From assembly GCF_026619415.1 (NCBI RefSeq), contig NZ_JAOVZR010000001.1:1240001-1304000 (forward strand): 64,000 nucleotides of DNA, given 5' to 3'. How positions within the stretch are numbered: the first letter of the stretch is position 1; every line of letters begins with the position of its first letter. Source of the stretch: Hoeflea algicola. GTDB lineage: Bacteria > Pseudomonadota > Alphaproteobacteria > Rhizobiales > Rhizobiaceae. The notes under the pieces were generated by a model that was not told where the DNA came from, did no database searches, and saw only the letters and a program-made list of their open reading frames with translations. The position numbers and the translations under genes are program-made. This document shows, piece by piece, positions 1-64,000 of this stretch.

Positions 1-32
1 CCAAAGTAACCGAGTATGTGTTGGAGTTGTCC

Positions 33-1190
33 ATGCGCCGCGCCTGGTTTCGCAGTCCTTTGCTGGTGCTTGCATTCGTCCTCGCCGGCGCCGGCGTGGC
101 CGAGGCATCGGCGGTCTGCACCCGGCTCAAGGCGCAATTGGCCAACGTGTCAAGCAACGACGGCTCATCGGCGAAATTCCGGCGATACGCCGATGCAGTG
201 ACCAAGCAGGGTCAGCAGATTCGCAAGGTGCGCGCCGATCTCGGCCGTTATGGCTGCACCTCAGGCAGCATCATTGTCCGTGGCGGTCAGAATGCCAAGG
301 CCTGCGCCAAATTGACAGCCGCACACACCAAGATGCGCGCCAATATCGCCGCGCTTGAGCGCAAGCGCGATTCCTTTGCCCGCAACGACAGCAAGACCAC
401 AAAACGCCGCATTCAAGCTGCGATTCAGGCCAATGACTGTGATGGTCAGCGCGCTTCCATTCAGGCCGCAGCCCTCAAGGGCGAAATTGATCGCAAGCGT
501 TCAAAAAGCCCCGGTCTGGTGGCGATATTGGACAACAGCGGCGGCGACAGGGTCACGGCCAGCAGCCAGGCACGCGCGCGCATCCGGATCGAACCGAAAG
601 CCTCACGCGGCGGCAACTACCGAACACTTTGCGTGCGCAGCTGCGACGGCTTCTTCTTTCCAGTCTCCTCCTCGGCCTCGCCTTCCGATTTTCCCCGCGA
701 CGAACGCACCTGCCAGATGATGTGCCCGGGGACCAAGACCGCACTCTATTTCCACGCCGCCAATGGCCAGGAAAGCGAAGAGATGGTTTCCGCCCGCAGC
801 CGCGCACCATACACCGAAATGCCCAATGCCTTTGCCTATCGCACCGCCAACGCGCCGATGAGCAAGGCCTGCAGCTGCAACATGGGCGCATTCTTCAAGG
901 AAATGGCCCGCCGCGAGGCGATCCTCAACGGCACCGCCGAGCAGGACGCACCTGTCACCACATGGGTGCGCCCGTTCAACCGGCCCGACCCCGGCGAAGA
1001 CCCCGAATCCGTTCTTGATGCCGAGATGCGCCTGACTTCGGAGGATGTCGCAGCCGTGATTGCCGCATCCAGGGCCGAGCATCCACTGACCGATGAACAC
1101 CGCGAAGTGCGAATGGTGGGGCCAACATTCCTGCCTGACCAGGCCGGCCACCTGGATCTCAAGGCCAACACCGATTGGGCAATCCGTTAA
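33..1190 (+). CDS. DUF2865 family secreted protein
   Basis: This is a DUF2865-type protein of unknown function, a family I know mainly from Hyphomicrobiales. Residues 1-27 from the ATG at 33 form a signal peptide (MRRAW, then a Leu/Val/Ala-rich core ending AEA), so the product is probably periplasmic. The middle (about 40-190) is rich in Lys, Arg and Gln and probably helical. The C-terminal half holds the family hallmark: a Cys-rich block beginning LCVRSCDGFFFP and ending SKACSCN, with several conserved cysteines that may form disulfides. A GTG at 18 would add five residues; the ATG at 33 gives the more normal signal peptide. It lies at the left edge, so its upstream neighbours are unknown. 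No enzymatic motif is visible. Confidence 0.75.
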   Translation: MRRAWFRSPLLVLAFVLAGAGVAEASAVCTRLKAQLANVSSNDGSSAKFRRYADAVTKQGQQIRKVRADLGRYGCTSGSIIVRGGQNAKACAKLTAAHTKMRANIAALERKRDSFARNDSKTTKRRIQAAIQANDCDGQRASIQAAALKGEIDRKRSKSPGLVAILDNSGGDRVTASSQARARIRIEPKASRGGNYRTLCVRSCDGFFFPVSSSASPSDFPRDERTCQMMCPGTKTALYFHAANGQESEEMVSARSRAPYTEMPNAFAYRTANAPMSKACSCNMGAFFKEMARREAILNGTAEQDAPVTTWVRPFNRPDPGEDPESVLDAEMRLTSEDVAAVIAASRAEHPLTDEHREVRMVGPTFLPDQAGHLDLKANTDWAIR

Positions 1191-1395
1191 GGGCGCATTT
1201 CCGCCGCTTATGCCGCACCAGAGGTTAGCCTCGAGGTGTGCAAAACCCTGGGGCTTAAATTAAAGAAGCCGAAAACCCAAAACATCGCGCGGCCACCCTA
1301 CCCGACGATCTCAGTTTAATACTGCAATCTGGGGCGTGCACATTCTCGCCGACACTGAATTCCGGCAGGCGTTGCGAGGCTCAATTCATCCCGGA

Positions 1396-2640
1396 TTATG
1401 CGGCAGCCGCAGCCACCGGTGTTGCCTGGCGCTGGTTGCGCGCCAGCGCCTTGCGGCCGACCAGCACCATCAGACCGATCATGATGATGCAGTAGATCCC
1501 CATCGCCGCAATCTGCCCGGGATAGGAAACGCCGCGGTCAATCAGTGCCCCGGTCAGGCCCGGGCCCATCGCCGAGCTGAACACCATGAAGGCGACGGTC
1601 AGCGAGCGGATGCTGCCAAGGTTTCTGGTGCCGTAGAGTTCCGGCCAAAGCGATCCGAACAGGGTTGAGGAGAAGCCGTAGGATACCCCCATCAGTGCCA
1701 TGAACACATAGGTCCCCCAGGCCGCATTTGTGAACGCGAGCACGAAGCAGGACAGCGACAGCGGCACCAAGAATGTCGACAACATTTTGATCGCCGAAAA
1801 ACGGTCAACCAGTTGCCCGGCAATCAGCGCGAACAGGATGGTCATGGCCGACATGATGGCAAACGAGGCGGCGAACACGCTGGGCTCCCAGCCGCGCAGT
1901 TCCGACAGATAGACCTGGTGGAAGAACACCGTGGTGCCGATGAAAGCCGGCGCCAACACGCCCATCAATGCCGCCCAGAACAGCGGATCGCGGATCACCT
2001 CGGCGCGGGTCCATTCCCGTACTGCGGGCAGATCGGGGTCAACGACGACCGATTGCGGTGTGCGTTCAAGCTTCATCAGCGAATAGATCAGCGGCAGCGC
2101 CACCAGCATCAGCATGGCTGCGGCCAGCAGCCACGATCCGCGCCAGCCAACCAATGCCGCCACTCCGACAAAGGAGATCGGGAAGACTGCTTCGCCGAAA
2201 TTGACGCCGATGGCGGTAAATGAAATGGCGCGCCCGCGCTGGGCGGCAAACCAGCGGCCCATAGCGGTCATGGCGATGTGGCTGAACATACCCTGGCCGA
2301 ACAGCCTCAGCAGATAGATCGCCAGCACCAGCAGCACCAGCGAATGCGACCAGGCCATCAGCACACAGGCGAGCGCCAGGATCGGCGATGACAGCAGCAC
2401 CGTGGAAGCAACGCTGATACGGTCGACAATCTTGCCGATCTGCGGCAGCGAGGCGGCGCTGGCGAGCGTGGCAAACATGTAGATGATGCCGAAATCGCCA
2501 TTGCTGAGGCCATATTCGGCGCGGATTTCCCCCGCCGACAACGAGATGAAATAGGTCTGCCCGAACGACGAAAAAAAGGTGAGCATGAGCCCGCCGGCAA
2601 CCCAGCGGGCGTTGTCGCGCAGGAACAGGATGGCTGACAT
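1396..2640 (-). CDS. MFS transporter
   Basis: A 414-residue major facilitator superfamily permease with about 12 hydrophobic segments and a long central loop (about residues 190-215). It opens with a helix near residues 13-35 and shows the cytoplasmic-loop signature GKIVDRIS after helix 2, typical of MFS proteins. The family exchanges small solutes across the inner membrane, but nothing in the sequence fixes the substrate; a monocarboxylate- or oxalate/formate-type carrier is a guess from the general look. Its ATG overlaps the nadE stop codon (TAATG), so it is very likely cotranscribed with and translationally coupled to nadE. No precursor-uptake role for NAD synthesis can be claimed from this alone. 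Confidence 0.8.
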   Translation of the reverse strand: MSAILFLRDNARWVAGGLMLTFFSSFGQTYFISLSAGEIRAEYGLSNGDFGIIYMFATLASAASLPQIGKIVDRISVASTVLLSSPILALACVLMAWSHSLVLLVLAIYLLRLFGQGMFSHIAMTAMGRWFAAQRGRAISFTAIGVNFGEAVFPISFVGVAALVGWRGSWLLAAAMLMLVALPLIYSLMKLERTPQSVVVDPDLPAVREWTRAEVIRDPLFWAALMGVLAPAFIGTTVFFHQVYLSELRGWEPSVFAASFAIMSAMTILFALIAGQLVDRFSAIKMLSTFLVPLSLSCFVLAFTNAAWGTYVFMALMGVSYGFSSTLFGSLWPELYGTRNLGSIRSLTVAFMVFSSAMGPGLTGALIDRGVSYPGQIAAMGIYCIIMIGLMVLVGRKALARNQRQATPVAAAAA

Positions 2641-4326
2641 TACCTGTCCCGGTATCGGTTGGTGATCGGGTAACGCCGGTCGCGGCCGAAATTCTTGCGG
2701 GTGATCTTGACCCCGGGTGCCGACTGCCGGCGCTTGTATTCGGCGATGTACAAGAGGTGCTCGATGCGGTGCACGGTGGCAATATCATGGCCGCGCGCGA
2801 CAATCTCTTCGACCCCCATCTCGCGCTCGACCAGACATTCGAGAATATCGTCAAGCACCGGATAGGGCGGCAGCGAGATCCTGGTCGGTCTGATCGGGCC
2901 GGAGCTCGGCCGAGGGCGCCTTGTCGATGATGTTGACCGGGATCACCTCACCCGACGGCCCCAGCGCGCCCGGAGGCACATGGCTGTTGCGCCAGCGCGA
3001 CAGCGCGTAGACCTGCATCTTGTACAGATCCTTGATCGGGTTGAAGCCGCCATTCATGTCACCATAGAGCGTGGCGTAGCCAACCGACATTTCGCTCTTG
3101 TTGCCGGTGGTCACCACCATCGAGCCGAACTTGTTGGAAATCGCCATCAGGATGACGCCACGCGCCCGGCTTTGCAGGTTTTCCTCGGTGATGCCTTCGT
3201 CGGTGCCTTCGAACATCTCGCCAAGGGCTGTGAGGAACCCCTGCACCGGTTCCTCGATTGCCACCGTATCGTAACGGCAGCCCAGCGCTTTGGCGCAGGC
3301 CTCGGCGTCGTTGATCGACGTTTCAGAGGTGTAGCGGTAGGGCAGCATGACCGCGCGCAGCCGCTCTTCGCCCAAAGCATCGACGGCGAGTGCCGCGCAG
3401 ATTGCCGAATCAATGCCGCCCGACAGGCCAATCACCACGTTGCGGAAGCCGTTCTTGTTGACGTAGTCGCGCAGGCCCAACATGCAGGCGCGGTAATCCG
3501 CCTCCTCGCTTTCGGGAATCACCGACATCGGCCCTTCGGCGCAGGCCCAGCCGCCATCGGCCTGGCGCTTCCAGACCGTGAGGCTGACCGCCTCCTCGAA
3601 CTGGCTCATCTGGAAGGCGAGGCTCTTGTCGACATTGAGTGCGAAACTGGCGCCATCAAACACCAGTTCATCCTGGCCGCCGACCTGGTTGGCGTAAAGC
3701 AGCGGCAGGCCGCTCTCGATCACCTGGCGCAGCACGATCTGTTGGCGTACATCGACCTTGTCGCGATAATAGGGTGAGCCGTTGGGAACCAGCAGGAACT
3801 CCGCGCCGCTTTCACTGAGCGTTTCGCACACACCCATCTCGCCCCAGATGTCCTCGCAGACCGGGATTCCGAGCCGCACACCGCGCAAGGAGACCGGTCC
3901 GGGCATTTCACCGGCGTCAAATACCCGTTTCTCATCAAACTCGCCGTAATTGGGCAGATCGACCTTGTCGCGGCTGGCCACCAGCTTGCCGTCATCGAGA
4001 ATGGCCACCGAATTGAAACGCTTGCCTGCCTCGGCGCGCGGATAACCGATGATCACGGCCGGGCCGCCATCGGCGGTATCGGCGGCAAGATCATCGACGG
4101 CACGCTGGCAGGCGCGCAGGAATGCCGGCTTGAGCACCAGATCTTCTGGCGGATAGCCGGCGAGGAACAGTTCGGTAAACAACACCAGATCGGCGCCCTG
4201 GCGCTGCGCATCGGCACGCGCCTCGCGCGCCTTGGCGAGATTGCCGACGATATCGCCGACAACCGGGTTGAGTTGCGCCACCGCGATGCGGAGGATATCG
4301 GGGGATGAATTGTCGCGTGTCATCAT
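2640..4326 (-). CDS. nadE: Glutamine-dependent NAD+ synthetase, frameshifted near 2877
   Basis: This enzyme makes NAD+ from deamido-NAD+, ATP and glutamine. Residues about 10-270 are the nitrilase-type glutaminase domain, with Glu in TELFLAGYPPED and the nucleophile Cys in IPVCEDIWGE. Residues about 290-560 are the synthetase domain, with the PP-loop GLSGGIDSA. The reading frame is broken: after the codons for PDQTDQD one extra base near 2877 shifts the frame and gives a stop a few codons later. The remaining 70 residues (SLPPYPVLDDILE onward, ending RRYPITNRYRDR) continue intact in the next frame down to 2640. Joined, the length (about 561 aa) is normal for the family. The gene is usually essential, so a sequencing error is more likely than a real pseudogene. 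It starts at tandem ATGs (4326/4323) and overlaps the downstream MFS gene by one base. Confidence 0.88.
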
Positions 4327-4390
4327 GGCTGAGGTCTTACCCCGGATCGGCGGCGTTGCAAATCATCGTTTTGCGATCAGCCCACAGACA

Positions 4391-4597
4391 TCATTCCTGA
4401 TCGCTGTCGCCGCCGATACCGACCACCGCGCCGGCGGTTCTGCCGGTCAGCTTGACCGCGCCGACAGCGCCGCCAACCACCAGCGAGCCGGTGTTGGTCA
4501 CGGTCTTGGCGACCAGATAGGTGCCACATCCCGACAGTGGCAGCGCCAGGCTGACAAGGGTGAGACAAACAAACGGGGCGGTGATGAAAGAGCGCAT
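4391..4597 (-). CDS. Small lipoprotein with glycine-rich tail
   Basis: A 68-residue predicted lipoprotein. The N-terminus MRSFITAPFVCLTLVSLALPLSGC has a signal peptide and a good lipobox (LSGC, lipidated Cys at 24). The mature part is short and carries regularly spaced glycines (LVVGGAVGAVKLTG, then AGAVVGIGG), a glycine-zipper-like pattern that can associate with membranes. I do not recognise a named family. It stands alone between nadE and the LigB-type dioxygenase, all on the minus strand, 64 bp upstream of nadE. Small GC-rich frames can be accidental, but the lipobox and signal peptide together make this one credible. Confidence 0.6.
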   Translation of the reverse strand: MRSFITAPFVCLTLVSLALPLSGCGTYLVAKTVTNTGSLVVGGAVGAVKLTGRTAGAVVGIGGDSDQE

Positions 4598-4632
4598 CCG
4601 TCCTGACTAGCCGAAAAGGGCTGAACAGCCGG

Positions 4633-5481
4633 TTAAACGGCTGGCGCGTCCGCCATGGCATGATCGAACCGCCACATGGTCATCGCCAACACGCCGAAAT
4701 CGGCACTCTGGTGCAGACGCATGGCCGAGCTGCCCTCGCCGGCTGCGCCAAAGGCAACGTAAAGCGGCAGCAAATGTTCGTCAGTCGGGTGGTTTTTAGC
4801 CGCAAACGGCGCCCGGGCGCGATAATCGAGCAGCGCGTCGATGTCGCTGGCGCCGAGCCGTTCGTTCATCCAGTCGGTAAACGCCTCGACCCAGTCGGGA
4901 ACATCGGCACACCGCTGGCCCTGCCGCATGATCTTGAACGCTTCGCCGAGATTGTGGGTAAACGAGCCGGAACCGATTACCAGCACACCCTCAGCGCCGA
5001 GCCCGGCCAACGCCTGGCCCAGCCGGTAATGGTGCGCAGGTCCCGCTGCCGGATCAACCGAGACAACCACCACCGGGATATCGGCATCGGGATAGATCAG
5101 CTTGAGCGGCGACCAGACACCGTGATCGAAACCGCGATCGGGCACCGCGCCTGCGGCAAAGCCTTGCGCCTGCAGGTTACCGACGATGCGCTTGGCCAGT
5201 TTCGGGTCACCCGGCGCCGGGTATTGCATCTGGTATAGTTCGGGCGCGAAACCGCCAAAATCATGGATGGTTTCGGGATTGGCATCGGCGGTCACGGCGA
5301 CCCCGCCACCGATTTCGAAATGGGCACTTGCAACCACGATGGCGCGCGGACGCGGCAACTCTTGACCCAACTGCTTCATCCACTCTGCGGCTTCCGTGCC
5401 GGCGATCACCGTGTCAGGCGATCCGTGAGAAATGAACAGCGCTGGCATGGGCGCGCCGATACTCTGCGTGGTTTGGGTCAT
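4633..5481 (-). CDS. LigB/DODA-type extradiol ring-cleavage dioxygenase (YgiD family)
   Basis: A 282-residue member of the class III extradiol dioxygenase family related to DOPA 4,5-dioxygenase and E. coli YgiD. These are cytosolic Fe/Zn enzymes that cleave catechol rings. Family landmarks are the N-terminal FISHGSPD metal-ligand motif, ASAHFE in the middle, a PAPGDP motif, GSFTHNLGE, and a C-terminal HPTDEHLLPL block carrying another metal His. I chose the ATG at 5481 because it has a good ribosome binding site (GGAG 8 bases upstream) and gives the normal length; the frame is open further upstream but unsupported. The physiological substrate cannot be told. It is probably monocistronic. Confidence 0.85.
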   Translation of the reverse strand: MTQTTQSIGAPMPALFISHGSPDTVIAGTEAAEWMKQLGQELPRPRAIVVASAHFEIGGGVAVTADANPETIHDFGGFAPELYQMQYPAPGDPKLAKRIVGNLQAQGFAAGAVPDRGFDHGVWSPLKLIYPDADIPVVVVSVDPAAGPAHHYRLGQALAGLGAEGVLVIGSGSFTHNLGEAFKIMRQGQRCADVPDWVEAFTDWMNERLGASDIDALLDYRARAPFAAKNHPTDEHLLPLYVAFGAAGEGSSAMRLHQSADFGVLAMTMWRFDHAMADAPAV

Positions 5482-6204
5482 TGGCAGTCTCCTTGACCGC
5501 AATCTAGGGGGCCGAGCCCGTTCACGGTAGATGCCAATTTGACCACTGAACGTTCGCAATTCATGGACAGCGTCCGGACCGCAAGCAAACCGGCATGGCG
5601 AAGCGCCCGTACGGACAAAACCGGCGGGGGAACAAGATGAGGTCCGGAGGGCCGCACGCGGGCGTTGCCTTACGGAAGATTATAAAATGGGTGGCGCAGC
5701 ACGCGCGCGGCCCGATCTTCGCCGGATGATGTCCGCATCCGACAGGCAGAGACTGGCCTCAACTCGACCGCTTGGATGGTTTGACCCGACGCGGCCTTCA
5801 TGGCTTTCGCCAAGCCGCATCCCCGGACAAGGGTTGCGGCGGAAGCTTTCAGCGCGGGGTCCGGCACGCAACCTGTCCCCGGGTCAGGGGGCAGGCGTCG
5901 CCACAGGCCCGGCCCGCTGTCCGGTTCCGCGCCCGCAACACGCGAGGCACAGAACCCGAGGACGGACCGGTGGCTGGCTGAATCCTGCCATCCGCACAGG
6001 ATGAACAGACCCGCCAGCGGAGCCACGCTGGTCACCACCTCCTCCCGGGCTTTGCCGCACGTTACGGCAAAATCCGGAAGGCCTTCCTCCCACCTGGCTC
6101 GAACCGTTCGCGATCCATCCGGCAGCAGGAGCACGTCAAGTTTGGCATGGGGTTTGAAGAGTGTGGACAAAATGAAGGGGAATTTGTGGGGGCTTAACGA
6201 TTTT

Positions 6205-6236
6205 CGCCATCCTCGGCCTCCGAGCCGAGGATCCAT
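6205..6236 (-). repeat. REP-like palindromic unit, copy 1
   Basis: On the minus strand this reads GGATCCTCGGC-TCGGAG-GCCGAGGATG: 9-base arms ATCCTCGGC/GCCGAGGAT around a 6-base loop, flanked by GGATCC on one side and GATGxCG on the other. It shares this plan with copy 2 at 6281-6312 but lies in the opposite orientation. Between the copies the stem bases differ in a paired way (CGGC/GCCG versus AGGG/CCCT), so pairing is kept while sequence changes. That is typical of dispersed intergenic palindromic repeats. Confidence 0.6.
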
Positions 6237-6280
6237 ACCGTGAACCTTCAACAACTCTAACATTTTGGAGGGATTGCGGA

Positions 6281-6312
6281 ATGGATCCTAGGGTCGGGGC
6301 CCTAGGATGACG
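6281..6312 (+). repeat. REP-like palindromic unit, copy 2
   Basis: This unit has 9-base arms ATCCTAGGG (6285-6293) and CCCTAGGAT (6300-6308) around the loop TCGGGG, followed by GACGACGG. It is the inverted partner of copy 1, about 50 bp away, so the pair resembles the head-to-head palindrome pairs seen in many bacterial intergenic regions. It lies just downstream of the GFA gene stop and could also stabilise that transcript's 3' end. Confidence 0.6.
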
Positions 6313-6346
6313 ACGGAGAAAATGTGCCAAGCGGTGCCACTCCACA

Positions 6347-6769
6347 TCACTCCGCCACCAATATCCCCGCCGAACCCTTCTCATATTGCGGCAACCCATC
6401 AGTGATCTCGTAAAAATCGCCCTTGTCGGCGCAGAAGATGTGCTTGGTGATGGCAAGACCGGTTGGCTGGTCGAAGGCGCCCGCCAGCACCGAGATGTGC
6501 TTATCTGCCTGATGTTTCCAGAACAGCGCCGAGCCGCAGGTGGTGCAGAACCCGCGTTTGGCAACATCGGAGGCCTGATACCAGGTGATGTTGGCCTCGC
6601 CGGTAATCTCGATGTTGTCATCGGGCACATTGGTGGCGGCGAAATAGAGCCCCGACTGGCGGCGGCACTGTGAGCAATGACAGGCAACGACCTCGCGCAA
6701 GGGACCGGTGGTGCGGAATGTGACCGCGCCGCAATTGCACCGCCCGGTGCGGGCTTGATCGTCTGACAT
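6347..6769 (-). CDS. GFA (CENP-V fold) zinc-binding family protein
   Basis: A 140-residue protein of the GFA family, named after glutathione-dependent formaldehyde-activating enzyme. All expected zinc ligands are visible: CNCG near residue 12, CHCSQC near 31, and CTTCGSALFW near 75. The length is normal for the family. Most members have no proven reaction; glutathione-dependent formaldehyde activation has been questioned even for the founding protein, so the function stays open. It is a lone gene on the minus strand with a GGAG-type ribosome binding site just upstream of the ATG at 6769. The nearest genes are a toxin-antitoxin pair upstream. Confidence 0.85.
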   Translation of the reverse strand: MSDDQARTGRCNCGAVTFRTTGPLREVVACHCSQCRRQSGLYFAATNVPDDNIEITGEANITWYQASDVAKRGFCTTCGSALFWKHQADKHISVLAGAFDQPTGLAITKHIFCADKGDFYEITDGLPQYEKGSAGILVAE

Positions 6770-6864
6770 AGGACCTCCAACGGATGTGTATCAGATTGGA
6801 GGTGATATAATCACGGGCCGGCGCTGCCATGCTACTGACATTTGCGACATGGGGTGAACACGGG

Positions 6865-7155
6865 TCACATCCAGCGCTCCGGGTCCATGCGACCGTGCAG
6901 AATACGGATGACCCGAAGTTCGTCATCGACCAGCCGGACAAATGAAATATGCGAACCCGTATTGAGTTTTAGCAAGCCAGGTCGGACTTCAGACGCATCG
7001 CGTAAGATACCCGGCACTTCTGAAGCACGTCTGAGCGTTGCTACGATCTCGCGAGCATAAAGACCAGCTTGACCCTCACCGAATTCTCGAACGCTCCATT
7101 CATGAATACCCATAAGGTCATGCTTCGCCAAAGGCGAGTAGACCAGTTTCAGCAT
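6865..7155 (-). CDS. parE: ParE/RelE-family toxin
   Basis: A 96-residue toxin of the RelE/ParE superfamily. It starts MLKLVYSPLAKHDLMGIHEW, the usual opening of ParE-like toxins (hydrophobic strand, then a helix with the A-x-x-D-L-x-x-I pattern). It ends with a strand carrying SFVRLVDDELRVIRILHGRMD, matching the family's R-x-L-H-x-R-x-D core. ParE toxins inhibit DNA gyrase, while RelE-like relatives cleave mRNA. Pairing with a ParD-type antitoxin favours the ParE role, but the target is inferred. Its ATG overlaps the antitoxin stop (ATGA), the standard coupled arrangement. The length is normal and nothing looks damaged. Confidence 0.87.
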   Translation of the reverse strand: MLKLVYSPLAKHDLMGIHEWSVREFGEGQAGLYAREIVATLRRASEVPGILRDASEVRPGLLKLNTGSHISFVRLVDDELRVIRILHGRMDPERWM

Positions 7156-7388
7156 CAGCCGCGCAAATCGGCAAGAAAGGCATCAATATCCAAAGGCGTT
7201 GCCGGGCCGGAGGCATCACCGACGTCGATCTCGCGCCTCAACGCGTCCAACATCTGGTCTCGTTCTTGCAAGGTTGACAGGCCGGCACGCACGGCCTCAC
7301 TCACAGACGCGAAACGCCCCTGTTCGATTTGGGTCCGAACAAAGGCTTCTTGCTGGTCGGTCAACACCACTGAGGTATTCTTGCCCAT
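7155..7388 (-). CDS. parD: ParD-family antitoxin
   Basis: A 77-residue ParD-like antitoxin. The N-terminal ribbon-helix-helix DNA-binding region is clear: MGKNTSVVLTDQQEAFVRTQ, then GRFASVSEAVRAGLSTLQ. The C-terminal acidic tail would wrap the toxin. I chose the ATG at 7388 because MGKNTSVVL is the typical family start; a frame open to 7421 would add an atypical leader. An inverted repeat at 7403-7417, just upstream of the start, is the likely site where the ParD-ParE complex represses its own operon. It overlaps parE by the ATGA junction. Confidence 0.87.
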   Translation of the reverse strand: MGKNTSVVLTDQQEAFVRTQIEQGRFASVSEAVRAGLSTLQERDQMLDALRREIDVGDASGPATPLDIDAFLADLRG

Positions 7389-7402
7389 GTGAACTCTCCA
7401 AG

Positions 7403-7417
7403 TACCAGTTCTTGGTA
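7403..7417. promoter_or_regulatory. Candidate ParD operator, TACCA-N5-TGGTA
   Basis: A 15-bp dyad (TACCA, GTTCT, TGGTA) ends 15 bases upstream of the parD start codon. Ribbon-helix-helix antitoxins normally bind such short inverted repeats over their own promoter. The role is inferred from position and symmetry. Confidence 0.45.
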
Positions 7418-7457
7418 TCACAATTGGGCATCTCGATCAAATCGACTGTGCCCAAAC

Positions 7458-7489
7458 GCGCAACGCCGGAGTTACCTCCGGCGTTGCGC
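7458..7489. repeat. 14-bp inverted repeat, possible terminator hairpin
   Basis: Perfect arms GCGCAACGCCGGAG (7458-7471) and its complement (7476-7489) surround the loop TTAC. The stem is very stable, but no T-run follows on either strand, so it is not a textbook intrinsic terminator. It lies between aroG and parD on the minus strand and may limit read-through or be a mobile palindromic repeat. Confidence 0.45.
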
Positions 7490-7503
7490 ATTCGATGCGG
7501 ATG

Positions 7504-7554
7504 TCGGGGACAGTTTACTTTTGCGTTTACGCCGAGAAAGTAAACTGTCCCCGA
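7504..7554. repeat. 18-bp perfect inverted repeat (TCGGGGACAGTTTACTTT arms)
   Basis: Perfect arms at 7504-7521 and 7537-7554 enclose a 15-base loop. The arm TCGGGGACAGTTTACTTT resembles dispersed palindromes that I associate, from memory, with REP-associated tyrosine transposases (Y1-type). No such transposase is in this window. It lies 10 bp past the aroG stop codon, so it may also act as a 3' stabilising hairpin. Confidence 0.6.
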
Positions 7555-7563
7555 TATTCGTCC

Positions 7564-8936
7564 TTACCCGTTGACAACGGCCTTCTGCTCGTCGCGGCCG
7601 CCCTTCATGCGTTCGGCGACGAGGAAGGCGAGTTCCAGCGCCTGGTCGGCGTTGAGACGCGGGTCGCAATGGGTGTGGTAGCGGTCCTGCAGATCCTCGC
7701 CGGTGAGCGCGCGGGCGCCGCCGGTGCATTCGGTGACGTTCTTGCCGGTCATTTCGATGTGGATGCCGCCGGGATGGGTGCCCTCGGCGCGGTGGATCTG
7801 GAAGAACGAATCCACTTCCGACAGGATCCGCTCGAACGGGCGGGTCTTGTAGGAGTTGAGCGTGATCGTGTTGCCATGCATCGGATCGCACGACCACACC
7901 ACCTTGCGGCCCTCGCGCTCGACGGCGCGGAGCAGCTTGGGCAGGTGATCGGCCACCTTGTCGTGACCAAAACGGGCGATCAGGGTGAGCCGGCCGGCCT
8001 CGTTGGTCGGGTTGAGAATGTCGATCAGGCTCAGCAGTTCATCGGGGTCGAGCGACGGGCCGCATTTGAGACCGATCGGGTTCTTGATGCCGCGGGCAAA
8101 TTCGACATGGGCGTGGTCGGTCTGCCGCGTCCGGTCACCAATCCAGATCATGTGGCCCGACGTGGCGTAGTATTCGCCCGAGGTGGAATCATTGCGGGTC
8201 ATGGCTTCTTCATAGCCAAGCAGCAAGGCTTCGTGGCTGGTGAAGAAATCGGTCTCGCGCAGATTGGACTGGTTGTCGGCGGTGATACCGATCGCCTTCA
8301 TGAAGTCCATGGTTTCGGAAATCCGGTCGGCGAGCTTGCGGTAGCGCTCGGCCTGCGGGCTATCCTTGACGAAGCCGAGCATCCACTGATGGACGTTGTC
8401 GAGATTGGCGTAACCGCCCTGGGCAAAGGCGCGCAGCAGGTTGAGCGTTGCCGCCGACTGCCGGTAGGCAGCAACCTGGCGCTCGGGATCGGGAACCCGC
8501 GAGCCCTCGTTGAAGTCGATGCCGTTGATGATGTCGCCACGGTAGCTCGGAAGCTCGATGCCGTCCTTCTTTTCGATGTTGGACGAACGCGGCTTGGCGA
8601 ACTGACCGGCAATGCGGCCGATCTTGACCACAGGCTGCTGGGCGCCAAAGGTAAGCACCACGGCCATCTGCAGGAACACGCGGAAGAAATCGCGGATATT
8701 GTCGGCTTCGTGCTCGGCGAAGCTCTCGGCGCAATCGCCACCCTGAAGCAGAAAGCCCCTGCCTTCGGAGACTTCGGCCAGCGCCGAGGTCAACCGGCGG
8801 GCCTCACCCGCAAATACCAAGGGGGAAACTTGGCCAGCCGCGCTTCGGTCGCCTTCAGCGCCTCTGCATCCGGATAATCCGGGACCTGCTGGATCGGTTT
8901 GTTGCGCCAGCTTGATGGGGTCCAGTTCTGTGCCAT
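7564..8936 (-). CDS. aroG: Class II DAHP synthase, frameshifted at 8821-8825
   Basis: 3-deoxy-D-arabino-heptulosonate-7-phosphate synthase condenses PEP and erythrose 4-phosphate, the first step of the shikimate pathway. This is the plant/class II type: [21 protein letters not shown], a conserved [14 protein letters not shown] block, [25 protein letters not shown] and the C-terminal [14 protein letters not shown] are all present. The N-terminus [20 protein letters not shown] starts at 8936 in one frame; the rest, from PLVFAG onward, is in another. The break is a run of five Gs at 8821-8825 that must be six to restore the usual KFPPLVF. The joined product would be about 457 aa, normal for the family. 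A homopolymer miscount is the likely cause. The gene name is by family; aroF or aroH would be equivalent. Confidence 0.9.
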
Positions 8937-9135
8937 GTCGTTCACCGTGTTGAGGCAGGCAACGCGCCCGCGGATTCAGCGTCTGCACCTGTCAATCAAG
9001 AGTGAATTGAACAAGGCGCAGGCGCAATTTGATAATGCGGCGGCAGCGAATACACCAGATCTGGCGCACGCTGCCATAGCGTTTCGCACGGGCTTATAGC
9101 GGTAGTTTGGCGCGCTGCAAACCCGAAGCGGCGAA

Positions 9136-9831
9136 TCAGTCGTCTGACAGCACCTGCCCGCGCATGGACTGACCTATCGGCCTCTGCCCCAGCGCCGCGT
9201 CGAACAGGTCGATTTCCCGCGCCGACAGCTGCACCGAGCGCGGATACAGCGGCGCATGCCGGTCCTCGTGGATCGGCGTGTAAAAATCGTCGGTCTCGGC
9301 CACGAAACGCATCAACCCGTCCTCGCCGAACTCGGTGCAAAAACCCTGCATCACCGCATCGAGATAGGACCGCAGGATCGGCGTGGCGCCTTCAGCCGAC
9401 GGCAACTCGCTGCGCGCCTCGTAGACATGCAACGTACAGCCGATATCGGGCGCGGAGCCATAGAATTCAAGATCGCCGGGGCCGATGTCGCGCCGGTGAT
9501 AGTGGCGCTCGCGGGCATCGACTGCCGGCAGATTGGCGCGCAGATCAATCACCAGCAGCCCGTCGATGGCAGCCTGCGGCGCGCGATGCGCGGTCAGCAG
9601 CGCCGGGGTGAAGGCTTTGCCAGCCCCGCCGCCAATTGCCGGGTCGGCGCCGGGAACCGCCGCATGTGCCATCACCGGCTGCGGCCGCCAGGTTCGCCGC
9701 CAGCCGTTGAGCCGGGCGGGAAAGGCCGCGACAATTTCAGTTCTGAGCGTGGCGCGGTTGACCAGCGAGCCATAGCCGAAATAGCCGACGAGTTCACCTG
9801 CATCGGCCAGATACCTCAAATCCTTGATCAC
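9136..9831 (-). CDS. Gamma-glutamylcyclotransferase-fold protein
   Basis: A 231-residue protein with the GGCT/AIG2-like fold. The signature YFGYGSLVN near residue 17 is the substrate-loop motif (YGSLxN) that opens this fold. A likely catalytic acid lies in the central region (VDARERHYHRRDI, where the family has a Glu after an Arg). Members with proven activity release 5-oxoproline from gamma-glutamyl compounds, but many are uncharacterised. It is longer than minimal GGCT proteins, with a C-terminal extension (about residues 150-231). It is monocistronic and divergent from the aldehyde dehydrogenase. The specific substrate is unknown. Confidence 0.72.
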   Translation of the reverse strand: MIKDLRYLADAGELVGYFGYGSLVNRATLRTEIVAAFPARLNGWRRTWRPQPVMAHAAVPGADPAIGGGAGKAFTPALLTAHRAPQAAIDGLLVIDLRANLPAVDARERHYHRRDIGPGDLEFYGSAPDIGCTLHVYEARSELPSAEGATPILRSYLDAVMQGFCTEFGEDGLMRFVAETDDFYTPIHEDRHAPLYPRSVQLSAREIDLFDAALGQRPIGQSMRGQVLSDD

Positions 9832-9975
9832 TTATTCTGCCTGCACTGTTTGCGCCGCCGCCGCGACCGCCGGCCAATCATGTTGGCTGGCGTCGAAGCT
9901 GTTCACAGGCGCGCTGTTTCGTTAAAGATGGATCATACAGAACGACGGCCTTACCATCAAATCCGGGCACCCCAT

Positions 9976-11346
9976 ATGACCCATCCTTCCGACAGCGTCG
10001 CCAAGCTCCGCGCCACATTCCAGACCCACAAGACAAGACCGCCGGAATGGCGGCGCACGCAGTTGCTTCGCCTCAAGGCCATGGTCGAGGACAATGAAAG
10101 CGCCATTGATGCTGCGCTGCACGCCGATCTCGGCAAATCCGGCTTTGAGGCACGAATGACGGAAACCGGCACGGTGCTCTCGGAAATCCGCCATGCGCTT
10201 TCGCATCTGAAAGGGTGGATGCGGCCGCGTAGGGTCTCCACACCGCTGGCCGCCCAGCCCGGGCACAGCCGCATCAGGCCGGAGCCGCTGGGCGTGGTGC
10301 TGATCATCGCGCCGTGGAACTATCCGGTCTACCTCACGCTGATGCCGCTGATCGGGGCGATTGCCGCGGGCAATTGTGCGGTTTTGAAACCGTCGGAGAT
10401 CTCGGCCCACACGTCGGCGCTGCTGGCCCGGCTGATCCCCGCCTACATGGATGGGGAAGCAATTTGCGTGGTCGAAGGTGACGCCGACACCTCGACCGCG
10501 CTGCTGGTCGAGCGTTTTGACCATATCTTCTTCACCGGCAGCGAGAACATCGGCAGGATCGTCATGACCGCCGCTGCCAGACATCTGACCCCGGTAACAC
10601 TTGAGCTGAGTGGCAAGAGCCCCTGCATCATCCATCCTGATTGCAATCTCGAACTCGCCGCCAGACGGGTGGTCTGGGGCAAGTTCCTCAATGCCGGCCA
10701 GACCTGCGTCGCCCCCGATTACCTGCTGGTGCATGACCAGATGCCCGACGCATTCGTCGCACACCTGAAAACAGCGATCACAGCGTTTTTCGGAGATGAC
10801 CCGAAGACCAGCCCGGATTATGCGCGGCTGGTCAGCGATCGCCATTTCGACCGGGTTGAAGCCATGATGCCCGGCGGCACCATTGCCACGGGTGGCCAGA
10901 CCGACCGGGCCACACGTTACATTGCGCCGACCATCCTGACCGGGGTCGATGCGGAAGCGGCCCTCATGCGCGAAGAAATCTTCGGGCCGCTGCTGCCGAT
11001 CGTGCCCTATCGCACGATCGAAGACGCAATTGACTTCATCAACGCCCGCCCCAAGCCGCTGTCGCTGTATCTGTTTTCAAATTCCCGACAGATCCGCGAT
11101 CAGGTGTTGGATCTGACCAGCTCGGGCGGGGTCTGCATCAATGATGTGGTGATGCATCTGGCGGTGCCCGGCTTGCCGTTCGGCGGCGTCGGCACCAGCG
11201 GAATGGGCGCCTATCACGGCCGCACCTCGTTCGACACCTTCTCCCATGCCAAGGCGATCCTGACCAAGTCCGAATATTTTGATGTACCGCTGCGCTATCC
11301 GCCGTTTTCCAAAGCCAAACTGCGCTGGCTCAAATGGCTGCAGTAG
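9976..11346 (+). CDS. Aldehyde dehydrogenase family protein (class 3-like)
   Basis: A 456-residue NAD(P)-dependent aldehyde dehydrogenase of the short, class 3 / coniferyl- or fatty-aldehyde type. Landmarks are the nucleotide-binding APWNYPVYLTLMP, KPSEISAHTS, the FFTGSENIGR turn, the general base Glu in LELSGKSP, the catalytic Cys in NAGQTCVAPDY, EIFGPLLPIV, and the GMGAYHGRTSFDTFSH tail shared by class 3 enzymes. Substrates are probably medium- to long-chain or aromatic aldehydes, but the sequence does not decide. The ATG at 9976 gives the usual start; an in-frame ATG at 9928 would add 16 residues. The frame stays open far upstream, overlapping the opposite-strand gene, which is not meaningful. 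Confidence 0.88.
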   Translation: MTHPSDSVAKLRATFQTHKTRPPEWRRTQLLRLKAMVEDNESAIDAALHADLGKSGFEARMTETGTVLSEIRHALSHLKGWMRPRRVSTPLAAQPGHSRIRPEPLGVVLIIAPWNYPVYLTLMPLIGAIAAGNCAVLKPSEISAHTSALLARLIPAYMDGEAICVVEGDADTSTALLVERFDHIFFTGSENIGRIVMTAAARHLTPVTLELSGKSPCIIHPDCNLELAARRVVWGKFLNAGQTCVAPDYLLVHDQMPDAFVAHLKTAITAFFGDDPKTSPDYARLVSDRHFDRVEAMMPGGTIATGGQTDRATRYIAPTILTGVDAEAALMREEIFGPLLPIVPYRTIEDAIDFINARPKPLSLYLFSNSRQIRDQVLDLTSSGGVCINDVVMHLAVPGLPFGGVGTSGMGAYHGRTSFDTFSHAKAILTKSEYFDVPLRYPPFSKAKLRWLKWLQ

Positions 11347-11466
11347 CCAATTCGGTGCAGTTGAACGGGACGGCGGCAATATATGCGCGGGTTATGATAT
11401 ACATCAATGCTCCCCGTCGGGCTTTGGCTATCAATAGGGCACAACCCGATCAGCGGAGCACAACCC

Positions 11467-12090
11467 ATGTCCCAGTCAGCCTATCAGAACACCACCGAAG
11501 CCGTTGGCGTCTTTCACAGCGCAGAGGATCTGCAGGCAGCGGTCGATGACCTGTTGAGCCAGGGCTTCAACCGCATGGATTTGAGCATTCTGGCGTCCGA
11601 AACCGCCATCGAAGAAAAGCTGCATGAATCCTATATCCCCGCCCGCGAGCTTGAAGACCGGGTCGCGGTGCCGACCACGGCCTTTGTCGCAACCGAAACC
11701 ATCGGCGATGCGATGGGCGCGGTGATCGGCGTTCTGGTCTATGTGCCGGCGATGATCGGGGCTGCGGCAGTGGTTGCCTCAGGTGGCGCGCTGGCGGCAG
11801 CGGTAGCCGCAACATTAATCGCCGGCGGCGTCGGTGGATCAGTCGGCGCGGTCATAGCGCACCTGATCGGCAAGGCCCATGCCGACGAGATCGAGAAACA
11901 TCTGCTGGCAGGCGGATTGCTGCTCTGGGTTCGCACCCGCGATGAGCAACACGAGGAGCGCGCGTTGGCCATTCTCGCCGGTCACAATGCCGAGGGCGTG
12001 CACCTGCATACCCTGCCCTCGCTGGTGGGCACAGGCACCAGCGCCGTGATCGAAGACGTTGTGGACGTCAGCGCCGCCGATTGCGAGTGA
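11467..12090 (+). CDS. Hypothetical membrane protein with glycine-rich central segment
   Basis: A 207-residue protein whose N-terminal part (about 1-70) is a compact soluble region (AVGVFHSAEDLQAAVDDLLSQGF) like those of general-stress proteins that sense or bind through a ferredoxin-like fold. The middle (about 78-140) is a long Ala/Gly/Val-rich hydrophobic hairpin with glycine-zipper spacing. The C-terminal 60 residues are again soluble (LLLWVRTRDEQHEERALAIL). It is likely an inner-membrane protein of unknown function, loosely similar to the GSP17M/YflT stress family. The ATG at 11467 follows GGAG at a suitable distance. It lies 8 bp upstream of trxC, so the two are probably one operon and perhaps share a stress role. 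Confidence 0.65.
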   Translation: MSQSAYQNTTEAVGVFHSAEDLQAAVDDLLSQGFNRMDLSILASETAIEEKLHESYIPARELEDRVAVPTTAFVATETIGDAMGAVIGVLVYVPAMIGAAAVVASGGALAAAVAATLIAGGVGGSVGAVIAHLIGKAHADEIEKHLLAGGLLLWVRTRDEQHEERALAILAGHNAEGVHLHTLPSLVGTGTSAVIEDVVDVSAADCE

Positions 12091-12097
12091 AGCTACC

Positions 12098-12538
12098 ATG
12101 ACAGACAAGATCCACATCGTTTGCCCCGCCTGCCAAGCCATCAACCGTATCCCTGAAGACAGGCTTGGCGCCAAGCTCACCTGCGGGGCTTGCAAGGCAG
12201 CGCTGTTTCCCGCCGCGCCGTTCGATATCGACGAGATGAAACTCAACAAGCATCTGAAGAACGATCAGGTGCCGCTGCTGGTCGATTTCTGGGCGCCCTG
12301 GTGCGGGCCGTGCAAGATGATGGGGCCGATGTTTGCGCAAGCGGCGAACGAGATGTCGCCAAAGGTGCGTTTTGCCAAGCTCGATACCGAGCAGCATCAA
12401 AACGTCGGCGCCCGCTTCCAGATCCGCGGCATTCCGCTGATCATCCTGTTCGACAAGGGCAAGGAGGTGGCCCGCCAGGCCGGCGCGATGGACGCCAGAG
12501 GCATTGTGGGCTGGGTGAAACAGAATTTGAAAGGCTGA
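12098..12538 (+). CDS. trxC: Thioredoxin 2 (TrxC)
   Basis: A 146-residue thioredoxin of the TrxC type, a cytosolic disulfide reductase. An N-terminal zinc ribbon is formed by Cys9/Cys12 (CPAC) and Cys29/Cys32 (CGAC). The thioredoxin domain carries the redox-active WCGPC (Cys69/Cys72) and the cis-proline of RGIPLII. The extra zinc domain separates TrxC from TrxA and is linked to oxidative-stress responses in E. coli, where OxyR controls it; no OxyR site is asserted here. The start at 12098 matches the usual MxxKIHIVCPxC opening. The preceding membrane protein ends 7 bases upstream. The gene is convergent with the GH19-like gene. Confidence 0.93.
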   Translation: MTDKIHIVCPACQAINRIPEDRLGAKLTCGACKAALFPAAPFDIDEMKLNKHLKNDQVPLLVDFWAPWCGPCKMMGPMFAQAANEMSPKVRFAKLDTEQHQNVGARFQIRGIPLIILFDKGKEVARQAGAMDARGIVGWVKQNLKG

Positions 12539-12602
12539 CCCGCGCAGGGCGCGGCAACGGTGCTGGAGCGCATGAATCAACACATCAACGAGATGAATCA
12601 GA

Positions 12603-13364
12603 CTACCCACGCCCGCCCGCAAGCCTTTGAAAATATAATGCTATCCGTGTAAAATGCGTGCGCCTTTCCGGCGACGGCCAGTCGACTGGCCCCTGCGGCG
12701 GTCCAAAGTCAATATCGGCGCCAGCGGTTTTTAAGGCGGCCTCGAAGATCTGGCAATTGCGGGCGATTTCCGCGCCGATCAGCCCGGCGTCACCGTTGAC
12801 GATATCGCGCGCCGCAGCATAATCGAGCCCATCAGCGGTGCAGAAATCACCCAGTTTACAGGGCCGGAACCAGCCTTCGATCATGCCGGAAAACGCCACA
12901 TGGGCGGAAACCACCGGATCGAGAATCAGGTCGTAATCCTCAGCCAGACCGACGCTGACGCCAAAGCGCTGTCTGAGCTTTTCCTCGGCGTTGACGTAAT
13001 TGCGCCGGTGTGTGAGCTGGATGTCGCCACCGCCGACCGGGTGACGTCCGGTCTCGTCGGTGAGCCAGTAAGGTGATTTGACCCAGCTCAGCCGGCCCGC
13101 GTCAAACGCCTTCTGCAGCCGTTCGGCGGACGTGGCGCGGTCGGGTGCAAACGCCTCGAGCACCGGCTCCATGCGGCCGCCGGTCTCGCGATGGATCTGG
13201 CCGAGCGCGGCAGCCAGATAGGTGACGGGATGATCGGCAGCATACCACCTGGCCCAGACATCGAGTTTGACCTCCAGCCCTGCCCGCTGAGCCGCCGTCA
13301 TGCCGCCGGCAAACAGCCGCGGATCGGTCTCGGTCAGATAAGTGAAAAAGGCCTGGCGGTTCAA
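12603..13364 (-). CDS. GH19-like lysozyme/chitinase (endolysin-type)
   Basis: A 253-residue protein resembling the catalytic region of glycoside hydrolase family 19 and related phage endolysins, which cut chitin or peptidoglycan. The likely catalytic Glu is in IHRETGGRM (Glu60). The family's substrate-cleft motif appears as GGGDIQLTHRRNYVNAEEKL, close to the usual G-D-x-Q-L-T-x-R-x-N-Y. No signal peptide, transmembrane segment or cell-wall-binding domain is seen, so export would need a holin or another route. No phage structural genes are nearby, so it may be a domesticated lysin, a gene-transfer-agent relative or a lone remnant. It ends close to trxC (convergent) and lies upstream of nothing obviously related. 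Confidence 0.72.
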   Translation of the reverse strand: MNRQAFFTYLTETDPRLFAGGMTAAQRAGLEVKLDVWARWYAADHPVTYLAAALGQIHRETGGRMEPVLEAFAPDRATSAERLQKAFDAGRLSWVKSPYWLTDETGRHPVGGGDIQLTHRRNYVNAEEKLRQRFGVSVGLAEDYDLILDPVVSAHVAFSGMIEGWFRPCKLGDFCTADGLDYAAARDIVNGDAGLIGAEIARNCQIFEAALKTAGADIDFGPPQGPVDWPSPERRTHFTRIALYFQRLAGGRG

Positions 13365-13381
13365 TCAGCTCTCCCCGGGCC

Positions 13382-14770
13382 TCAGACCCGTTCGCCAGCC
13401 TTTACCAGATAGCTCGGCTTGTACATCGTCACCAGCTCTTCCGATGCAGTGGGATGGACCGCCATGGTGCGGTCAAAATCATCCTTGGTGCAGCCGGCCT
13501 TCAGCGCTATGCCGAGCGTCTGCGCCATTTCGCCGGCCTCGTGGCCGAGAATGTGCAGACCCAACACCTTGCGGTCGGCGGCGTTGACGATCATTTTCAT
13601 GATGGTCTTTTCCGAGCGGCCCGACAGCGTCGCCTTCATCGGCCGGAATTCGGCGCGGTAGATTTCCAGCTCGTCATATTTTTTCGCTGCCGCTTCTTCC
13701 GAAAGTCCGACCGTGCCGATTTCCGGCTGCGAAAATACCGCGGTCGGGATCAGGTCGTGATCGGGTGAAGACGGGTTATCGCGGTAAAGCGTATCGATCA
13801 GGCACATTGCCTCGTGGATCGCCACCGGGGTGAGTTGCACCCGGTCGGTGACATCGCCGACTGCGTAGATGCTCTCGACATTGGTGCGCGAGAACTCGTC
13901 GACCTTGATCTCGCCCTTCTGTCCCGTCTCGACGCCCGCTGCCTTCAGCCCGAGGCTATCTGTGTTGGGATCACGTCCGAGCGCCAGCATCACCTGATCA
14001 GTGACAAGCGTCTTGCCGGCCGAGGTATGCGCGAGAAGTCGGCCATCGGCGCCGCGTTCGATCTTCTCGAATATTTCGTGGCAGAGAATACGAATGCCCT
14101 TCTCTTCCATCGCCGCATGCAGGCCGCGGCGCATGTCCTGGTCAAACCGCGAGAGGATCTCCTTGCCGCGGTAGATCAGCGTGGTGTCGACGCCCATACC
14201 ATGGAAAATATTGGCGAATTCCACAGCGATATAGCCGCCACCGGCGATCACGATCGCCTCGGGCAGAGTTTCGAGATGAAAGGCTTCGTTGGAACTGATG
14301 CACAATTCATGGCCCGGCAGCGAGGCGTGCGGGTTGGGCGTGCCGCCGACGGCGATCAGGATATGTTCCGCGGTAATGGTCTTGCCTGTGGATTTGATCA
14401 GCACCGAATGCGGTCCGGTAAGTTCGGCGCGCGAGGCGATGATCTCGGCGCCGGCATTTTCCAGCCCGTGGCGGTACAGCCCTTCCAACCGGTCAATTTC
14501 CCGGTCCTTGTTGGCAATCAGCGTCGGCCAATCGAAGCTCGATGCCCCGACCGTCCAGCCAAAACCACGGGCATCCTCGAAATGCTCGGAATATTGCGAC
14601 GCATAAACAAACAGTTTCTTGGGCACGCAGCCGCGGATCACGCAGGTGCCGCCAAAACGGTATTCTTCGGCGATTGCCACCTTCTTGCCCAGCCCTGCGG
14701 CCAGCCGCGCGGCGCGCACGCCGCCAGAGCCGCCACCAATGACAAACAGGTCATATTCAAAGTCGCTCAT
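13382..14770 (-). CDS. gor: Glutathione-disulfide reductase
   Basis: A 462-residue class I pyridine nucleotide-disulfide oxidoreductase that reduces oxidised glutathione with NADPH. The FAD site is IGGGSGGVRAAR at the N-terminus, the redox disulfide is in GGTCVIRGCVPKK, the NAD(P) site is VIAGGGYIAVEFAN, and the catalytic His-Glu pair is in the C-terminal MAVHPTASEELVT. The ATG at 14770 (MSDFEYDLFVIGGG) is the standard start; a frame open to 14824 is not needed. It sits in the conserved block gor-DUF2059-rpiA, although a good terminator between DUF2059 and gor suggests separate transcripts. Confidence 0.94.
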   Translation of the reverse strand: MSDFEYDLFVIGGGSGGVRAARLAAGLGKKVAIAEEYRFGGTCVIRGCVPKKLFVYASQYSEHFEDARGFGWTVGASSFDWPTLIANKDREIDRLEGLYRHGLENAGAEIIASRAELTGPHSVLIKSTGKTITAEHILIAVGGTPNPHASLPGHELCISSNEAFHLETLPEAIVIAGGGYIAVEFANIFHGMGVDTTLIYRGKEILSRFDQDMRRGLHAAMEEKGIRILCHEIFEKIERGADGRLLAHTSAGKTLVTDQVMLALGRDPNTDSLGLKAAGVETGQKGEIKVDEFSRTNVESIYAVGDVTDRVQLTPVAIHEAMCLIDTLYRDNPSSPDHDLIPTAVFSQPEIGTVGLSEEAAAKKYDELEIYRAEFRPMKATLSGRSEKTIMKMIVNAADRKVLGLHILGHEAGEMAQTLGIALKAGCTKDDFDRTMAVHPTASEELVTMYKPSYLVKAGERV

Positions 14771-14880
14771 CGGGGCATCCTTCCGGCATCTTCGTTTGGG
14801 GCAATCTGGTACAGCGCCGCGCATTCAATCGGATGCGCAACACCGTCGGCACATACGATCCTTGTAATCATGCGCGGCTA

Positions 14881-14910
14881 AAATAAAAGCCCGGGAACGA
14901 TCCCGGGCTT
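14881..14910 (-). terminator. Rho-independent terminator after the DUF2059 gene
   Basis: On the minus strand the stem AAGCCCGGGA / TCCCGGGCTT (14901-14910 with 14887-14896, loop TCGT) is followed by TTTTATTT. It ends the rpiA-DUF2059 transcript upstream of gor. Confidence 0.85.
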
Positions 14911-14996
14911 CCGATTACGAGCCTCTACACGGCATTGTGAAAGCCGCGGACTGACAATTCAGCCCTGTTCTTGACCATTGGTCGGCCAGATCAAAG

Positions 14997-15527
14997 CTAT
15001 TCGACTTCCACCTTCGGCCGTGCGCCAATGGTTGCCTGCAGCGACTTGTTGACGTTTTCAGCCAGATCGCGGGCGATCCCGGAGGACCAGATTTCTGCCG
15101 ACTTGATCAGTTCGCGGGTGACCAGCGGGCCGTTGTCAATCAGCTTCTTGCCGGGAGGAGAGGTGTAGAAATCGGCAATTGCGGTCAGCTCTTCCTGGGT
15201 GAAGGCCTTGGCGTAGATCTGCGCGGCTTCACGTTCCAGATCGCCCCGGCGCGGCACGATCTTCAGCGCTTCCTCGTCAATCGTGGTGCTGATGACTTCC
15301 TGCAGGTCGGCATTGGCGCGAATCAGCGAGGTTTTCAGCTGCTCGGCGGCGGCCGGGATGATGGCATCGAACTGGTCGGTCGAGCCGAGCGCTGTGATGG
15401 CTGAGCGGGCGGCGGCCAGATGCGCGTCGGTGATGTCCTGTGCCGAGGCCGAATGGCCTGCAACAACGAGGCTCGACGCCACGATCATGCCCGCGCCAAA
15501 ACGTTTGAGACCGGTGTAGATGGTCAT
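14997..15527 (-). CDS. DUF2059 domain secreted protein
   Basis: A 176-residue protein with a signal peptide (cleaved after GHSASA, about residue 29) and a DUF2059 domain. The domain's hallmark is the C-terminal TQEELTAIADFYTSPPGKKL, shared across the family. It is probably periplasmic, and its function is unknown. The ATG at 15527 is preceded by AGGAG at 11 bases; a GTG at 15539 overlaps that ribosome binding site and is less likely. It lies just downstream of rpiA with an 18-bp gap, so the two are one operon ended by the terminator at 14881-14910. The rpiA-DUF2059-gor order is conserved in rhizobia as I remember it. Confidence 0.85.
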   Translation of the reverse strand: MTIYTGLKRFGAGMIVASSLVVAGHSASAQDITDAHLAAARSAITALGSTDQFDAIIPAAAEQLKTSLIRANADLQEVISTTIDEEALKIVPRRGDLEREAAQIYAKAFTQEELTAIADFYTSPPGKKLIDNGPLVTRELIKSAEIWSSGIARDLAENVNKSLQATIGARPKVEVE

Positions 15528-15545
15528 GTTCGGTTTCACTCCTGT

Positions 15546-16244
15546 TTAATTCTGTGCAAGCAATGTGCGCGCGCCATTTTGCGAGGCGATGATCGCGGCA
15601 TTTGCCATGTTGAGAAACAATCCGTGTTCAACCACGCCGGCAATCGCAGCGAGCCCGTTTGCGAGGGCTTCTGCATCCGGAATGCGGCCAAATGATGCGT
15701 CGAGGATGAAATGGTTGCCATCGGTGAGATAGGCTCCATCTTTCTCAAGCCGCAGCGCAATCTCGCCGCTCAGACCCAGCCGCGAAGCCAGGCGTTCCAC
15801 CGCGATCCGGGTCGCCGCAACGCCGAACTGCGCCACCTCGATGGGCAGCGGAAAACGGCCAAGCATATCGACCAGCTTGGACTCGTCGGCAATGACGATC
15901 ATCCGCGATGAGGCCGAGGCGACGATCTTTTCGCGCAACAGCGCGCCGCCACCACCCTTGATCAGCCGCAACGCGCCATCAACTTCGTCGGCGCCGTCAA
16001 TGGTCAGGTCGAGTTCGGGCAGGTCATCCAGCGAATAGAGCGGTACACCGAGCTCCATGCACAGCCGCGCCGTGCGCTCGGATGTCGGAACACCCTGGAT
16101 CTTGAACCCGTCGGCGACCTTTTCAGCCAGCAAGCGAACGAATTCATCTGCCGTTGAACCGGTGCCAATGCCCAGTCGCATCCCGTCCTCGACATGCTCT
16201 AGAGCTGCCTGTGCTGCTGCGATCTTGAGTTGTCGGGCGTCCAT
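15546..16244 (-). CDS. rpiA: Ribose-5-phosphate isomerase A
   Basis: A 232-residue enzyme interconverting ribose 5-phosphate and ribulose 5-phosphate in the pentose phosphate pathway. Conserved blocks are all present: [16 protein letters not shown] (phosphate loop), [11 protein letters not shown] (catalytic Asp), [16 protein letters not shown] (catalytic Glu and Lys) and the C-terminal [13 protein letters not shown]. Length and start ([18 protein letters not shown]) are normal. It heads an operon with the DUF2059 gene and is divergent from gph across a 361-bp gap. Confidence 0.95.
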
Positions 16245-16605
16245 GCCATTCTGCCATTGCTGTTGCTACCGGCTCGCCTGTTAGCATGTAAGCTGCGGCA
16301 GGCAAAGCCCGACATCGGCAGCAGCCATCACAGGGGTGCGCAACGCACCCGCCGGACCGGGCATCTAGAGCGGCATATGCACGCCGCAAGATCCCTCCGA
16401 TTGCCGATTGCCAGCTTGCCTGTTATGGCTCGCACCCGGCCGGAAAGCAGCCGGGCAACGGTGCTGATCGGTGCGGATGCCCCCATTACCGGGCAAGCCG
16501 CTTCCACCTCTGCAGCAATCGGGCCCGCAACCGTTGAAATCGGCCGACAAACACCCCCGGCACGCCACTGCCAAAACAATCCGCCGGGCAAGACAGGAAT
16601 TTCGC
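16245..16605. other. Divergent rpiA-gph intergenic region
   Basis: No credible gene lies in these 361 bp. A short perfect hairpin, GGGTGCG-CAA-CGCACCC, is at 16335-16351. The region must hold promoters for both rpiA and gph, but I could not pick out convincing -35/-10 pairs. Confidence 0.5.
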
Positions 16606-17295
16606 ATGACCACCCCCCTTGTTGTTTTCGACCTTGACGGAACGCTGATCGACACCGCTCCTGATCTGATGGCGAGCCTCAATCACGTGCTCGATCAGAC
16701 CGGGCATCCGCACGTGGCCTTTGAGGACATGACCTGGCTGGTTGGTCAGGGCGCCAAGGTGATGATCGAGAGGGCCTGGGCGATCCACGACCATCCGGCC
16801 TCGCCTGAACAGCTGGAAACCGCATTCGATATTTTTCTCGCCCGTTACGCCGCAGAAATGCCGGGCAGGTCCCGCCCCTATCCGGGCCTGATCGCAGCAC
16901 TCGACCGATTGAGCGACGCCGGCATGCAATTGGCCGTATGCACCAACAAGACCGAGGCGCTGGCCCGAAAGCTGCTTGATGCCATGGAGTTGAGCGACCG
17001 GTTCGCGGCCATCACCGGCGGCGATACGTTTAACGTGCGCAAACCGCACGGCGATCATATCCTTTGCACCATCGACAAGGCCGGCTGTCGCGCCGCCAAT
17101 TCGGTGATGATCGGCGACAGCATCAACGACATCCTCGCCGCCCAGAATGCCGGCGTGCCGGTGATCGCGGTGCCGTTCGGCTATTCAGACAAGCCGGTGG
17201 CGAGCTTCAACCCGGATATCGTGATCGAGCATTTCGATGAACTTGGAGAGCAACTTGTGCGCGGCCTGATCGCTGCCAGAGAGCACGCAAGCTGA
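16606..17295 (+). CDS. gph: Phosphoglycolate phosphatase (HAD superfamily)
   Basis: A 229-residue HAD-superfamily phosphatase of the Gph type, which removes 2-phosphoglycolate. Motif I is VVFDLDGTLIDTAPDL at the N-terminus, with a helical cap (about 18-85) between motif I and motif II. Motif II is LAVCTNKTE, motif III includes the Lys of RKPHGDH, and motif IV is MIGDSINDI. The ATG at 16606 (MTTPLVVFDLDG) is the natural start. The gene pair rpiA/gph is divergent here. Related HAD phosphatases can look alike, so the exact substrate is assigned by overall resemblance and context. Confidence 0.85.
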   Translation: MTTPLVVFDLDGTLIDTAPDLMASLNHVLDQTGHPHVAFEDMTWLVGQGAKVMIERAWAIHDHPASPEQLETAFDIFLARYAAEMPGRSRPYPGLIAALDRLSDAGMQLAVCTNKTEALARKLLDAMELSDRFAAITGGDTFNVRKPHGDHILCTIDKAGCRAANSVMIGDSINDILAAQNAGVPVIAVPFGYSDKPVASFNPDIVIEHFDELGEQLVRGLIAAREHAS

Positions 17296-17300
17296 GATTT

Positions 17301-17346
17301 CGACCGCCACAGCCCCGCGGTCGCGGAATTGATCAGGCCTGCCTGA
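17301..17346. terminator. Two small hairpins between convergent gph and the GGDEF-EAL gene
   Basis: CGACCGC/GCGGTCG (17301-17307 with 17317-17323) and TCAGGC/GCCTGA (17333-17346) lie back to back between the convergent stop codons. They lack a T-run, so a weak bidirectional terminator is only a possibility. Confidence 0.3.
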
Positions 17347-17352
17347 GCGGCT

Positions 17353-19629
17353 TTAACCGGCGGCTGCAACAGCACCGGCAGCATCATCGGGCGTGGTCTG
17401 TGCGGCATACATCAATGCCACGGAATCCTGTTGCAGGGCAAAAGTGAGCGCGATGTCGGCGGGTGTCGGCCTGGCGAAGATAAAGCCCTGCACCACGTCA
17501 CACCCGAGCTTGCGGAGCAATTCCACCTCTTCGGGTTTCTCGGCCCCTTCGGCGACCGTAATCATCCCCAGCCCCTGGCCGAGCCCGATGATCCCGCGCA
17601 GCAATTCCGCCTTGCGCACCGATTCGGTGGAGCCATCAATAAAGACACGGTCAATCTTCAACTTGTCGAACGGAAGCTGAGTGAGATAGCCCAGCGACGA
17701 GAACCCGGTGCCGAAATCATCAAGAGCCAGAACAACGCCCAGTGCCTTGAGCGCCTTGAGCACCGAGCGGACCCGGTTTTCCTCGAGGTTGATCAGAAGC
17801 GATTCGGTGAGTTCCAGACACAGCAGATCCGGCGGAAATCCGGTTTCCTCCAGAACGCTTTTGACATCGGCCACAAGATCCGTGTTCCAGATCTGCGCCG
17901 CGGAGATATTGACCGCGATTTCGCGGGGCGGCGCACCCGCATCAAGCCATTGTTTTGCCTGCATGACGGCCTGGCGCAGGACCCAGTAGCCCAGATCGCA
18001 GATCAGATGGGAGCTCTCGGCGATCGGAATGAAGACGGTGGGCGGAATATTGCCACGCTCGGGGTGGGCCCACCGAAGCAACGCTTCGAAACCGGTCACA
18101 CGCCCGCTAACGAGATCAATCAGCGGCTGGTAGTGCACTGAAAGACCGGAATCGCCGCCCAAGGCGTTGCGCAGGTCGGTCGCAATCGCGACCTTTTGCT
18201 GGACAGCTTCGTCCATGCCCGCTTCGAACACCACATAGCGGCCGCGACCTTCTTCCTTGGCGCGGTACAGCGCCAGATCGGCATTGCGCAAGAGATCCGT
18301 TGCACTCGCCCCATGCTCGACAATACGGGCGATCCCGATACTGGTGCCGACGGCAACCTCGACCCGTTCAAGAAATGTCGTGCCTGACAGATCGCCCAGA
18401 ATATCGGTAGCGATTGTTTCGCAGTTCAAGCGCTCGGACAGGCCCTCAAGAACAATTGCGAATTCATCGCCGCCAAGCCGGGCGACGAAATGTTCGGCGC
18501 CAAGTGTCCGTGCCAGCAGATGCGCAACCCGGACCAACAGGGCATCGCCGATGGCATGGCCCAGAGTATCATTGACGTCCTTGAAACGATCAAGATCAAG
18601 CAGCAGCAGCGCACCGGTCGATCCCGTGCGCTGGCAACGGCCGATCACTTCGCCGATATGGCGATGAAACAGCGACCGGTTTGCCAGCCCTGTCAACGGG
18701 TCATGATAGGCGAGCTTTTCAAGCTGTTTCTCGGCTTCCTTGCGATCTGTGATGTCCTGAATGGTTCCGTAGATACCGGTGGGTTTGCCGTCCGCATCGG
18801 TTCTGGCCTTGGTGGTGATGGCGAAATAGCCGGTCGTTCCGTCCCCACGCCGGACCTTGAGATCGACAACGCTGATCTTGCCGCTACGGAATGACTCTCT
18901 CTGCACATCGAGCAACCGTTGCGCACCGCCATCGACGTAAAGCGACATGACCCGCTCATAGGTGATGGCGAAATTCTGATCATAGCCCAGCAGCGCATAG
19001 ATTTCGTCGGCCCACCAGACCTTGCCGGTGCCAAAATCATAGCTCCAGTCGCCGATCCTGCCGATGGTCTGCGCTTCAGCCAATCGTTCTGTCCGGTGCA
19101 GGATTTCCTTGCTGGAATCCTCGAGTTTCCTGACCGCGCCGTGCAACGACCGGAGCGGCAAGGCCCGGGCAAAATAGGCGGCGAACCCCATCAGCAGGCT
19201 GACGATGGCGATAATCGTGGTCTGAACCGCCAGCGCAAACAGTGGAATACTCACCTCCACCCGGCCGATTGGCCTGCCGGCAACAATCAGGTCAGAACTT
19301 TGCGACAGGCGCAAACGGCCTGGATAGCGGCCAACGGTGAGAACCTCATCCCCGTCCAGATCGAACACGGTTTCCATGGTAACGTCGGACTGGGCGCCAT
19401 CGAGCTCCACGATCTCGGCCATCCGGACTCTTTGATACTGCCACATGGCTTCGTGGGTATAAATGTATTTGGAGAGCCTGCCTGCCTGCAATTGTGCAAC
19501 AAATGCAGCCTTGTTGGCCAGATGGGTATGGGAAACCGCCATATAAGCAACTGGCGGAACCACGGCCACGAATACGCCGACGACAACCGCCCTTTTCAAG
19601 GCCGACGATAGCTTGACTGGGCCGATCAA
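17353..19629 (-). CDS. Membrane PAS-GGDEF-EAL cyclic-di-GMP protein
   Basis: A 758-residue protein. TM1 spans about residues 13-31 and TM2 about 128-152, flanking a periplasmic segment of about 95 residues. Then come a PAS/PAC region (about 185-300, with KVWWADEIYALLGY and YGTIQDITDRKEAEKQLEKL), a GGDEF domain (RLGGDEFAIVLEGL near 386, intact) and an EAL domain (FEALLRWAHPE near 513, then LDDFGTGFSSL and KIDRVFI). Both catalytic motifs look active, so it may make or break cyclic-di-GMP. The start codon is TTG at 19629, whose TTGA overlaps the stop of the upstream substrate-binding protein. This implies translational coupling and a functional partnership across the membrane. Confidence 0.9.
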   Translation of the reverse strand: MIGPVKLSSALKRAVVVGVFVAVVPPVAYMAVSHTHLANKAAFVAQLQAGRLSKYIYTHEAMWQYQRVRMAEIVELDGAQSDVTMETVFDLDGDEVLTVGRYPGRLRLSQSSDLIVAGRPIGRVEVSIPLFALAVQTTIIAIVSLLMGFAAYFARALPLRSLHGAVRKLEDSSKEILHRTERLAEAQTIGRIGDWSYDFGTGKVWWADEIYALLGYDQNFAITYERVMSLYVDGGAQRLLDVQRESFRSGKISVVDLKVRRGDGTTGYFAITTKARTDADGKPTGIYGTIQDITDRKEAEKQLEKLAYHDPLTGLANRSLFHRHIGEVIGRCQRTGSTGALLLLDLDRFKDVNDTLGHAIGDALLVRVAHLLARTLGAEHFVARLGGDEFAIVLEGLSERLNCETIATDILGDLSGTTFLERVEVAVGTSIGIARIVEHGASATDLLRNADLALYRAKEEGRGRYVVFEAGMDEAVQQKVAIATDLRNALGGDSGLSVHYQPLIDLVSGRVTGFEALLRWAHPERGNIPPTVFIPIAESSHLICDLGYWVLRQAVMQAKQWLDAGAPPREIAVNISAAQIWNTDLVADVKSVLEETGFPPDLLCLELTESLLINLEENRVRSVLKALKALGVVLALDDFGTGFSSLGYLTQLPFDKLKIDRVFIDGSTESVRKAELLRGIIGLGQGLGMITVAEGAEKPEEVELLRKLGCDVVQGFIFARPTPADIALTFALQQDSVALMYAAQTTPDDAAGAVAAAG

Positions 19630-20456
19630 TTGATGACCGGGAGACAGGCAGCCGCGCTCAGAATGCGCTTGCCGTCATCCGACTGAAGGAATGCGGTAAA
19701 GCGTTGTGCAAGTGGGGTGGGTGTGCCTGGTACCATCAGGTAGAAGGACTTGGCGAAGGGATAGCGCCCGTTCTCCAGGTTTTCCAGCGTCGGTTCATAT
19801 CCGTTTATGGTCATGAATTGCAGCTGCCGGTGTTCGGTCACGACCTGCGCCAGGCTTGTACCGACCAGCGATCCATCGAGGCTGGACGCCAGTTCGAGAT
19901 TGTCCTGATCGGTGGCGGCAACCGGAACGTCGATCCGCGAACGCACCGTGTCGATCGCCTCACCCATGCCGGCAAACATGCCGCCCAGCAATGCTGTATC
20001 GCTCTCGCGGTTCGGGCGCAGGATCACCCGCACCGGCGTGCCGTCAGGCCATGTTGATGTGGTCGATGCGTAAAACGCGGCCAGGTCGCTGGCGGCGATA
20101 TCGCCGGGCTTCGGATTGGAACTGACGAGACCATAGGGCGTTTGCGCGAAGACCGATTGGATCAGTCCCGTTTCAACTTCCGCCGGCTTGAGCGGCCGCG
20201 CCGAAATCGCAACATCAAGCGCGCCGTCAATGGTCGCGGCGATCGAGCCTGAACTGCCAAGCCCGGCGATGACCTCGACCGTGACATCATCCGCACCGGC
20301 TTCAAATGCAGCCCCCAGGAGCTTCATCAATTCAGCCGCTGCACCGGTTCCGCCCATACGCAGGTTGTCGGCATGCGCGGCCGTCAGACTGGAGGACAAG
20401 GATACACAGACCGTCAAAATTGAAATGGAAACCCATTTGCCGCTTGGATGAAACAT
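19626..20456 (-). CDS. PstS-like periplasmic substrate-binding protein
   Basis: A 276-residue secreted protein with a signal peptide (WVSISILTVCVSLSSSLTAAHA) and the fold pattern of PstS-like phosphate-binding proteins: LRMGGTGAAAELMKLLGAAF, GLGSSGSIAATIDGALDVAISARPLKP, and GRYPFAKSFYLMVPG. The ligand is probably an anion such as phosphate, but this is inferred. No ABC transporter permease or ATPase is nearby. Instead the gene runs directly into the membrane GGDEF-EAL gene with a TTGA overlap, so it probably works as a sensor subunit. The ATG at 20456 has GAGGAA upstream. AT-rich DNA precedes it, suggesting the promoter. Confidence 0.82.
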   Translation of the reverse strand: MFHPSGKWVSISILTVCVSLSSSLTAAHADNLRMGGTGAAAELMKLLGAAFEAGADDVTVEVIAGLGSSGSIAATIDGALDVAISARPLKPAEVETGLIQSVFAQTPYGLVSSNPKPGDIAASDLAAFYASTTSTWPDGTPVRVILRPNRESDTALLGGMFAGMGEAIDTVRSRIDVPVAATDQDNLELASSLDGSLVGTSLAQVVTEHRQLQFMTINGYEPTLENLENGRYPFAKSFYLMVPGTPTPLAQRFTAFLQSDDGKRILSAAACLPVIN

Positions 20457-20839
20457 GGGTTCCTCGGAAAAAGAAAAAGTATTTCTAAAAATAGAACCAA
20501 TCAAATTAAGATGCAATAAATCGAGTTCTATTTCTTTTCACTGGTCCTAATCTGTAGCTCGCCTAACGCGGATACTGAATATCCCGTTCCACGCATCAGC
20601 ATTTCGACAACATAGGAGTGGAGATATTTCAACGACGTGAAACAGGCCAGCAACCCGCCCTGCCCCTGGCTTGCCGGATTTATGCAGCAACCAGGCACCC
20701 GCACGTTCCGCCGGAGGTGTTTGCCGACCCGGCATTTGTGGTCAATCGCAACACCGGGCAATCTGTCGCTTGACGCCGCCCCGGCCCACCGCTTATACCG
20801 CCGCTCAGCCGTTCGCTTCGCTATTTGCGGAACAGCGAC
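20457..20839. other. AT-rich promoter region and gap before tRNA-Val
   Basis: The first 90 bp (20457-20545) are clearly AT-rich compared with the surroundings and likely hold the promoter for the substrate-binding/GGDEF-EAL operon on the minus strand. The rest, up to the tRNA, shows no credible gene. Confidence 0.45.
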
Positions 20840-20914
20840 GGGCGCGTAGCTCAGCGGGAGAGCACTGCCTTCACACGGCAGGGGTCACAGGTTCAATCCC
20901 TGTCGCGCCCACCA
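20840..20914 (+). tRNA. tRNA-Val (CAC)
   Basis: A 75-nt tRNA. The acceptor stem GGGCGCG pairs with CGCGCCC, the D arm is GCTCAGCGGGAGAGC, the anticodon stem is CTGCC/GGCAG with loop TTCACAC (anticodon CAC, valine, reading GUG), and the T arm contains GGTTCAATCCC. A discriminator A and an encoded CCA end it at 20914. No integrase or duplicated 3' end is visible nearby. Confidence 0.96.
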
Positions 20915-21081
20915 TTTTATCTGCATCAATTGGAAAACCGTTCCGCCAGCGCCCGCGCGAACCTGCCTTCAGCTCAGCTGAAATACTCGCCGGTTCACTC
21001 AGGCGTGATCCAACGTTAATTGTCCGTGCCTTGCCGCATTGATACCGATTGCGATCTTCCCCTCCTCACAGAAAGAACGCA

Positions 21082-21588
21082 ATGTCCTCCCTTGTAACCC
21101 CCATCAGAAAACAGACTTTCCTTGCCGTGGCGCTTGCCGGCCTGATCGGAGAAGTTTGCTTCGAAATATACGCATGGCTTATATCGCCGGCCTTGTTCGA
21201 CGTGGTCTTGCAGCCATCTAATCTGGTTATCGCAATCACCGCGAAACTGACCGGAATCGAGATCACCAAGGCTTTGGCCTTCCCGATACATTTCCTGATC
21301 GGTTCACTGGGGTTTGGTCTATTTGTCTACGCAACGCGACTGATCATGCCTGCACGGGTCTGGCTCACCGGCTTTGTCTCAGGTCTGGTTCTCTGGTTTG
21401 TTGCCCAGGGCATGCTTGCCCCTTTTATCGGGCGCAGCTTCATGATGGACTTCGGCACATACACGCAGTCATCATTCGTCGGCCATGTTGGCATGACCGT
21501 TCTCATGGCCCATCTGCTGGATGCATTTCTTTCCTATTTTGAAGAGAAGCCCGCCAATGGGCTCGGTGAGCCACTCATCCAGAGCTAA
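21082..21588 (+). CDS. Hypothetical four-helix membrane protein
   Basis: A 168-residue inner-membrane protein with about four hydrophobic segments (near residues 11-30, 55-80, 87-110 and 130-150). I do not recognise a family. It contains GEVCFEIYAWLISP after the first helix and GFVSGLVLWFVAQGMLAPF in the third. The ATG at 21082 follows GAAAGAA, a modest ribosome binding site. It lies downstream of tRNA-Val on the same strand and upstream of a convergent TetR gene. No transporter or enzymatic motif is visible. Confidence 0.6.
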   Translation: MSSLVTPIRKQTFLAVALAGLIGEVCFEIYAWLISPALFDVVLQPSNLVIAITAKLTGIEITKALAFPIHFLIGSLGFGLFVYATRLIMPARVWLTGFVSGLVLWFVAQGMLAPFIGRSFMMDFGTYTQSSFVGHVGMTVLMAHLLDAFLSYFEEKPANGLGEPLIQS

Positions 21589-21891
21589 AGCCTAACATGC
21601 GCAAATGAACCCATTTGAACGTCAATGTGCAGGCATCAGACCAAAATGTTGCAGTGCCAAGCGCGCTTTCAACTGGATGCCCGGCATTTTGGATCGCTGT
21701 GCGGAAGGTCTCTTGCAGGCGCGGCAATCAGCGGGAGAGAACGGCCTGCCTGGGGCAGCCTTTGCAGACCAACCCGCGCCGTGCCCAGCATTTTCGTTCC
21801 CCCCTCGCCATCCGCGGAGACGGGCAGATCCGGTCCGGGTCTTCCTGCCGCCGTTGCGGCTGCCCAACGCACGGAGTTTTATGGCTTCGAT
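21589..21891. other. Gap between membrane protein and TetR gene
   Basis: No gene or clear hairpin is seen in these 303 bp. Short frames on both strands have random composition. Confidence 0.4.
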
Positions 21892-22542
21892 CTATTCCGC
21901 CGTGCCGATGCCGCCGAGAAACACGCGGATGGCGAGATCAAGTCGGCGCTTATACGCATCCTGACGCTGGCAGGCCGGCTGAGAGATAACGAGGTGTTCG
22001 AGCACGCTCTCATGCGCCATGTCGGCCAGAAGACGTGCTGCGGCTTCCGTGTCGCTGATACGGATTTCGCCACGGGCTACCGAGCGGTCGAGTTCCGCGC
22101 GAATCATGGCGTAGAGCGCATACGGCCCTTCCCGCAGGAATTCATGCACTAGATCAGGTTGTCTTTCGGCCTCTGTGATGACAGCCCGCAATATCGCCAG
22201 CGGCAGCGCATCGGAAATTTTCTCGCCCGCCGGCGTCAACAACAGGTGCAAGCGTTGGGCGAGCGGTTTTTCCAGATCAGAACGGGTCAGGGGGCGCGTG
22301 AACATGTTGTGCATGCGCCGGATGATCGACGCGAACAGCGCCGCACGGCTTTCAAACACCTCGTAAAGCGTGCGTTTGGACATGCCGGCCTCCTGCGCAA
22401 TCGCCGCCATCGACGCCCCGGCAAGCCCCTGGGCCAGGATGAGCCGTTCCGCAGCGTCGATGATGATCGCCTCGCGTTCCGACGAATCGAACTGGCGCGG
22501 CCTGCCCGGACCACGCTGGAAATTGCGGCACTTTGGCAACAA
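21892..22542 (-). CDS. TetR/AcrR-family repressor
   Basis: A 216-residue TetR-family regulator. The N-terminal helix-turn-helix (about residues 20-65) reads REAIIIDAAERLILAQGL, then MAAIAQEAGMSKRTLYEVFESR, the standard TetR pattern. The C-terminal ligand domain has the AcrR/AefR-like layout (EFLREGPYALYAMIRAELDR). It is divergently transcribed from the RND efflux operon with about 150 bp between them, so it probably represses that pump and is released by its substrates. An inverted repeat (22617-22630) between the genes is a candidate site. Confidence 0.88.
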   Translation of the reverse strand: MLPKCRNFQRGPGRPRQFDSSEREAIIIDAAERLILAQGLAGASMAAIAQEAGMSKRTLYEVFESRAALFASIIRRMHNMFTRPLTRSDLEKPLAQRLHLLLTPAGEKISDALPLAILRAVITEAERQPDLVHEFLREGPYALYAMIRAELDRSVARGEIRISDTEAAARLLADMAHESVLEHLVISQPACQRQDAYKRRLDLAIRVFLGGIGTAE

Positions 22543-22616
22543 GTCAGATCTCCCGAATTCTCAGTCACGGTTTTGTGCATTGCAATGCGCTTGCGCGCGG
22601 CAAAAAATCAAATATA

Positions 22617-22630
22617 AAACCGCTTGGTTT
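22617..22630. promoter_or_regulatory. Candidate TetR operator, AAACC-N4-GGTTT
   Basis: A 14-bp dyad (AAACC GCTT GGTTT) lies in the AT-rich part of the gap between the divergent TetR gene and the RND operon, 62 bp before the adaptor start. Position and symmetry suggest a repressor site. Confidence 0.4.
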
Positions 22631-22692
22631 CCATATTATCCGCTGTGTGCGTTTTCGCCAAGCGGGCACTCCAAAATTGACGGAGAAATTCG

Positions 22693-23823
22693 ATGAGGTT
22701 AGCGCCTTACGCCCTCTACCCCTTCCTGATTGCCGCGATGACGGTGACGGTTGCCTCGGCGCAACAGCAGGAACGTCCGCCCACCCCGGTCACCGTAGTC
22801 ACGGTGAAGGCAGAGACCGTCACGGTCACCTCCACGCTTCCCGGCCGCGTCGTCGCATCCGGCGTTGCCGAAGTTCGCCCGCAGGTAAACGGCATCATCA
22901 CGGAGCGGCTATTCGAGGAAGGCTCGGCCGTCAACGAGGGCGATGTGCTCTATCGCATCGATCCGGCCACCTACAAGGCGCAGGTGGTGGCAGCCGAGGC
23001 TGCTGTCAATCAAGCCCAGGTCGGCCTCGATTCGGCCAATCGCGAACTCAAGCGCATGGAGACGCTGCGCAAGAGCAATGTCGCCAGCGAGCAGGCACTG
23101 GATACGGCCGTCACCACCCGGGATACTGCCGATGCCGCCTTGCAGGTCGCCAATGCGCAACTGCTGGCAGCCAATATCGACCTTGATCGAACCACCATCC
23201 GCGCCCAGATCTCGGGCGCTATCGGCCTTTCGCTCACCACTCAGGGCGCACTGGTGATTTCCGGGCAGACCAATCCGCTGGCCGTGATCCGCAAGCTCGA
23301 CCCTGTCTATGTTGATGTCGCCCAGTCAGCCGCCGACCTGGTGCGCTGGAAGCGCAAGGGCCCCAAGGCGGCTGGCGCGAATATCGATACCAAGGTCAAG
23401 CTCACGCTGGCCGACCGCTCGGCTTACGATCACACCGGTGAACTAACCGCTGCCGAACCGCATGTCGACGAGCAAACCGGCGTCGTCACCCTGCGCCTGA
23501 CATTCCCCAACCCCGACGAAATGCTACTGCCCGGCATGTATGTTCAGGTCGAGATGCCCCAGGGCGTCATCGAGGACGCGGTTCTGGTGCCGCAGGAAGG
23601 CGTCTCGCGCGACCGTCGCGGCAACCCCACCGCCATGGTTGTCGGCGCTGACAATGTTGTCGAGCAGCGCACGCTGACCATCGCCAGCGACCGCGGTTCG
23701 GACTGGATCGTCACCGATGGCGTCAAGGAGGGCGACAAGGTGATCGTCGAAGGACTGCAGAAGATCGCGGTCGGCGCCCCCGTAGCCCCCGAAGAACGCG
23801 CCGAACAATTGGCAAACAACTGA
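22693..23823 (+). CDS. RND efflux periplasmic adaptor subunit (AcrA/MexA-type)
   Basis: A 376-residue membrane fusion protein bridging the inner-membrane RND pump and an outer-membrane channel. It has a signal peptide (MRLAPYALYPFLIAAMTVTVASA) without a lipobox Cys, so it is probably not lipidated. The order is a biotinyl-lipoyl half motif (LPGRVVASGVAEVRPQVNG), a helical hairpin (about 95-165), the second lipoyl half (ISGAIGLSLTTQGALV), then beta-barrel and membrane-proximal parts (GMYVQVEMPQGV). It starts an operon with the permease 16 bp downstream. No outer-membrane TolC-like gene follows, so the channel is encoded elsewhere. Confidence 0.92.
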   Translation: MRLAPYALYPFLIAAMTVTVASAQQQERPPTPVTVVTVKAETVTVTSTLPGRVVASGVAEVRPQVNGIITERLFEEGSAVNEGDVLYRIDPATYKAQVVAAEAAVNQAQVGLDSANRELKRMETLRKSNVASEQALDTAVTTRDTADAALQVANAQLLAANIDLDRTTIRAQISGAIGLSLTTQGALVISGQTNPLAVIRKLDPVYVDVAQSAADLVRWKRKGPKAAGANIDTKVKLTLADRSAYDHTGELTAAEPHVDEQTGVVTLRLTFPNPDEMLLPGMYVQVEMPQGVIEDAVLVPQEGVSRDRRGNPTAMVVGADNVVEQRTLTIASDRGSDWIVTDGVKEGDKVIVEGLQKIAVGAPVAPEERAEQLANN

Positions 23824-23839
23824 ACCTGCGGAGACCGTC

Positions 23840-26800
23840 ATGGCACGTTTCTTTATCGACCGGCCGATCTTTGCATGGGTGATTTCGATCATCATCATGG
23901 GCGCCGGCATACTCTCCATCCTGACCTTGCCGATATCGCAGTATCCGCAGATTGCACCGCCGACGGTCTCGATCGCAGCGAGTTATCCCGGCGCATCGGC
24001 CCAGACCATCGCCAATACGGTGACCCAGGTCATCGAACAGCGACTGACCGGTCTTGATGGCCTTCGCTATTTCTCGTCTAGTTCAACCTCTGCCGGCACC
24101 GCCTCCATCACGCTGACGTTCGAGACCGGGGTTGATCCCGACATCGCCCAGGTTCAGGTGCAGAACAAGATTTCCCAGGCTACCTCGTTGCTGCCGGAAA
24201 CGGTGCAGCGGCTGGGGGTGACGGTTCAGAAATCGTCAGCCAGCTTCCTGATGGTCATCGGCCTGATCTCCGATGACGGCAAGCTCGACCAGACTGACCT
24301 TTCCGACTACCTCAACACCAGCCTTGTCGATGAATTCAGCCGTCTCGAAGGTGTCGGCGAAGTGCAGGTATTCGGCGCCAAATATGCCATGCGCATCTGG
24401 CTTGACCCGGTCAAGCTTGCCGCCTATGGCCTCGCTCCCAGCGATGTTGTGGCGGCTGTTTCTACCGAGAACGCCCAGATATCAGCCGGCGCGTTCGGCA
24501 CCTTGCCCTCAGTTGAAGGTCAGCAACTCAACGCCACCATCACGGCGCAATCGCTGCTGACCACGCCCGAAGACTTCGAGGGGATCGTCATCCGCGCCGC
24601 GACCGATGGCGGCCTGGTGCTGCTCAACGACGTGGCCCGGGTCGAAATCGGTGCGGAGAACTATTCCACTATCGCCCGCTACAACGGCAAACCGTCAACC
24701 GGCATGGCGATCCGTCTGGCTGCTGGCGCAAACGCGCTGTCAACGGCGGAACTTGTCAAAGCCAAGATCGAGGAAGCCTCTGCTTTCTTCCCAGAGGGCG
24801 TCAGCTACGTCATTCCCTACGACACCACGCCCTTCGTCGAAATTTCGATCGAGGAAGTGGTCAAGACGCTCATTGAAGCCATCGTGCTCGTCTTCCTCGT
24901 GATGCTGGTGTTCCTGCAGAATTTTCGCGCCACGCTCATTCCAACGCTTGCGGTACCGGTGGTTCTGCTCGGAACCTTCGGCATTCTTGCCGCAGCCGGC
25001 TTCTCCATCAACACGCTGACCATGCTCGCCATGGTGCTCGCCATCGGCCTTCTGGTCGACGACGCCATCGTTGTGGTGGAAAACGTCGAGCGCATCATGG
25101 AGGAAGAAGGGCTCAGTCCGGTTGAGGCCACGCGCAAATCGATGGGGCAGATCACCAACGCCCTGATCGGCATCGCGTTGGTGCTCTCAGCCGTGTTCGT
25201 TCCGATGGCCTTCTTCGGCGGCTCGACCGGGGTTATCTACCAGCAGTTTGCGGTCACCATCGTCTCGGCCATGGGCCTTTCCGTGCTGGTGGCGCTGACG
25301 CTCACGCCCGCACTCTGCGCCACGCTGCTCACCTCCAAGGCTGCCCACCACGCCAAACGCGGTCCGGCCGGCTGGTTCAACCGCACTTTCGACCGCATCA
25401 GCAACGGCTATGGCAGCACCGTCGGCTGGATGGTTCGCCGCCCGCTACGCATCGGCGTCATCTATCTGGCGCTCGTGGGTCTTGTAGCCTGGAGTTTTGT
25501 GCAGACCCCGACCGGCTTCCTGCCCGACGAAGACCAGGGCATTCTTCTGGCGCTGATCCAGGCGCCGACAGGTGCCACCGCCGAACGCACCCAGAAGGTT
25601 CTGGAGCAGGTGGAAAACCACTTCCTGGAAAACGAGAAGGACACAGTCGACAGCATGTTCGGCGTTGTCGGTTTCTCCTTCTCCGGTCAGGGTCAGAACA
25701 TGGGGCTCGCCTTCATTCGTCTGAAGGACTGGTCGGAGCGGCAATCGCCGGGACAGAGTGCCCAGGCGGTCGCCGGTCGCGCCTTCCCCGCCTTCATGGC
25801 CATCAAGGACGCCATGGTATTCCCGATCGTGCCGCCCTCGGTTCCCGAGCTCGGTATCATGAGCGGTTTCGACTTCTATCTCGAAGCCCGGGATGGCCAG
25901 TCGCACGAAGCACTGCTTGCCGCCCGCAACCAGTTGCTCGGTATGGCCGCGCAAAGCCCGCTGATCGCCTCTGCCCGTCCTTCGGGCCTTGAAGATGCTG
26001 CCCAGTATCATCTCGACATCGACTGGCGTGCCGCCGGCGCGATGGGCATCTCCGCCTCCAACGTGGCGCAATTGCTGCAGGTCGCCTGGGCCGGCACCTA
26101 TGTCAATGACTTCATCGACCGCGACCGGATCAAGCGCGTCTACATTCAGGGTGAAGCCGATGCCCGCGCCCTGCCGTCGGATATTTCAAAATGGAAGGTG
26201 CGCAATTCCTCCGGCGGGCTGGTTCCCTTTACCAACTTCGCCGAGGGCAGCTGGACTTTCGGTCCACAAGGCATCAACCGCTACAACGCGGTCAGCGCCA
26301 TGCAGATCCAGGGATCTCCGGCGCCGGGCGTGACCACCGGCGAAGCAATGACCGAAATCGAGCGGCTGTCCGAACAACTGTCCGGCTACGGCGTGTCCTG
26401 GACCGGCCTGTCATTGGAAGAGCGCGAATCGGGCAACCAGGCGCCGCTGCTTTATGCCCTGTCGCTTGCAGCCGTGTTCCTCTGTCTGGCTGCTTTGTAT
26501 GAAAGCTGGTCGATCCCGTTCGCCGTCATGCTGGTCATGCCGGTCGGCGTTCTCGGCGCGCTGTTGTGGACCCTGTTAGGCGGCTATCAGAACGGCGTGT
26601 TCTTCCAGGTGGGGTTGCTCACCGTGGTCGGTCTGACCGGCAAGAACGCCATCCTGATCGTCGAATTCGCCCGGGAACGATATGAAGCCGGAGAACCCTT
26701 GTTCGAGGCGATCCGCGAGGCTGCGAGACAGCGTTTCCGTCCGATCATCATGACCTCGATGGCGTTCTCGCTCGGCGTATTGCCGCTGGTTATCTCCACC

Positions 26801-26962
26801 GGCGCCGGTTCCGGTGGCCGCAACGCCATCGGCACCAGCGTGCTTGGTGGAACCATCTCTGGCACCATTCTCGGCATCTTGTTCGTCCCGCTGTTCTTCG
26901 TGCTGGTCACGCGTCGCCGCAAGACAAAGCAGCAAGACGTCAAGGCGCCCGCTGAAACGTGA
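23840..26962 (+). CDS. RND multidrug efflux permease (AcrB/MexB-type, HAE1)
   Basis: A 1040-residue proton-driven drug exporter of the hydrophobe/amphiphile efflux family, with normal length. It opens MARFFIDRPIFAWVISIIIM, as AcrB homologues do. Two large periplasmic loops follow TM1 and TM7. The proton-relay aspartates are in LLVDDAIVVVENVERIM in TM4, and the conserved GKNAILIVEFA and FRPIIMTSMAF blocks are in the second half. Substrates cannot be named from sequence; multidrug export is the family norm. It is cotranscribed with the adaptor and presumably controlled by the divergent TetR repressor. Confidence 0.94.
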   Translation: MARFFIDRPIFAWVISIIIMGAGILSILTLPISQYPQIAPPTVSIAASYPGASAQTIANTVTQVIEQRLTGLDGLRYFSSSSTSAGTASITLTFETGVDPDIAQVQVQNKISQATSLLPETVQRLGVTVQKSSASFLMVIGLISDDGKLDQTDLSDYLNTSLVDEFSRLEGVGEVQVFGAKYAMRIWLDPVKLAAYGLAPSDVVAAVSTENAQISAGAFGTLPSVEGQQLNATITAQSLLTTPEDFEGIVIRAATDGGLVLLNDVARVEIGAENYSTIARYNGKPSTGMAIRLAAGANALSTAELVKAKIEEASAFFPEGVSYVIPYDTTPFVEISIEEVVKTLIEAIVLVFLVMLVFLQNFRATLIPTLAVPVVLLGTFGILAAAGFSINTLTMLAMVLAIGLLVDDAIVVVENVERIMEEEGLSPVEATRKSMGQITNALIGIALVLSAVFVPMAFFGGSTGVIYQQFAVTIVSAMGLSVLVALTLTPALCATLLTSKAAHHAKRGPAGWFNRTFDRISNGYGSTVGWMVRRPLRIGVIYLALVGLVAWSFVQTPTGFLPDEDQGILLALIQAPTGATAERTQKVLEQVENHFLENEKDTVDSMFGVVGFSFSGQGQNMGLAFIRLKDWSERQSPGQSAQAVAGRAFPAFMAIKDAMVFPIVPPSVPELGIMSGFDFYLEARDGQSHEALLAARNQLLGMAAQSPLIASARPSGLEDAAQYHLDIDWRAAGAMGISASNVAQLLQVAWAGTYVNDFIDRDRIKRVYIQGEADARALPSDISKWKVRNSSGGLVPFTNFAEGSWTFGPQGINRYNAVSAMQIQGSPAPGVTTGEAMTEIERLSEQLSGYGVSWTGLSLEERESGNQAPLLYALSLAAVFLCLAALYESWSIPFAVMLVMPVGVLGALLWTLLGGYQNGVFFQVGLLTVVGLTGKNAILIVEFARERYEAGEPLFEAIREAARQRFRPIIMTSMAFSLGVLPLVISTGAGSGGRNAIGTSVLGGTISGTILGILFVPLFFVLVTRRRKTKQQDVKAPAET

Positions 26963-27262
26963 GTTCAGACCTGCAAGCCATGGAGCTGACGAAACAGCCC
27001 TCACCAATATTGCCCAAGCCCGGCCGCGGGCTTGGCTGCGAATTTCGGCAAGTATCGGCGCAAAGCTGACATCGCGTTTTCCCGCGCCGGCTGTTGCGGC
27101 AAGCTGAGGTTGTCCAGCTTATATGACACACTAATTCTGGACGAACGGGAATGATCCCGGCCCGAAGCATCGTTCGACCAACAGGGCGATCCCGGAAGTT
27201 GACCTCGCGATCGAACGGCGGCATGTTGCCACATATGTCCCGGTTTCAATCCGTGTCACGTC

Positions 27263-27282
27263 ACCACAAATAAGGGTGTGGT
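27263..27282. promoter_or_regulatory. Candidate lux-box-like dyad, ACCACA-N8-TGTGGT
   Basis: A 20-bp perfect dyad (6-base arms, 8-base spacer AATAAGGG) lies 138 bp upstream of the luxR start. Length and symmetry fit a LuxR-type site, although the arms differ from the common ACCTGT consensus. Its role is inferred. Confidence 0.35.
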
Positions 27283-27324
27283 TACCTTGTACGTCCTGGG
27301 TGGCAATGGCCGGAGAACGGTTCC

Positions 27325-27350
27325 ACCTGTTACGTGCCACGTGATCAGGT
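27325..27350. promoter_or_regulatory. Second dyad upstream of luxR, ACCTG-N16-CAGGT
   Basis: The arms ACCTG and CAGGT match typical lux-box ends, but they are 16 bases apart rather than about 10. The spacer contains two ACGT cores (ACGTGCCACGT). It is either a widened LuxR site or a chance pairing. Confidence 0.3.
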
Positions 27351-27419
27351 CGGATAGAATTGAGATCCGTGGCTCCCGAAATTGGCAGGACCATGGGTTT
27401 GGTCCGATCAGGCGGTAAT

Positions 27420-28175
27420 ATGAGTGCGCAGGACACGGCGGTTTTTGAATTCATCGAGCGGGCGGACACGCATGCCGAAATCGATGACCTGCTCGATGAT
27501 CTGTTGCAGGTGGCCGGTGCCTACGGATTCCAGCACATGATCTATACGGGGTTGCCGGTCGGCAACAACAAGATCGAACCGCTGGTAAAATCCAACCGGC
27601 TTCCGCAAGACTGGTGGCAACGTTACGTCGAAAACGATTACAGCGCGGCCGATCCGGTGTGCCAGCAGGTTTTTTCCACCGTCAGGCCTTTCCTGTGGCA
27701 CGAGGCCGGTGAACAGTTCGCCAATATCGAAGGCGCCGCCCAGGTCGTCGGCGAAGCCCATGAGCACGGCTTGGTCGATGGCTATATCGTCCCGGTCTTT
27801 TCCCAGGACGAATGGCTTTCGGCCATCTCATTTGGCGGGCCGAACCGGCTGGAACTCGACAACCGCGAACGCGGCGCGATCAACCTGATGGCGATCTACG
27901 CCTCCTCGGCAATCGAACGGCATCAACGCCGACGGCCATCGCCCAAGCGGCTGAGCGATCGCGAGCGCGAAGTGCTGCTATGGACCTCGGCGGGAAAATC
28001 CTGCTGGGATGTTTCCGTCATCCTGGGCATCAGCGAACAGACGGTGCGCTATCACACCGCCCAGATCCGCCACAAGCTGAACGCCAACAACACCACCCAT
28101 GCGGTGGTGCGGGCGCTGCAGCAAGGTGAAATCAGTCTCGGTCAACTGTCGGAATCGCTAGGCGACACCCACTAG
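27420..28175 (+). CDS. LuxR-family quorum-sensing regulator
   Basis: A 251-residue LuxR-type transcription factor. The N-terminal autoinducer-binding domain (about 15-165) keeps the residues that line the acyl-homoserine-lactone pocket: Trp65/66 and Tyr69 in DWWQRYVENDY, Asp78 and Pro79 in AADPV, and Trp93 in FLWHEA. The C-terminal GerE helix-turn-helix (about 180-240) reads LSDREREVLLWTSAGKS, then ISEQTVRYHTAQIRHKL. I chose the ATG at 27420; an in-frame start at 27360 would add 20 residues. It is followed 50 bp later by the LuxI-like gene on the same strand, a classical regulator-synthase pair. Confidence 0.9.
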   Translation: MSAQDTAVFEFIERADTHAEIDDLLDDLLQVAGAYGFQHMIYTGLPVGNNKIEPLVKSNRLPQDWWQRYVENDYSAADPVCQQVFSTVRPFLWHEAGEQFANIEGAAQVVGEAHEHGLVDGYIVPVFSQDEWLSAISFGGPNRLELDNRERGAINLMAIYASSAIERHQRRRPSPKRLSDREREVLLWTSAGKSCWDVSVILGISEQTVRYHTAQIRHKLNANNTTHAVVRALQQGEISLGQLSESLGDTH

Positions 28176-28225
28176 CACAGCAATCTATCGTCTTCCTCTT
28201 GGCGCCAATGGCAAGGGGACGAGTG

Positions 28226-28891
28226 ATGATCGAAGCTCATGTCGTAAACGCAGAAAACAAACATCTCTACGCCCACGCGTTCGAGCAGTTCCGCCGCCGT
28301 CACCACGACTGTTGCGCGCTTACCCATCGCCGCAAGCCTGTCAATAACAACGGCCTGGAAAGCGATCCGTTCGATACGCCTCAGGCCATCTATCTGCTCG
28401 GCATGCTCGAAGACCGGGTGGTCACCTCGGCGCGGTTGGTGCCGACCACCATTGCCAATCCGGTGGCCGGGGAATTGGCCGACATGTGCGAGAATATGGA
28501 TCTGCCTTGCCGGGCGGACTGGGCTGCATGGACACGGACCGATGTATTGCCCGAATATCGCGAAGCCGGTGTCACCGGCATTCCGAGCCAGATGTTCTGT
28601 GCGGTGATGGAGTATTGCCTTGATGAGGGAATCTCCCACACTGGCGGCATGCTGCAGCAATTTGTGCTCAAGCGCTGGCTTGATCTGGGCTGGAAGGTAA
28701 TCCCCGCCGGGCTGCCGCGCATTCTGTCTGGTGACTGGTGTCTGCTGGCTTATGTCGAAGTTGGCGAAAAGGCGCTGCGCGCCGGCCGCGCGCGCGCCGC
28801 CGTCAACCGCCCACTGGTGGTTCGCAGGGGTGCTCAACTGCCATTCATCAATCCCTCCCAATCCCCTGCATCGCTGGTGGCAACACAATGA
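28226..28891 (+). CDS. Divergent LuxI-type acyl-homoserine-lactone synthase
   Basis: A 221-residue GNAT-fold protein of the autoinducer synthase family, which joins S-adenosylmethionine with an acyl donor. Conserved parts are Arg24/25 in QFRRRHHD, Asp47 and Asp50 in ESDPFD, the AIYLL strand, Arg70, and LVPTT. Odd points: the Phe and Trp that follow the first Arg in classical LuxI (positions equivalent to F28 and W34) are not seen in the stretch RRRHHDCCALTHRRKP, and the later Glu-x-x-Arg motif reads WTRTDV. It may use an unusual acyl donor, or be a non-canonical member. The ATG at 28226 has GGGGA upstream. Its TGA overlaps the start of a 70-aa gene (ATGA). Confidence 0.82.
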   Translation: MIEAHVVNAENKHLYAHAFEQFRRRHHDCCALTHRRKPVNNNGLESDPFDTPQAIYLLGMLEDRVVTSARLVPTTIANPVAGELADMCENMDLPCRADWAAWTRTDVLPEYREAGVTGIPSQMFCAVMEYCLDEGISHTGGMLQQFVLKRWLDLGWKVIPAGLPRILSGDWCLLAYVEVGEKALRAGRARAAVNRPLVVRRGAQLPFINPSQSPASLVATQ

Positions 28892-29100
28892 ACAACAAGA
28901 CCCTGACAACCGAACAGGCCGTGGCTCTCCTCAAGATTCAGGGATTGCTGGCCGCCGCCTACGACATTTCGCGCCACACCAACCACGATCTGCTGTCCTA
29001 CCTCATCAAGATGGCGCGGATGGAAGCGAATTCGCCCTTCGACCCGCGTTCCGAGATCGACGATTGCGCCGAGGACAATGACGACATGGGCCAGCACTGA
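28888..29100 (+). CDS. Small acidic-tailed helical protein coupled to the AHL synthase
   Basis: A 70-residue protein starting MNNKTLTTEQAVALLK. The first 45 residues look like two amphipathic helices (GLLAAAYDISRHTNHDLLSY), and the tail is strongly acidic (EIDDCAEDNDDMGQH). No signal peptide or membrane segment is seen. I do not recognise the family; it does not look like TraM. Its ATG overlaps the synthase stop codon, which means obligate cotranslation and suggests a role in the quorum-sensing circuit, such as a LuxR antagonist, synthase partner or small regulator. That role is inference from context only. Confidence 0.68.
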   Translation: MNNKTLTTEQAVALLKIQGLLAAAYDISRHTNHDLLSYLIKMARMEANSPFDPRSEIDDCAEDNDDMGQH

Positions 29101-29377
29101 GCCGGTCCATCAATTTCAGGCCGACGAAGCGCGGGCCGTGATGTCGTTCGCTTGCGGTAGGCTGATTTTCCGAAAGTCCAAACGTGACGACCATGCCGAT
29201 GCCAGGTGCGGACCCCTGACGCGCCGGGCTGGTCGAGCATCATTGAAAAAATAGAACCGTTCTGCAGGTGCAGGCTCAAACCATTTTCAGCCCAGGTGAT
29301 ATCGATCATCAGCTTGCCCGGTCCATGCGGTGGCGGTATCAATCACCGCAGAGTCTGGTCAAGGAAGGGCGCGTTGT

Positions 29378-31012
29378 ATGCCGCAAAGCACATCCACACT
29401 GACGCTCTTTAAAAACCAGACTTTCCGGATGCTCTGGATTGCAGCCCTTGCCTCGAATTTCGGGGGACTTGTCCAAGCCGTTGGGGCAGCCTGGATGATG
29501 ACATCGCTGACACAATCCCAAAGCATGGTGGCGCTCGTCCAGTCCTCGGTGACCCTGCCGATCATGATCTTCTCTTTGTTGGCAGGGGTGTTCGCCGACA
29601 ATTTCGACCGCCGTAAAGTGATGCTGATCGCTCAATCCTTTATGCTGCTGGTGTCGATCATGCTTGCGATCATGGCCTTCAAGGGACTGCTGTCACCGTG
29701 GTTACTCCTGGGATTCACATTCCTGATCGGCTGTGGCACGGCATTGCACAATCCCTCCTGGCAGGCATCGATGGGCGATATCGTTTCGCGAGACGAATTG
29801 TCCGCGGCAGTTTCATTGAACAGCATGGGGTTCAATCTGATGCGCAGCGTCGGACCTGCTGCGGGTGGCGCGATCGTGGCCATTGCCGGTGCTGCCGCCG
29901 CGTTTACCGTCAACGCCTTCAGTTATGTTGGCATCATCGCCGCGCTGTGGTTCTGGCGACCGTCCACGCCGCGGCCGCGCTTGCCGCGGGAACGAATGGG
30001 CCGTGCGTTTTCGGCGGGCGTGCGCTATGTCGCGATGTCGCCCAACCTGATGAAAGTGATCTTTCGCGGCTCATTGTTTGGCCTGTCTGCCATAGCGGTT
30101 CTGGCGCTCCTGCCACTGGTGGTCCGGGACCTGCTGCAGGGCGGCGCCTTTGTCTACGGGGTATTGCTGGGCTGTTTCGGCATGGGCGCGGTGTGCGCAG
30201 CGCTGCTCAATGCCCGCCTGCGGGCAAACTTCCATAACGAGCGTATTACCCAGGCGGCGTTCCTTGCCTTTGCCATCAGTTGCATCACGCTGGCTCTAAG
30301 CCGTCATTACCTATTCAGTGGCGCCGCACTGCTGCTTGCTGGCGCCAGTTGGGTCATTGCCCTGTCCCTGTTCAATGTCACGATTCAGTTGTCGACACCG
30401 CGTTGGGTGGTCGGCAGAGCTCTAGCCCTCTATCAGACCGGTGTGTTTGGCGGCATGGCCGCAGGCAGTTGGGCCTGGGGGGCGATAGCCGAAAATTTCG
30501 GTGCGGACCATGCCATGATTGCGGCAGCGGTGCTGCTGATTGTCGGGGCTTTGGCAGGCCAAAGGGTGCCACTGCCCGATTCCGCCGATTTCGATCTCAG
30601 CCCGCTCAACGCCTTCACCGAGCCTTATCTCCGGCTCGACCTCAAACAGCGCAGCGGGCCTATCATGATCATGATTGATTATGAAATTGCGCAGGAGGAC
30701 GTTACCCAATTTCTGGCCGCGATGAGCGAGAGGCGACGGATCCGAATCCGCGACGGGGCGCAGCAATGGACATTGTTGCGGGACCTTGAAAACCCGGATT
30801 TCTGGACCGAGACCTATCACGTCCCCACCTGGGTTGAATATGTTCGCCACCAGGAACGCCGCACCCAGGCCGATGCAGCTTCCAACGAGCGCCTTCTGAA
30901 GCTGCATCGAGGCCAAGAACGGCCCAAGGTACATCGGATGATCGAGCGGCAGGCAATCTCGCTTCGAGACGACACCCCGCCAAAAAGTGAAGCTGACAGG
31001 GTTTGTGATTAA
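29378..31012 (+). CDS. MFS transporter of the EntS/MFS_3 type with soluble C-terminal domain
   Basis: A 544-residue exporter-like MFS protein. The first about 400 residues hold 10-12 helices with the MFS loop motif GVFADNFDRRKVML and QASMGDIVSRDELSAAVSLNS, a pattern shared with enterobactin exporter-like (DUF894/MFS_3) carriers. After the last helix a soluble domain of about 130 residues (from about 415; DYEIAQEDVTQFLAAMSERRRIRIRDGA and WTETYHVPTWVEYVRHQERRT) resembles the ABM-like tail found in this subfamily. The ATG at 29378 has AAGGAAGGG 8 bases upstream. The substrate is unknown. It follows the quorum-sensing genes by about 280 bp and is probably separate. Confidence 0.85.
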   Translation: MPQSTSTLTLFKNQTFRMLWIAALASNFGGLVQAVGAAWMMTSLTQSQSMVALVQSSVTLPIMIFSLLAGVFADNFDRRKVMLIAQSFMLLVSIMLAIMAFKGLLSPWLLLGFTFLIGCGTALHNPSWQASMGDIVSRDELSAAVSLNSMGFNLMRSVGPAAGGAIVAIAGAAAAFTVNAFSYVGIIAALWFWRPSTPRPRLPRERMGRAFSAGVRYVAMSPNLMKVIFRGSLFGLSAIAVLALLPLVVRDLLQGGAFVYGVLLGCFGMGAVCAALLNARLRANFHNERITQAAFLAFAISCITLALSRHYLFSGAALLLAGASWVIALSLFNVTIQLSTPRWVVGRALALYQTGVFGGMAAGSWAWGAIAENFGADHAMIAAAVLLIVGALAGQRVPLPDSADFDLSPLNAFTEPYLRLDLKQRSGPIMIMIDYEIAQEDVTQFLAAMSERRRIRIRDGAQQWTLLRDLENPDFWTETYHVPTWVEYVRHQERRTQADAASNERLLKLHRGQERPKVHRMIERQAISLRDDTPPKSEADRVCD

Positions 31013-31332
31013 CCCCGTCCCACTCCCGGCAACGTGTAATTTCCCGGGTCAGGCCGGCGCGCTGCCGCGGCCGCCGGTTGCCATCATGATCACATCAATT
31101 GCCCTGCCGGTTTTCACCTTTCCTTAAAACCGTTTGGATAGGTTTGGCATAGCGAGATTCCCGACCGGGAACGCATGATGCACTCTCGCCCAGCCGGCCC
31201 GGCCAGTCCGATCGCGGCATGTTTTCAGTTCAGATGTGCGCGGCACCGCCCGATTCTACCCATTTGCAGCAATGGGATCAGCCCGGCCCGCCCTCATCAG
31301 CGCTCGATTTGTTTTCGCGTAAGGAGTTCGTC
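31013..31332. other. Intergenic gap
   Basis: No convincing gene or RNA in these 320 bp. The last few bases carry the strong ribosome binding site AAGGAG (31321-31326) of the next gene. Confidence 0.4.
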
Positions 31333-31893
31333 GTGGCAGGCCAGAAATCAGACAAGGGCAAGGCCCAGAGCAAGAAATCCGGCAGCGGCATGGCAGGCAT
31401 GATCTCGAAGATGTGCTCCGCTTTCGCCGTTTTGCTTGGCGCGGCATTTTTCGCCGCAGCCTTCGATCTCGGCCATATCGGGCTGATGCAGTCGCTGCAG
31501 GGGTTTGCCATCGTGCTGGTACCGCTGTTTGCCATGCTGGCGTTAGCCGCCGTGTTCATGGGTTCAGGATCAGGCGCTGATACAACCGCACAGGCCGAAC
31601 AGATTGCGACGCTGACCGAGTTCCGCTCCAAGATCACCTCGCAGATCATCACCCTGCAGGACCAGCTCGATTCACTCAGCAGCCAGGACAACGAGACGCT
31701 CAAGGCTCGCAATGCGGAACTTCAGGCTGAACTTGACGAGATCCATCAGGTTGAGCGCGACAAGGTCGACAGCGAAATCGAAGCCCTGCGCCTGCGTAAT
31801 GAAGAGCTTGAAGCCCAGATCAAGAAATGGGCCTTCGACGCCGTTGGCAAGTCCATGGGCGGCCAGCAGGTGCAACCGATGAAGGCGGCCTGA
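31333..31893 (+). CDS. Membrane-anchored coiled-coil protein
   Basis: A 186-residue protein with two hydrophobic segments near residues 22-45 and 55-78, followed by a long coiled coil (about 90-170; ITLQDQLDSLSSQDNETLKARN, then heptads through EALRLRNEELEAQIKKW). Topology would leave the coiled coil in one compartment as a scaffold. The family is unrecognised. I chose the GTG at 31333 because AAGGAG lies 6 bases upstream; an ATG at 31219 would add an unlikely Pro/Ser-rich leader. A good terminator follows at 31932. It stands alone before the convergent inositol operon. Confidence 0.65.
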   Translation: MAGQKSDKGKAQSKKSGSGMAGMISKMCSAFAVLLGAAFFAAAFDLGHIGLMQSLQGFAIVLVPLFAMLALAAVFMGSGSGADTTAQAEQIATLTEFRSKITSQIITLQDQLDSLSSQDNETLKARNAELQAELDEIHQVERDKVDSEIEALRLRNEELEAQIKKWAFDAVGKSMGGQQVQPMKAA

Positions 31894-31931
31894 ACCGACC
31901 TCTCCACGTCACGGTGTTTTCAGCACCCTGC

Positions 31932-31973
31932 CCGCCTCCGACAAGCTTGTCTTTTCGGGGGCGGTTTTGTTTT
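31932..31973 (+). terminator. Rho-independent terminator
   Basis: The stem CCGCCTCCGA (31932-31941) pairs with TCGGGGGCGG (31955-31964, one G-T pair), followed by TTTTGTTTT. It ends the coiled-coil gene on the plus strand, before the convergent iolG. Confidence 0.8.
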
Positions 31974-31994
31974 GGGCACGGCCTTGCCGACGGA

Positions 31995-32984
31995 TCACCC
32001 CAGATCCACAGGCACCCCGGTGACAAGCGAAGTCGCGGCCGCGTCGGCAATGACCTGTGCGGCAAGGCCATCTCGAATGCCGGGAGACGGCGCCTGCCCC
32101 GATTGCAGGCAGGCGATGAAATGCGCCATTTCAGCGAGATAGGCCCCGGCATACCGCTCGAGAAAGAAGTGCTGCGCAGGCGCTGCGCAAAACCCTGCGC
32201 CGCTGGCGATTTCGACATTGTTTTCAGGCACATTGTTGGCCTTGAGGAGGCCGCGCGAGCCGTGCACCTCGGCGCGCTGGTCGTAGCCGTAGGTGGCGCG
32301 GCGGGAATTGGAGATCTGGCAGATCCGGCCCGAGGCGGTGGTCAGCACAGCCACGGCAGTATCGACATCGCCAGCTTCGCCGATGGCCGGATCAACCAGC
32401 GCCGAACCGGTGGCAAAGACCCGGACAATCTCTTCGCCAAGCAGAAACCGCGCCATGTCGAAATCATGAATCATCATGTCACGAAACAGTCCGCCTGAAC
32501 TTTTGATATAGGCGACCGGCGGCGGTGACGGGTCGCGCGATAGAATGGTGACCAGTTCGACGTCGCCGATCTCGCCTGAGGCGATGCGTTCCCGAATGGT
32601 CGCGAACCCCGAATCAAAACGCCGATTGAAGCCGGTCAGGAACGGAACGCCCGCCGCATCGACGATCTTGATGAGATCGCGAATCCGGTCGGCCGACATG
32701 TCGACGGGCTTTTCGCAGAAAATCGCCTTTCCGGCCTTGGCACTTTTTTCGATCAGGTCGAAATGCGTGTCCGTCGGTGTGCCGATCACCACCGCGTCGA
32801 TATCGGGGCTGGCGATGACCTCGTCGGCCGAGCGCACCTGCGCGCCGGTCTTTGCCGCAAGCTTCTCGGCTGCTTCAGGAAAGGCGTCGGCGACGGCTGC
32901 CACCCGGGCGTTTTCAAGCCTTTGCAGGCTTGCCGCATGAACCTGACCGATACGGCCGCAGCCGAGAATTCCGATAGAGATCAT
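31995..32984 (-). CDS. iolG: Inositol 2-dehydrogenase (Gfo/Idh/MocA family)
   Basis: A 329-residue NAD-dependent dehydrogenase that oxidises myo-inositol to 2-keto-myo-inositol, the first step of inositol catabolism. The N-terminal Rossmann motif is IGILGCGRIGQVHAASL. The catalytic Lys is in IFCEKPVDM, and HDFDMARFLLGEE is the conserved Asp/His site region of the C-terminal domain. It is the last gene of the minus-strand run iolD-phyH-iolC-iolB-iolJ-iolG and starts 5 bp after the iolJ stop. The ATG at 32984 gives MISIGILGCG; an upstream extension is not needed. Context makes the inositol assignment strong, though scyllo-inositol or related substrates cannot be excluded. Confidence 0.88.
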   Translation of the reverse strand: MISIGILGCGRIGQVHAASLQRLENARVAAVADAFPEAAEKLAAKTGAQVRSADEVIASPDIDAVVIGTPTDTHFDLIEKSAKAGKAIFCEKPVDMSADRIRDLIKIVDAAGVPFLTGFNRRFDSGFATIRERIASGEIGDVELVTILSRDPSPPPVAYIKSSGGLFRDMMIHDFDMARFLLGEEIVRVFATGSALVDPAIGEAGDVDTAVAVLTTASGRICQISNSRRATYGYDQRAEVHGSRGLLKANNVPENNVEIASGAGFCAAPAQHFFLERYAGAYLAEMAHFIACLQSGQAPSPGIRDGLAAQVIADAAATSLVTGVPVDLG

Positions 32985-32988
32985 GGCT

Positions 32989-33831
32989 TCAGACTTTCCT
33001 TGCTGGCGCGCCAAATGCGCGGATGACAGTGCAGGCCGCGGCCATCACCGGGTCGTGGGTTTCCTTCAGGATCGTCACCCGGTCAAACCGCTCCGGATCA
33101 CGGTTGACTGCCTCGCGCAGCGCCGCGCCAAAAGCCATGCGTAATTCGGTGCCGATGTTGAACTTGCAGATCTTCGAGCCGGTGGCGAGTGCCATGCGCT
33201 GCTTGAGCGGAACCCCGGAACCACCGTGAATGACCAGCGGCACAGTTGTTACCGCCTCGATGGCGCGGATCCGCGGCTCGTCGAGACCGCCCTGCTTGTC
33301 TTCTTGCAGATGCACATTGCCGACCGAAATTGCCATCGCGTCAACTTGCGTTTCGCGGGCAAACCGTGCCGCATCCTCGGGATCGGTTCCGGCTGAGTTC
33401 TCGCCGCCGGAATAGCCGACAAAGCCGATCTCGCCCTCGCAGGAAATGCCAGCCTTGTGCGCCATTTCAGCAATCGCGGCGGTCTCATCAATGTTCTGGT
33501 CAATCGACTTCCGCGAACCGTCATACATCAGCGAGGTGAAGCCGCTGTCGAGCGCTTCGCGGCATTCTTCAAACGTGTAGCCGTGATCGAGATGGGCGAC
33601 CACCGGCACGCTGGCGTTCTCGGCCAGGTAGCGAAACATCTTGCCCAGGATCGGCAACGGCGTGTGCGCCCGGCACGACGGCCCCGCCTGCAGGATCACC
33701 GGCGCGCCTTCGGCCTCCGCTGCGGCGACATAGGCGCGCATATCTTCCCAGCCGAGCGTCACCAGCCCAGCGACCGCATAGCCATCCTTGAGCGCCGGCT
33801 GAAGCACTTCGGCGAGCGTTGCGATACTCAT
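32989..33831 (-). CDS. iolJ: Class II aldolase of the inositol pathway (IolJ-type)
   Basis: A 280-residue zinc-dependent class II aldolase of the fructose-/tagatose-bisphosphate family. Motifs are VVAHLDHGYTFEE (catalytic Asp and metal His), CEGEIGFVG, VHLQ and VIHGGSGVP, the last binding the phosphate. In an operon with iolC and iolB its likely substrate is 2-deoxy-5-keto-gluconate 6-phosphate, split to dihydroxyacetone phosphate and malonate semialdehyde. That is inferred from context; the fold alone would also allow other ketose bisphosphates. Its ATG overlaps the iolB stop (ATGA). The enzyme that uses malonate semialdehyde (iolA) is not in the window. Confidence 0.85.
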   Translation of the reverse strand: MSIATLAEVLQPALKDGYAVAGLVTLGWEDMRAYVAAAEAEGAPVILQAGPSCRAHTPLPILGKMFRYLAENASVPVVAHLDHGYTFEECREALDSGFTSLMYDGSRKSIDQNIDETAAIAEMAHKAGISCEGEIGFVGYSGGENSAGTDPEDAARFARETQVDAMAISVGNVHLQEDKQGGLDEPRIRAIEAVTTVPLVIHGGSGVPLKQRMALATGSKICKFNIGTELRMAFGAALREAVNRDPERFDRVTILKETHDPVMAAACTVIRAFGAPARKV

Positions 33832-34670
33832 TTGAACTTAGCCACCATGTCCTTGATCCCCGGGATGGTTTCGATCTGGTAGGCGTGCGTCGGCTGGAAA
33901 TACTGCACCAGTGAGCGCTGGCTCAGGCCGCCGAGAATGGTGAAATAATACATCTCGTAGCCCGGCAGTACTGCGCAGGGATGGTAGCCCTTGTCGAGAC
34001 AGATCGTCGAACCATCGACGATGTGGTAGGCGTCGCCGGGCTTGTTGTCCTCGCGCTGCAGCATCTGAACACCGGAGCCATAATTCGGGCGGAAGCGGAA
34101 ATTGTAGGTCTCGTCGTGACGGGTCTCGTCCGGCAGCCGGTCAGTATCATGCTTGTGACTCGGAAACCCAGACCAGCCGCCCTGCCCGACGGTGAACAGT
34201 TCGCTGACCAGCAGCCTGCCGACCTTGCCATGATGTTTCTGGCCAAGAATGTGCTTGATCTTGCGGTGGGTCTTGGTGTCGTCGGAGCCGTACTGCACCA
34301 GATCAAGCCCGTCAGCCCGCACGTCGAACGGCTCGAGCACCTTGTCGTATTTGGCACCTGCAACAAACACTTCGGCGTGATCGGAAACACAGACCATCGT
34401 CACTTTGGCACCGACCGGCACATAGACGCCCTCAGGTTCTCCATCCCAGACATCGACGCCGCGATTGCCGAGCTTGGCATAGGAGATACCCTCGACATCG
34501 ACATCAACGGTGCCAGTGGCGGGAACGATGCAGGTCTCGTAGCCGGGCACCTGATATTCGAACGCCTCGCCCTTCTTCAATTTGACGATGTTGAAATAGT
34601 TCAGCGGAACGCAGGCGCTGTCGACATCGGCGATCGGCTTGTTGTGGTTGTCGTAGGGCGCGATATGCAT
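33828..34670 (-). CDS. iolB: 5-deoxy-glucuronate isomerase
   Basis: A 280-residue cupin-type isomerase that converts 5-deoxyglucuronate to 5-keto-2-deoxygluconate in inositol breakdown. Recognisable family stretches are SGFPSHKHDTDRLPDETRHD (metal-binding His and Glu of the second cupin), EETYNFRF-like DETYNFRFRPNYGSG, and LDKGYHPCAVLPGYEMYYF. The start MHIAPYDNHNKPI at 34670 has AAAGGA upstream; the frame stays open well beyond, over iolC, which is only a shadow. It overlaps iolJ by four bases and follows iolC after a 28-bp gap. Confidence 0.93.
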   Translation of the reverse strand: MHIAPYDNHNKPIADVDSACVPLNYFNIVKLKKGEAFEYQVPGYETCIVPATGTVDVDVEGISYAKLGNRGVDVWDGEPEGVYVPVGAKVTMVCVSDHAEVFVAGAKYDKVLEPFDVRADGLDLVQYGSDDTKTHRKIKHILGQKHHGKVGRLLVSELFTVGQGGWSGFPSHKHDTDRLPDETRHDETYNFRFRPNYGSGVQMLQREDNKPGDAYHIVDGSTICLDKGYHPCAVLPGYEMYYFTILGGLSQRSLVQYFQPTHAYQIETIPGIKDMVAKFK

Positions 34671-34698
34671 AGTTCTGGTCCTTTCAGAAGAGGTGGGC

Positions 34699-35679
34699 TC
34701 AGACGGGCGTCGGGCCGGGATGGGAATCGAGAAACGCCTGGAGCCGAATTGCTGTGGGCATCGCCGGAGCGCAGCCGGGCTTGGAGACGACGATGGAGGC
34801 GCAGGCTGAGCCGCGCAGCACTGCATCCCTGATGTCGCGGCCTTCCGAGAGGGAAGCCAGCAGGCCGGCCATGAAACTGTCGCCGGCGCCGGTCGGCTTG
34901 AGCGCCTCGACCGGATAAATCCCGGTGCGCAGTTCCTCGTTATCGGCAAAGGTGACGGCGCCTTCAGGGCCTTTCTTGTAGACAACGATGGCGGCGCTTG
35001 AGCCAGCCAGTTCGCGGGCCTTTTCGAGTCCCTTGTCGATACCGCCGGCCATGAAACCGAATTCCTCGTCATTGCCGACAATCACATCGGCCATGGCGCC
35101 GGCGCGTGAGAGCACATCGGCAGCCACTTCGGCAGACGGCCAGGAATAGGGTCGGTAATCGATGTCGAAAATGATCGGCAGGCCTGCGGTGCGGGCCAGC
35201 TCGAACGCCCGGAATGTGGCCGAGCGCGAGGGTTCGGCGGCAAATACTGTGCCTGCGGTGATCAGCGCGCCATAGCCGCTGTAGTCAACCGCCTCGACAT
35301 CGGCGACGCTCATCTGGAAATCGGCGGCATTGTTGCGGTAGATCACGCTCTGGTGCTCGTCGACGCGGGTCTCATAGACTGCCAGCGAAGTGCGGGATTC
35401 ACCGCTGATCGCCTTCACATGGCTGCGGTCAACGCCGTAGTGATCGAGCTGATTGAGACAATACCAGCCGACTGCGTCGTCTGACACGCAGGTGACCAGC
35501 GCCGCCTTGCAGCCGAGTTTGACCAAACCGGCAGCGATATTGGCGCTCGAGCCGCCCATCGCCACCATCATCGATTGCGCGTCGCGGGTACGGGTGCCGG
35601 CGGGATCTGGCGACAGGTCCATGCCGACCCGGCCGATGACCAGGAAATTGCGCGTCTTGATGCCATCGAGCACGGTCAT
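34699..35679 (-). CDS. iolC: 5-dehydro-2-deoxygluconokinase
   Basis: A 326-residue PfkB-family sugar kinase that phosphorylates 5-keto-2-deoxygluconate at C6. N-terminal motif: FLVIGRVGMDLSPDP, then MMVAMGGSSANIAAGLVKLG, the substrate-binding GG motif. The C-terminal ATP-site signature is KPTGAGDSFMAG with the catalytic Asp. The start at 35679 overlaps the phyH stop (ATGA), so it is cotranslated with the PhyH gene. Some rhizobial and Bacillus IolC proteins are longer by fusion; this one is the compact kinase only. Confidence 0.93.
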   Translation of the reverse strand: MTVLDGIKTRNFLVIGRVGMDLSPDPAGTRTRDAQSMMVAMGGSSANIAAGLVKLGCKAALVTCVSDDAVGWYCLNQLDHYGVDRSHVKAISGESRTSLAVYETRVDEHQSVIYRNNAADFQMSVADVEAVDYSGYGALITAGTVFAAEPSRSATFRAFELARTAGLPIIFDIDYRPYSWPSAEVAADVLSRAGAMADVIVGNDEEFGFMAGGIDKGLEKARELAGSSAAIVVYKKGPEGAVTFADNEELRTGIYPVEALKPTGAGDSFMAGLLASLSEGRDIRDAVLRGSACASIVVSKPGCAPAMPTAIRLQAFLDSHPGPTPV

Positions 35680-36515
35680 GCGCGACCTTCCGCATTGCCG
35701 GCCCGGGCTGCGTCCAGCACTTCCGGATAGGGACAATTCAGCCCCAGCAATTGCCGCATGTCGGCGCTGGCGGCATCGATGAAGGATTGCGGCAGGGCGG
35801 CCGGCATGTCTTCCATCGGCTTGACCCATTTGGGCAGGTACTGGATCAGAATCGCACTGCGGTCGTGATCGGACCTGTTGGGCATGGCGCAGTGCCAGGT
35901 CACGCCATAAAACAGCGCCACGTCGCCCGGCTCGCCCAGCATCCGCTCGCTGCGCTCGTGAAACCGGTCAGCTTCGGTGGGATAGCGCAGTTCTTTCTGG
36001 CTGCCCGGCAGATAGGCGGTGGCGCCGCTCTCCTCGGTAAACGGATCGAGGATCACCGACACCTGGGCGTTCATCGGAAACGAGCCGTTCAGGCCAATCG
36101 GGTGGGTTTCGGGTTTGTGGAAGTCCCAATAGGGATAATCGACATGCGGCTCCTGCCCCGGCCCGCCCGGCAAGATCCGGTTGGCGGCGATCGAACCCAT
36201 GATGAATTCGCTGCCCAAAAACTTGCGCAGGATATCCATCAGCACCGGATGCGCCGCCATGCGCGAGAAAACCTCGCCCTTGGCCAACAGGTTCCAGACC
36301 CGGCGCTGCAGGTTGATCTTGCCCGCTTCCGCCGCTGCACCCTGGAAATGCGTGACCTTCTCGGTTTCATTTTCCGAATGCGCCATGACGATGGCGCGGG
36401 CCTCGGCAATTTCCTCGGGCGTGAACAGCCCGGAAATGGCCACCGCACCGCCGCCATGCAGCAGTTCTTCGATGATGGTCTCGGGGTCGGCGTTTTCGGC
36501 AGTAAAGCGTTTCAT
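35676..36515 (-). CDS. PhyH-family (phytanoyl-CoA-type) iron/2-oxoglutarate dioxygenase in the iol operon
   Basis: A 279-residue protein of the phytanoyl-CoA dioxygenase (PhyH) family, non-haem iron enzymes using 2-oxoglutarate. The iron triad is visible: His124 and Asp126 in EPHVDYPYWD and distal His208 in VTWHCAMPNRS, with Arg219 (HDRSAILIQY) placed to bind 2-oxoglutarate. It lies between iolD and iolC with a 1-base gap to iolD and an ATGA overlap with iolC, so it is an integral operon member. It is not a known step of myo-inositol catabolism. It might hydroxylate or demethylate an inositol derivative such as pinitol or another methyl-inositol, which would then enter the pathway; this is speculation. 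Confidence 0.85.
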   Translation of the reverse strand: MKRFTAENADPETIIEELLHGGGAVAISGLFTPEEIAEARAIVMAHSENETEKVTHFQGAAAEAGKINLQRRVWNLLAKGEVFSRMAAHPVLMDILRKFLGSEFIMGSIAANRILPGGPGQEPHVDYPYWDFHKPETHPIGLNGSFPMNAQVSVILDPFTEESGATAYLPGSQKELRYPTEADRFHERSERMLGEPGDVALFYGVTWHCAMPNRSDHDRSAILIQYLPKWVKPMEDMPAALPQSFIDAASADMRQLLGLNCPYPEVLDAARAGNAEGRA

Positions 36516-36516
36516 C

Positions 36517-38382
36517 TCAAACACCCTTGCGCTGTTTGGCGCGGGTGGATTCCTGTTCTTCATGGGCGGCCCGGACCTTGGGATTATCGGTGACATGCGG
36601 GGTACCGACCTCCCACCAGGTGTGGCCCTGATCAGTCCAGGCATCATGGGATGCGACCTTCATGCAGATCACGTAGGTGCGCTCGCTAGCCTTGGCGCGC
36701 TTGAATGCTTCGCCCAGATCAGCCGGGCTGTCGACGGTTTCGGCAATCGCTCCCATCGAAGCGGCATGGGCTTCGAAATCGACGGCGAAAGGCTCGGCAA
36801 CCGTTGGGCAATCGGCAATCAGATTGTTAAAGCTCTCATTGCCGGTGTTATTCTGCAGCTTGTTGATGACGGCGAAACCGCCATTGTCGAGCATCAGGAT
36901 GATCAGCTTCTTGCCCGTCAGCACCGAGGAATAGATATCGGAATTCATCAACAGATAGGCGCCGTCGCCAACCAGCACGATGGTATCGTTATCGGGCTCG
37001 CGTTCGCATTGCGCAATGCGCGCGCCCCAGCCGCCGGCAATTTCGTAGCCCATGCAGGAAAAGCCGAATTCGACATCGACGGTGCCCAATGACAGCGTCC
37101 GCCAGTTGGCGGTGACTTCGGCCGGCAGCCCGCCCGAGGCGGTCACCACCCGGTCGCGCGGGTCGCACAGCGCATTGACCACGCCGATAGCCTGGGCATA
37201 GGAATTGGGACCATTGCCATAGGCGACATTGTCGGCCACGTAATCGTTCCAGACCTTGCGCTGGTCTTGCGCAAAACCGCTCCAGTTGGCTGGTGCGCTG
37301 TAACCTTCGAGCGCCGTGGCGAGCGCCGTAATGCCGAGCTTCGCGTCGCCCACGACTGGCAACGACAGGTGCTTGGCGGCATCGTGGCGGGCGGCATTGA
37401 GCGAGATGATGCTGGCGGATTTGTCGAACGCGGTCCAGGAACCGGTGGTGAAATCCTGCATGCGGGTGCCAATGGCCAGGACCACATCGGCTTTTTCGGC
37501 AACCGCATTGGCGCTGTCGGAGCCGGTGACGCCGACCGGGCCGATATTGAGCGGATGATCGTTGAGAAGGTTGGCGCGTCCGGCAATGGTTTCGATCACC
37601 GGGATCTGGTGGGCTTCGGCAAAGGCCGCCAGTTCAGCCGTGGCGCGCGAATACTGCACCCCGCCGCCGGCAATGATAACAGGCCGTTCGGCGGATTTGA
37701 GAATGGCGGCCGCCTCGGCGATCTCCACCACATCCGGTGCCTGACGGCGGATCCGGTGGATCTTTTTGGCAAACATCTCCACCGGGTAATCATAGGCCCA
37801 GCCCTGCACATCCTGCGGCAGGCCCAGAAAAGCAGGCCCGCAATCGGCCGGATCGAGCATGGTGGCAATGGCCGCCGGCAGCGACTGGATGATCTGCGCG
37901 GGATGGGTGATGCGGTCCCAGAAGCGGGTGACTGCCTTGAAGGCGTCGTTCACGCCGAGCGTCGGATTGCCGTAATGCTCGAGCTGCTGCAGCACCGGAT
38001 CGGGCAGACGGGTGATGAAGATATCGCCGCACAGCATCAGCATCGGCAACCGGTTGGCATGCGCCAGTGCTGCGGAAGTGAGTAGGTTGGCAGTGCCCGG
38101 TCCCGCAGAGGCGGTGCAGAACATGAAGCGCTGCCTCAACCATTGCTTGGAATAGGCAGCAGCGGCAAAGCCCATGCTCTGCTCGTTCTGGCCACGATAA
38201 AGCGGCAGCACATCGCGATGGTCATAAAGCGCCTCACCCAAGCAAGTGACATTGCCATGGCCGAAAATGCCAAAGCCGCCGCCGCACAGCCGCATCTCCT
38301 CGCCATCGATCTCGATGAACTGGTTGGCAAGATAGCCAATGATTGCCTGCGCCGTGGTCAGGCGGATGGTGTCCTGGGTCAT
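36517..38382 (-). CDS. iolD: 3D-(3,5/4)-trihydroxycyclohexane-1,2-dione acylhydrolase
   Basis: A 621-residue thiamine-diphosphate enzyme that opens the inositol-derived ring to 5-deoxyglucuronate. The N-terminal TPP domain has the catalytic Glu in LYRGQNEQSMGF and FCTASAGPGTANL. The central domain resembles acetolactate synthase-type enzymes (AGGGVQYSRA), and the C-terminal domain has the TPP/Mg motif GDGAYLLMNSDIYSS followed by NNGGF-like DNGGFAVINK. I chose the ATG at 38382 (MTQDTIRLTTAQAI), with GGGAGG 11 bases upstream; a start at 38403 is possible. It heads the minus-strand inositol operon just downstream of the palindromic operator. Confidence 0.94.
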   Translation of the reverse strand: MTQDTIRLTTAQAIIGYLANQFIEIDGEEMRLCGGGFGIFGHGNVTCLGEALYDHRDVLPLYRGQNEQSMGFAAAAYSKQWLRQRFMFCTASAGPGTANLLTSAALAHANRLPMLMLCGDIFITRLPDPVLQQLEHYGNPTLGVNDAFKAVTRFWDRITHPAQIIQSLPAAIATMLDPADCGPAFLGLPQDVQGWAYDYPVEMFAKKIHRIRRQAPDVVEIAEAAAILKSAERPVIIAGGGVQYSRATAELAAFAEAHQIPVIETIAGRANLLNDHPLNIGPVGVTGSDSANAVAEKADVVLAIGTRMQDFTTGSWTAFDKSASIISLNAARHDAAKHLSLPVVGDAKLGITALATALEGYSAPANWSGFAQDQRKVWNDYVADNVAYGNGPNSYAQAIGVVNALCDPRDRVVTASGGLPAEVTANWRTLSLGTVDVEFGFSCMGYEIAGGWGARIAQCEREPDNDTIVLVGDGAYLLMNSDIYSSVLTGKKLIILMLDNGGFAVINKLQNNTGNESFNNLIADCPTVAEPFAVDFEAHAASMGAIAETVDSPADLGEAFKRAKASERTYVICMKVASHDAWTDQGHTWWEVGTPHVTDNPKVRAAHEEQESTRAKQRKGV

Positions 38383-38477
38383 GGGCAACGAGACCTCCCT
38401 CATGCCGGGCATCCCGGGCCGGTTTTCCCCGGGCGCGAAAATGCCGCTTGCGAAACTTCGAGTCCAAGGATACAAAA

Positions 38478-38495
38478 TTTGCAACCGGTTGCAAA
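38478..38495. promoter_or_regulatory. LacI-type operator TTTGCAACCGGTTGCAAA
   Basis: A perfect 18-bp palindrome with a central CCGG-flanking CG step sits between divergent iolD (minus, start 38382) and the Gfo/Idh/MocA gene (plus, start 38520). Half-site GCAACC with a central CG is the usual form bound by LacI/GalR regulators. The same core recurs at 50531-50550 next to a LacI gene, so both halves of the catabolic locus are probably repressed by that protein. Confidence 0.85.
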
Positions 38496-38519
38496 CTGAA
38501 TCTCGAGACGGGCCCTGTT

Positions 38520-39632
38520 ATGAGCGAAATCGGCATTGGCATCATAGGCGGCGGCTACATGGGCAAGGCCCATGCGGTGGCCATGGCGAGCGTCGGCGCG
38601 GTATTTGACACGGCGCTGCGCCCCCGGCTGGAAATGGTCTCGGCCGGCTCTGCAGAGAGCGCCGAGCGCTATCGGGCTGTCTACGGGTTCAACCGCGCCG
38701 CGGGCGACTGGCAGGAACTGATTGCCGACCCGAAGGTCGAAGCCATCGTCATCGCCTCGCCGCAATCAACCCACCGCGCCATTGCCGAAGCAGCCTTTGC
38801 GCTCAACAAACCTGTACTGTGCGAAAAGCCGATGGGCGCGTCGCTGGAAGACAGCCGCGCCATGGTGGCGGCAGCGGAGAAAAGCGGCGCGGCCAATATG
38901 GTCGGCTTCAACTATATCCGCACCCCGGCGAGCCAGTTCGCCCGGCAACTGATCGCCGAGGGTGCGATTGGCGAAATCACCTGGTTTCGCGGCGAGCACA
39001 CCGAAGATTTCCTGGCCGACCCCGAAACACCCGCCAACTGGCGCACGACGGGTGACGCCAACGGCACGATGGGCGACCTCGCCCCGCACATGATCAACGC
39101 CGCCCTTGCGCTTGTCGGGCCGATCCGCTCGCTGATTGCCGAGGTCGAAACCGTTCACTCCACCCGCCCCGGCGGCACTGTCAGCAATGACGACCAGGGG
39201 CAGATGATGTGCCGTTTTGTCAACGGAGCGGGTAGCGGGGCAATGGGACAGATGCATTTCAGCCGCATCGCCACCGGCCGCAAGATGGGCTACGCCTACG
39301 AAATCACCGGCACCAAAGGCGCGATCCGCTTCGATCAGGAAGACCAGAACGCGCTCTGGCTTTATTCGATGGACGAGCCGGAAGCGACGCGCGGTTTTCG
39401 CAAGATCCTCACCGGCCCGGCGCATCCAGATTACCTGCCGTTCTGCCAGGGCCCCGGCCATGGCACCGGCTACCAGGACCAGATCATTATCGAGGCAAAA
39501 GATTTTCTTCACGCCATCGAAACCGGCAAGCCGGTGTGGCCGACCTTTCGCGACGGGCTTGCGGTCAACGAAATTGTCGCCGCGGCGATGGCTTCATCCA
39601 AATCCAGATCATGGCAGACACTCGACGCCTAG
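38520..39632 (+). CDS. Gfo/Idh/MocA-family dehydrogenase, inositol-locus
   Basis: A 370-residue NAD(P)-dependent dehydrogenase. The N-terminal Rossmann motif is IGIGIIGGGYMGKAHAVAM, and the catalytic Lys is in VLCEKPMGASLED. The C-terminal domain has GDLAPHMINAALALVG with the conserved His. It is divergent from iolD and shares the palindromic operator, so it probably handles an inositol isomer or keto-inositol intermediate. The specific substrate (scyllo-, chiro- or a modified inositol) cannot be told. It starts the plus-strand run that includes the TIM-barrel gene and another dehydrogenase. Confidence 0.87.
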   Translation: MSEIGIGIIGGGYMGKAHAVAMASVGAVFDTALRPRLEMVSAGSAESAERYRAVYGFNRAAGDWQELIADPKVEAIVIASPQSTHRAIAEAAFALNKPVLCEKPMGASLEDSRAMVAAAEKSGAANMVGFNYIRTPASQFARQLIAEGAIGEITWFRGEHTEDFLADPETPANWRTTGDANGTMGDLAPHMINAALALVGPIRSLIAEVETVHSTRPGGTVSNDDQGQMMCRFVNGAGSGAMGQMHFSRIATGRKMGYAYEITGTKGAIRFDQEDQNALWLYSMDEPEATRGFRKILTGPAHPDYLPFCQGPGHGTGYQDQIIIEAKDFLHAIETGKPVWPTFRDGLAVNEIVAAAMASSKSRSWQTLDA

Positions 39633-39713
39633 GCCCCTGTGCACATAGGCCGAAAACACAGGCAGCCCCAGAATTCGGGCAGGCCAGAAATACGAGCAGG
39701 AAGGACATCCTCG

Positions 39714-40604
39714 ATGACTATCAGAATTGGCAATGCACCCTGCTCCTGGGGTGTGGAATTCGCAAGCGACCCGCGCAATCCGGCCTGGCGCACGGTGTTA
39801 AGCCAATGCGCCGAGGCCGGCTATACTGGCATCGAACTCGGCCCGGTCGGCTTCATGCCGGAGGACCCGGCAGTGCTTGCCGAAGCGCTTGATGAAAACG
39901 CGCAGGAACTGATCGGCGGCGTGGTGTTCCGCGCCTTTCACGACGCAGACCAGTGGGACGACGTGATGGATGGCGCCGTGCGCACCTGCAAGGCGCTCAC
40001 CGCCCATGGCGCGCAGCATCTGGTGCTGATCGACTCGATCTCGCCACGCCGCGCACCGACCGCCGGCCGCGCCGATCAGGCCGAGCAGATGGACAACGCT
40101 GAATGGACGGCGTTCCGCGAGCGCATCGCCACCGTGGCAAAACTCGGCGCGGAGGAATATGGCCTCACCGTCGGCATCCACGCCCACGCCGCGGGCTTCA
40201 TGGATTTCGAGCCCGAACTCGAGCGGTTGCTCGACGAAGTTGACGAGAAGATCCTGAAGATCTGCTTTGACACCGGCCACCATTCCTATGCGGGGTTTGA
40301 TCCGGTGAGCTTCATGAAGCGCCATATCGACCGCATTTCCTACATGCATTTCAAGGACATCGATCCGGTTGTCAAAGCCAGCGTGCTCGAACACGGCACC
40401 GGTTTCTACGACGCCTGCGGCCAGGGCATTTTCTGCAATCTCGGCGACGGCGATGTCGATTTCGCTTCCGTGCGGCAGATCCTTCTCGATCATGGCTTTG
40501 AAGGCTGGTGCACGGTCGAACAGGATTGCGATCCGCTGCTCGACCCCGATCCGGTCGGTGATGCCAAAGCCAACCGCGACTATCTGCAATCCATCGGATT
40601 TTGA
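39714..40604 (+). CDS. TIM-barrel sugar isomerase/epimerase (IolE/IolH/IolI-like)
   Basis: A 296-residue xylose-isomerase-like TIM-barrel protein. The start MTIRIGNAPCSWGVEFA and the metal-binding segments are visible: IELGPVGFMP, VGIHAHAAGFMD, CFDTGHHSYAG (Asp and His ligands), MHFKDIDP and CTVEQDCDP (C-terminal Glu). Relatives in inositol clusters are annotated IolE (2-keto-inositol dehydratase), IolH or IolI (isomerase). It probably fills the dehydratase step, since no other iolE candidate is in the window, but I would not fix the reaction. The ATG at 39714 follows AGGAAGGA. Neighbours are two dehydrogenases on the same strand, 82 and 10 bp away. Confidence 0.82.
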   Translation: MTIRIGNAPCSWGVEFASDPRNPAWRTVLSQCAEAGYTGIELGPVGFMPEDPAVLAEALDENAQELIGGVVFRAFHDADQWDDVMDGAVRTCKALTAHGAQHLVLIDSISPRRAPTAGRADQAEQMDNAEWTAFRERIATVAKLGAEEYGLTVGIHAHAAGFMDFEPELERLLDEVDEKILKICFDTGHHSYAGFDPVSFMKRHIDRISYMHFKDIDPVVKASVLEHGTGFYDACGQGIFCNLGDGDVDFASVRQILLDHGFEGWCTVEQDCDPLLDPDPVGDAKANRDYLQSIGF

Positions 40605-40614
40605 GGATACGGCC

Positions 40615-41772
40615 ATGACAAAGCTCAAATGGGGCATGATCGGCGGCGGCGAAGGCAGCCAGATCGGCCCGGCACACCGGCTTGGCGCCGGCCTTGACGG
40701 CGAATTCGAATTTTCAGCCGGCGCACTTGATCACCGCCCCGAGGCCGGTCGAGACTATGGCCAGCGGCTGGGGCTTGCGCCCGACCGCGCCTATGGCGAC
40801 TGGCGCGAGATGCTGGAGGGCGAACGAAACCGCTCCGATCGCGTCGATCTGGTCACTGTCGCCACGCCTAACGCCACCCATTACGAAATCACCAAGGCCT
40901 ATCTCGAGGCCGGTTTTCACGTGCTCTGTGAAAAGCCGATGACCATGACGATTGAGCAAGGCGAGGACATTGTCCGCACTGCCAAGGCAACCGGAAAGAT
41001 CTGCGCCGTCAATTACGGCTATTCCGGCTATTCGCTGGTCCGCCACATGAAGGCGATGGTGGCGCGCGGCGATCTCGGCAAGATCCGGCTGGTCAAGGCC
41101 GAGTTCGCCCATGGCCATCATGCCGATGCGGCAGATGCAAACAATCCGCGGGTGCGCTGGCGTTATGATCCGGCCCAGGCGGGCGTCTCGGCACAATTTG
41201 CCGATTGCGGCATTCACGCGCTGCACATGGTGAGCTTCGTCACCGGCCAGGAAGTGACAAAACTTTCCGCCGACACTGTCTCCTGCATTCAAAGCCGGGT
41301 GCTCGAAGACGACGCCATGGTCAATTTCCGCATGGACGGCGGCACGGTCGGACGGCTCTGGACCTCGTCCATCGCCATCGGCCGCCAGCACGGGCTGACG
41401 CTGCAGGTATTTGGTGAAAAAGGCGGGCTACGCTGGGCTCAGGAACAGCCCAACCAGCTTTACTGGATGCCGCTCGGCGAACGGTTGCAGACCATCGAGC
41501 GAGGCGAGGCGAACCTTTCGCCCGAGGCCGATCGCACCTCTCGCGTCACCATCGGCCACGCCGAAGGCATGCCGCTGGCCTTTGCCAATATCTATCACGA
41601 CCTCAGCGAAGCGATCCGGGCCACCAAGGAGGATCGCGCCATCGATCCCGCCGCCAATCTCTATCCCCGCGCCGAAGACGGCCTGCGCTCGATGGCCGCC
41701 GTGTTCGCGGTAGCCGAGTCGGGCAAGGCGGATGGGGAATGGGTCGACGCCCGCCCGCCGATGTTCAGGTAG
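40615..41772 (+). CDS. Gfo/Idh/MocA-family dehydrogenase, second copy in inositol run
   Basis: A 385-residue dehydrogenase. The Rossmann motif is MIGGGEGSQIGPAHRLG, and the catalytic Lys lies in VLCEKPMTMTIEQ. The C-terminal part has FADCGIHALHMVSFVTGQ with the conserved His pair. It is distinct from the gene at 38520 and from iolG, so three different family members sit in this locus. The GGGEGSQIGPAH opening is seen in homologues often placed in inositol or rare-sugar clusters. It likely oxidises a second isomer or reduces a keto intermediate, allowing isomer interconversion. It ends the plus-strand run, with a 10-bp gap after the TIM-barrel gene. Confidence 0.87.
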   Translation: MTKLKWGMIGGGEGSQIGPAHRLGAGLDGEFEFSAGALDHRPEAGRDYGQRLGLAPDRAYGDWREMLEGERNRSDRVDLVTVATPNATHYEITKAYLEAGFHVLCEKPMTMTIEQGEDIVRTAKATGKICAVNYGYSGYSLVRHMKAMVARGDLGKIRLVKAEFAHGHHADAADANNPRVRWRYDPAQAGVSAQFADCGIHALHMVSFVTGQEVTKLSADTVSCIQSRVLEDDAMVNFRMDGGTVGRLWTSSIAIGRQHGLTLQVFGEKGGLRWAQEQPNQLYWMPLGERLQTIERGEANLSPEADRTSRVTIGHAEGMPLAFANIYHDLSEAIRATKEDRAIDPAANLYPRAEDGLRSMAAVFAVAESGKADGEWVDARPPMFR

Positions 41773-42120
41773 GGATAAACCGGCCAACCAGAATGGTTTT
41801 GTCTAGGCTCAGTGCCGAACTCCGGTCATTGGCGCACCTGTATTCCGGTGGCAGGAGCAACATGACGGGTGGCGGGAAGCATCCCTTCGCAGCGATGCCC
41901 ACCGAGGTCTGTGATGCCGGACTTTTCCGTCGTTCAAGGTCCTACGAAATCAGTCCTGCATTCCCTACTGGCCATGATGAGTCACACGTCGGCGGGATTC
42001 ATGTCTTCTCCGATTCAGGCCGTTTTACTTACACCATTAAAGAGTATTCACTACAAAATTTGATATAACGCTCAATCCGTGCATTAATTTCATCCGTAAA
42101 TTAAAACAGGGACGATTGAT
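41773..42120. other. Intergenic gap before the BA14K gene
   Basis: These 348 bp become AT-rich towards the right (42000-42120), probably holding the BA14K promoter. No gene, palindrome or RNA was recognised. Confidence 0.4.
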
Positions 42121-42552
42121 ATGCGAAATTTACGAATGATTTCAGCCGTTGCGTTGCTCAGTTTTGGAGTAGCAACATTGGCTTCTACTGGAGCAAACGC
42201 GCAATTCCCAGGTCATGCCCCCTTGATTCAAGGTGCAGTGACAGGTGCGGATGCCGACAACGAGGCAACAGTTATACAGGTCAGGAATCGCAAAAGGCAC
42301 AATCGACGGAGAGGCCATCGAGGAAGAAACCACGGCGCAGAAGCGGCCGTTGGAATTCTTGGAGCCATCATTGGTGGGGCGATAATTGCCAATGAGGCCA
42401 ACAACCGCCGCGATCGCCGTGATCGCCGCCATATAAGCGCTGATAGCCATGTGGATTGGTGTTATGACCGTTACAGGTCTTATCGGGAAAGAGATAATAC
42501 TTATCAGCCATACGAAGGTGGCCGCAGACAGTGCAATTCGCCATACTATTGA
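42121..42552 (+). CDS. BA14K-family secreted protein
   Basis: A 143-residue protein with a signal peptide (MRNLRMISAVALLSFG, cleaved after GANA). A very basic middle (RKRHNRRRGHRGRNHGAEA), a glycine/alanine-rich membrane-like stretch (AVGILGAIIGGAIIANEA) and a C-terminal BA14K motif follow: HVDWCYDRYRSYRERDNTY then RRQCNSPYY, with two conserved cysteines. The founding protein is a Brucella 14-kDa immunoreactive, lectin-like protein; the true role is unclear. The gene uses more A/T-ending codons than its neighbours, so it may have come in by transfer or be under different constraints. A strong terminator follows. Confidence 0.87.
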   Translation: MRNLRMISAVALLSFGVATLASTGANAQFPGHAPLIQGAVTGADADNEATVIQVRNRKRHNRRRGHRGRNHGAEAAVGILGAIIGGAIIANEANNRRDRRDRRHISADSHVDWCYDRYRSYRERDNTYQPYEGGRRQCNSPYY

Positions 42553-42573
42553 TAGTTGACTGCAAAGATGTCG

Positions 42574-42607
42574 AGAGGCCCGAAAACTGTTTTCGGGTCT
42601 CTTTTTT
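42574..42607 (+). terminator. Rho-independent terminator after BA14K gene
   Basis: The arm AGAGGCCCGAAAAC (42574-42587) pairs with GTTTTCGGGTCTCT (42589-42602, one G-T pair), leading into a run of six Ts. Very strong. Confidence 0.9.
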
Positions 42608-42740
42608 GTGGTTTGCAGGCATGAGACCAGCTCAACGGTTCAACACCTGATCGTAAATGCCTGTGTCATATCCGGTTGAAGACGCAGATACCGTCAGGCG
42701 AGTTCATCTTCAACTGCAGCATTGGCCCAACCTTCCCCCT

Positions 42741-44365
42741 TCACCCCTCGAGCCCGGCCTTGCGCAGGCCTTCGAGGATGTGGATCCGGTCCTCCGCGGG
42801 TACGTTCCATTTGTCCATTTCGGCTGCCGCCGAGACGCCGGGGCGAACCTCGTGCATACGTGCCAGCGCATCGGGCGCTTCGGTGCGGCCAAGCTGGCCC
42901 AGCGCCGCGGCGCTGATCAGGTGGGTCCAGAAGAAATCCGGCATCGAGATGCGCTGCATGTCGATCAGCGTTTCCTCGTAATCACGCTCGCGGTAATGCA
43001 GCCGCGCGAAGCTGAAATGATACCAGCCCGGATGCAGCGGATTGAGCGCCTGCGCCCGCCGCGACAGCGGCACGCCGCGGTCGAAAGCGCCCATGAAGGA
43101 GAGGTAGTGGCCGACTTCGGCGAGAATTTCCGGGTCGGTCGGGTTGAGGTCGAGCGCGCGCGCAGCCTCGGCCTCGAACTTGCCGATGTCCTTGCGGAAA
43201 TAATGCACTATCGCGAGCCAGCAATGGGCATAGGCGCTGTGCGGATCAAGCTGCACTGCCTTCAGCGCCATCTCGAGCGCCCGTTCAATCGGCTCGGGCC
43301 GCGGATTGGCGGCAAACCGGTGCTCGGCGAGATAGACATTGGCAAGTAACGCATGCGCCTCGGCGTAATTCGGATCGAGCGCGATCGCCTTTTCCAAGAG
43401 ATCGCGCGCCTCGGCATGCATCGCCTCGTTGAGCGTCGCGGTATAACGCCGGGCGTGCAGCAGGCAATCATAGGCGTCGAGTTCGGCCGGGCTTTTTCTC
43501 AGCGCCCGGGTGAGCGCCGTGTCCTGCATCCTGACGCCGAGCGATGCGGCGATCATCTGCGTGACCGCGTCCTGGACAACAAAAATGTCGCCCATCGGCC
43601 GGTCGTAGCGATCGGCCCAGAGCGACACGCCGGTAGCCGCCTCGATCAGTTGCACCGCCACCCTCAGCCGTTCGCCCTCGCGGCGCACGCTGCCATCAAC
43701 GATATAATCGGCACCAAGCCGGGCGGCAATTTCCGGCAGCGGCGCGTCGCGGCTCTTGAAGTGAAACGAGGAGCCGCTGGCAATCACCCGGAGTTCGCGG
43801 AAATGCGTGAGGTTGGAGATGATGTCTTCGGTCAGTCCGTCGCAGAAATATTCGTCCAGACCGGCGCTGGCGATCTTGAGCGGCAACACCGCCAGCACCG
43901 GCATCACAGCGGCCTGGTGCGTATCGGTTGCCGCAGCCGGTGGCGGCATATCGGCGATCAAGACGCGCGCGGGACCAGGATCGGCGTGCGGGTCGGCGGC
44001 ACCACCCTGCCCGGCCTCGGTTTCAGAAGTAACTCCGGCATCTTCACTATCCTCGCCGTCGCAACTGAGTTGGGCCACAAAACGGAACCCGCGGCGCGAA
44101 ATGGTGCGGATAACCTGCTGCGCCTCGCCGCTGTCGCCGACCGCGCGCCGCGCCGCAAAGATACGGCTCGACAGCGTCGTGTCGGAAACCGCGCGGCCAT
44201 CCCAGACCGCGGCGATCAGTTCGTCGCGGCTGACGACATGGTCGCGATTTTGTATCAGGTGCAGCAGGACGTTGAACACCTGCGGCTCGATCGAACCGGC
44301 TTGCCGTGCTGGCGCAGCTCAAAGATCGACGGATCGATGGCAAAGGCGCCAAACCGGTAAATCAT
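42741..44365 (-). CDS. Winged-helix regulator with TPR repeats (CadC/adenylate-cyclase-like), frameshifted near 44290
   Basis: A cytosolic-type regulator. The N-terminus from the ATG at 44365 (MIYRFGAFAIDPSIFELRQH) is the start of an OmpR-like winged helix, and the rest of that domain (VFNVLLHLIQNRDHVVSRDELI) continues in another frame, so a single base is missing near 44290-44294. Joined, it is about 541 aa. After the DNA-binding domain come a linker, a TolB-like N-terminal region (VLPLKIASAGLDEYFCDGLTEDII) and tetratricopeptide repeats (YAEAHALLANVYLAEH and repeats to about 500). This architecture is common for uncharacterised regulators in rhizobia, often annotated as adenylate cyclase though no cyclase domain is present. 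It ends at 42741. Confidence 0.8.
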
Positions 44366-44491
44366 TGATGTCCAATCTATTCCTGACGGAAAATCGCAGG
44401 TTTCCAAATGTAAACTCAATCCCTTCGTCAAGCAACAACAGCAATTTTCTCTAGGCTCATCTGAAGCACTTGAACCTGGAAGGAAATTCGC

Positions 44492-45094
44492 ATGACCTGG
44501 TCACTCAAAGGCACCTATTTCGAAAGCTGCAATTGCGAAACCGCCTGCCCTTGTATGTTTTTGAGCCCGCCTACCGAGGACGATTGCACGGCGCTGGTCG
44601 GCTGGCATATCGATGAGGGCACCGACGAGGGTGTGTCGTTGTCGGGTCTCAATGTCGCACTCGCCGTGCATTCGCCCGGACCGATGGCCACCACCCAGTG
44701 GAATGTCGCCGTCTATGTCGACGCACGCGCCGACGAGGCCCAGAACGGCAGCCTGATGAAGATCTTTGGCGGCCAGGGCGGCGGCCACCCGGCGCGGCTC
44801 GCCAGCCATATCGGCAAGATCCTCGGTGTCCGCTCGGTGCCGATCGAGTTTACTGCCAGCAACGGCAAATACGGGCTCACGATCCCCAGGATCGCCGATG
44901 TCGAAATCGAGGCGATCACCGGCCAGGGCGACGGCCCGGTGACCATCTCCGGCCACCCGCTGTGCATCGCCCCGGGCTTTGACGGAACCGTGGCGCGAGC
45001 CAGCAAGAACGTCTACCAGGATCACGGCATGGAATGGGGTCTGACCGGAAAGACCGGGGTGTTCTCGCCGTTTGCCTATCAGAGCGAACAATGA
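44492..45094 (+). CDS. DUF1326 domain protein
   Basis: A 200-residue cytosolic protein with the DUF1326 fold. It begins MTWSLKGTYFESCNCETACPC, where the closely spaced cysteines (C-N-C-x3-C-x-C) suggest a metal site, and continues with WNVAVYVDARAD and RSVPIEF. The function of this family is not known to me. The downstream DUF2182 membrane protein starts within its stop codon (ATGA), and the two families are repeatedly found together in bacteria, so they likely form one metal-linked system. It starts at 44492 with GGAAGGAA upstream. Confidence 0.85.
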   Translation: MTWSLKGTYFESCNCETACPCMFLSPPTEDDCTALVGWHIDEGTDEGVSLSGLNVALAVHSPGPMATTQWNVAVYVDARADEAQNGSLMKIFGGQGGGHPARLASHIGKILGVRSVPIEFTASNGKYGLTIPRIADVEIEAITGQGDGPVTISGHPLCIAPGFDGTVARASKNVYQDHGMEWGLTGKTGVFSPFAYQSEQ

Positions 45095-45900
45095 CAGCCC
45101 CGCAAGGCATCACCCCCGGCGCCGGAATGGGCGCTGGGGCAGCACGCCTCACCCCGGCGCGGCTTGCGATCCTGCTCGGCGGCCCGACCGTGCTCGCGCT
45201 GGCAAGCTGGATCTACCTCGGCATGATGATCGGCGACATGTCGATCATCCCCGGCATGAAGGCGATGATGATGCCCGGGATGATGTTCACCCCGGCACCG
45301 CTGGCAGGGCTGTTCCTGATGTGGGCGGTAATGATGGCGGCGATGATGCTGCCGACAGCCGCGCCGATGATCATGGCCTATGCGCGCATGCAGGCGCTGG
45401 ACCGGGCACGCGGCGCCGGCTGGCAGCCGGTGTGGATGTTTTCAGGCGGTTATGTCGTGGCCTGGGCCAGCTTCAGCCTCATCGCCGCACTGTTGCAGGC
45501 GGGTCTCACGCATCTCGCCTTGATGTCGCCGATGACGATGAAGGCCGGATCGGGGCCGCTTGCAGGCACCATCCTGATTGCCGCAGGGCTCTACCAGTTC
45601 ACTCCGCTCAAGCAGGCCTGCCTCAGCCTGTGCCGCACGCCGCTGCATTTTTTGATGACCGAATGGCGCGACGGAAATCTGGGTGCGCTCACAATGGGCT
45701 GGCGCCACGGCCTGTTCTGCATCGGCTGTTGCTGGGCGTTGATGGCGCTGCTGTTTGTCACCGGCGTCATGAACACCGCCTGGATCCTCGCCATCACGCT
45801 CTATGTGCTGATGGAAAAGACCGTGCCGGGTGGCAAGGCATTCTCGCGGCTTGCCGGCTTGGCGTTGACGGCAACCGGCCTGTGGGTGTTAGTCGGTTGA
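45091..45900 (+). CDS. DUF2182 predicted metal-binding membrane protein
   Basis: A 269-residue integral membrane protein, DUF2182. Methionine-rich segments are striking: MMIGDMSIIPGMKAMMMPGM, then MWAVMMAAMMLPTAAPMIMA, which is typical of the family and suggests soft-metal binding (copper-like). Later helices carry QFTPLKQACLSLCRTP and HGLFCIGCCWALM, with cysteines in or near membrane segments. About seven helices are predicted. It is translationally coupled to the DUF1326 gene by ATGA. The overall biochemical role is not established, so a metal-transport or metal-insertion function is inference. Confidence 0.87.
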   Translation: MTAPQGITPGAGMGAGAARLTPARLAILLGGPTVLALASWIYLGMMIGDMSIIPGMKAMMMPGMMFTPAPLAGLFLMWAVMMAAMMLPTAAPMIMAYARMQALDRARGAGWQPVWMFSGGYVVAWASFSLIAALLQAGLTHLALMSPMTMKAGSGPLAGTILIAAGLYQFTPLKQACLSLCRTPLHFLMTEWRDGNLGALTMGWRHGLFCIGCCWALMALLFVTGVMNTAWILAITLYVLMEKTVPGGKAFSRLAGLALTATGLWVLVG

Positions 45901-45916
45901 ACGACGCTCCGCACAG

Positions 45917-45939
45917 CCCGCGCCCGATCATGGCGCGGG
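45917..45939. terminator. Hairpin between convergent DUF2182 and rhodanese genes
   Basis: CCCGCGCC (45917-45924) pairs with GGCGCGGG (45932-45939). It lies between convergent stop codons, which suits a bidirectional terminator, but no clear T-run follows. Confidence 0.45.
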
Positions 45940-45965
45940 TCAATGGCGGTCAGGCGTCTGGTTGA

Positions 45966-46349
45966 TCAGCCGGATTTCTTCATCAGCTTCGGCGCGCCGG
46001 TGGCCATGTCGGTGCCGGTATATCCAAATCCGGCTTCCTTCCAGGCGCCGAAGCCGCCCTCCATATGGGCGATACGCTCGGTCCCCGCAGCCAGGCATTT
46101 TTCGGCCACCATCTTTGATCGCACACCCGAGCCGCAGTGAAACACGATCCGTTTTTCGGCCTGCCCCGGCATGTGTCCCGGATCAAACGCCTGCATCGGC
46201 GCCAGCAGCGCACCATTGATGCGCTCGAAACTGTATTCCTGTGGCGTGCGCACGTCGATCAGCACAATTTCGTCACGGTCGAATGCCTCGGCGACCTCCT
46301 GTGGCGTCCAGGTTTCCAGCGTGCCGTTGTGGGCGGATTCAGTTTTCAT
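45966..46349 (-). CDS. Rhodanese-like sulfurtransferase
   Basis: A 127-residue single-domain rhodanese. The active-site loop is VFHCGSGVRS with nucleophile Cys72, and the N-terminal strand is VLIDVRTPQEYSF. Such proteins move sulfur as a persulfide. It lies 12 bp downstream of the Blh-like persulfide dioxygenase on the same strand, so the two probably form a sulfide/persulfide detoxification operon: the dioxygenase oxidises glutathione persulfide and the rhodanese handles sulfane sulfur. Confidence 0.9.
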   Translation of the reverse strand: MKTESAHNGTLETWTPQEVAEAFDRDEIVLIDVRTPQEYSFERINGALLAPMQAFDPGHMPGQAEKRIVFHCGSGVRSKMVAEKCLAAGTERIAHMEGGFGAWKEAGFGYTGTDMATGAPKLMKKSG

Positions 46350-46361
46350 GATGGCTCCTTT

Positions 46362-47261
46362 TCAGAACTTGTTAAGCGGAATCTTGAGATAGCTTTCCCC
46401 GTCGGCCTCGGGGTCAGGGGCACGGCCTGCACGCAGGTTCATCTGCAGCACATGCAGCATCCTGTCAGGCAGGCTCAACGACTTGTCGCGCGCCTCTCGC
46501 CGATCCACATAGGCATCCTGGCCGACGCCACCACCAATATGGGCATTGTGCCGGCGTTGCTCAATGACGGTGGATTCCCAGGCGGGCTGTTTGCGGTAAT
46601 CGGTGCCATAGTCATGGCCGACAAACAACCGGGTCTGCTCCGGCAGCGCCAGGATCGCCTGCAACGACTGGTACAATTCGGCTGCCGAACCGCCCGGAAA
46701 ATCCGCCCGCGCGGTGCCGACATCGGGCTGCATGAAGGTGTCATGGACAAAGGCCGCATCTTCGCCCACCACATAGGTGATCGATCCCAGCGTGTGCCCG
46801 GGCGACAGCATCACCCGCACCGGCAGCGATCCGATACTGAAACGGTCGCCGTCGGCAAACAGCCGCGCAAAATCGCGATCTGGATCAAACCCATGGGGCA
46901 AGTGATAAAGTCCGCGCCAGAGCTCGGCGATCTCTTTAATCTTGGTGCCAATGGCGTTGGGGGCGCCCAGTCGCTGACCGAGAAAATACGAGGCCATCAA
47001 ATGATCAGCATGCGGATGGGTGTCGAGCACCCACTCGATCTCGACGTGTTCGGAGCTGATAAAGCGAAGGATTTCCTCGACGCCTGCGGGATTGAGGGAG
47101 GCGCTGGCCGGATCAAACCCCATCACAACGTCAATCAGCGCGCCCTTTTTGGTGTTCGGGTCGACGACCAAATACTGGATGCTGCCGCTGTCAGCATCAT
47201 AAAAACCGGTGACATCCGCCGATCTTGGTCCGTGCGACGGGCTGGTGCGTGACAAGGCCAT
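46362..47261 (-). CDS. MBL-fold persulfide dioxygenase-like hydrolase (Blh/ETHE1 type)
   Basis: A 299-residue metallo-beta-lactamase-fold protein. The metal motif THPHADHLMAS (His82, His84, Asp86, His87) is complete. Further ligands are in LSPGHTLGSI and FVHDTFMQPDVGTARADFPGG, a segment typical of ETHE1/Blh persulfide dioxygenases, and FVGHDYGTD. The family is associated with oxidation of glutathione persulfide to sulfite, and with BigR-controlled sulfide response in Rhizobiales; no bigR is seen here. The ATG at 47261 is preceded by GGAGGC. AT-rich DNA at 47290-47325 likely holds its promoter. It is cotranscribed with the rhodanese gene. Confidence 0.88.
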   Translation of the reverse strand: MALSRTSPSHGPRSADVTGFYDADSGSIQYLVVDPNTKKGALIDVVMGFDPASASLNPAGVEEILRFISSEHVEIEWVLDTHPHADHLMASYFLGQRLGAPNAIGTKIKEIAELWRGLYHLPHGFDPDRDFARLFADGDRFSIGSLPVRVMLSPGHTLGSITYVVGEDAAFVHDTFMQPDVGTARADFPGGSAAELYQSLQAILALPEQTRLFVGHDYGTDYRKQPAWESTVIEQRRHNAHIGGGVGQDAYVDRREARDKSLSLPDRMLHVLQMNLRAGRAPDPEADGESYLKIPLNKF

Positions 47262-47451
47262 GGTGCCTCCTTGGGTATTCCGAACAGGACTGAACATATG
47301 TTAATTTCTTAATGTATCAACCACCGAATAGTTCCATGTGATGTCGCGCACTTCACGATTTCCTCCATGAAATCCGCGGCGCTTGCCGGTACGCACCCGG
47401 CTTGGGCGAAAATTTCAGCGACAATGGCCACCCGGAAACCGCGCGAGCGAG

Positions 47452-48435
47452 TCAGTGCTTGCCCTTATGCTCTTGCTCCTCTCCCTCCCCGTGATCGTGC
47501 ACATGCCCAGATCCTGGCTGCGGCTGTCGTTCATCGCCGATCTGTTCGGGATCGATACAGGCATGGGCGGAGCATTCCAGTTCCAAGGTCGAATGGGCAA
47601 TGCTGAATTCATCCTTGAGAACACATTTGACCTCCGCCTTGATCGCGTCGGCATCGTTCCAGCGCCCGGCGGCGACAACCAGATGCGCCTGCACCGCATT
47701 GTCGTGTTCCTGCATTTGCCACAGATGGAAATGATGCACGCCGGTGACCCCGTCCATCCGCTGCATCGCATCCAGCACTTTCTCGGTCTTCAGGTCGACC
47801 GGACTTCCCAGCATCAGGATGCGGATGACATCGCCGATCTCGGAAAACGACATCCATAAAATATAACCGGCGATCAGCAGCGTGACGAGCGGATCGATCC
47901 AGCGCCAGTCGTACAGAATGATCAGCGTGCCTGCGACAATCACCGCGATCGAACCAAGCGCATCGGCGACATTGTGCACAAATGCAGCCCGGATATTGAC
48001 GCTTTCCTTCGACAGCGAATAGGTCAGCAGCGCTGTCGCCGCATCGACGATGAGGGCGATGCCGGCGATGATCACCACCAGCCAGCCATCGACACCTTCC
48101 GGTTCGATGAACCGCATCACCGCCTCGTAGATCAGGTAGAGCCCGATGACGATCAGCGTGGTGTAATTGATAAGCGCGGCAACTACTTCGGCACGGCCAT
48201 AGCCGAACGTCATGGTCGAATCCGCCGGTCGCCGCGCAATCTTGCGGGCCAGAAACGCGATCACCAGCGACAGCGCATCGGAAAGATTGTGGATCGCGTC
48301 GGCGATCATCGCCAGGCTGCCCGACAGGATGCCGCCGATGATCTGTGCCACCGTCAGCCCAAGGTTGACGACCACCGCCCAGAAAACCCGCGCGTCGCCG
48401 GCATTAGGGTCTACGTGATGATGATGGCCTGCCAT
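47452..48435 (-). CDS. Cation diffusion facilitator (zinc-type) transporter
   Basis: A 327-residue CDF efflux protein with six helices. The first residues are His-rich (MAGHHHHVDP). Metal-site motifs are HNLSD in helix 2 (His49 and Asp53) and HNVAD in helix 5, the HxxxD pattern of zinc transporters. The C-terminal cytosolic domain ends with another His/Glu-rich tail (HVHDHGEGEEQEHKGKH). It probably exports zinc, and possibly cobalt or cadmium, using the proton gradient. It is divergent from the globin gene and downstream of no obvious metal regulator, so control is unknown. Confidence 0.92.
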   Translation of the reverse strand: MAGHHHHVDPNAGDARVFWAVVVNLGLTVAQIIGGILSGSLAMIADAIHNLSDALSLVIAFLARKIARRPADSTMTFGYGRAEVVAALINYTTLIVIGLYLIYEAVMRFIEPEGVDGWLVVIIAGIALIVDAATALLTYSLSKESVNIRAAFVHNVADALGSIAVIVAGTLIILYDWRWIDPLVTLLIAGYILWMSFSEIGDVIRILMLGSPVDLKTEKVLDAMQRMDGVTGVHHFHLWQMQEHDNAVQAHLVVAAGRWNDADAIKAEVKCVLKDEFSIAHSTLELECSAHACIDPEQIGDERQPQPGSGHVHDHGEGEEQEHKGKH

Positions 48436-48635
48436 GCTGCTGTCCCGCCTGTGGGCTGATTTCAGTGACTCATAGGCTTAATCTCTCCAGTGGCTAGAGA
48501 TTCAAGAAATAAGATCATCTCTCTCTTTTGTGGAAAGACCGTCCACCGTACCGCAATTGCGGAGCGCATGCCCGGTTCCTAGATATGCCGTTGGAGCCGA
48601 ATTGCAAAACCCTGTGCGGGTGAAGGACCCAACGT

Positions 48636-49391
48636 GTGACCAAGTTCAACTATCCCACCTACCCGACGCGGCATGGCTACATGACCGAACAGATCCAGCG
48701 TGCTTACATTTTCGCCGCAATCGAGAAGAAAGTGCTTCCGGTCGATGCGCATCGGATGGCGCAGATCATCTCGCTTGAAGCCTCCAACGACAGAACCAAA
48801 CCGATCCAGTTCTGGCAGTTGTATTCCGTGCTGGGCCCGGAGCGGATCGTTGCCATTGTGAGCGATTTTTACACCCGCGTGTTTGCCGACGAGGACTGGT
48901 TTGCATCGGCGTTTGCCCGCATCGGCGGCATCGAACACCACATCAACACACAGTCAGCGATGTGGATCGACGTCATGGGCGGCGGTCCCGCCTATCATCG
49001 CGGCGATTTCCGGCTGAACTTCCACCATACCCACAACGCCATTCAGGTAATGAACGACAAGGGCGCGGCCCTGTGGACCAAACTGATGTTGCAGACCCTG
49101 GATGCGTGCGCCCACCACATGACCGGCGATCCGCGCGCGCGCACCGCCGTCAACACCTTCCTGACTCACTTTATGGGAAAATACGCCCAGGAATTTGATT
49201 TTGAAAACAAAAGTTTCTTCGGAGACACCAATCCGCCGATCAAGCGCAAGCTCAATTTCATGAAAATGACCACCGAAGCGATCGAGGCGCTGACGGAAGA
49301 AGAATTGCGGGAGGCACTCGCCGAGCAAGGCGTCGACGACTCGCAATATCCCGCCAAGCAGGATCTGGTGAACAAGGCGCAGATGCTGTGA
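48636..49391 (+). CDS. Truncated-hemoglobin-like protein with SAP-like C-terminal tail
   Basis: A 251-residue protein. The middle (about 60-185) looks like a globin: VSDFYTRVFADEDWF (distal Tyr in helix B), MWIDVMGGGPAYHRGDFRLN (helix E-type), and FHHTHNAIQ with a candidate proximal His. This is the pattern of truncated or group II/III-like bacterial globins. The N-terminal 60 residues are extra. The C-terminal 35 residues (TEEELREALAEQGVDDSQYP) resemble a SAP-like helix-extension-helix motif, an unusual addition for a globin. It starts with GTG at 48636, with AAGGA upstream. It is divergent from the CDF gene and convergent with lacI. Ligand and role (oxygen or NO) are inferred. Confidence 0.72.
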   Translation: MTKFNYPTYPTRHGYMTEQIQRAYIFAAIEKKVLPVDAHRMAQIISLEASNDRTKPIQFWQLYSVLGPERIVAIVSDFYTRVFADEDWFASAFARIGGIEHHINTQSAMWIDVMGGGPAYHRGDFRLNFHHTHNAIQVMNDKGAALWTKLMLQTLDACAHHMTGDPRARTAVNTFLTHFMGKYAQEFDFENKSFFGDTNPPIKRKLNFMKMTTEAIEALTEEELREALAEQGVDDSQYPAKQDLVNKAQML

Positions 49392-49435
49392 GGCGACCCG
49401 GCCGGCGTCAACCAACCAGCGCCAGCTAACCGGAT

Positions 49436-50434
49436 TCAGGCAACCGGTTTCAAGGTCCCTCGTTCGATCACCCGGCAAGGAAACAGCCGGGCCTCGGGGT
49501 AGCGGTCCGGCGCCACCAGCATTGAGACGATCAGTTCGATCGAGGAATCGATGATCTGCTTGATTGGCTGGCGGATGGTGGTCAGGTTGATGTTTTCCCA
49601 ACCGGCCATCTCCATGTCGTTGAGCCCGATCAGGCCGATGTCGTCGGGCACGACGAGCCCCGAACCGGTGATCGCGCTGAGCGCGCCGATGGAGAGCACA
49701 TCATCGCCGCAGAAATAAGCCTGCGCCGGCTTGTTCTTGAGCCGCCTGAGCATCTCCGCCCGCCCTGCCTCGAAGGAATAGGCCTCGGCAAACGAATGCC
49801 GCAGGGTGATCTCGGAATGGCGGGACAACTCCTCGGCAAAGCCCTTTAACCGGTCCTGTGTCGATGTGGCAGCCTCCGGGCCGCCCAGAAACGCCACGTC
49901 GGTATAACCGCGCCGCGCCAGTTCGCGCGCTGCCATCCGTCCGCATTCGACATTGTCGATGCCGACCACATGGACTTCGGGTGAACTGGCGTGGCGACCG
50001 AAACTGTGAACCACCGGAACGCCGGCGTCACGGAACGCCTTGGCAAAGCCCGGCGGCAACGTCGAGGACGCCACCACCACCCCGTCAACGGAGTATTGCC
50101 TGAGCATCCGTACCGAATTTGCGGGATCGGTTTCATCCGACAGGTTGACCAGCAGCGGCCGCAATCCCCGGTCCTGCAGCCCGCGGGTAAACAGGTCGAA
50201 TACCTCGAGAAAGATCGGGTTGTGAAAATTGTTCGAGACCAGGCCGATCAGCTTTGTGCGGCCCGTTGTCAGGCTCGAAGCCAGCGCATTCGGGCTGTAA
50301 CCCAGCTCTTTGGCGGCCTTTTCGACCTTTTTGCGCATCTTCAGCGACACCGACGCACCATCGGTGAAGGTGCGGGAAACCGCGGCGCGCGACACGCCGG
50401 CGCGTTCGGCTACATCCTTGAGCGTTGGCGGCAT
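49436..50434 (-). CDS. LacI-family repressor, probable inositol regulator
   Basis: A 332-residue LacI/GalR regulator. The N-terminal helix-turn-helix is TLKDVAERAGVSRAAVSRTFTDGASVSLKMR, followed by the hinge ALASSLTTGRTKLIGLV. The C-terminal periplasmic-binding-like domain senses a ligand (VVHSFGRHASSPEVHVVGIDN, GLIGLNDMEMAGWENINLTT). It is divergent from the substrate-binding protein gene, with the palindrome TTTTGCAACCGGTTGCAAAA between them. The same palindrome core lies before iolD, so this is the likely repressor of both transporter and catabolic genes, with inositol or a derivative as inducer. It is probably also self-regulated. Confidence 0.9.
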   Translation of the reverse strand: MPPTLKDVAERAGVSRAAVSRTFTDGASVSLKMRKKVEKAAKELGYSPNALASSLTTGRTKLIGLVSNNFHNPIFLEVFDLFTRGLQDRGLRPLLVNLSDETDPANSVRMLRQYSVDGVVVASSTLPPGFAKAFRDAGVPVVHSFGRHASSPEVHVVGIDNVECGRMAARELARRGYTDVAFLGGPEAATSTQDRLKGFAEELSRHSEITLRHSFAEAYSFEAGRAEMLRRLKNKPAQAYFCGDDVLSIGALSAITGSGLVVPDDIGLIGLNDMEMAGWENINLTTIRQPIKQIIDSSIELIVSMLVAPDRYPEARLFPCRVIERGTLKPVA

Positions 50435-50530
50435 TGATACCTCTTTTTACTCTGACCTGGTCGGTGGCACCCGGCATTACCCCGCATTACTGCGCAAAAA
50501 AACGCACGAAAGCAAGAATTTCAGATTTCA

Positions 50531-50550
50531 TTTTGCAACCGGTTGCAAAA
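50531..50550. promoter_or_regulatory. LacI-type operator, TTTTGCAACCGGTTGCAAAA
   Basis: A perfect 20-bp palindrome lies between the divergent LacI gene (start 50434) and the ABC transporter operon (start 50637), about 90 bp from each. It contains exactly the 18-bp palindrome found at 38478-38495. It is the strongest regulatory signal in the window. Confidence 0.9.
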
Positions 50551-50636
50551 ATCATTGATTCGTGGTTTCCTGATCATCGAGAGACGGCAGGAGGCCGGCC
50601 TTTCTGCCAATTTTGAAACTCTGGGAGGAGATCATG

Positions 50637-51584
50637 ATGTCATTGACAAAGAAGCTCGCATTGGCTGTTGCGGTGCTCGCGGCGCCGGTTCTGGCCGCCA
50701 CCACCGCATCGGCGGAGGGCGAGCGCTACGTACTCGTCAGCCATGCGCCTGACAGCGACAGCTGGTGGAACACCATCAAGAATGGCCTGGCCCTTGCCGG
50801 CAAGCAGATGGATGTGGAAGTCGAGTACCGCAACCCGCCGACCGGCGACCTTGCCGACATGGCCCGCATCATCGATCAGGCCGCGGCATCCGGACCGACC
50901 GGCATCATCACCACCCTGGCTGACTTCGACGTGCTCTCCGGCCCGATCAAGGCCGCGGTTGATGGCGGTATCGATGTCATCATCATCAATTCCGGCACGC
51001 CGGAGCAGGCCCGTGAACTGGGCGCGCTGATGTATGTCGGCCAGCCCGAATATGATGCTGGCTACGCCGCCGGCCTGCGCGCCAAGGGCGATGGCGTCGG
51101 TAGCTTCCTGTGCGTCAACCACTATATCTCATCGCCGTCCTCGACCGAACGCTGCAAGGGCTTCGCCGATGGTCTCGGCATCGAACTCGGCAATCAGATG
51201 ATCGACGCCGGTCAAGACCCGGCCGAAATCAAGAGCCGCGTGATGGCCTATCTCAACGCCAATCCCGACACCGACGCGGTGCTGACCCTCGGCCCGACCA
51301 GCGCCGACCCGACGCTGCTGGCGCTGGAAGAAAACGGCATGGCCGGCGACATTTACTTCGGCACCTTCGATCTCGGCGCCAACATCGTCGAAGGCATCAA
51401 GGCCGGCACCATCAAATGGGGCATCGACCAACAGCCGTTCCTGCAGGCCTACCTGCCGATCGTGGTGATGACCAATTATCACCGTTACGGCGTGCTGCCG
51501 GGCAATAACATCAACTCCGGCCCCGGCTTTGTCACCGCCGATGGTCTTGAAATGGTTGAAAAATACGCGGGCGAATACCGCTAG
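50637..51584 (+). CDS. Sugar/inositol ABC transporter substrate-binding protein
   Basis: A 315-residue periplasmic binding protein of the RbsB/cluster-B type. The signal peptide is MSLTKKLALAVAVLAAPVLAATTASA. Mature features are SHAPDSDSWWNTIKNGLALAG, GIDVIIINSGTP and GIDQQPFLQAYLPIVVM, all common in ribose/fructose/inositol binding proteins. The ATG at 50637 has GGAGGAG 6 bases upstream; an adjacent ATG at 50634 is only 3 away. The shared operator with the iol cluster makes inositol or an isomer the likely ligand; fructose (FrcB-like) is the alternative. It is followed by permease and ATPase. Confidence 0.87.
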   Translation: MSLTKKLALAVAVLAAPVLAATTASAEGERYVLVSHAPDSDSWWNTIKNGLALAGKQMDVEVEYRNPPTGDLADMARIIDQAAASGPTGIITTLADFDVLSGPIKAAVDGGIDVIIINSGTPEQARELGALMYVGQPEYDAGYAAGLRAKGDGVGSFLCVNHYISSPSSTERCKGFADGLGIELGNQMIDAGQDPAEIKSRVMAYLNANPDTDAVLTLGPTSADPTLLALEENGMAGDIYFGTFDLGANIVEGIKAGTIKWGIDQQPFLQAYLPIVVMTNYHRYGVLPGNNINSGPGFVTADGLEMVEKYAGEYR

Positions 51585-51661
51585 GTTTTCCTCCCGGGGG
51601 CGGTGGCGCTCACTCTGACGCCGCTGCCCACCTTCCATTCGTCCAAACCATGTGAGGTCTC

Positions 51662-52783
51662 ATGTCCGATACGGCTGAAGTACCTGCAGCAGACGAACGC
51701 ATCAAACAGACCCCGGCCTGGCGCAAGGCGCTGATCCGCCCCGAATTGGGTGGCATCTGCGGTACGGTGATCGTTTTTGTGTTGTTCGCCATTTTTGCCG
51801 GCGACAGCGGCATGTTCAATTCTCAGGGTATTCTCAACTGGTCGGTCGTCTCCGCCCAGTTCATGATCATCGCCGTAGGCGCCTGCCTGTTGATGATTGC
51901 CGGCGAATTCGACCTCTCGGTCGGCTCGATGATCGGCTTTGCCGGGATGATGATCGCGATATTCACGATCACCCTGGACTGGCCTGTCTGGCAGGCCATC
52001 GTCGTCACCTTCGCGCTGTGCATCGCCATTGGCGCACTCAACGGCTTCATTGTCGTGCGCACCGGCCTGCCGAGCTTCATCGTCACGCTGGCGTTTTTGT
52101 TCATCCTGCGCGGCTTCACCATCTACCTGCCGCAATTGATCGAGCGCAAAACCATCATCGGCGGCATCGACAAGGCGGCCGTGGGCGACTGGCTGGCGCC
52201 GGTGTTTGGCGGCAAAATCCTCTCGAGCCTGTTCACATGGCTAGGTGATTCCGGCATCATCGCCGTGTTCGAACGCGGTAACCGCGCCGGTCAGCCGGTG
52301 GTCGACGGCATTCCGATGTTGATCATCTGGGCTCTGGCGCTGGTGGCGTTCGGCCATTTCGTGCTCACCCGCACCAAATTCGGCAACTGGATCTTTGCAT
52401 CAGGCGGCGACGCCCAGGCCGCGCGCTATGTCGGCGTGCCGGTCAACCGCGTCAAAATCCTGATGTTCATGTTCACTGCCTTCTGCGCCTGCGTGTTTGC
52501 CACCTGCCAGGTGATGGAATTCGGCTCCGCCGGCGCCGACCGCGGACTGCTCAAGGAATTCGAGGCAATCATCGCGGTGGTCATCGGCGGCGCATTGCTG
52601 ACCGGCGGCTACGGCTCGGTGATCGGCGCAGCGCTTGGCGCACTGATCTTTGGAGTGGTTCAGCAAGGTCTGTTCTTCGCCAATGTCGAAAGCTCGCTGT
52701 TCCGGGTGTTCCTCGGCGTAATCCTGCTGTTTGCCGTGGTGCTCAACACCTATATCCGCCGCATGATCACAGGGGAGAGATGA
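51662..52783 (+). CDS. Sugar/inositol ABC transporter permease
   Basis: A 373-residue inner-membrane permease of the RbsC/FrcC/BPD_transp_2 type with about 8-10 helices. Landmarks are LLMIAGEFDLSVGSMIGFAG and the conserved cytosolic loop ASGGDAQAARYVGVPVNRVKI, which contacts the ATPase. It lies between the binding protein and the ATPase and probably works as a homodimer, since only one permease gene is present. The second half, FGSAGADRGLLKEFEAIIAVVIGG, is family typical. Substrate by context: inositol. Confidence 0.92.
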   Translation: MSDTAEVPAADERIKQTPAWRKALIRPELGGICGTVIVFVLFAIFAGDSGMFNSQGILNWSVVSAQFMIIAVGACLLMIAGEFDLSVGSMIGFAGMMIAIFTITLDWPVWQAIVVTFALCIAIGALNGFIVVRTGLPSFIVTLAFLFILRGFTIYLPQLIERKTIIGGIDKAAVGDWLAPVFGGKILSSLFTWLGDSGIIAVFERGNRAGQPVVDGIPMLIIWALALVAFGHFVLTRTKFGNWIFASGGDAQAARYVGVPVNRVKILMFMFTAFCACVFATCQVMEFGSAGADRGLLKEFEAIIAVVIGGALLTGGYGSVIGAALGALIFGVVQQGLFFANVESSLFRVFLGVILLFAVVLNTYIRRMITGER

Positions 52784-52784
52784 C

Positions 52785-53573
52785 ATGACCACAGACCACG
52801 CTCCCCTCATCGAGATGAAGAACATCGAGAAGCATTTCGGCTCGGTGATCGCACTCGCCGGCGTCTCGCTCGATATCTTTCCCGGCGAATGCCATTGCCT
52901 GCTCGGCGACAACGGTGCCGGCAAGTCGACCTTCATCAAGACCATGTCCGGCGTCCACAAACCGACCAAGGGCGATATCCTGTTTGAAGGCAAGCCGATG
53001 CATTTTGAAGATCCGCGCGACGCGATCTCGGCGGGAATCGCCACTGTCTACCAGGATCTGGCGATGATTCCGCTGATGTCAGTCAGCCGCAATTTCTTCA
53101 TGGGCAACGAGCCGGAAAATCGTTTGGGCCCGCTCAAGCTGTTCGACCATGAGTATGCCAACCGCATCACCATGGAAGAAATGGGCAAGATGGGCATTAA
53201 TTTGCGCGGCCCCGACCAAGCCGTCGGCACGCTCTCGGGCGGCGAACGCCAGACCGTGGCAATTGCCCGTGCGGTGCATTTCGGCGCCAAGGTGCTGATT
53301 CTCGATGAGCCGACCTCGGCGCTCGGTGTACGCCAGACGGCCAATGTGCTGGCCACCATCGACAAGGTGCGCAAACAGGGCATCGCCGTGGTTTTCATCA
53401 CCCACAATGTGCGCCATGCCATGGCCGTGGGCGACCGGTTCACCGTGCTCAACCGCGGCAAGACGCTCGGCACCGCCCAGCGCGGCCAGATCACGCCCGA
53501 TGAATTGCAGGACCTGATGGCTGGTGGTCAGGAAATGGTAGCGCTGGAAGGCTCACTCGGCGGCACCGTCTGA
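52785..53573 (+). CDS. Sugar/inositol ABC transporter ATP-binding protein
   Basis: A 262-residue ATPase with a single nucleotide-binding domain. Walker A is GDNGAGKSTFIK, the signature is LSGGERQTVAIARAV, and Walker B is VLILDEPTSALG. Most RbsA/MglA-type ATPases have two fused domains (about 500 aa); the single-domain form, as in FrcA, would work as a homodimer. Not truncated: it ends with a normal tail and a terminator. It starts 1 base after the permease stop. Confidence 0.93.
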   Translation: MTTDHAPLIEMKNIEKHFGSVIALAGVSLDIFPGECHCLLGDNGAGKSTFIKTMSGVHKPTKGDILFEGKPMHFEDPRDAISAGIATVYQDLAMIPLMSVSRNFFMGNEPENRLGPLKLFDHEYANRITMEEMGKMGINLRGPDQAVGTLSGGERQTVAIARAVHFGAKVLILDEPTSALGVRQTANVLATIDKVRKQGIAVVFITHNVRHAMAVGDRFTVLNRGKTLGTAQRGQITPDELQDLMAGGQEMVALEGSLGGTV

Positions 53574-53606
53574 TTTCCGCTTTCCAGCACCACCGCTGAT
53601 TCAGAG

Positions 53607-53634
53607 GCGCGTCGTCAGACGCGCTTTCATTTTT
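53607..53634 (+). terminator. Rho-independent terminator of the ABC operon
   Basis: The stem GCGCGTC (53607-53613) and GACGCGC (53618-53624) with loop GTCA is followed by TTTCATTTTT. It closes the substrate-binding/permease/ATPase operon. Confidence 0.85.
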
Positions 53635-53738
53635 GCAAATCTGAGCCTGTTTTTTCTGCAAATCGTACCATTTGGTCGTGGCATCGCGTTTCAAAGCTGC
53701 TTGTCACCGTTTTTTTCCACGGAAACGAGCCACCGCGC

Positions 53739-53796
53739 GTCACATGCGTGACATCTGCTCTTGCCATTTGTGACATCACACAGAATAGTCTGTGTG
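53739..53796. promoter_or_regulatory. Dyads and direct repeats upstream of phnD-like gene
   Basis: Three signals are packed within 60 bp, ending 45 bp before the phnD-like start. They are the inverted repeat GTCAC-ATGC-GTGAC (53739-53752), two direct copies of GTGACATC exactly 22 bp apart (53748 and 53770), and the perfect 20-bp dyad CACACAGA-ATAG-TCTGTGTG (53777-53796). Two helical turns between the direct repeats suit a dimeric activator. The TGTCAC repeats on the minus strand are reminiscent of Pho boxes but the spacing differs; binding by PhoB is only a possibility. Confidence 0.45.
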
Positions 53797-53840
53797 GGAA
53801 CGAAACAAAACGAAACTCGACGCGAAACCGGAGGAAGATC

Positions 53841-54818
53841 ATGAACCTTAAATCTGTATTGCTGAGCACCATCGCCGGCCTGGCCTTTACCATCGCCGCA
53901 CCGCTGGCTGCATCCGCACAGGATTGCGAGCGCGGCACGCTGGATGTGCGCTATTGCGATGTCGATGGCGATCTGGTCGCCGACACCCCGACCGATCCGG
54001 CCGAACTGATCGATCCCGATACGCTGATTTTTGCCTATACGCCGGTGGAAGACCCCGCCGTCTACAAGGAAGCCTGGTCGGATTTCCTGGTCCATATGGA
54101 AACGGTCACCGGCAAGAAGACGGTGTTCTTCCCGGTGCAGTCCAACGCTGCCCAGATCGAAGCCATGCGCTCGGGTCGTCTGCACATAGCCGGCTTCAAC
54201 ACCGGCTCCAATCCGCTCGCCGTCAACTGCGCCGGCTTCCACCCTTTCACCATCATGGCCTCGCTTGACGGCAATTTCGGCTACGAGATGGAGATCATCA
54301 CCTATCCCGGTTCGGGCATCGAAAAGGTCGAGGACATCAAGGGCAAGACCATGGCCTTTACCGCCGAAACATCGAATTCGGGCTTCAAGGCGCCGTCCGC
54401 ACTGCTCAAGGCCGAATATGGCATGGAATCGGGCCGCGATTTCGAACCGGCGTTTTCGGGCAAGCACGACAATTCGATCCTCGGCGTCGCCAACAAGGAT
54501 TACCCGGCCGCAGCCATTGCCAACTCGGTGATGAGCCGGATGATCGAGCGTGATGTGATCAAGGCTGACGAGGTCAAGACCATCTACAAGTCGGAAACCT
54601 TCCCGACCACCGGTTTCGGCGTTGTCTACAATCTCAAGCCGGAACTGCAGGAAAAGATCAAGGAAGCCTTCTTCACCTTCCCCTGGGAAGGTTCGTCGCT
54701 GCAGAAGGAATTCGAAAAGTCCAACGAAGGCCAGTTCCTGGAAATGAACTACAAGGATTTCTGGAACGTGGTCCGCAAGATCGATACCGCCAATGGTGTA
54801 CAATACACCTGCGGTTGA
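53841..54818 (+). CDS. phnD: PhnD-type phosphate/phosphonate ABC transporter substrate-binding protein
   Basis: A 325-residue periplasmic protein with a signal peptide (MNLKSVLLSTIAGLAFTIAA, cut after ASA) and the PhnD-like fold: LIFAYTPVEDPAVYKEAWSD, VFFPVQSNAAQIEAMRSGR, HIAGFNTGSNPLAVNCAGF, TAETSNSGFKAPSALLK. An unusual short acidic segment near residues 35-48 (CDVDGDLVADTPTDP) looks like a calcium-loop (D-x-D-G-D). PhnD-type proteins bind phosphonates, phosphite or phosphate esters; no phn lyase genes are present here, so the ligand is open. The ATG at 53841 has GGAGGAAG upstream. A strong terminator follows within the operon, which would give more binding protein than transporter. Confidence 0.83.
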   Translation: MNLKSVLLSTIAGLAFTIAAPLAASAQDCERGTLDVRYCDVDGDLVADTPTDPAELIDPDTLIFAYTPVEDPAVYKEAWSDFLVHMETVTGKKTVFFPVQSNAAQIEAMRSGRLHIAGFNTGSNPLAVNCAGFHPFTIMASLDGNFGYEMEIITYPGSGIEKVEDIKGKTMAFTAETSNSGFKAPSALLKAEYGMESGRDFEPAFSGKHDNSILGVANKDYPAAAIANSVMSRMIERDVIKADEVKTIYKSETFPTTGFGVVYNLKPELQEKIKEAFFTFPWEGSSLQKEFEKSNEGQFLEMNYKDFWNVVRKIDTANGVQYTCG

Positions 54819-54829
54819 TCCCTGCCCTC

Positions 54830-54862
54830 GACGCCGCGCCACCCCCGGCGCGGCGTCTTTTT
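54830..54862 (+). terminator. Internal terminator between phnD and phnC
   Basis: An 11-bp GC-rich stem GACGCCGCGCC/GGCGCGGCGTC (54830-54840 with 54847-54857) precedes a TTTTT run. It probably lets through only part of transcription, giving an excess of the periplasmic binding protein over the membrane parts. Confidence 0.85.
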
Positions 54863-54882
54863 ACCTGATATGACGGGGCCTC

Positions 54883-55683
54883 ATGCTCGAACTCAAGAAA
54901 CTGACCAAGACCTATCGCACCGGCGACAAGGCCCTCCACGAGGTTGACCTGACCATTCCCAAGGGTCAGGTGCTGGCGTTGATCGGCCCATCCGGCGCCG
55001 GCAAGTCGACCCTCATTCGCTGCATCAACCGCTTGGTGCCGCCAACTTCCGGCAGCGTCATCCTCGACGGTGTCGATGTGACCGCGCTGGGATCGACCGG
55101 CTTGCGCAAGATGCGCCGCAAGATGGGCATGATCTTCCAGGAATACGCGCTGGTAGAGCGGCTGACGGTGATGGAGAACGTGTTGTCGGGCCGGCTTGGT
55201 TATGTCGGCTTCTGGCGCTCGTTTCTGCGTAAATACCCGCAATCAGACATCGACGAGGCGTTTCGCCTGCTCGACCGCGTCGGGTTGCTGGCGATGGCCG
55301 ACAAACGCGCTGATGAGCTTTCCGGCGGCCAGCGCCAGCGCGTCGGCATCGCCCGTGCCTTGATCCAGGATCCGCGGCTTCTGCTGGTTGACGAACCAAC
55401 CGCTTCGCTCGATCCCAAGACCTCGCGGCAAATCATGAGGCTGATCTGCGAATTGTGCGCCGAGCGCGACCTTGCCGCCGTCATCAACATTCACGACGTG
55501 GCGCTGGCACAGATGTTCGTCGAGCGCATTGTCGGGCTCAAGGCCGGTGAACTGGCGTTTGACGGCAAGCCCACCGACATGACCGAAGACGTACTCACCA
55601 GCATCTATGGCGAAGAGGACTGGCACGCGACCATCCGCAACGTCGATGACGAGGACGCCGACCCCGTGGAACCGGTGCTATGA
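54883..55683 (+). CDS. phnC: PhnC-type ABC transporter ATP-binding protein
   Basis: A 266-residue ATPase. Walker A is [17 protein letters not shown], the signature is [15 protein letters not shown], and Walker B is [12 protein letters not shown]. The [20 protein letters not shown] start is typical of PhnC. It overlaps the first permease by the ATGA junction and comes 20 bp after the internal terminator. It energises uptake of the ligand bound by PhnD. Confidence 0.92.
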
Positions 55684-56495
55684 CGACGGTGACGCTGGAC
55701 GAACGGCTCGGCACCGGCTGGACCAAGCCGCCGCTGATCCCCAACCCGGTCCTGCGCTGGGGCCTATTGATTGGCGCGCTGATCTATATCGTGCTGGCGG
55801 TCAGCTCCATCGATGTCAACTGGTCGCGCGTTGCCGAAGGCATGAGCCGCGGCTGGGCCTTCGTCACAGCGTTCTTCAATCCCGATTTCGTTTCCCGCGG
55901 CGGCGACATCTGGGACGGCATCCTCGAAAGCATCATCATTACCATCACCTCGACCGTGGTCGGCATCGCCATTTCGATCCCGATCGGGCTTGGTGCGGCG
56001 CGCAATATCGCGCCGTTGCCGGTCTATCTGGTCTGCCGCGGGATCGTTGCGCTGTCGCGCGCACTCAACGAGATCATTGTCGCCATCCTGCTGGTGGCGA
56101 TCTTCGGCTTCGGCCCGCTGGCGGGCTTCCTCACGCTGTCGTTTGCCACCATCGGCTTCCTGTCGAAATTGCTGGCTGAAGACATCGAGGAAATGGACAA
56201 GGTGCAGGGTGAAGCAATCCGCGCCACCGGCTCATCCTGGCTGCAATGGATCAATTATGGCGTCCAGCCACAGGTAATGCCGCGGCTGATCGGCCTGTCG
56301 ATGTACCGGCTCGACATCAATTTCCGCGAATCCGCGGTGCTGGGCCTGGTCGGCGCCGGCGGCATCGGCGCAACGCTGAACACCGCTTTCGACCGTTATG
56401 AATTCGATACCGCCGCGGCTATCCTGCTGATCATCATCGTGACGGTGATGGTGCTGGAATACCTTTCCGGCGTCATCCGGGCAAAGGTGCAATAA
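55680..56495 (+). CDS. phnE: PhnE-type ABC transporter permease 1
   Basis: A 271-residue permease with about six helices and the BPD_transp_1 EAA-like loop ([20 protein letters not shown]) near residues 175-200. It ends with a TAATG overlap with the second permease. Sequences such as [20 protein letters not shown] are PhnE-specific. Together with the next gene it forms a heterodimeric channel. Confidence 0.92.
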
Positions 56496-57313
56496 TGCCG
56501 GTATCAACTGACGCAAAGGGCGCCAAGGTCTGGCAATTGCGCAATCGCAACCAGACGATTTCCCGTTGGGCTGCCTATCTCGCCGCCGTCGCCATCTTCA
56601 TGTGGTGCTGGCAGCGGATTTCCGAGGCCACCACCTGGTTCTTCGTCTGGGATGCGCCGCGCATTGCCGCCGATATCGGTGGCCGCGCCATGCCGCCGCG
56701 CTGGTCCTACATGGACAAATTGTGGGGCCCGCTGTGGGACACGCTCAACATGGCCACGCTTGGCACCATGCTGGCGCTGGTGATGGCGGTGCCGGTGGCT
56801 TTCCTGGCGGCGCGCAACACCACGCCAAGCGCGCTGTTCATCAGGCCGGTGGCGCTGTTCATCATTGTCGCCACCCGCTCGATCAACTCGCTGATCTGGG
56901 CGCTGCTGCTGGTCGCCGTGATCGGACCCGGGGTATTTGCCGGTCTGATGGCGATTGCCTTCCGCTCAATCGGTTTTTGCGCCAAGCTTCTGTATGAGGC
57001 GATCGAGGAAATCGACGAAAAACAGGTCGAGGCGATCACCGCCACGGGCGCCAGCCGCTGGCAAGTGATGGCTTACGGTATCGTGCCGCAGGTCATGCCC
57101 GCCTTTGCCGGCATCAGCGTGTTCCGGTGGGATATCAACATCCGTGAATCCACCGTGCTGGGCCTCGTCGGCGCCGGCGGCATCGGACTGCAATTGCAGT
57201 CCTCGCTCAATACGCTGGCCTGGCCGCAGGTAACGCTGATCCTGCTGGTGATCCTGGGTGCCGTGGTGATCGGCGAATGGATCTCGGCAAAAGTACGTGG
57301 AGCCATCATTTGA
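56495..57313 (+). CDS. phnE: PhnE-type ABC transporter permease 2
   Basis: A 272-residue paralogue of the preceding permease. The EAA loop is AITATGASRWQVMAYGIVPQ and the tail [20 protein letters not shown]. Two different PhnE subunits rather than one imply a heterodimer. It overlaps the preceding gene by one base (TAATG), and the HAD gene starts inside its stop codon (TTGA). Confidence 0.92.
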   Translation: MPVSTDAKGAKVWQLRNRNQTISRWAAYLAAVAIFMWCWQRISEATTWFFVWDAPRIAADIGGRAMPPRWSYMDKLWGPLWDTLNMATLGTMLALVMAVPVAFLAARNTTPSALFIRPVALFIIVATRSINSLIWALLLVAVIGPGVFAGLMAIAFRSIGFCAKLLYEAIEEIDEKQVEAITATGASRWQVMAYGIVPQVMPAFAGISVFRWDINIRESTVLGLVGAGGIGLQLQSSLNTLAWPQVTLILLVILGAVVIGEWISAKVRGAII

Positions 57314-58233
57314 GCACCGGCGCCAACGTCATCCGCGACCAGGGCCCCGATCTGGCGTTCCGCGAATATGAAGCGGTGCGCCACCGGCTGCCCTCAACCC
57401 GTCCGCCCGCTTCATCCGAGCGTGCAGCCGATCTCGACGCCATCGCCGATCAGTTCGACGTGTTCCTGCTCGATGCCTTCGGCGTGCTCAATATCGGCGA
57501 AACCGCCATCCCCGGCGTCGTCGAGCGCGTTGCAGGCCTGCGCCAGCGCGGCAAGCAGGTGATGGTGGTCACCAACGCCGCCGGCTATCCCTCAAGCGTG
57601 CTTCATGCCCGCTACAAACGCCTGGGCTACACTTTCGATGAGGCCGACGTGGTGTCGAGCCGGATGGCGTTGCTCGCGGGCCTCGGCGCTCATCCCGCCC
57701 ATAAATGGGGAATGGTGGCCGCCCCGAAATTCGGCCCCGAAGAGCTCCCCGAAGGCGCGCATTTTCTCGAGGACGACGCCCTCGCCTACGCCCAGGCCGA
57801 AGGCTTTCTGATGCTCGGTGCCTCGGCCTGGAGCGAGGCCCGGCAGACGCTGTTTGAACAGGCGATGAAGGATCATCCGCGCCAGATTCTGGTCGGCAAT
57901 CCTGACATTGTTGCCCCGGTGGAAAACGGGCTGTCGCGCGAGCCCGGCCATTACGCCCACCGCCTGGCCGACGCCACCGGCGCGGAACCGGTATTTTACG
58001 GCAAGCCGTTCCCGGCGATCTTCGACCTGGCCCGCGAGCGCATCCGTCCAGGCACGCCTGACGAACGCGTGGTGATGGTCGGCGACACGCTGCACACCGA
58101 CATCCTCGGTGGCCAGGCCGCAGGTTTCCGCACCGCGCTGATCCAGGGGTATGGTTTTTTCGACGGCCATGATCCGGCAGATTTTATCGCCCGGTCCGGC
58201 ATCATTCCGGATTTCATTCTCGAACGGCCTTGA
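57310..58233 (+). CDS. HAD-IIA-family phosphatase coupled to the PhnCDE transporter
   Basis: A 307-residue HAD-superfamily hydrolase of class IIA (NagD-like, related to the TIGR01459 group). Motif I is VFLLDAFGVLNIGE (nucleophile Asp), motif II VVTNAAGYPS, with a large cap between motifs II and III (about 100-210). Motif III includes the Lys of YGKPFPAIF, and motif IV is VMVGDTLHTDILGGQAAG. I chose the TTG at 57310, which overlaps the upstream TGA; other starts lie within the permease. Coupling to a PhnCDE-type importer suggests it removes phosphate from the imported compound. The compound is unknown; given the neighbours, an inositol or sugar phosphate ester is a possibility. Confidence 0.82.
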   Translation: MSTGANVIRDQGPDLAFREYEAVRHRLPSTRPPASSERAADLDAIADQFDVFLLDAFGVLNIGETAIPGVVERVAGLRQRGKQVMVVTNAAGYPSSVLHARYKRLGYTFDEADVVSSRMALLAGLGAHPAHKWGMVAAPKFGPEELPEGAHFLEDDALAYAQAEGFLMLGASAWSEARQTLFEQAMKDHPRQILVGNPDIVAPVENGLSREPGHYAHRLADATGAEPVFYGKPFPAIFDLARERIRPGTPDERVVMVGDTLHTDILGGQAAGFRTALIQGYGFFDGHDPADFIARSGIIPDFILERP

Positions 58234-58260
58234 GCAATCGGTCGTCTGCAATCGGCCGGA

Positions 58261-58271
58261 TGCAACCGGTT
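58261..58271. promoter_or_regulatory. Partial match to the LacI-type operator
   Basis: TGCAACCGGTT matches 11 of the operator's 18 bases, with the right half lost (TTCC instead of GCAA). It lies 150 bp before ppsA, in the gap after the HAD gene. It may be a weak site of the LacI regulator or chance. Confidence 0.25.
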
Positions 58272-58414
58272 TTCCACAGCTGGAAATTTCCCGGTTCGGA
58301 GCATGTCCCTCATCCGATTTTCAATCAATTGACCCACGTCAACGCGGGAAGCCTTACGCTTGCCTACAAGAAGGTCTGGTTCAGTCTTGTCCAGAAATCT
58401 TGCGGGAGCGTCTC

Positions 58415-60853
58415 ATGTCGAAAGCCAACAGACACGTCATCTGGTTCGAAGATCTCTCACGCGGCGATGTCGCTCTGGTGGGGGGCAAGAACTCCTCGCT
58501 GGGCGAAATGGTGCAACAACTGGGCAGCAAAGGCATTGACGTGCCACCCGGCTTCGCCACCACGTCGGATGCCTTCCGCGCCTTCATCAAGGCCAACAAT
58601 CTCAATGATGTGATCGCCGAGGCGATGGAGAAGCTCGAAAGCGGCAAGCGTACGCTGGCCGAAACCGGCAAGGCCGTTCGCGCGGCAATTGCCGAGGGTG
58701 ACTTTCCCGACGACATCCGCGACGCGATCCTCTCGGCCTACCGCGAACTGGGCGAGCGCACCGGCAAGGCCGAGCTTTCCGTCGCTGTCCGCTCCAGCGC
58801 CACTGCCGAGGATCTGCCCGACGCCAGTTTCGCCGGCCAGCAGGAAACCTTTCTCAATGTCCGTGGTGAAACGGCGCTGCTGTCCACTTGCCGGCGCTGC
58901 TATGCCTCGCTGTTTACCGACCGGGCAATCACCTACCGCAAGATCCAGGGTTTCGACCACAATCAGGTGGCACTGTCGATCGGCGTGCAGCTAATGGTCC
59001 GCTCCGACATCGGCGGCTCAGGTGTGATGTTCTCCATCGACACAGAATCCGGTTTCGATAAAGTGGTATTGATCAACGCTGCCTGGGGTCTGGGCGAGAA
59101 CGTCGTGCAAGGTGCCGTGACGCCTGATGAGTACGAGGTGTTCAAGCCGCTTCTCGACCAGCCCGGCCTCAAGCCGATTGTCGAGAAGACCTGCGGCGCC
59201 AAGGAGATCAAGATGATCTACGCCGGCACCGAGGGCGGCGAAACCAAGAATGTGCCAACCTCGAAGGCTGAACGCGGCGCCTATGTGCTCTCGGACGAGG
59301 AAATTCTCGAACTCGCCCGTCAGGCGACGACCATCGAAAAACATTACGGCCAGCCGATGGACATGGAATGGGCCAAGGATGGCGACACCGGCAAGCTCTA
59401 TATCGTTCAGGCGCGGCCGGAGACCGTGCAATCGCGCGCCGATGTCACGGCGCTCAAATCATACACCATCAAGAAGACCGGAAAGACCCTGATTACCGGC
59501 CTCAGCGTCGGTGCTGCGGTCAAGGCCGGCCGGGTCTGCCTGATCGAGAACGTCAAGGACATCGACAAGTTTGTCGACGGCTCGATCCTGGTGACATCGA
59601 CCACCGACCCGGACTGGGTGCCGATCATGAAACGCGCGGCGGCGATCGTCACCGACCACGGCGGACGAACCTCGCATGCAGCCATCGTCAGCCGCGAACT
59701 CGGCCTTCCCGCGATCGTCGGCACCGGCAATGCCACCCAGATCCTGCACGACCAGCAGGAAGTCACCATTTCCTGCGCCGGTGGGGAGGATGGCGTGGTC
59801 TATGAGGGCATCGCCGAGTATGAAGTCGAGGATGTGCGCCTCGATCATGTGCCAGCCACCAAGACCCGTATCATGCTCAATCTCGCCGATCCGTCAGCAG
59901 CGTTTCGCTGGTGGCGTCTGCCCGCCGATGGTGTTGGGTTGGCGCGGATGGAGTTCGTGGTCAACTCCGCCGTTCAGGTCCACCCGATGGCGCTGGTGCA
60001 TTACGACACGCTCAAGGATGAGGACGCCAAGGCAAAAATCGCCGAGCTGACCCGGCGCTACGAAAACAAGAGCGACTATTTTGTCGAGACGCTCGCGCGC
60101 GGCTTGTCGCGCATCGCCGCCGTCGCTTACCCCAAGCCGGCGATCGTGCGAATGAGCGATTTCAAGACCAATGAATATGCCGAGCTGTTGGGCGGCCGCG
60201 CCTTCGAACCCAACGAAGAAAACCCGATGATCGGCTTTCGCGGCGCCTCGCGCTATTACAACGAGCGCTACCGGGCGGGCTTCGCGCTCGAATGCAAAGC
60301 CATCAAGATGCTGCGCGAGGAGATGGGCTTTGACAATGTCGTGGTCATGATCCCGTTCTGCCGCTCGCCCGACGAGGCCAGCAAGGTGCTCGCCGTGATG
60401 GCCGAGAATGGCCTCAAGCGCGGCGAAAACGGGCTTGAAGTCTATGTCATGGGCGAGATCCCGGCCAACGTCATCCGCGCCGCCGAATTCGCCGAAAGCT
60501 TCGATGGTTTCTCCATCGGCTCCAACGACCTGACCCAGCTCACACTTGGCGTCGATCGCGATTCCGGCGAACTGGCCGATCTGTTCAGCGAAAGCGATCC
60601 AGCGGTGATCTGGATGATCGAAACGCTGATTGCGCGTGCCCATGAGGCCGGCGCAAAGGTCGGGTTGTGCGGTCAGGCGCCGTCCAACAACCCCGCCTTT
60701 GCCAAGCTGCTGGTGCAGGCCGGCATCGACAGCATTTCGGTCTCACCCGACAGTTTTGTCGCGGTCAAGGAAAACGTGGCGGAGGCGGAAAAACCGGGCA
60801 ATAATTGCCGGCCCGCCATCGTCGGGATTGAACACATCCCGCCCTCCATGTGA
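58415..60853 (+). CDS. ppsA: Phosphoenolpyruvate synthase
   Basis: An 812-residue enzyme forming PEP from pyruvate and ATP, for gluconeogenesis. It has the N-terminal ATP-binding domain (LSRGDVALVGGKNSSLGEM, AVRSSATAEDLPDASFAGQQ), the central phosphohistidine domain with His421 in DHGGRTSHAAIVS, and the C-terminal PEP/pyruvate barrel (IGSNDLTQLTLGVDRD, GLCGQAPSN). Length and His421 position match E. coli PpsA. The ATG at 58415 follows GGGAGC. Rhizobia usually rely on PpdK and Pck, so PpsA is an addition. It is 10 bp from pfkB, so the two are one operon. Confidence 0.94.
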   Translation: MSKANRHVIWFEDLSRGDVALVGGKNSSLGEMVQQLGSKGIDVPPGFATTSDAFRAFIKANNLNDVIAEAMEKLESGKRTLAETGKAVRAAIAEGDFPDDIRDAILSAYRELGERTGKAELSVAVRSSATAEDLPDASFAGQQETFLNVRGETALLSTCRRCYASLFTDRAITYRKIQGFDHNQVALSIGVQLMVRSDIGGSGVMFSIDTESGFDKVVLINAAWGLGENVVQGAVTPDEYEVFKPLLDQPGLKPIVEKTCGAKEIKMIYAGTEGGETKNVPTSKAERGAYVLSDEEILELARQATTIEKHYGQPMDMEWAKDGDTGKLYIVQARPETVQSRADVTALKSYTIKKTGKTLITGLSVGAAVKAGRVCLIENVKDIDKFVDGSILVTSTTDPDWVPIMKRAAAIVTDHGGRTSHAAIVSRELGLPAIVGTGNATQILHDQQEVTISCAGGEDGVVYEGIAEYEVEDVRLDHVPATKTRIMLNLADPSAAFRWWRLPADGVGLARMEFVVNSAVQVHPMALVHYDTLKDEDAKAKIAELTRRYENKSDYFVETLARGLSRIAAVAYPKPAIVRMSDFKTNEYAELLGGRAFEPNEENPMIGFRGASRYYNERYRAGFALECKAIKMLREEMGFDNVVVMIPFCRSPDEASKVLAVMAENGLKRGENGLEVYVMGEIPANVIRAAEFAESFDGFSIGSNDLTQLTLGVDRDSGELADLFSESDPAVIWMIETLIARAHEAGAKVGLCGQAPSNNPAFAKLLVQAGIDSISVSPDSFVAVKENVAEAEKPGNNCRPAIVGIEHIPPSM

Positions 60854-60863
60854 TGGTCCGAAC

Positions 60864-61811
60864 ATGACCGACATCCTCACCATCACGCTCAACCCGGCCC
60901 TCGATGTGTCGACCTCGGTCGACCATGTGGTCCCCGGTCCGAAATTGCGCTGCGAGCCGCCGCGCTACGATCCCGGTGGCGGCGGCGTCAATGTCAGCCG
61001 CGCCATCTCGCGGCTCGGCGGCCAGTCGAAAGCCTTTGTGGCGCTTGGTGGTGACACCGGCAGCACATTCAAGGCGATGCTGGAAGCGGAAGAAATTGAC
61101 GTGGTGGCCTTTGCCGTGGCCGGCAACACCCGCCAGTCCTTCGCCGTGCTTGAGGAAACCAGCCGGAAACAGTATCGCTTCCAGCTCCCCAGCCCGCCCT
61201 GGCCGGCCGAGCAGACAACTGCCCTCCTCGCGCAAATCGGATCACATCTAACTGCACACGGCGTCATCGTTCTGTCCGGCAGCATTCCTCCAAGCGTACC
61301 CGCCGACATCGCCTCGACCATCAACCGCATCGCAGCGACAAATGGCGCGCAATTGATCCTCGACACCTCCGGCGCAGCGCTTGAAGCCGCCGCCGTCAAT
61401 TCCGGCCCACCTTTCGCACTGCTGAGGATGGACGGCGCGGAAGCCACCGACGTGTCGGGCCGCACTTTCGCGACACCTGCGGATCTGGCCGGTTACGGTC
61501 TTGAACTGGTGCGCGCCGGTGTTGCCGAACGTCTGGTCATGTCGATGGGCTCGAAAGGCACCGTCGGCGTATCGGCCAACGAGCGCTTCTTCTGCCAGCC
61601 ACCGAAGATCGAAACGCTGAGCGCCATAGGCGCCGGCGACAGCATGGTCGCGGCCATCGCGCTTGAACTGTCGCGCGGCGGCAGCTTCCGCGACGCCGTC
61701 CGCCACGGCGTCGCCGCCGCAGGATCGGCCGTGCTGACGCCAGCCACGGAACTGTGCTCGAAAGAAACTGCGGCCGCATTTTTGGAGAAGGTTGTGACGA
61801 GCGAGATCTGA
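60864..61811 (+). CDS. pfkB: PfkB-family phosphofructokinase-type kinase
   Basis: A 315-residue ribokinase-family kinase resembling 6-phosphofructokinase 2 and 1-phosphofructokinase: MTDILTITLNPALDVSTSVD, then GGGGVNVSRAISRLGG, and the C-terminal SAIGAGDSMVAAIAL with the catalytic Asp. TLNPALD is the signature of the PfkB/FruK/LacC group. Cotranscription with ppsA (10-bp gap) favours a 6-phosphofructokinase role, but fructose 1-phosphate or tagatose 6-phosphate cannot be ruled out. The stop is only 7 bp from the convergent ldh stop. Most rhizobia lack a phosphofructokinase, so this may widen their central metabolism. Confidence 0.85.
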   Translation: MTDILTITLNPALDVSTSVDHVVPGPKLRCEPPRYDPGGGGVNVSRAISRLGGQSKAFVALGGDTGSTFKAMLEAEEIDVVAFAVAGNTRQSFAVLEETSRKQYRFQLPSPPWPAEQTTALLAQIGSHLTAHGVIVLSGSIPPSVPADIASTINRIAATNGAQLILDTSGAALEAAAVNSGPPFALLRMDGAEATDVSGRTFATPADLAGYGLELVRAGVAERLVMSMGSKGTVGVSANERFFCQPPKIETLSAIGAGDSMVAAIALELSRGGSFRDAVRHGVAAAGSAVLTPATELCSKETAAAFLEKVVTSEI

Positions 61812-61818
61812 CCCCACG

Positions 61819-62817
<999 letters not shown>

Positions 62818-62861
62818 TCAGCCTTTACTGTGACAGACATCAAACCGGCGCGGGACCCCCT

Positions 62862-63374
62862 TCAGGCAGCGCGGCGTTGCAACTGGTCAAACCAGGTCGC
62901 CAGGCTAGCGGCGTCGGCTGCAACCTCCTCGGCATAATCACCGGCAAAGGCCTCGAAAGCCTCAAGATTTAGCCCGTTGACGCCAAGAAGCACCGGGATG
63001 TCGCGCGCCAGCGCTTCGGCGATCAGCGGCCGAAATCCCTTGCCTTCGGCCTCGTGCCTGCCGAACTTGTTGAGGATCAGAAGATCCGGCGAAAGTTCAA
63101 GCCCTGCCTCGACCCGTACCACCGCCTCTTCAAGCGCTGCCGGGTCGAGCCGGCAGCCGCGAGATTCCTCGCCCAGCACCTGACTGATGCGGAACACCGG
63201 TCCGTCGGGCAGCACCCGCACATCCATGTCGCAGAGATGCGAACAAGGCCGTTCAGAGTTGGTTTGCACCACGCCGGCCAGCTTGAGGCCATCGGCCAGC
63301 AGCCGGTCGGCAAATGTGTGCAGCAACTGGTCAGCCAGACCACGATCAGGAGTTCGGACAAAGCCAATCACCAT
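62862..63374 (-). CDS. DUF2478 family protein (nucleoside-triphosphatase-like)
   Basis: A 170-residue protein of the DUF2478 family. The start reads MVIGFVRTPDRGLADQLL; the Cys-rich segment RPCSHLCDMDVRVL and LNKFGRHEAEGKGFRPLIAEAL are family marks. Members often lie next to molybdenum-cofactor, molybdate transport or nitrate-reductase genes. I chose the ATG at 63374, with GGAG 8 bases upstream; an ATG at 63380 is too close to it. Upstream on the same strand is the partial PPIase gene, 86 bp away. The function is not established. Confidence 0.75.
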   Translation of the reverse strand: MVIGFVRTPDRGLADQLLHTFADRLLADGLKLAGVVQTNSERPCSHLCDMDVRVLPDGPVFRISQVLGEESRGCRLDPAALEEAVVRVEAGLELSPDLLILNKFGRHEAEGKGFRPLIAEALARDIPVLLGVNGLNLEAFEAFAGDYAEEVAADAASLATWFDQLQRRAA

Positions 63375-63459
63375 CGTCATATCTCCTTGCGCGCCCGGAC
63401 GGGCGGCGGCGCGGGGTTCACCCCGCACCCGTTATACCTACCGATACCCAGCGCGACGT

Positions 63460-64000
63460 TTACGCCGCCCTGAGATTTATCCCGGTCACCTCGGCCCGCG
63501 CGGCAAGGCTTTCGACAAGAGCGCGGCTGGCCCGCACCCAGGCCGCTTTCTCGGCCGCAGTCCTCAGCGCCGGTTCCACCGCCTCAAACGGCAGCACCTT
63601 ACCCTCGGCCTTAGCATCAAGCCGGATGATGTGGAAGCCGTAGCGGCTTTCCACCGGCTCACGCGCGATCTCGCCTTCCGACAGCAGCTTCAGCGCCGCT
63701 TCGAACTCGGCCACGGTATCGCCGGCTGCGATCTGGCCGAGGCGGCCACCATTGGCTTTCGACGAACACGCCGAATGGTCGCGCGCCAGACCGTCGAAGC
63801 TTTTCGGATTGGCAAGGATATCGGCCAGAACCGCGGTTGCCTTGTCCTTTGCAATCTTGCGCGCCACCACATCTTCGGGCCGTGCCGAAAACAGGATGTG
63901 CGCCGCTTCATAGAGCGAGGGGGCGCGGTGCCGTTCCGGGTTGGCTTCGTAGACGGCGCGCAGTGCCGCTTCGGTTGGCACCTCGGGCACCACCGCGACC
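63460..64000 (-). CDS. Parvulin-type peptidyl-prolyl isomerase, 5' end beyond window
   Basis: The C-terminal 180 residues or so of a rotamase-domain protein; the frame is open to the right edge, so the N-terminus is cut off. The PpiC domain reads YEAAHILFSARPED, FDGLARDHSACSSKANGGRLGQI, and the closing RYGFHIIRLD. The Ser/Cys pattern SACSSKANGG is the usual parvulin loop (D-x-S-x-G-G), slightly altered. Stand-alone parvulins of this kind (NifM-like) are often the last gene of nitrate reductase (nar) operons. With DUF2478 downstream, a molybdoenzyme operon just outside the window is plausible, but this is inference. Confidence 0.8.
   Translation of the reverse strand, partial: VAVVPEVPTEAALRAVYEANPERHRAPSLYEAAHILFSARPEDVVARKIAKDKATAVLADILANPKSFDGLARDHSACSSKANGGRLGQIAAGDTVAEFEAALKLLSEGEIAREPVESRYGFHIIRLDAKAEGKVLPFEAVEPALRTAAEKAAWVRASRALVESLAARAEVTGINLRAA

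What the first reader, a model, noticed from the sequence alone, without database searches (positions are those of the whole stretch)
38478..50550. One palindrome links an inositol catabolic locus and a remote ABC transporter through a LacI repressor
The 18-bp perfect palindrome TTTGCAACCGGTTGCAAA occurs between the divergent iolD and dehydrogenase genes (38478-38495) and, as a 20-bp perfect palindrome, between a LacI-family gene and a sugar-type ABC operon (50531-50550). Two perfect 18-mers this close are very unlikely by chance. This predicts a LacI-type inositol repressor rather than the RpiR-type IolR that I recall from S. meliloti, and it assigns the transporter's substrate.
Basis: partly seen in the sequence, partly recalled or inferred. 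Interest (0 to 1): 0.72.

Follow-up and report, generated by a model that had tools for sequence, protein, structure and literature searches.

The report
LacI-type inositol repressor and its operators
A single repressor protein very probably controls both the uptake and the breakdown of inositol in this marine bacterium through two identical 18-letter DNA sites; comparison of many genomes supports this well, but regulators of this general kind were already predicted for inositol.

Summary
Of 80 loci chosen for a LacI ortholog, all 64 with the divergent SBP gene carry the site beside it (<=2 mismatches), and all 70 with the dehydrogenase/iolE gene carry it there (<=3). Site and LacI ortholog co-occur: 16 of 17 genomes with the ortholog versus 0 of 44 without, and 19 of 26 versus 2 of 271 in a wider draw. 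The four most diverged orthologs, without a site, have a changed recognition helix. In G021 the cluster is split in three and each piece keeps a site. One correction: the transporter is not remote. In 55 of 80 loci the genes form one cluster; here 7.7 kb of other genes separates the halves. Palindrome arms lie at -35-like positions, suggesting promoter occlusion. LacI-type inositol regulators were already predicted in print (PMC4052901, Table 1). Binding and inducer are untested.

The parts
38478..38495 (.). Operator 1, TTTGCAACCGGTTGCAAA, 95 nt before iolD ATG (38382) and 24 nt before the dehydrogenase ATG (38520)
   Evidence: present in 70 of 70 orthologous regions at <=3 mismatches (54 exact)
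38467..38472 (-). Predicted -10 of the iolD promoter (TATCCT), 16 nt from the palindrome arm TTGCAA read as -35
   Evidence: TATCnT at this spacing in 61 of 61 orthologous regions used; the promoter is inferred
50531..50550 (.). Operator 2, 20-bp perfect palindrome between lacI and the SBP gene; its 18-bp core ends 97 nt before lacI ATG (50434) and 84 nt before the SBP ATG (50634)
   Evidence: in 64 of 64 orthologous lacI-SBP regions at <=2 mismatches (50 exact)
49436..50434 (-). LacI-family regulator (332 aa), proposed inositol repressor, probably autoregulated
   Evidence: PF00356 57.4 bits (cut-off 27) and PF13377; sequence P0001
50634..51584 (+). Periplasmic substrate-binding protein of the ABC transporter
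   Evidence: NF052284 rhizopine SBP 270 bits (below cut-off 420); nearest solved relative 4RU1
51662..52783 (+). ABC transporter permease
52785..53573 (+). ABC transporter ATPase (262 aa, single domain)
36517..38382 (-). iolD
   Evidence: TIGR04377 784.9 bits over cut-off 715
35676..36515 (-). PhyH-family (PF05721) dioxygenase inside the operon; optional
   Evidence: in 15 of 80 loci
34699..35679 (-). iolC, stand-alone kinase (326 aa)
   Evidence: TIGR04382 329 bits over cut-off 300; longer frames in most other family members
33828..34670 (-). iolB-like (variant: 144 bits, cut-off 205)
32989..33831 (-). Class II aldolase, likely IolJ
   Evidence: no equivalog over cut-off; published IolJ-like PGA1_c07220 in Phaeobacter inhibens (PMC9007349, passages)
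31995..32984 (-). iolG
   Evidence: TIGR04380 434 bits over cut-off 355
38520..39632 (+). Gfo/Idh/MocA-type dehydrogenase 1
   Evidence: best model NF052479, 279 bits, below cut-off 650
39714..40604 (+). iolE-like dehydratase (TIGR04379 174 bits, cut-off 290)
40615..41772 (+). Gfo/Idh/MocA-type dehydrogenase 2
41773..49435 (.). Intervening stretch with no inositol link seen (DUF1326, PpoB2, metallo-beta-lactamase fold, CDF transporter, globin); lacI and dehydrogenase 2 are adjacent in most relatives outside Hoeflea

Best explanation
The LacI-family protein (49436-50434) is the repressor of one inositol module. Without inducer its dimer binds the two identical palindromes. Operator 2 lies in the divergent lacI/transporter promoter region and operator 1 in the divergent iolD/dehydrogenase region; across relatives the TTGCAA arms sit at -35-like positions (17 nt from the best -10-like hexamer on both sides of operator 2; 16 nt from TATCnT on the iolD side of operator 1), so bound repressor would exclude RNA polymerase. 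When an inositol (or an early pathway product) binds the sugar-binding domain, the repressor leaves both sites; uptake (SBP-permease-ATPase), catabolism (iolDCBJG, iolE, dehydrogenases) and lacI itself are switched on together. Shown here: the sites, their conservation, co-occurrence with this LacI clade, and the recognition-helix change in four orthologs without a site. Inferred: binding, repression, promoter positions, inducer.
For: Only two sites in the genome, both here. 64 of 64 lacI-SBP and 70 of 70 dehydrogenase/iolE regions hold the site within 2 and 3 mismatches, while 30 composition-matched control palindromes never came below 4 in the same regions; information content 1.90-1.92 bits in the site versus 0.36-0.99 in flanks. 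Co-occurrence: 16/17 versus 0/44, and 19/26 versus 2/271. G021: LacI only 61% identical, cluster split over three contigs, each with one exact site. G057: besides the two sites of its cluster (one exact, one with 1 mismatch), a further exact site before the family-matching part of an mmsA/iolA-type gene on another contig. Seven loci with a different ABC operon (L045, L061, L071, L074, L085, L090, L093) have a site (0-2 mismatches) upstream of it. Orthologs without a site in G104, G140, G222, G300 have I or V at residue 16, which is R in 78 and T in 2 of the 80 loci. Plasmid collection: nine records carry the LacI ortholog; the five top-ranked of 44 records matched by the operator query are all among these nine.
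Against: No binding or expression data. G120 and G233 keep the conserved helix but have no site within 1 mismatch, and G029 (helix not examined) likewise; G029 and G120 show 2-3-mismatch versions (G233 not fetched). L084 has a LacI ortholog with no site before lacI and only a 3-mismatch one at iolD. Two genomes (G205, G276) have a 1-mismatch site without a LacI ortholog; the reversed-pattern control hits 4 of 297 genomes, so these may be chance. In the plasmid search one record of the best identity band was not listed and not seen, and 38 rhizobial-type records match at 80-90%. No sigma-70 promoter was found in the window itself by the consensus scan, and its hexamers at the expected places beside lacI and SBP are weak. 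One site in G057 stands near a TctC-type gene, not an inositol gene. IolQ of B. subtilis, a repressor of an inositol gene, did not respond to inositols in vitro (PMC5504672 abstract), so inositol as direct inducer is not certain.
Confidence: 0.9

Rival explanations
1. Another LacI-family paralog of the genome is the protein that binds the sites, and the adjacent lacI is a bystander.
For: The first look found 22 candidate relatives of the LacI protein in the genome, and LacI-family sites resemble each other.
Against: Presence of the site follows presence of this one ortholog across 61 and 297 genomes; a version of the site sits before this lacI gene even in L024, L025 and L096, where the SBP gene is not beside it (1, 2 and 4 mismatches; the L096 copy is a changed but still perfect palindrome); the recognition helix differs in four orthologs without a site.
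Confidence: 0.04
2. The LacI protein activates rather than represses (or does both), as proposed for FixV of Mesorhizobium loti, a LacI/GalR-family activator thought to sense an inositol derivative.
For: FixV precedent (PMC3538637, passages read).
Against: Arms of the sites lie at -35-like positions, a geometry that suggests occlusion; lacI is divergent and carries a site of its own, as is usual for autorepressors (general knowledge).
Confidence: 0.06
3. The substrate and inducer is not myo-inositol but another inositol or inosamine (scyllo-inositol, chiro-inositol, a methylated inositol).
For: The only family model the SBP hits is the rhizopine SBP, below its cut-off (270 of 420 bits); three different Gfo/Idh/MocA dehydrogenases and a PhyH dioxygenase in the module.
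Against: An IolJ-like protein of Phaeobacter inhibens, PGA1_c07220, was assigned to myo-inositol use from fitness data (PMC9007349 passages; its sequence was not compared here); the nearest solved SBP relative 4RU1 is, as I recall, a myo-inositol complex (the printed title is cut before the ligand).
Confidence: 0.3
4. The palindromes are chance or a mobile repeat.
For: None found.
Against: Expected 0.00 in shuffles; no other copy in the genome; positional conservation.
Confidence: 0.005

Closest known systems
Predicted LacI-type IolR regulators (Ravcheev et al. 2014, PMC4052901; passages read)
   Same: LacI family, inositol utilization; Table 1 lists 7 LacI groups for inositol with IolR as example; autoregulation is reported for 72% of the LacI factors studied
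   Different: The passages read give no motif or lineage for them; whether this clade is one of the seven could not be checked (supplements not available)
RpiR-type IolR of Caulobacter crescentus and Sinorhizobium meliloti (PMC2597717, PMC8877191; passages read)
   Same: Controls inositol catabolic genes and, in C. crescentus, an inositol ABC transporter through a shared palindrome
   Different: Unrelated protein family, motif GGAA-N6-TTCC; IolC of most other family members is a longer protein (fusion with DUF2090 inferred from PMC9007349, not scanned here)
IpsA of Corynebacterium (PMC3899939; abstract read)
   Same: LacI-type, binds a palindrome, released by myo-inositol in vitro
   Different: Activates inositol synthesis and controls cell-wall genes, not catabolism
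IolQ/DegA of Bacillus subtilis (PMC5504672; abstract read)
   Same: Repressor of an inositol dehydrogenase gene; LacI family as I recall it
   Different: Controls iolX; inositols did not release it in vitro
FixV of Mesorhizobium loti (PMC3538637; passages read)
   Same: LacI/GalR-family protein possibly sensing an inositol derivative
   Different: Activates nifA2; sequence not compared here
LacI gene beside a related transporter in Rhizobium etli CIAT 652 plasmid pC (L217)
   Same: Divergent LacI and SBP-permease-ATPase operon with xylose-isomerase-like and inositol dehydrogenase genes; SBP 40% identical; tandem sites TTGCTACCGGTTGCAA and TTGCTACCGGTAGCAA
   Different: LacI only 29% identical with a different recognition helix; the sites carry T where ours has A

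Membership tests
LacI family of regulators | N-terminal LacI helix-turn-helix plus periplasmic-binding-like domain | tested here: met
   PF00356 57.4 bits (cut-off 27), PF13377 99.2 (cut-off 26.5)
LacI family of regulators | Palindromic operator with central CG next to the regulator's own gene | tested here: met
   Site between lacI and SBP gene, centre CCGG
LacI family of regulators | The protein binds the palindrome and is released by a sugar-like effector | not testable with these tools
   needs gel shift and ligand assay
LacI-type IolR groups of PMC4052901 | Orthology to one of the seven groups | not testable with these tools
   supplementary tables not available; the passages give the count only
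RpiR-type IolR system | RpiR-family regulator beside the iol genes | tested here: not met
   Three PF01418 genes in the genome, none near this locus; best 29.5% identical to an iolC-linked RpiR of a relative
RpiR-type IolR system | GGAA-N6-TTCC before iol genes | tested here: not met
   In the window only at 7623 and 25612, away from the iol genes
Rhizopine SBP (NF052284) | Score over the curated cut-off | tested here: not met
   270.2 of 420 bits
myo-Inositol catabolic pathway | iolD, iolC, iolG over equivalog cut-offs | tested here: met
   784.9/715, 329.1/300, 434.2/355 bits
myo-Inositol catabolic pathway | iolB and iolE over equivalog cut-offs | tested here: not met
   144.2/205 and 174.3/290 bits; diverged variants in conserved synteny with iolD and iolC

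The most novel reading that the evidence does not exclude
A portable inositol module with its own regulatory code, separate from the RpiR/GGAA-N6-TTCC code, has spread across Rhizobiaceae, Rhodobacterales and Granulosicoccaceae, partly on plasmids, and coexists with an RpiR-type cluster in at least one Hoeflea genome (G015). Its palindromic operator is built from two divergent -35 boxes, so one repressor dimer shuts two promoters at once, and a PhyH dioxygenase in some copies extends it to modified (for example methylated) inositols.
Probability: 0.3. Interest if true: 0.55.

Novelty: new member of a known kind. Interest (0 to 1): 0.36.

Why it matters
It gives a precise, testable operator and regulator for inositol use in marine Alphaproteobacteria, where annotation carried over from Sinorhizobium would name the wrong regulator family. 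It ties a generic 'sugar' ABC transporter to inositols, and it shows how a cluster broken by insertion can be recognised from its operators. It also offers a natural comparison: two unrelated regulators beside two versions of one pathway within one genus.

Tried and rejected
Chance or mobile repeat: rejected by shuffles and genome count. A second copy of the pathway under RpiR in this genome: the second iolD-like gene (C1:3814029) lies in a different cluster (aminotransferase, GntR-type regulator, RbsBAC-type transporter) without an exact GGAA-N6-TTCC; set aside. The two 3-mismatch genomic matches: no module gene near them; the genes around L113 were not identified, so a minor role there is not excluded. 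Consensus promoter scan: nothing; the promoter argument rests on comparison, whose shuffles do not correct for relatedness and whose -10 weights were my choice; on the dehydrogenase side of operator 1 the best hexamer was not at a canonical spacing. The LacI structure model was too poor to use (mean pLDDT 60.7); the SBP model was moderate (69.6). Literature on this particular regulator: the listings showed no paper on it (one search listed 30 of 35, 15 of 79); subscription papers are not held. One search (dioxygenase and inositol) showed nothing useful in its listing.

Rows left out: one search printed recognition helices for 24 of the 26 LacI loci (L138 and L145 not given; L135 gave no match). 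In one search, 28 of the 39 iolC matches became loci used for the RpiR count. One search scanned the first genes of only some of the loci with another ABC operon.

Errors of mine: one search translated a wrong frame and was dropped. In some searches the query for dehydrogenase 1 began one base early (wrong frame), so its printed identities are wrong; positions held, and with the right frame gave the same operator counts. Searches used those positions.
Full report
WHAT IS THERE. The palindrome TTTGCAACCGGTTGCAAA is at 38478-38495 and 50532-50549; the second copy extends to a perfect 20-mer at 50531-50550. Shuffles give 0.00 expected at <=3 mismatches. In the 5,177,435-base genome there are two exact copies, none with one or two mismatches, and two places with three; no module gene was found in 4 kb around the latter. 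The genus is Hoeflea, judged from the named loci whose LacI is 88-90% identical.

GENES. Leftward from operator 1: iolD, a PhyH-family dioxygenase, iolC, an iolB variant, a class II aldolase (IolJ-like) and iolG. Rightward: a Gfo/Idh/MocA dehydrogenase, an iolE-like gene and a second dehydrogenase. Operator 2 separates lacI from SBP-permease-ATPase; a phosphonate-type ABC operon follows. Operator 1 is 95 nt before the iolD start and 24 nt before the dehydrogenase start; operator 2 is 97 nt before lacI and 84 nt before SBP (start codons chosen by me).

NOT REMOTE. A scan of species genomes with the LacI protein gave 498 relatives, of which the best 80 were kept, so these loci are chosen for LacI similarity. 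In 55 of 80 all of LacI, SBP, permease, ATPase, both dehydrogenases, iolE, iolD, iolC, iolB and iolJ (over 45% identity) lie in one stretch of at most 21 kb (stretches cut by contig ends count as misses). Of 66 loci outside Hoeflea where the gap from lacI to dehydrogenase 2 can be measured, 54 have less than 300 bases, 11 have 0.4-1.9 kb and one has 4.5 kb; in the four measurable Hoeflea loci it is 4.3-8.7 kb and in the window 7.7 kb. The simplest reading is one cluster that was opened by an insertion in Hoeflea; no tree was built.

CONSERVATION OF THE SITES. All 64 loci with the divergent SBP gene have the site within 300 bases before lacI: 50 exact, 13 with one and 1 with two mismatches. Of 16 loci without that SBP gene, 3 have it at <=2 mismatches. 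In all 70 loci with a dehydrogenase 1 (67) or, failing that, iolE (3) gene the site lies beyond its start: 54 exact, and 12, 2 and 2 with one, two and three mismatches; 10 loci have no such gene in the stretch. Thirty shuffled palindromes of the same composition never did better than 4 mismatches in the same regions. Information content is 1.90-1.92 bits per position in the site against 0.36-0.99 in flanks, and changes fall almost only on the two outermost bases of each end. Of 134 sites at <=1 mismatch in these loci 4 lie elsewhere: upstream of another ABC operon (L061, L071, L090) or near iolC (L087).

CO-OCCURRENCE. Among 61 genomes (own and relatives), 17 have a LacI ortholog (E <= 1e-80), 16 have the site at <=1 mismatch, and all 16 are among the 17; none of the 44 others has it. 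In a draw of 297 genomes of the order, 26 have LacI, 21 the site, 19 both; LacI only in 7 (G104, G120, G140, G222, G233, G241, G300), site only in 2 (G205, G276); the reversed control pattern hits 4 of 297. Fisher P values are 8e-14 and 3e-22, not corrected for relatedness; 25 genomes (G000 and G037-G060) are in both draws. Four of the seven LacI-only orthologs (50-54% identical: G104, G140, G222, G300) carry I or V at recognition-helix residue 16; of the other loci printed all carry R except one T (G292, site present) and one K (G241). In the 80 loci it is R in 78 and T in 2. G241, G120 and G029 show 2-3-mismatch versions; G233 was not fetched.

NATURAL EXPERIMENTS. In G021, with a LacI only 61% identical, transporter/lacI, iolG-D/iolE and dehydrogenase 1 lie on three contigs, each with one exact site. 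G057 has one exact and one 1-mismatch site in its cluster, plus an exact site on another contig in front of the part of a reading frame that matches methylmalonate-semialdehyde dehydrogenase (TIGR01722, 685 bits; start codon not settled), the iolA-type last step; a fourth, 1-mismatch site near a TctC-type gene is unexplained. Seven loci (L045, L061, L071, L074, L085, L090, L093) have a non-orthologous ABC operon with a site of 0-2 mismatches upstream; the SBPs scanned in L061, L074 and L090 resemble MglB/RbsB, and the first genes of those operons match no family. L084 has another transporter without such a site. Two Hoeflea loci (L024, L025) have no inositol transporter at this place, a PhnD-like gene instead, and a site with 1-2 mismatches. 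In the plasmid collection nine records carry the LacI ortholog. An operator query matched 44 records, of which 10 were listed; the five top-ranked (97.5-100% identity) are all among the nine; one more record of the best band was not listed, and 38 match at 80-90%. Ruegeria sp. TM1040 (both exact) and Rhizobium sp. WL3 (one exact, one with 1 mismatch) show both sites in place.

HOW IT PROBABLY WORKS. Aligned on the site, the best -10-like hexamer lies 17 nt from the near TTGCAA arm on both the lacI and the SBP side (64 loci), and TATCnT stands 16 nt from the TTGCAA arm on the iolD side in 61 of 61 loci used; the dehydrogenase side gave no peak at a canonical spacing. The window has TATCCT at the iolD position; its lacI and SBP sides are weak. 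The arms therefore look like -35 elements, and a bound LacI dimer would occlude the promoters. The consensus scan of the window itself found no promoter. The inducer is inferred: LacI proteins commonly sense the substrate or an early product (general knowledge).

RPIR CONTRAST. The window has no GGAA-N6-TTCC near the iol genes. In 28 iolC loci of other family members (long IolC frames) an RpiR homolog lies near iolC in 16, counting the query's own locus, two of them partial at the locus end. Within Hoeflea, all 13 genomes with LacI have the low-scoring iolB variant; of 5 without LacI, 2 have only the high-scoring iolB (G007, G009) and 3 have none (G005, G006, G008; G007 and G008 are 75-77% complete); 4 genomes have both (G003, G010, G011, G015). 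Six stretches around high-scoring iolB genes have no LacI site at <=3 mismatches; 3 of 6 have an adjacent RpiR homolog (36-40% identical), 1 has an iolC-D-E-B cluster without one, and 2 show no other clear iol gene nearby; only 1 has GGAA-N6-TTCC.

NOVELTY. LacI-type inositol regulators are in print: seven LacI groups with the example IolR (PMC4052901, passages), IpsA and IolQ (abstracts) and, for an inositol derivative, FixV (passages). I saw no paper on this clade in the listings, but could not open the supplement that would settle it. Hence: new member of a known kind, very well supported, modest surprise.

Noticed in passing
L108 (own genome C1:3804001-3824000), iolD-like gene at 9975-11885: A second iolD-like gene (691.5 bits, just under the cut-off 715) with a class III aminotransferase, a TIM-barrel protein, a Gfo/Idh dehydrogenase, an RbsB/A/C-type transporter and a divergent GntR-type regulator with a GlcD-like gene; looks like an amino-inositol catabolic cluster.
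   Followed up: partly
window 35676-36515 (-): PhyH-family dioxygenase gene inside the iol operon between iolD and iolC, 81-93% identical where present, in 15 of 80 loci; possibly acts on methylated or otherwise modified inositols.
   Followed up: partly
L114 6186-6203 (G057:C2): Exact operator in front of the family-matching part of an mmsA/iolA-type gene far from the cluster, a likely added regulon member in one species.
   Followed up: partly
L115 6183-6200 (G057:C2): One-mismatch site around the start of a BLUF-domain gene and before a TctC-type binding-protein gene; no inositol link seen.
   Followed up: partly
Hoeflea genomes G003, G007, G009, G010, G011, G015: High-scoring iolB genes apart from the LacI module; three of six stretches carry an RpiR homolog next to an iolC-D-E-B cluster.
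   Followed up: partly
L217 5002-5038 (Rhizobium etli CIAT 652 plasmid pC): A 29%-identical LacI beside a related transporter has two tandem look-alike sites with the same ACCGGT core but TTGCT/AGCAA arms; 38 plasmid records match the operator query at 80-90%.
   Followed up: partly
window 53748-57313 (+): Phosphonate-type ABC operon (PhnD-like, PhnC, two PhnE) directly behind the inositol transporter; in L024 and L025, which lack the transporter here, a PhnD-like gene comes close to lacI.
   Followed up: no
L021-L099, region between operator 1 and iolD: About 16 nt after TATCnT a conserved CAAG follows (information content 1.6-2.0), of unknown meaning.
   Followed up: no
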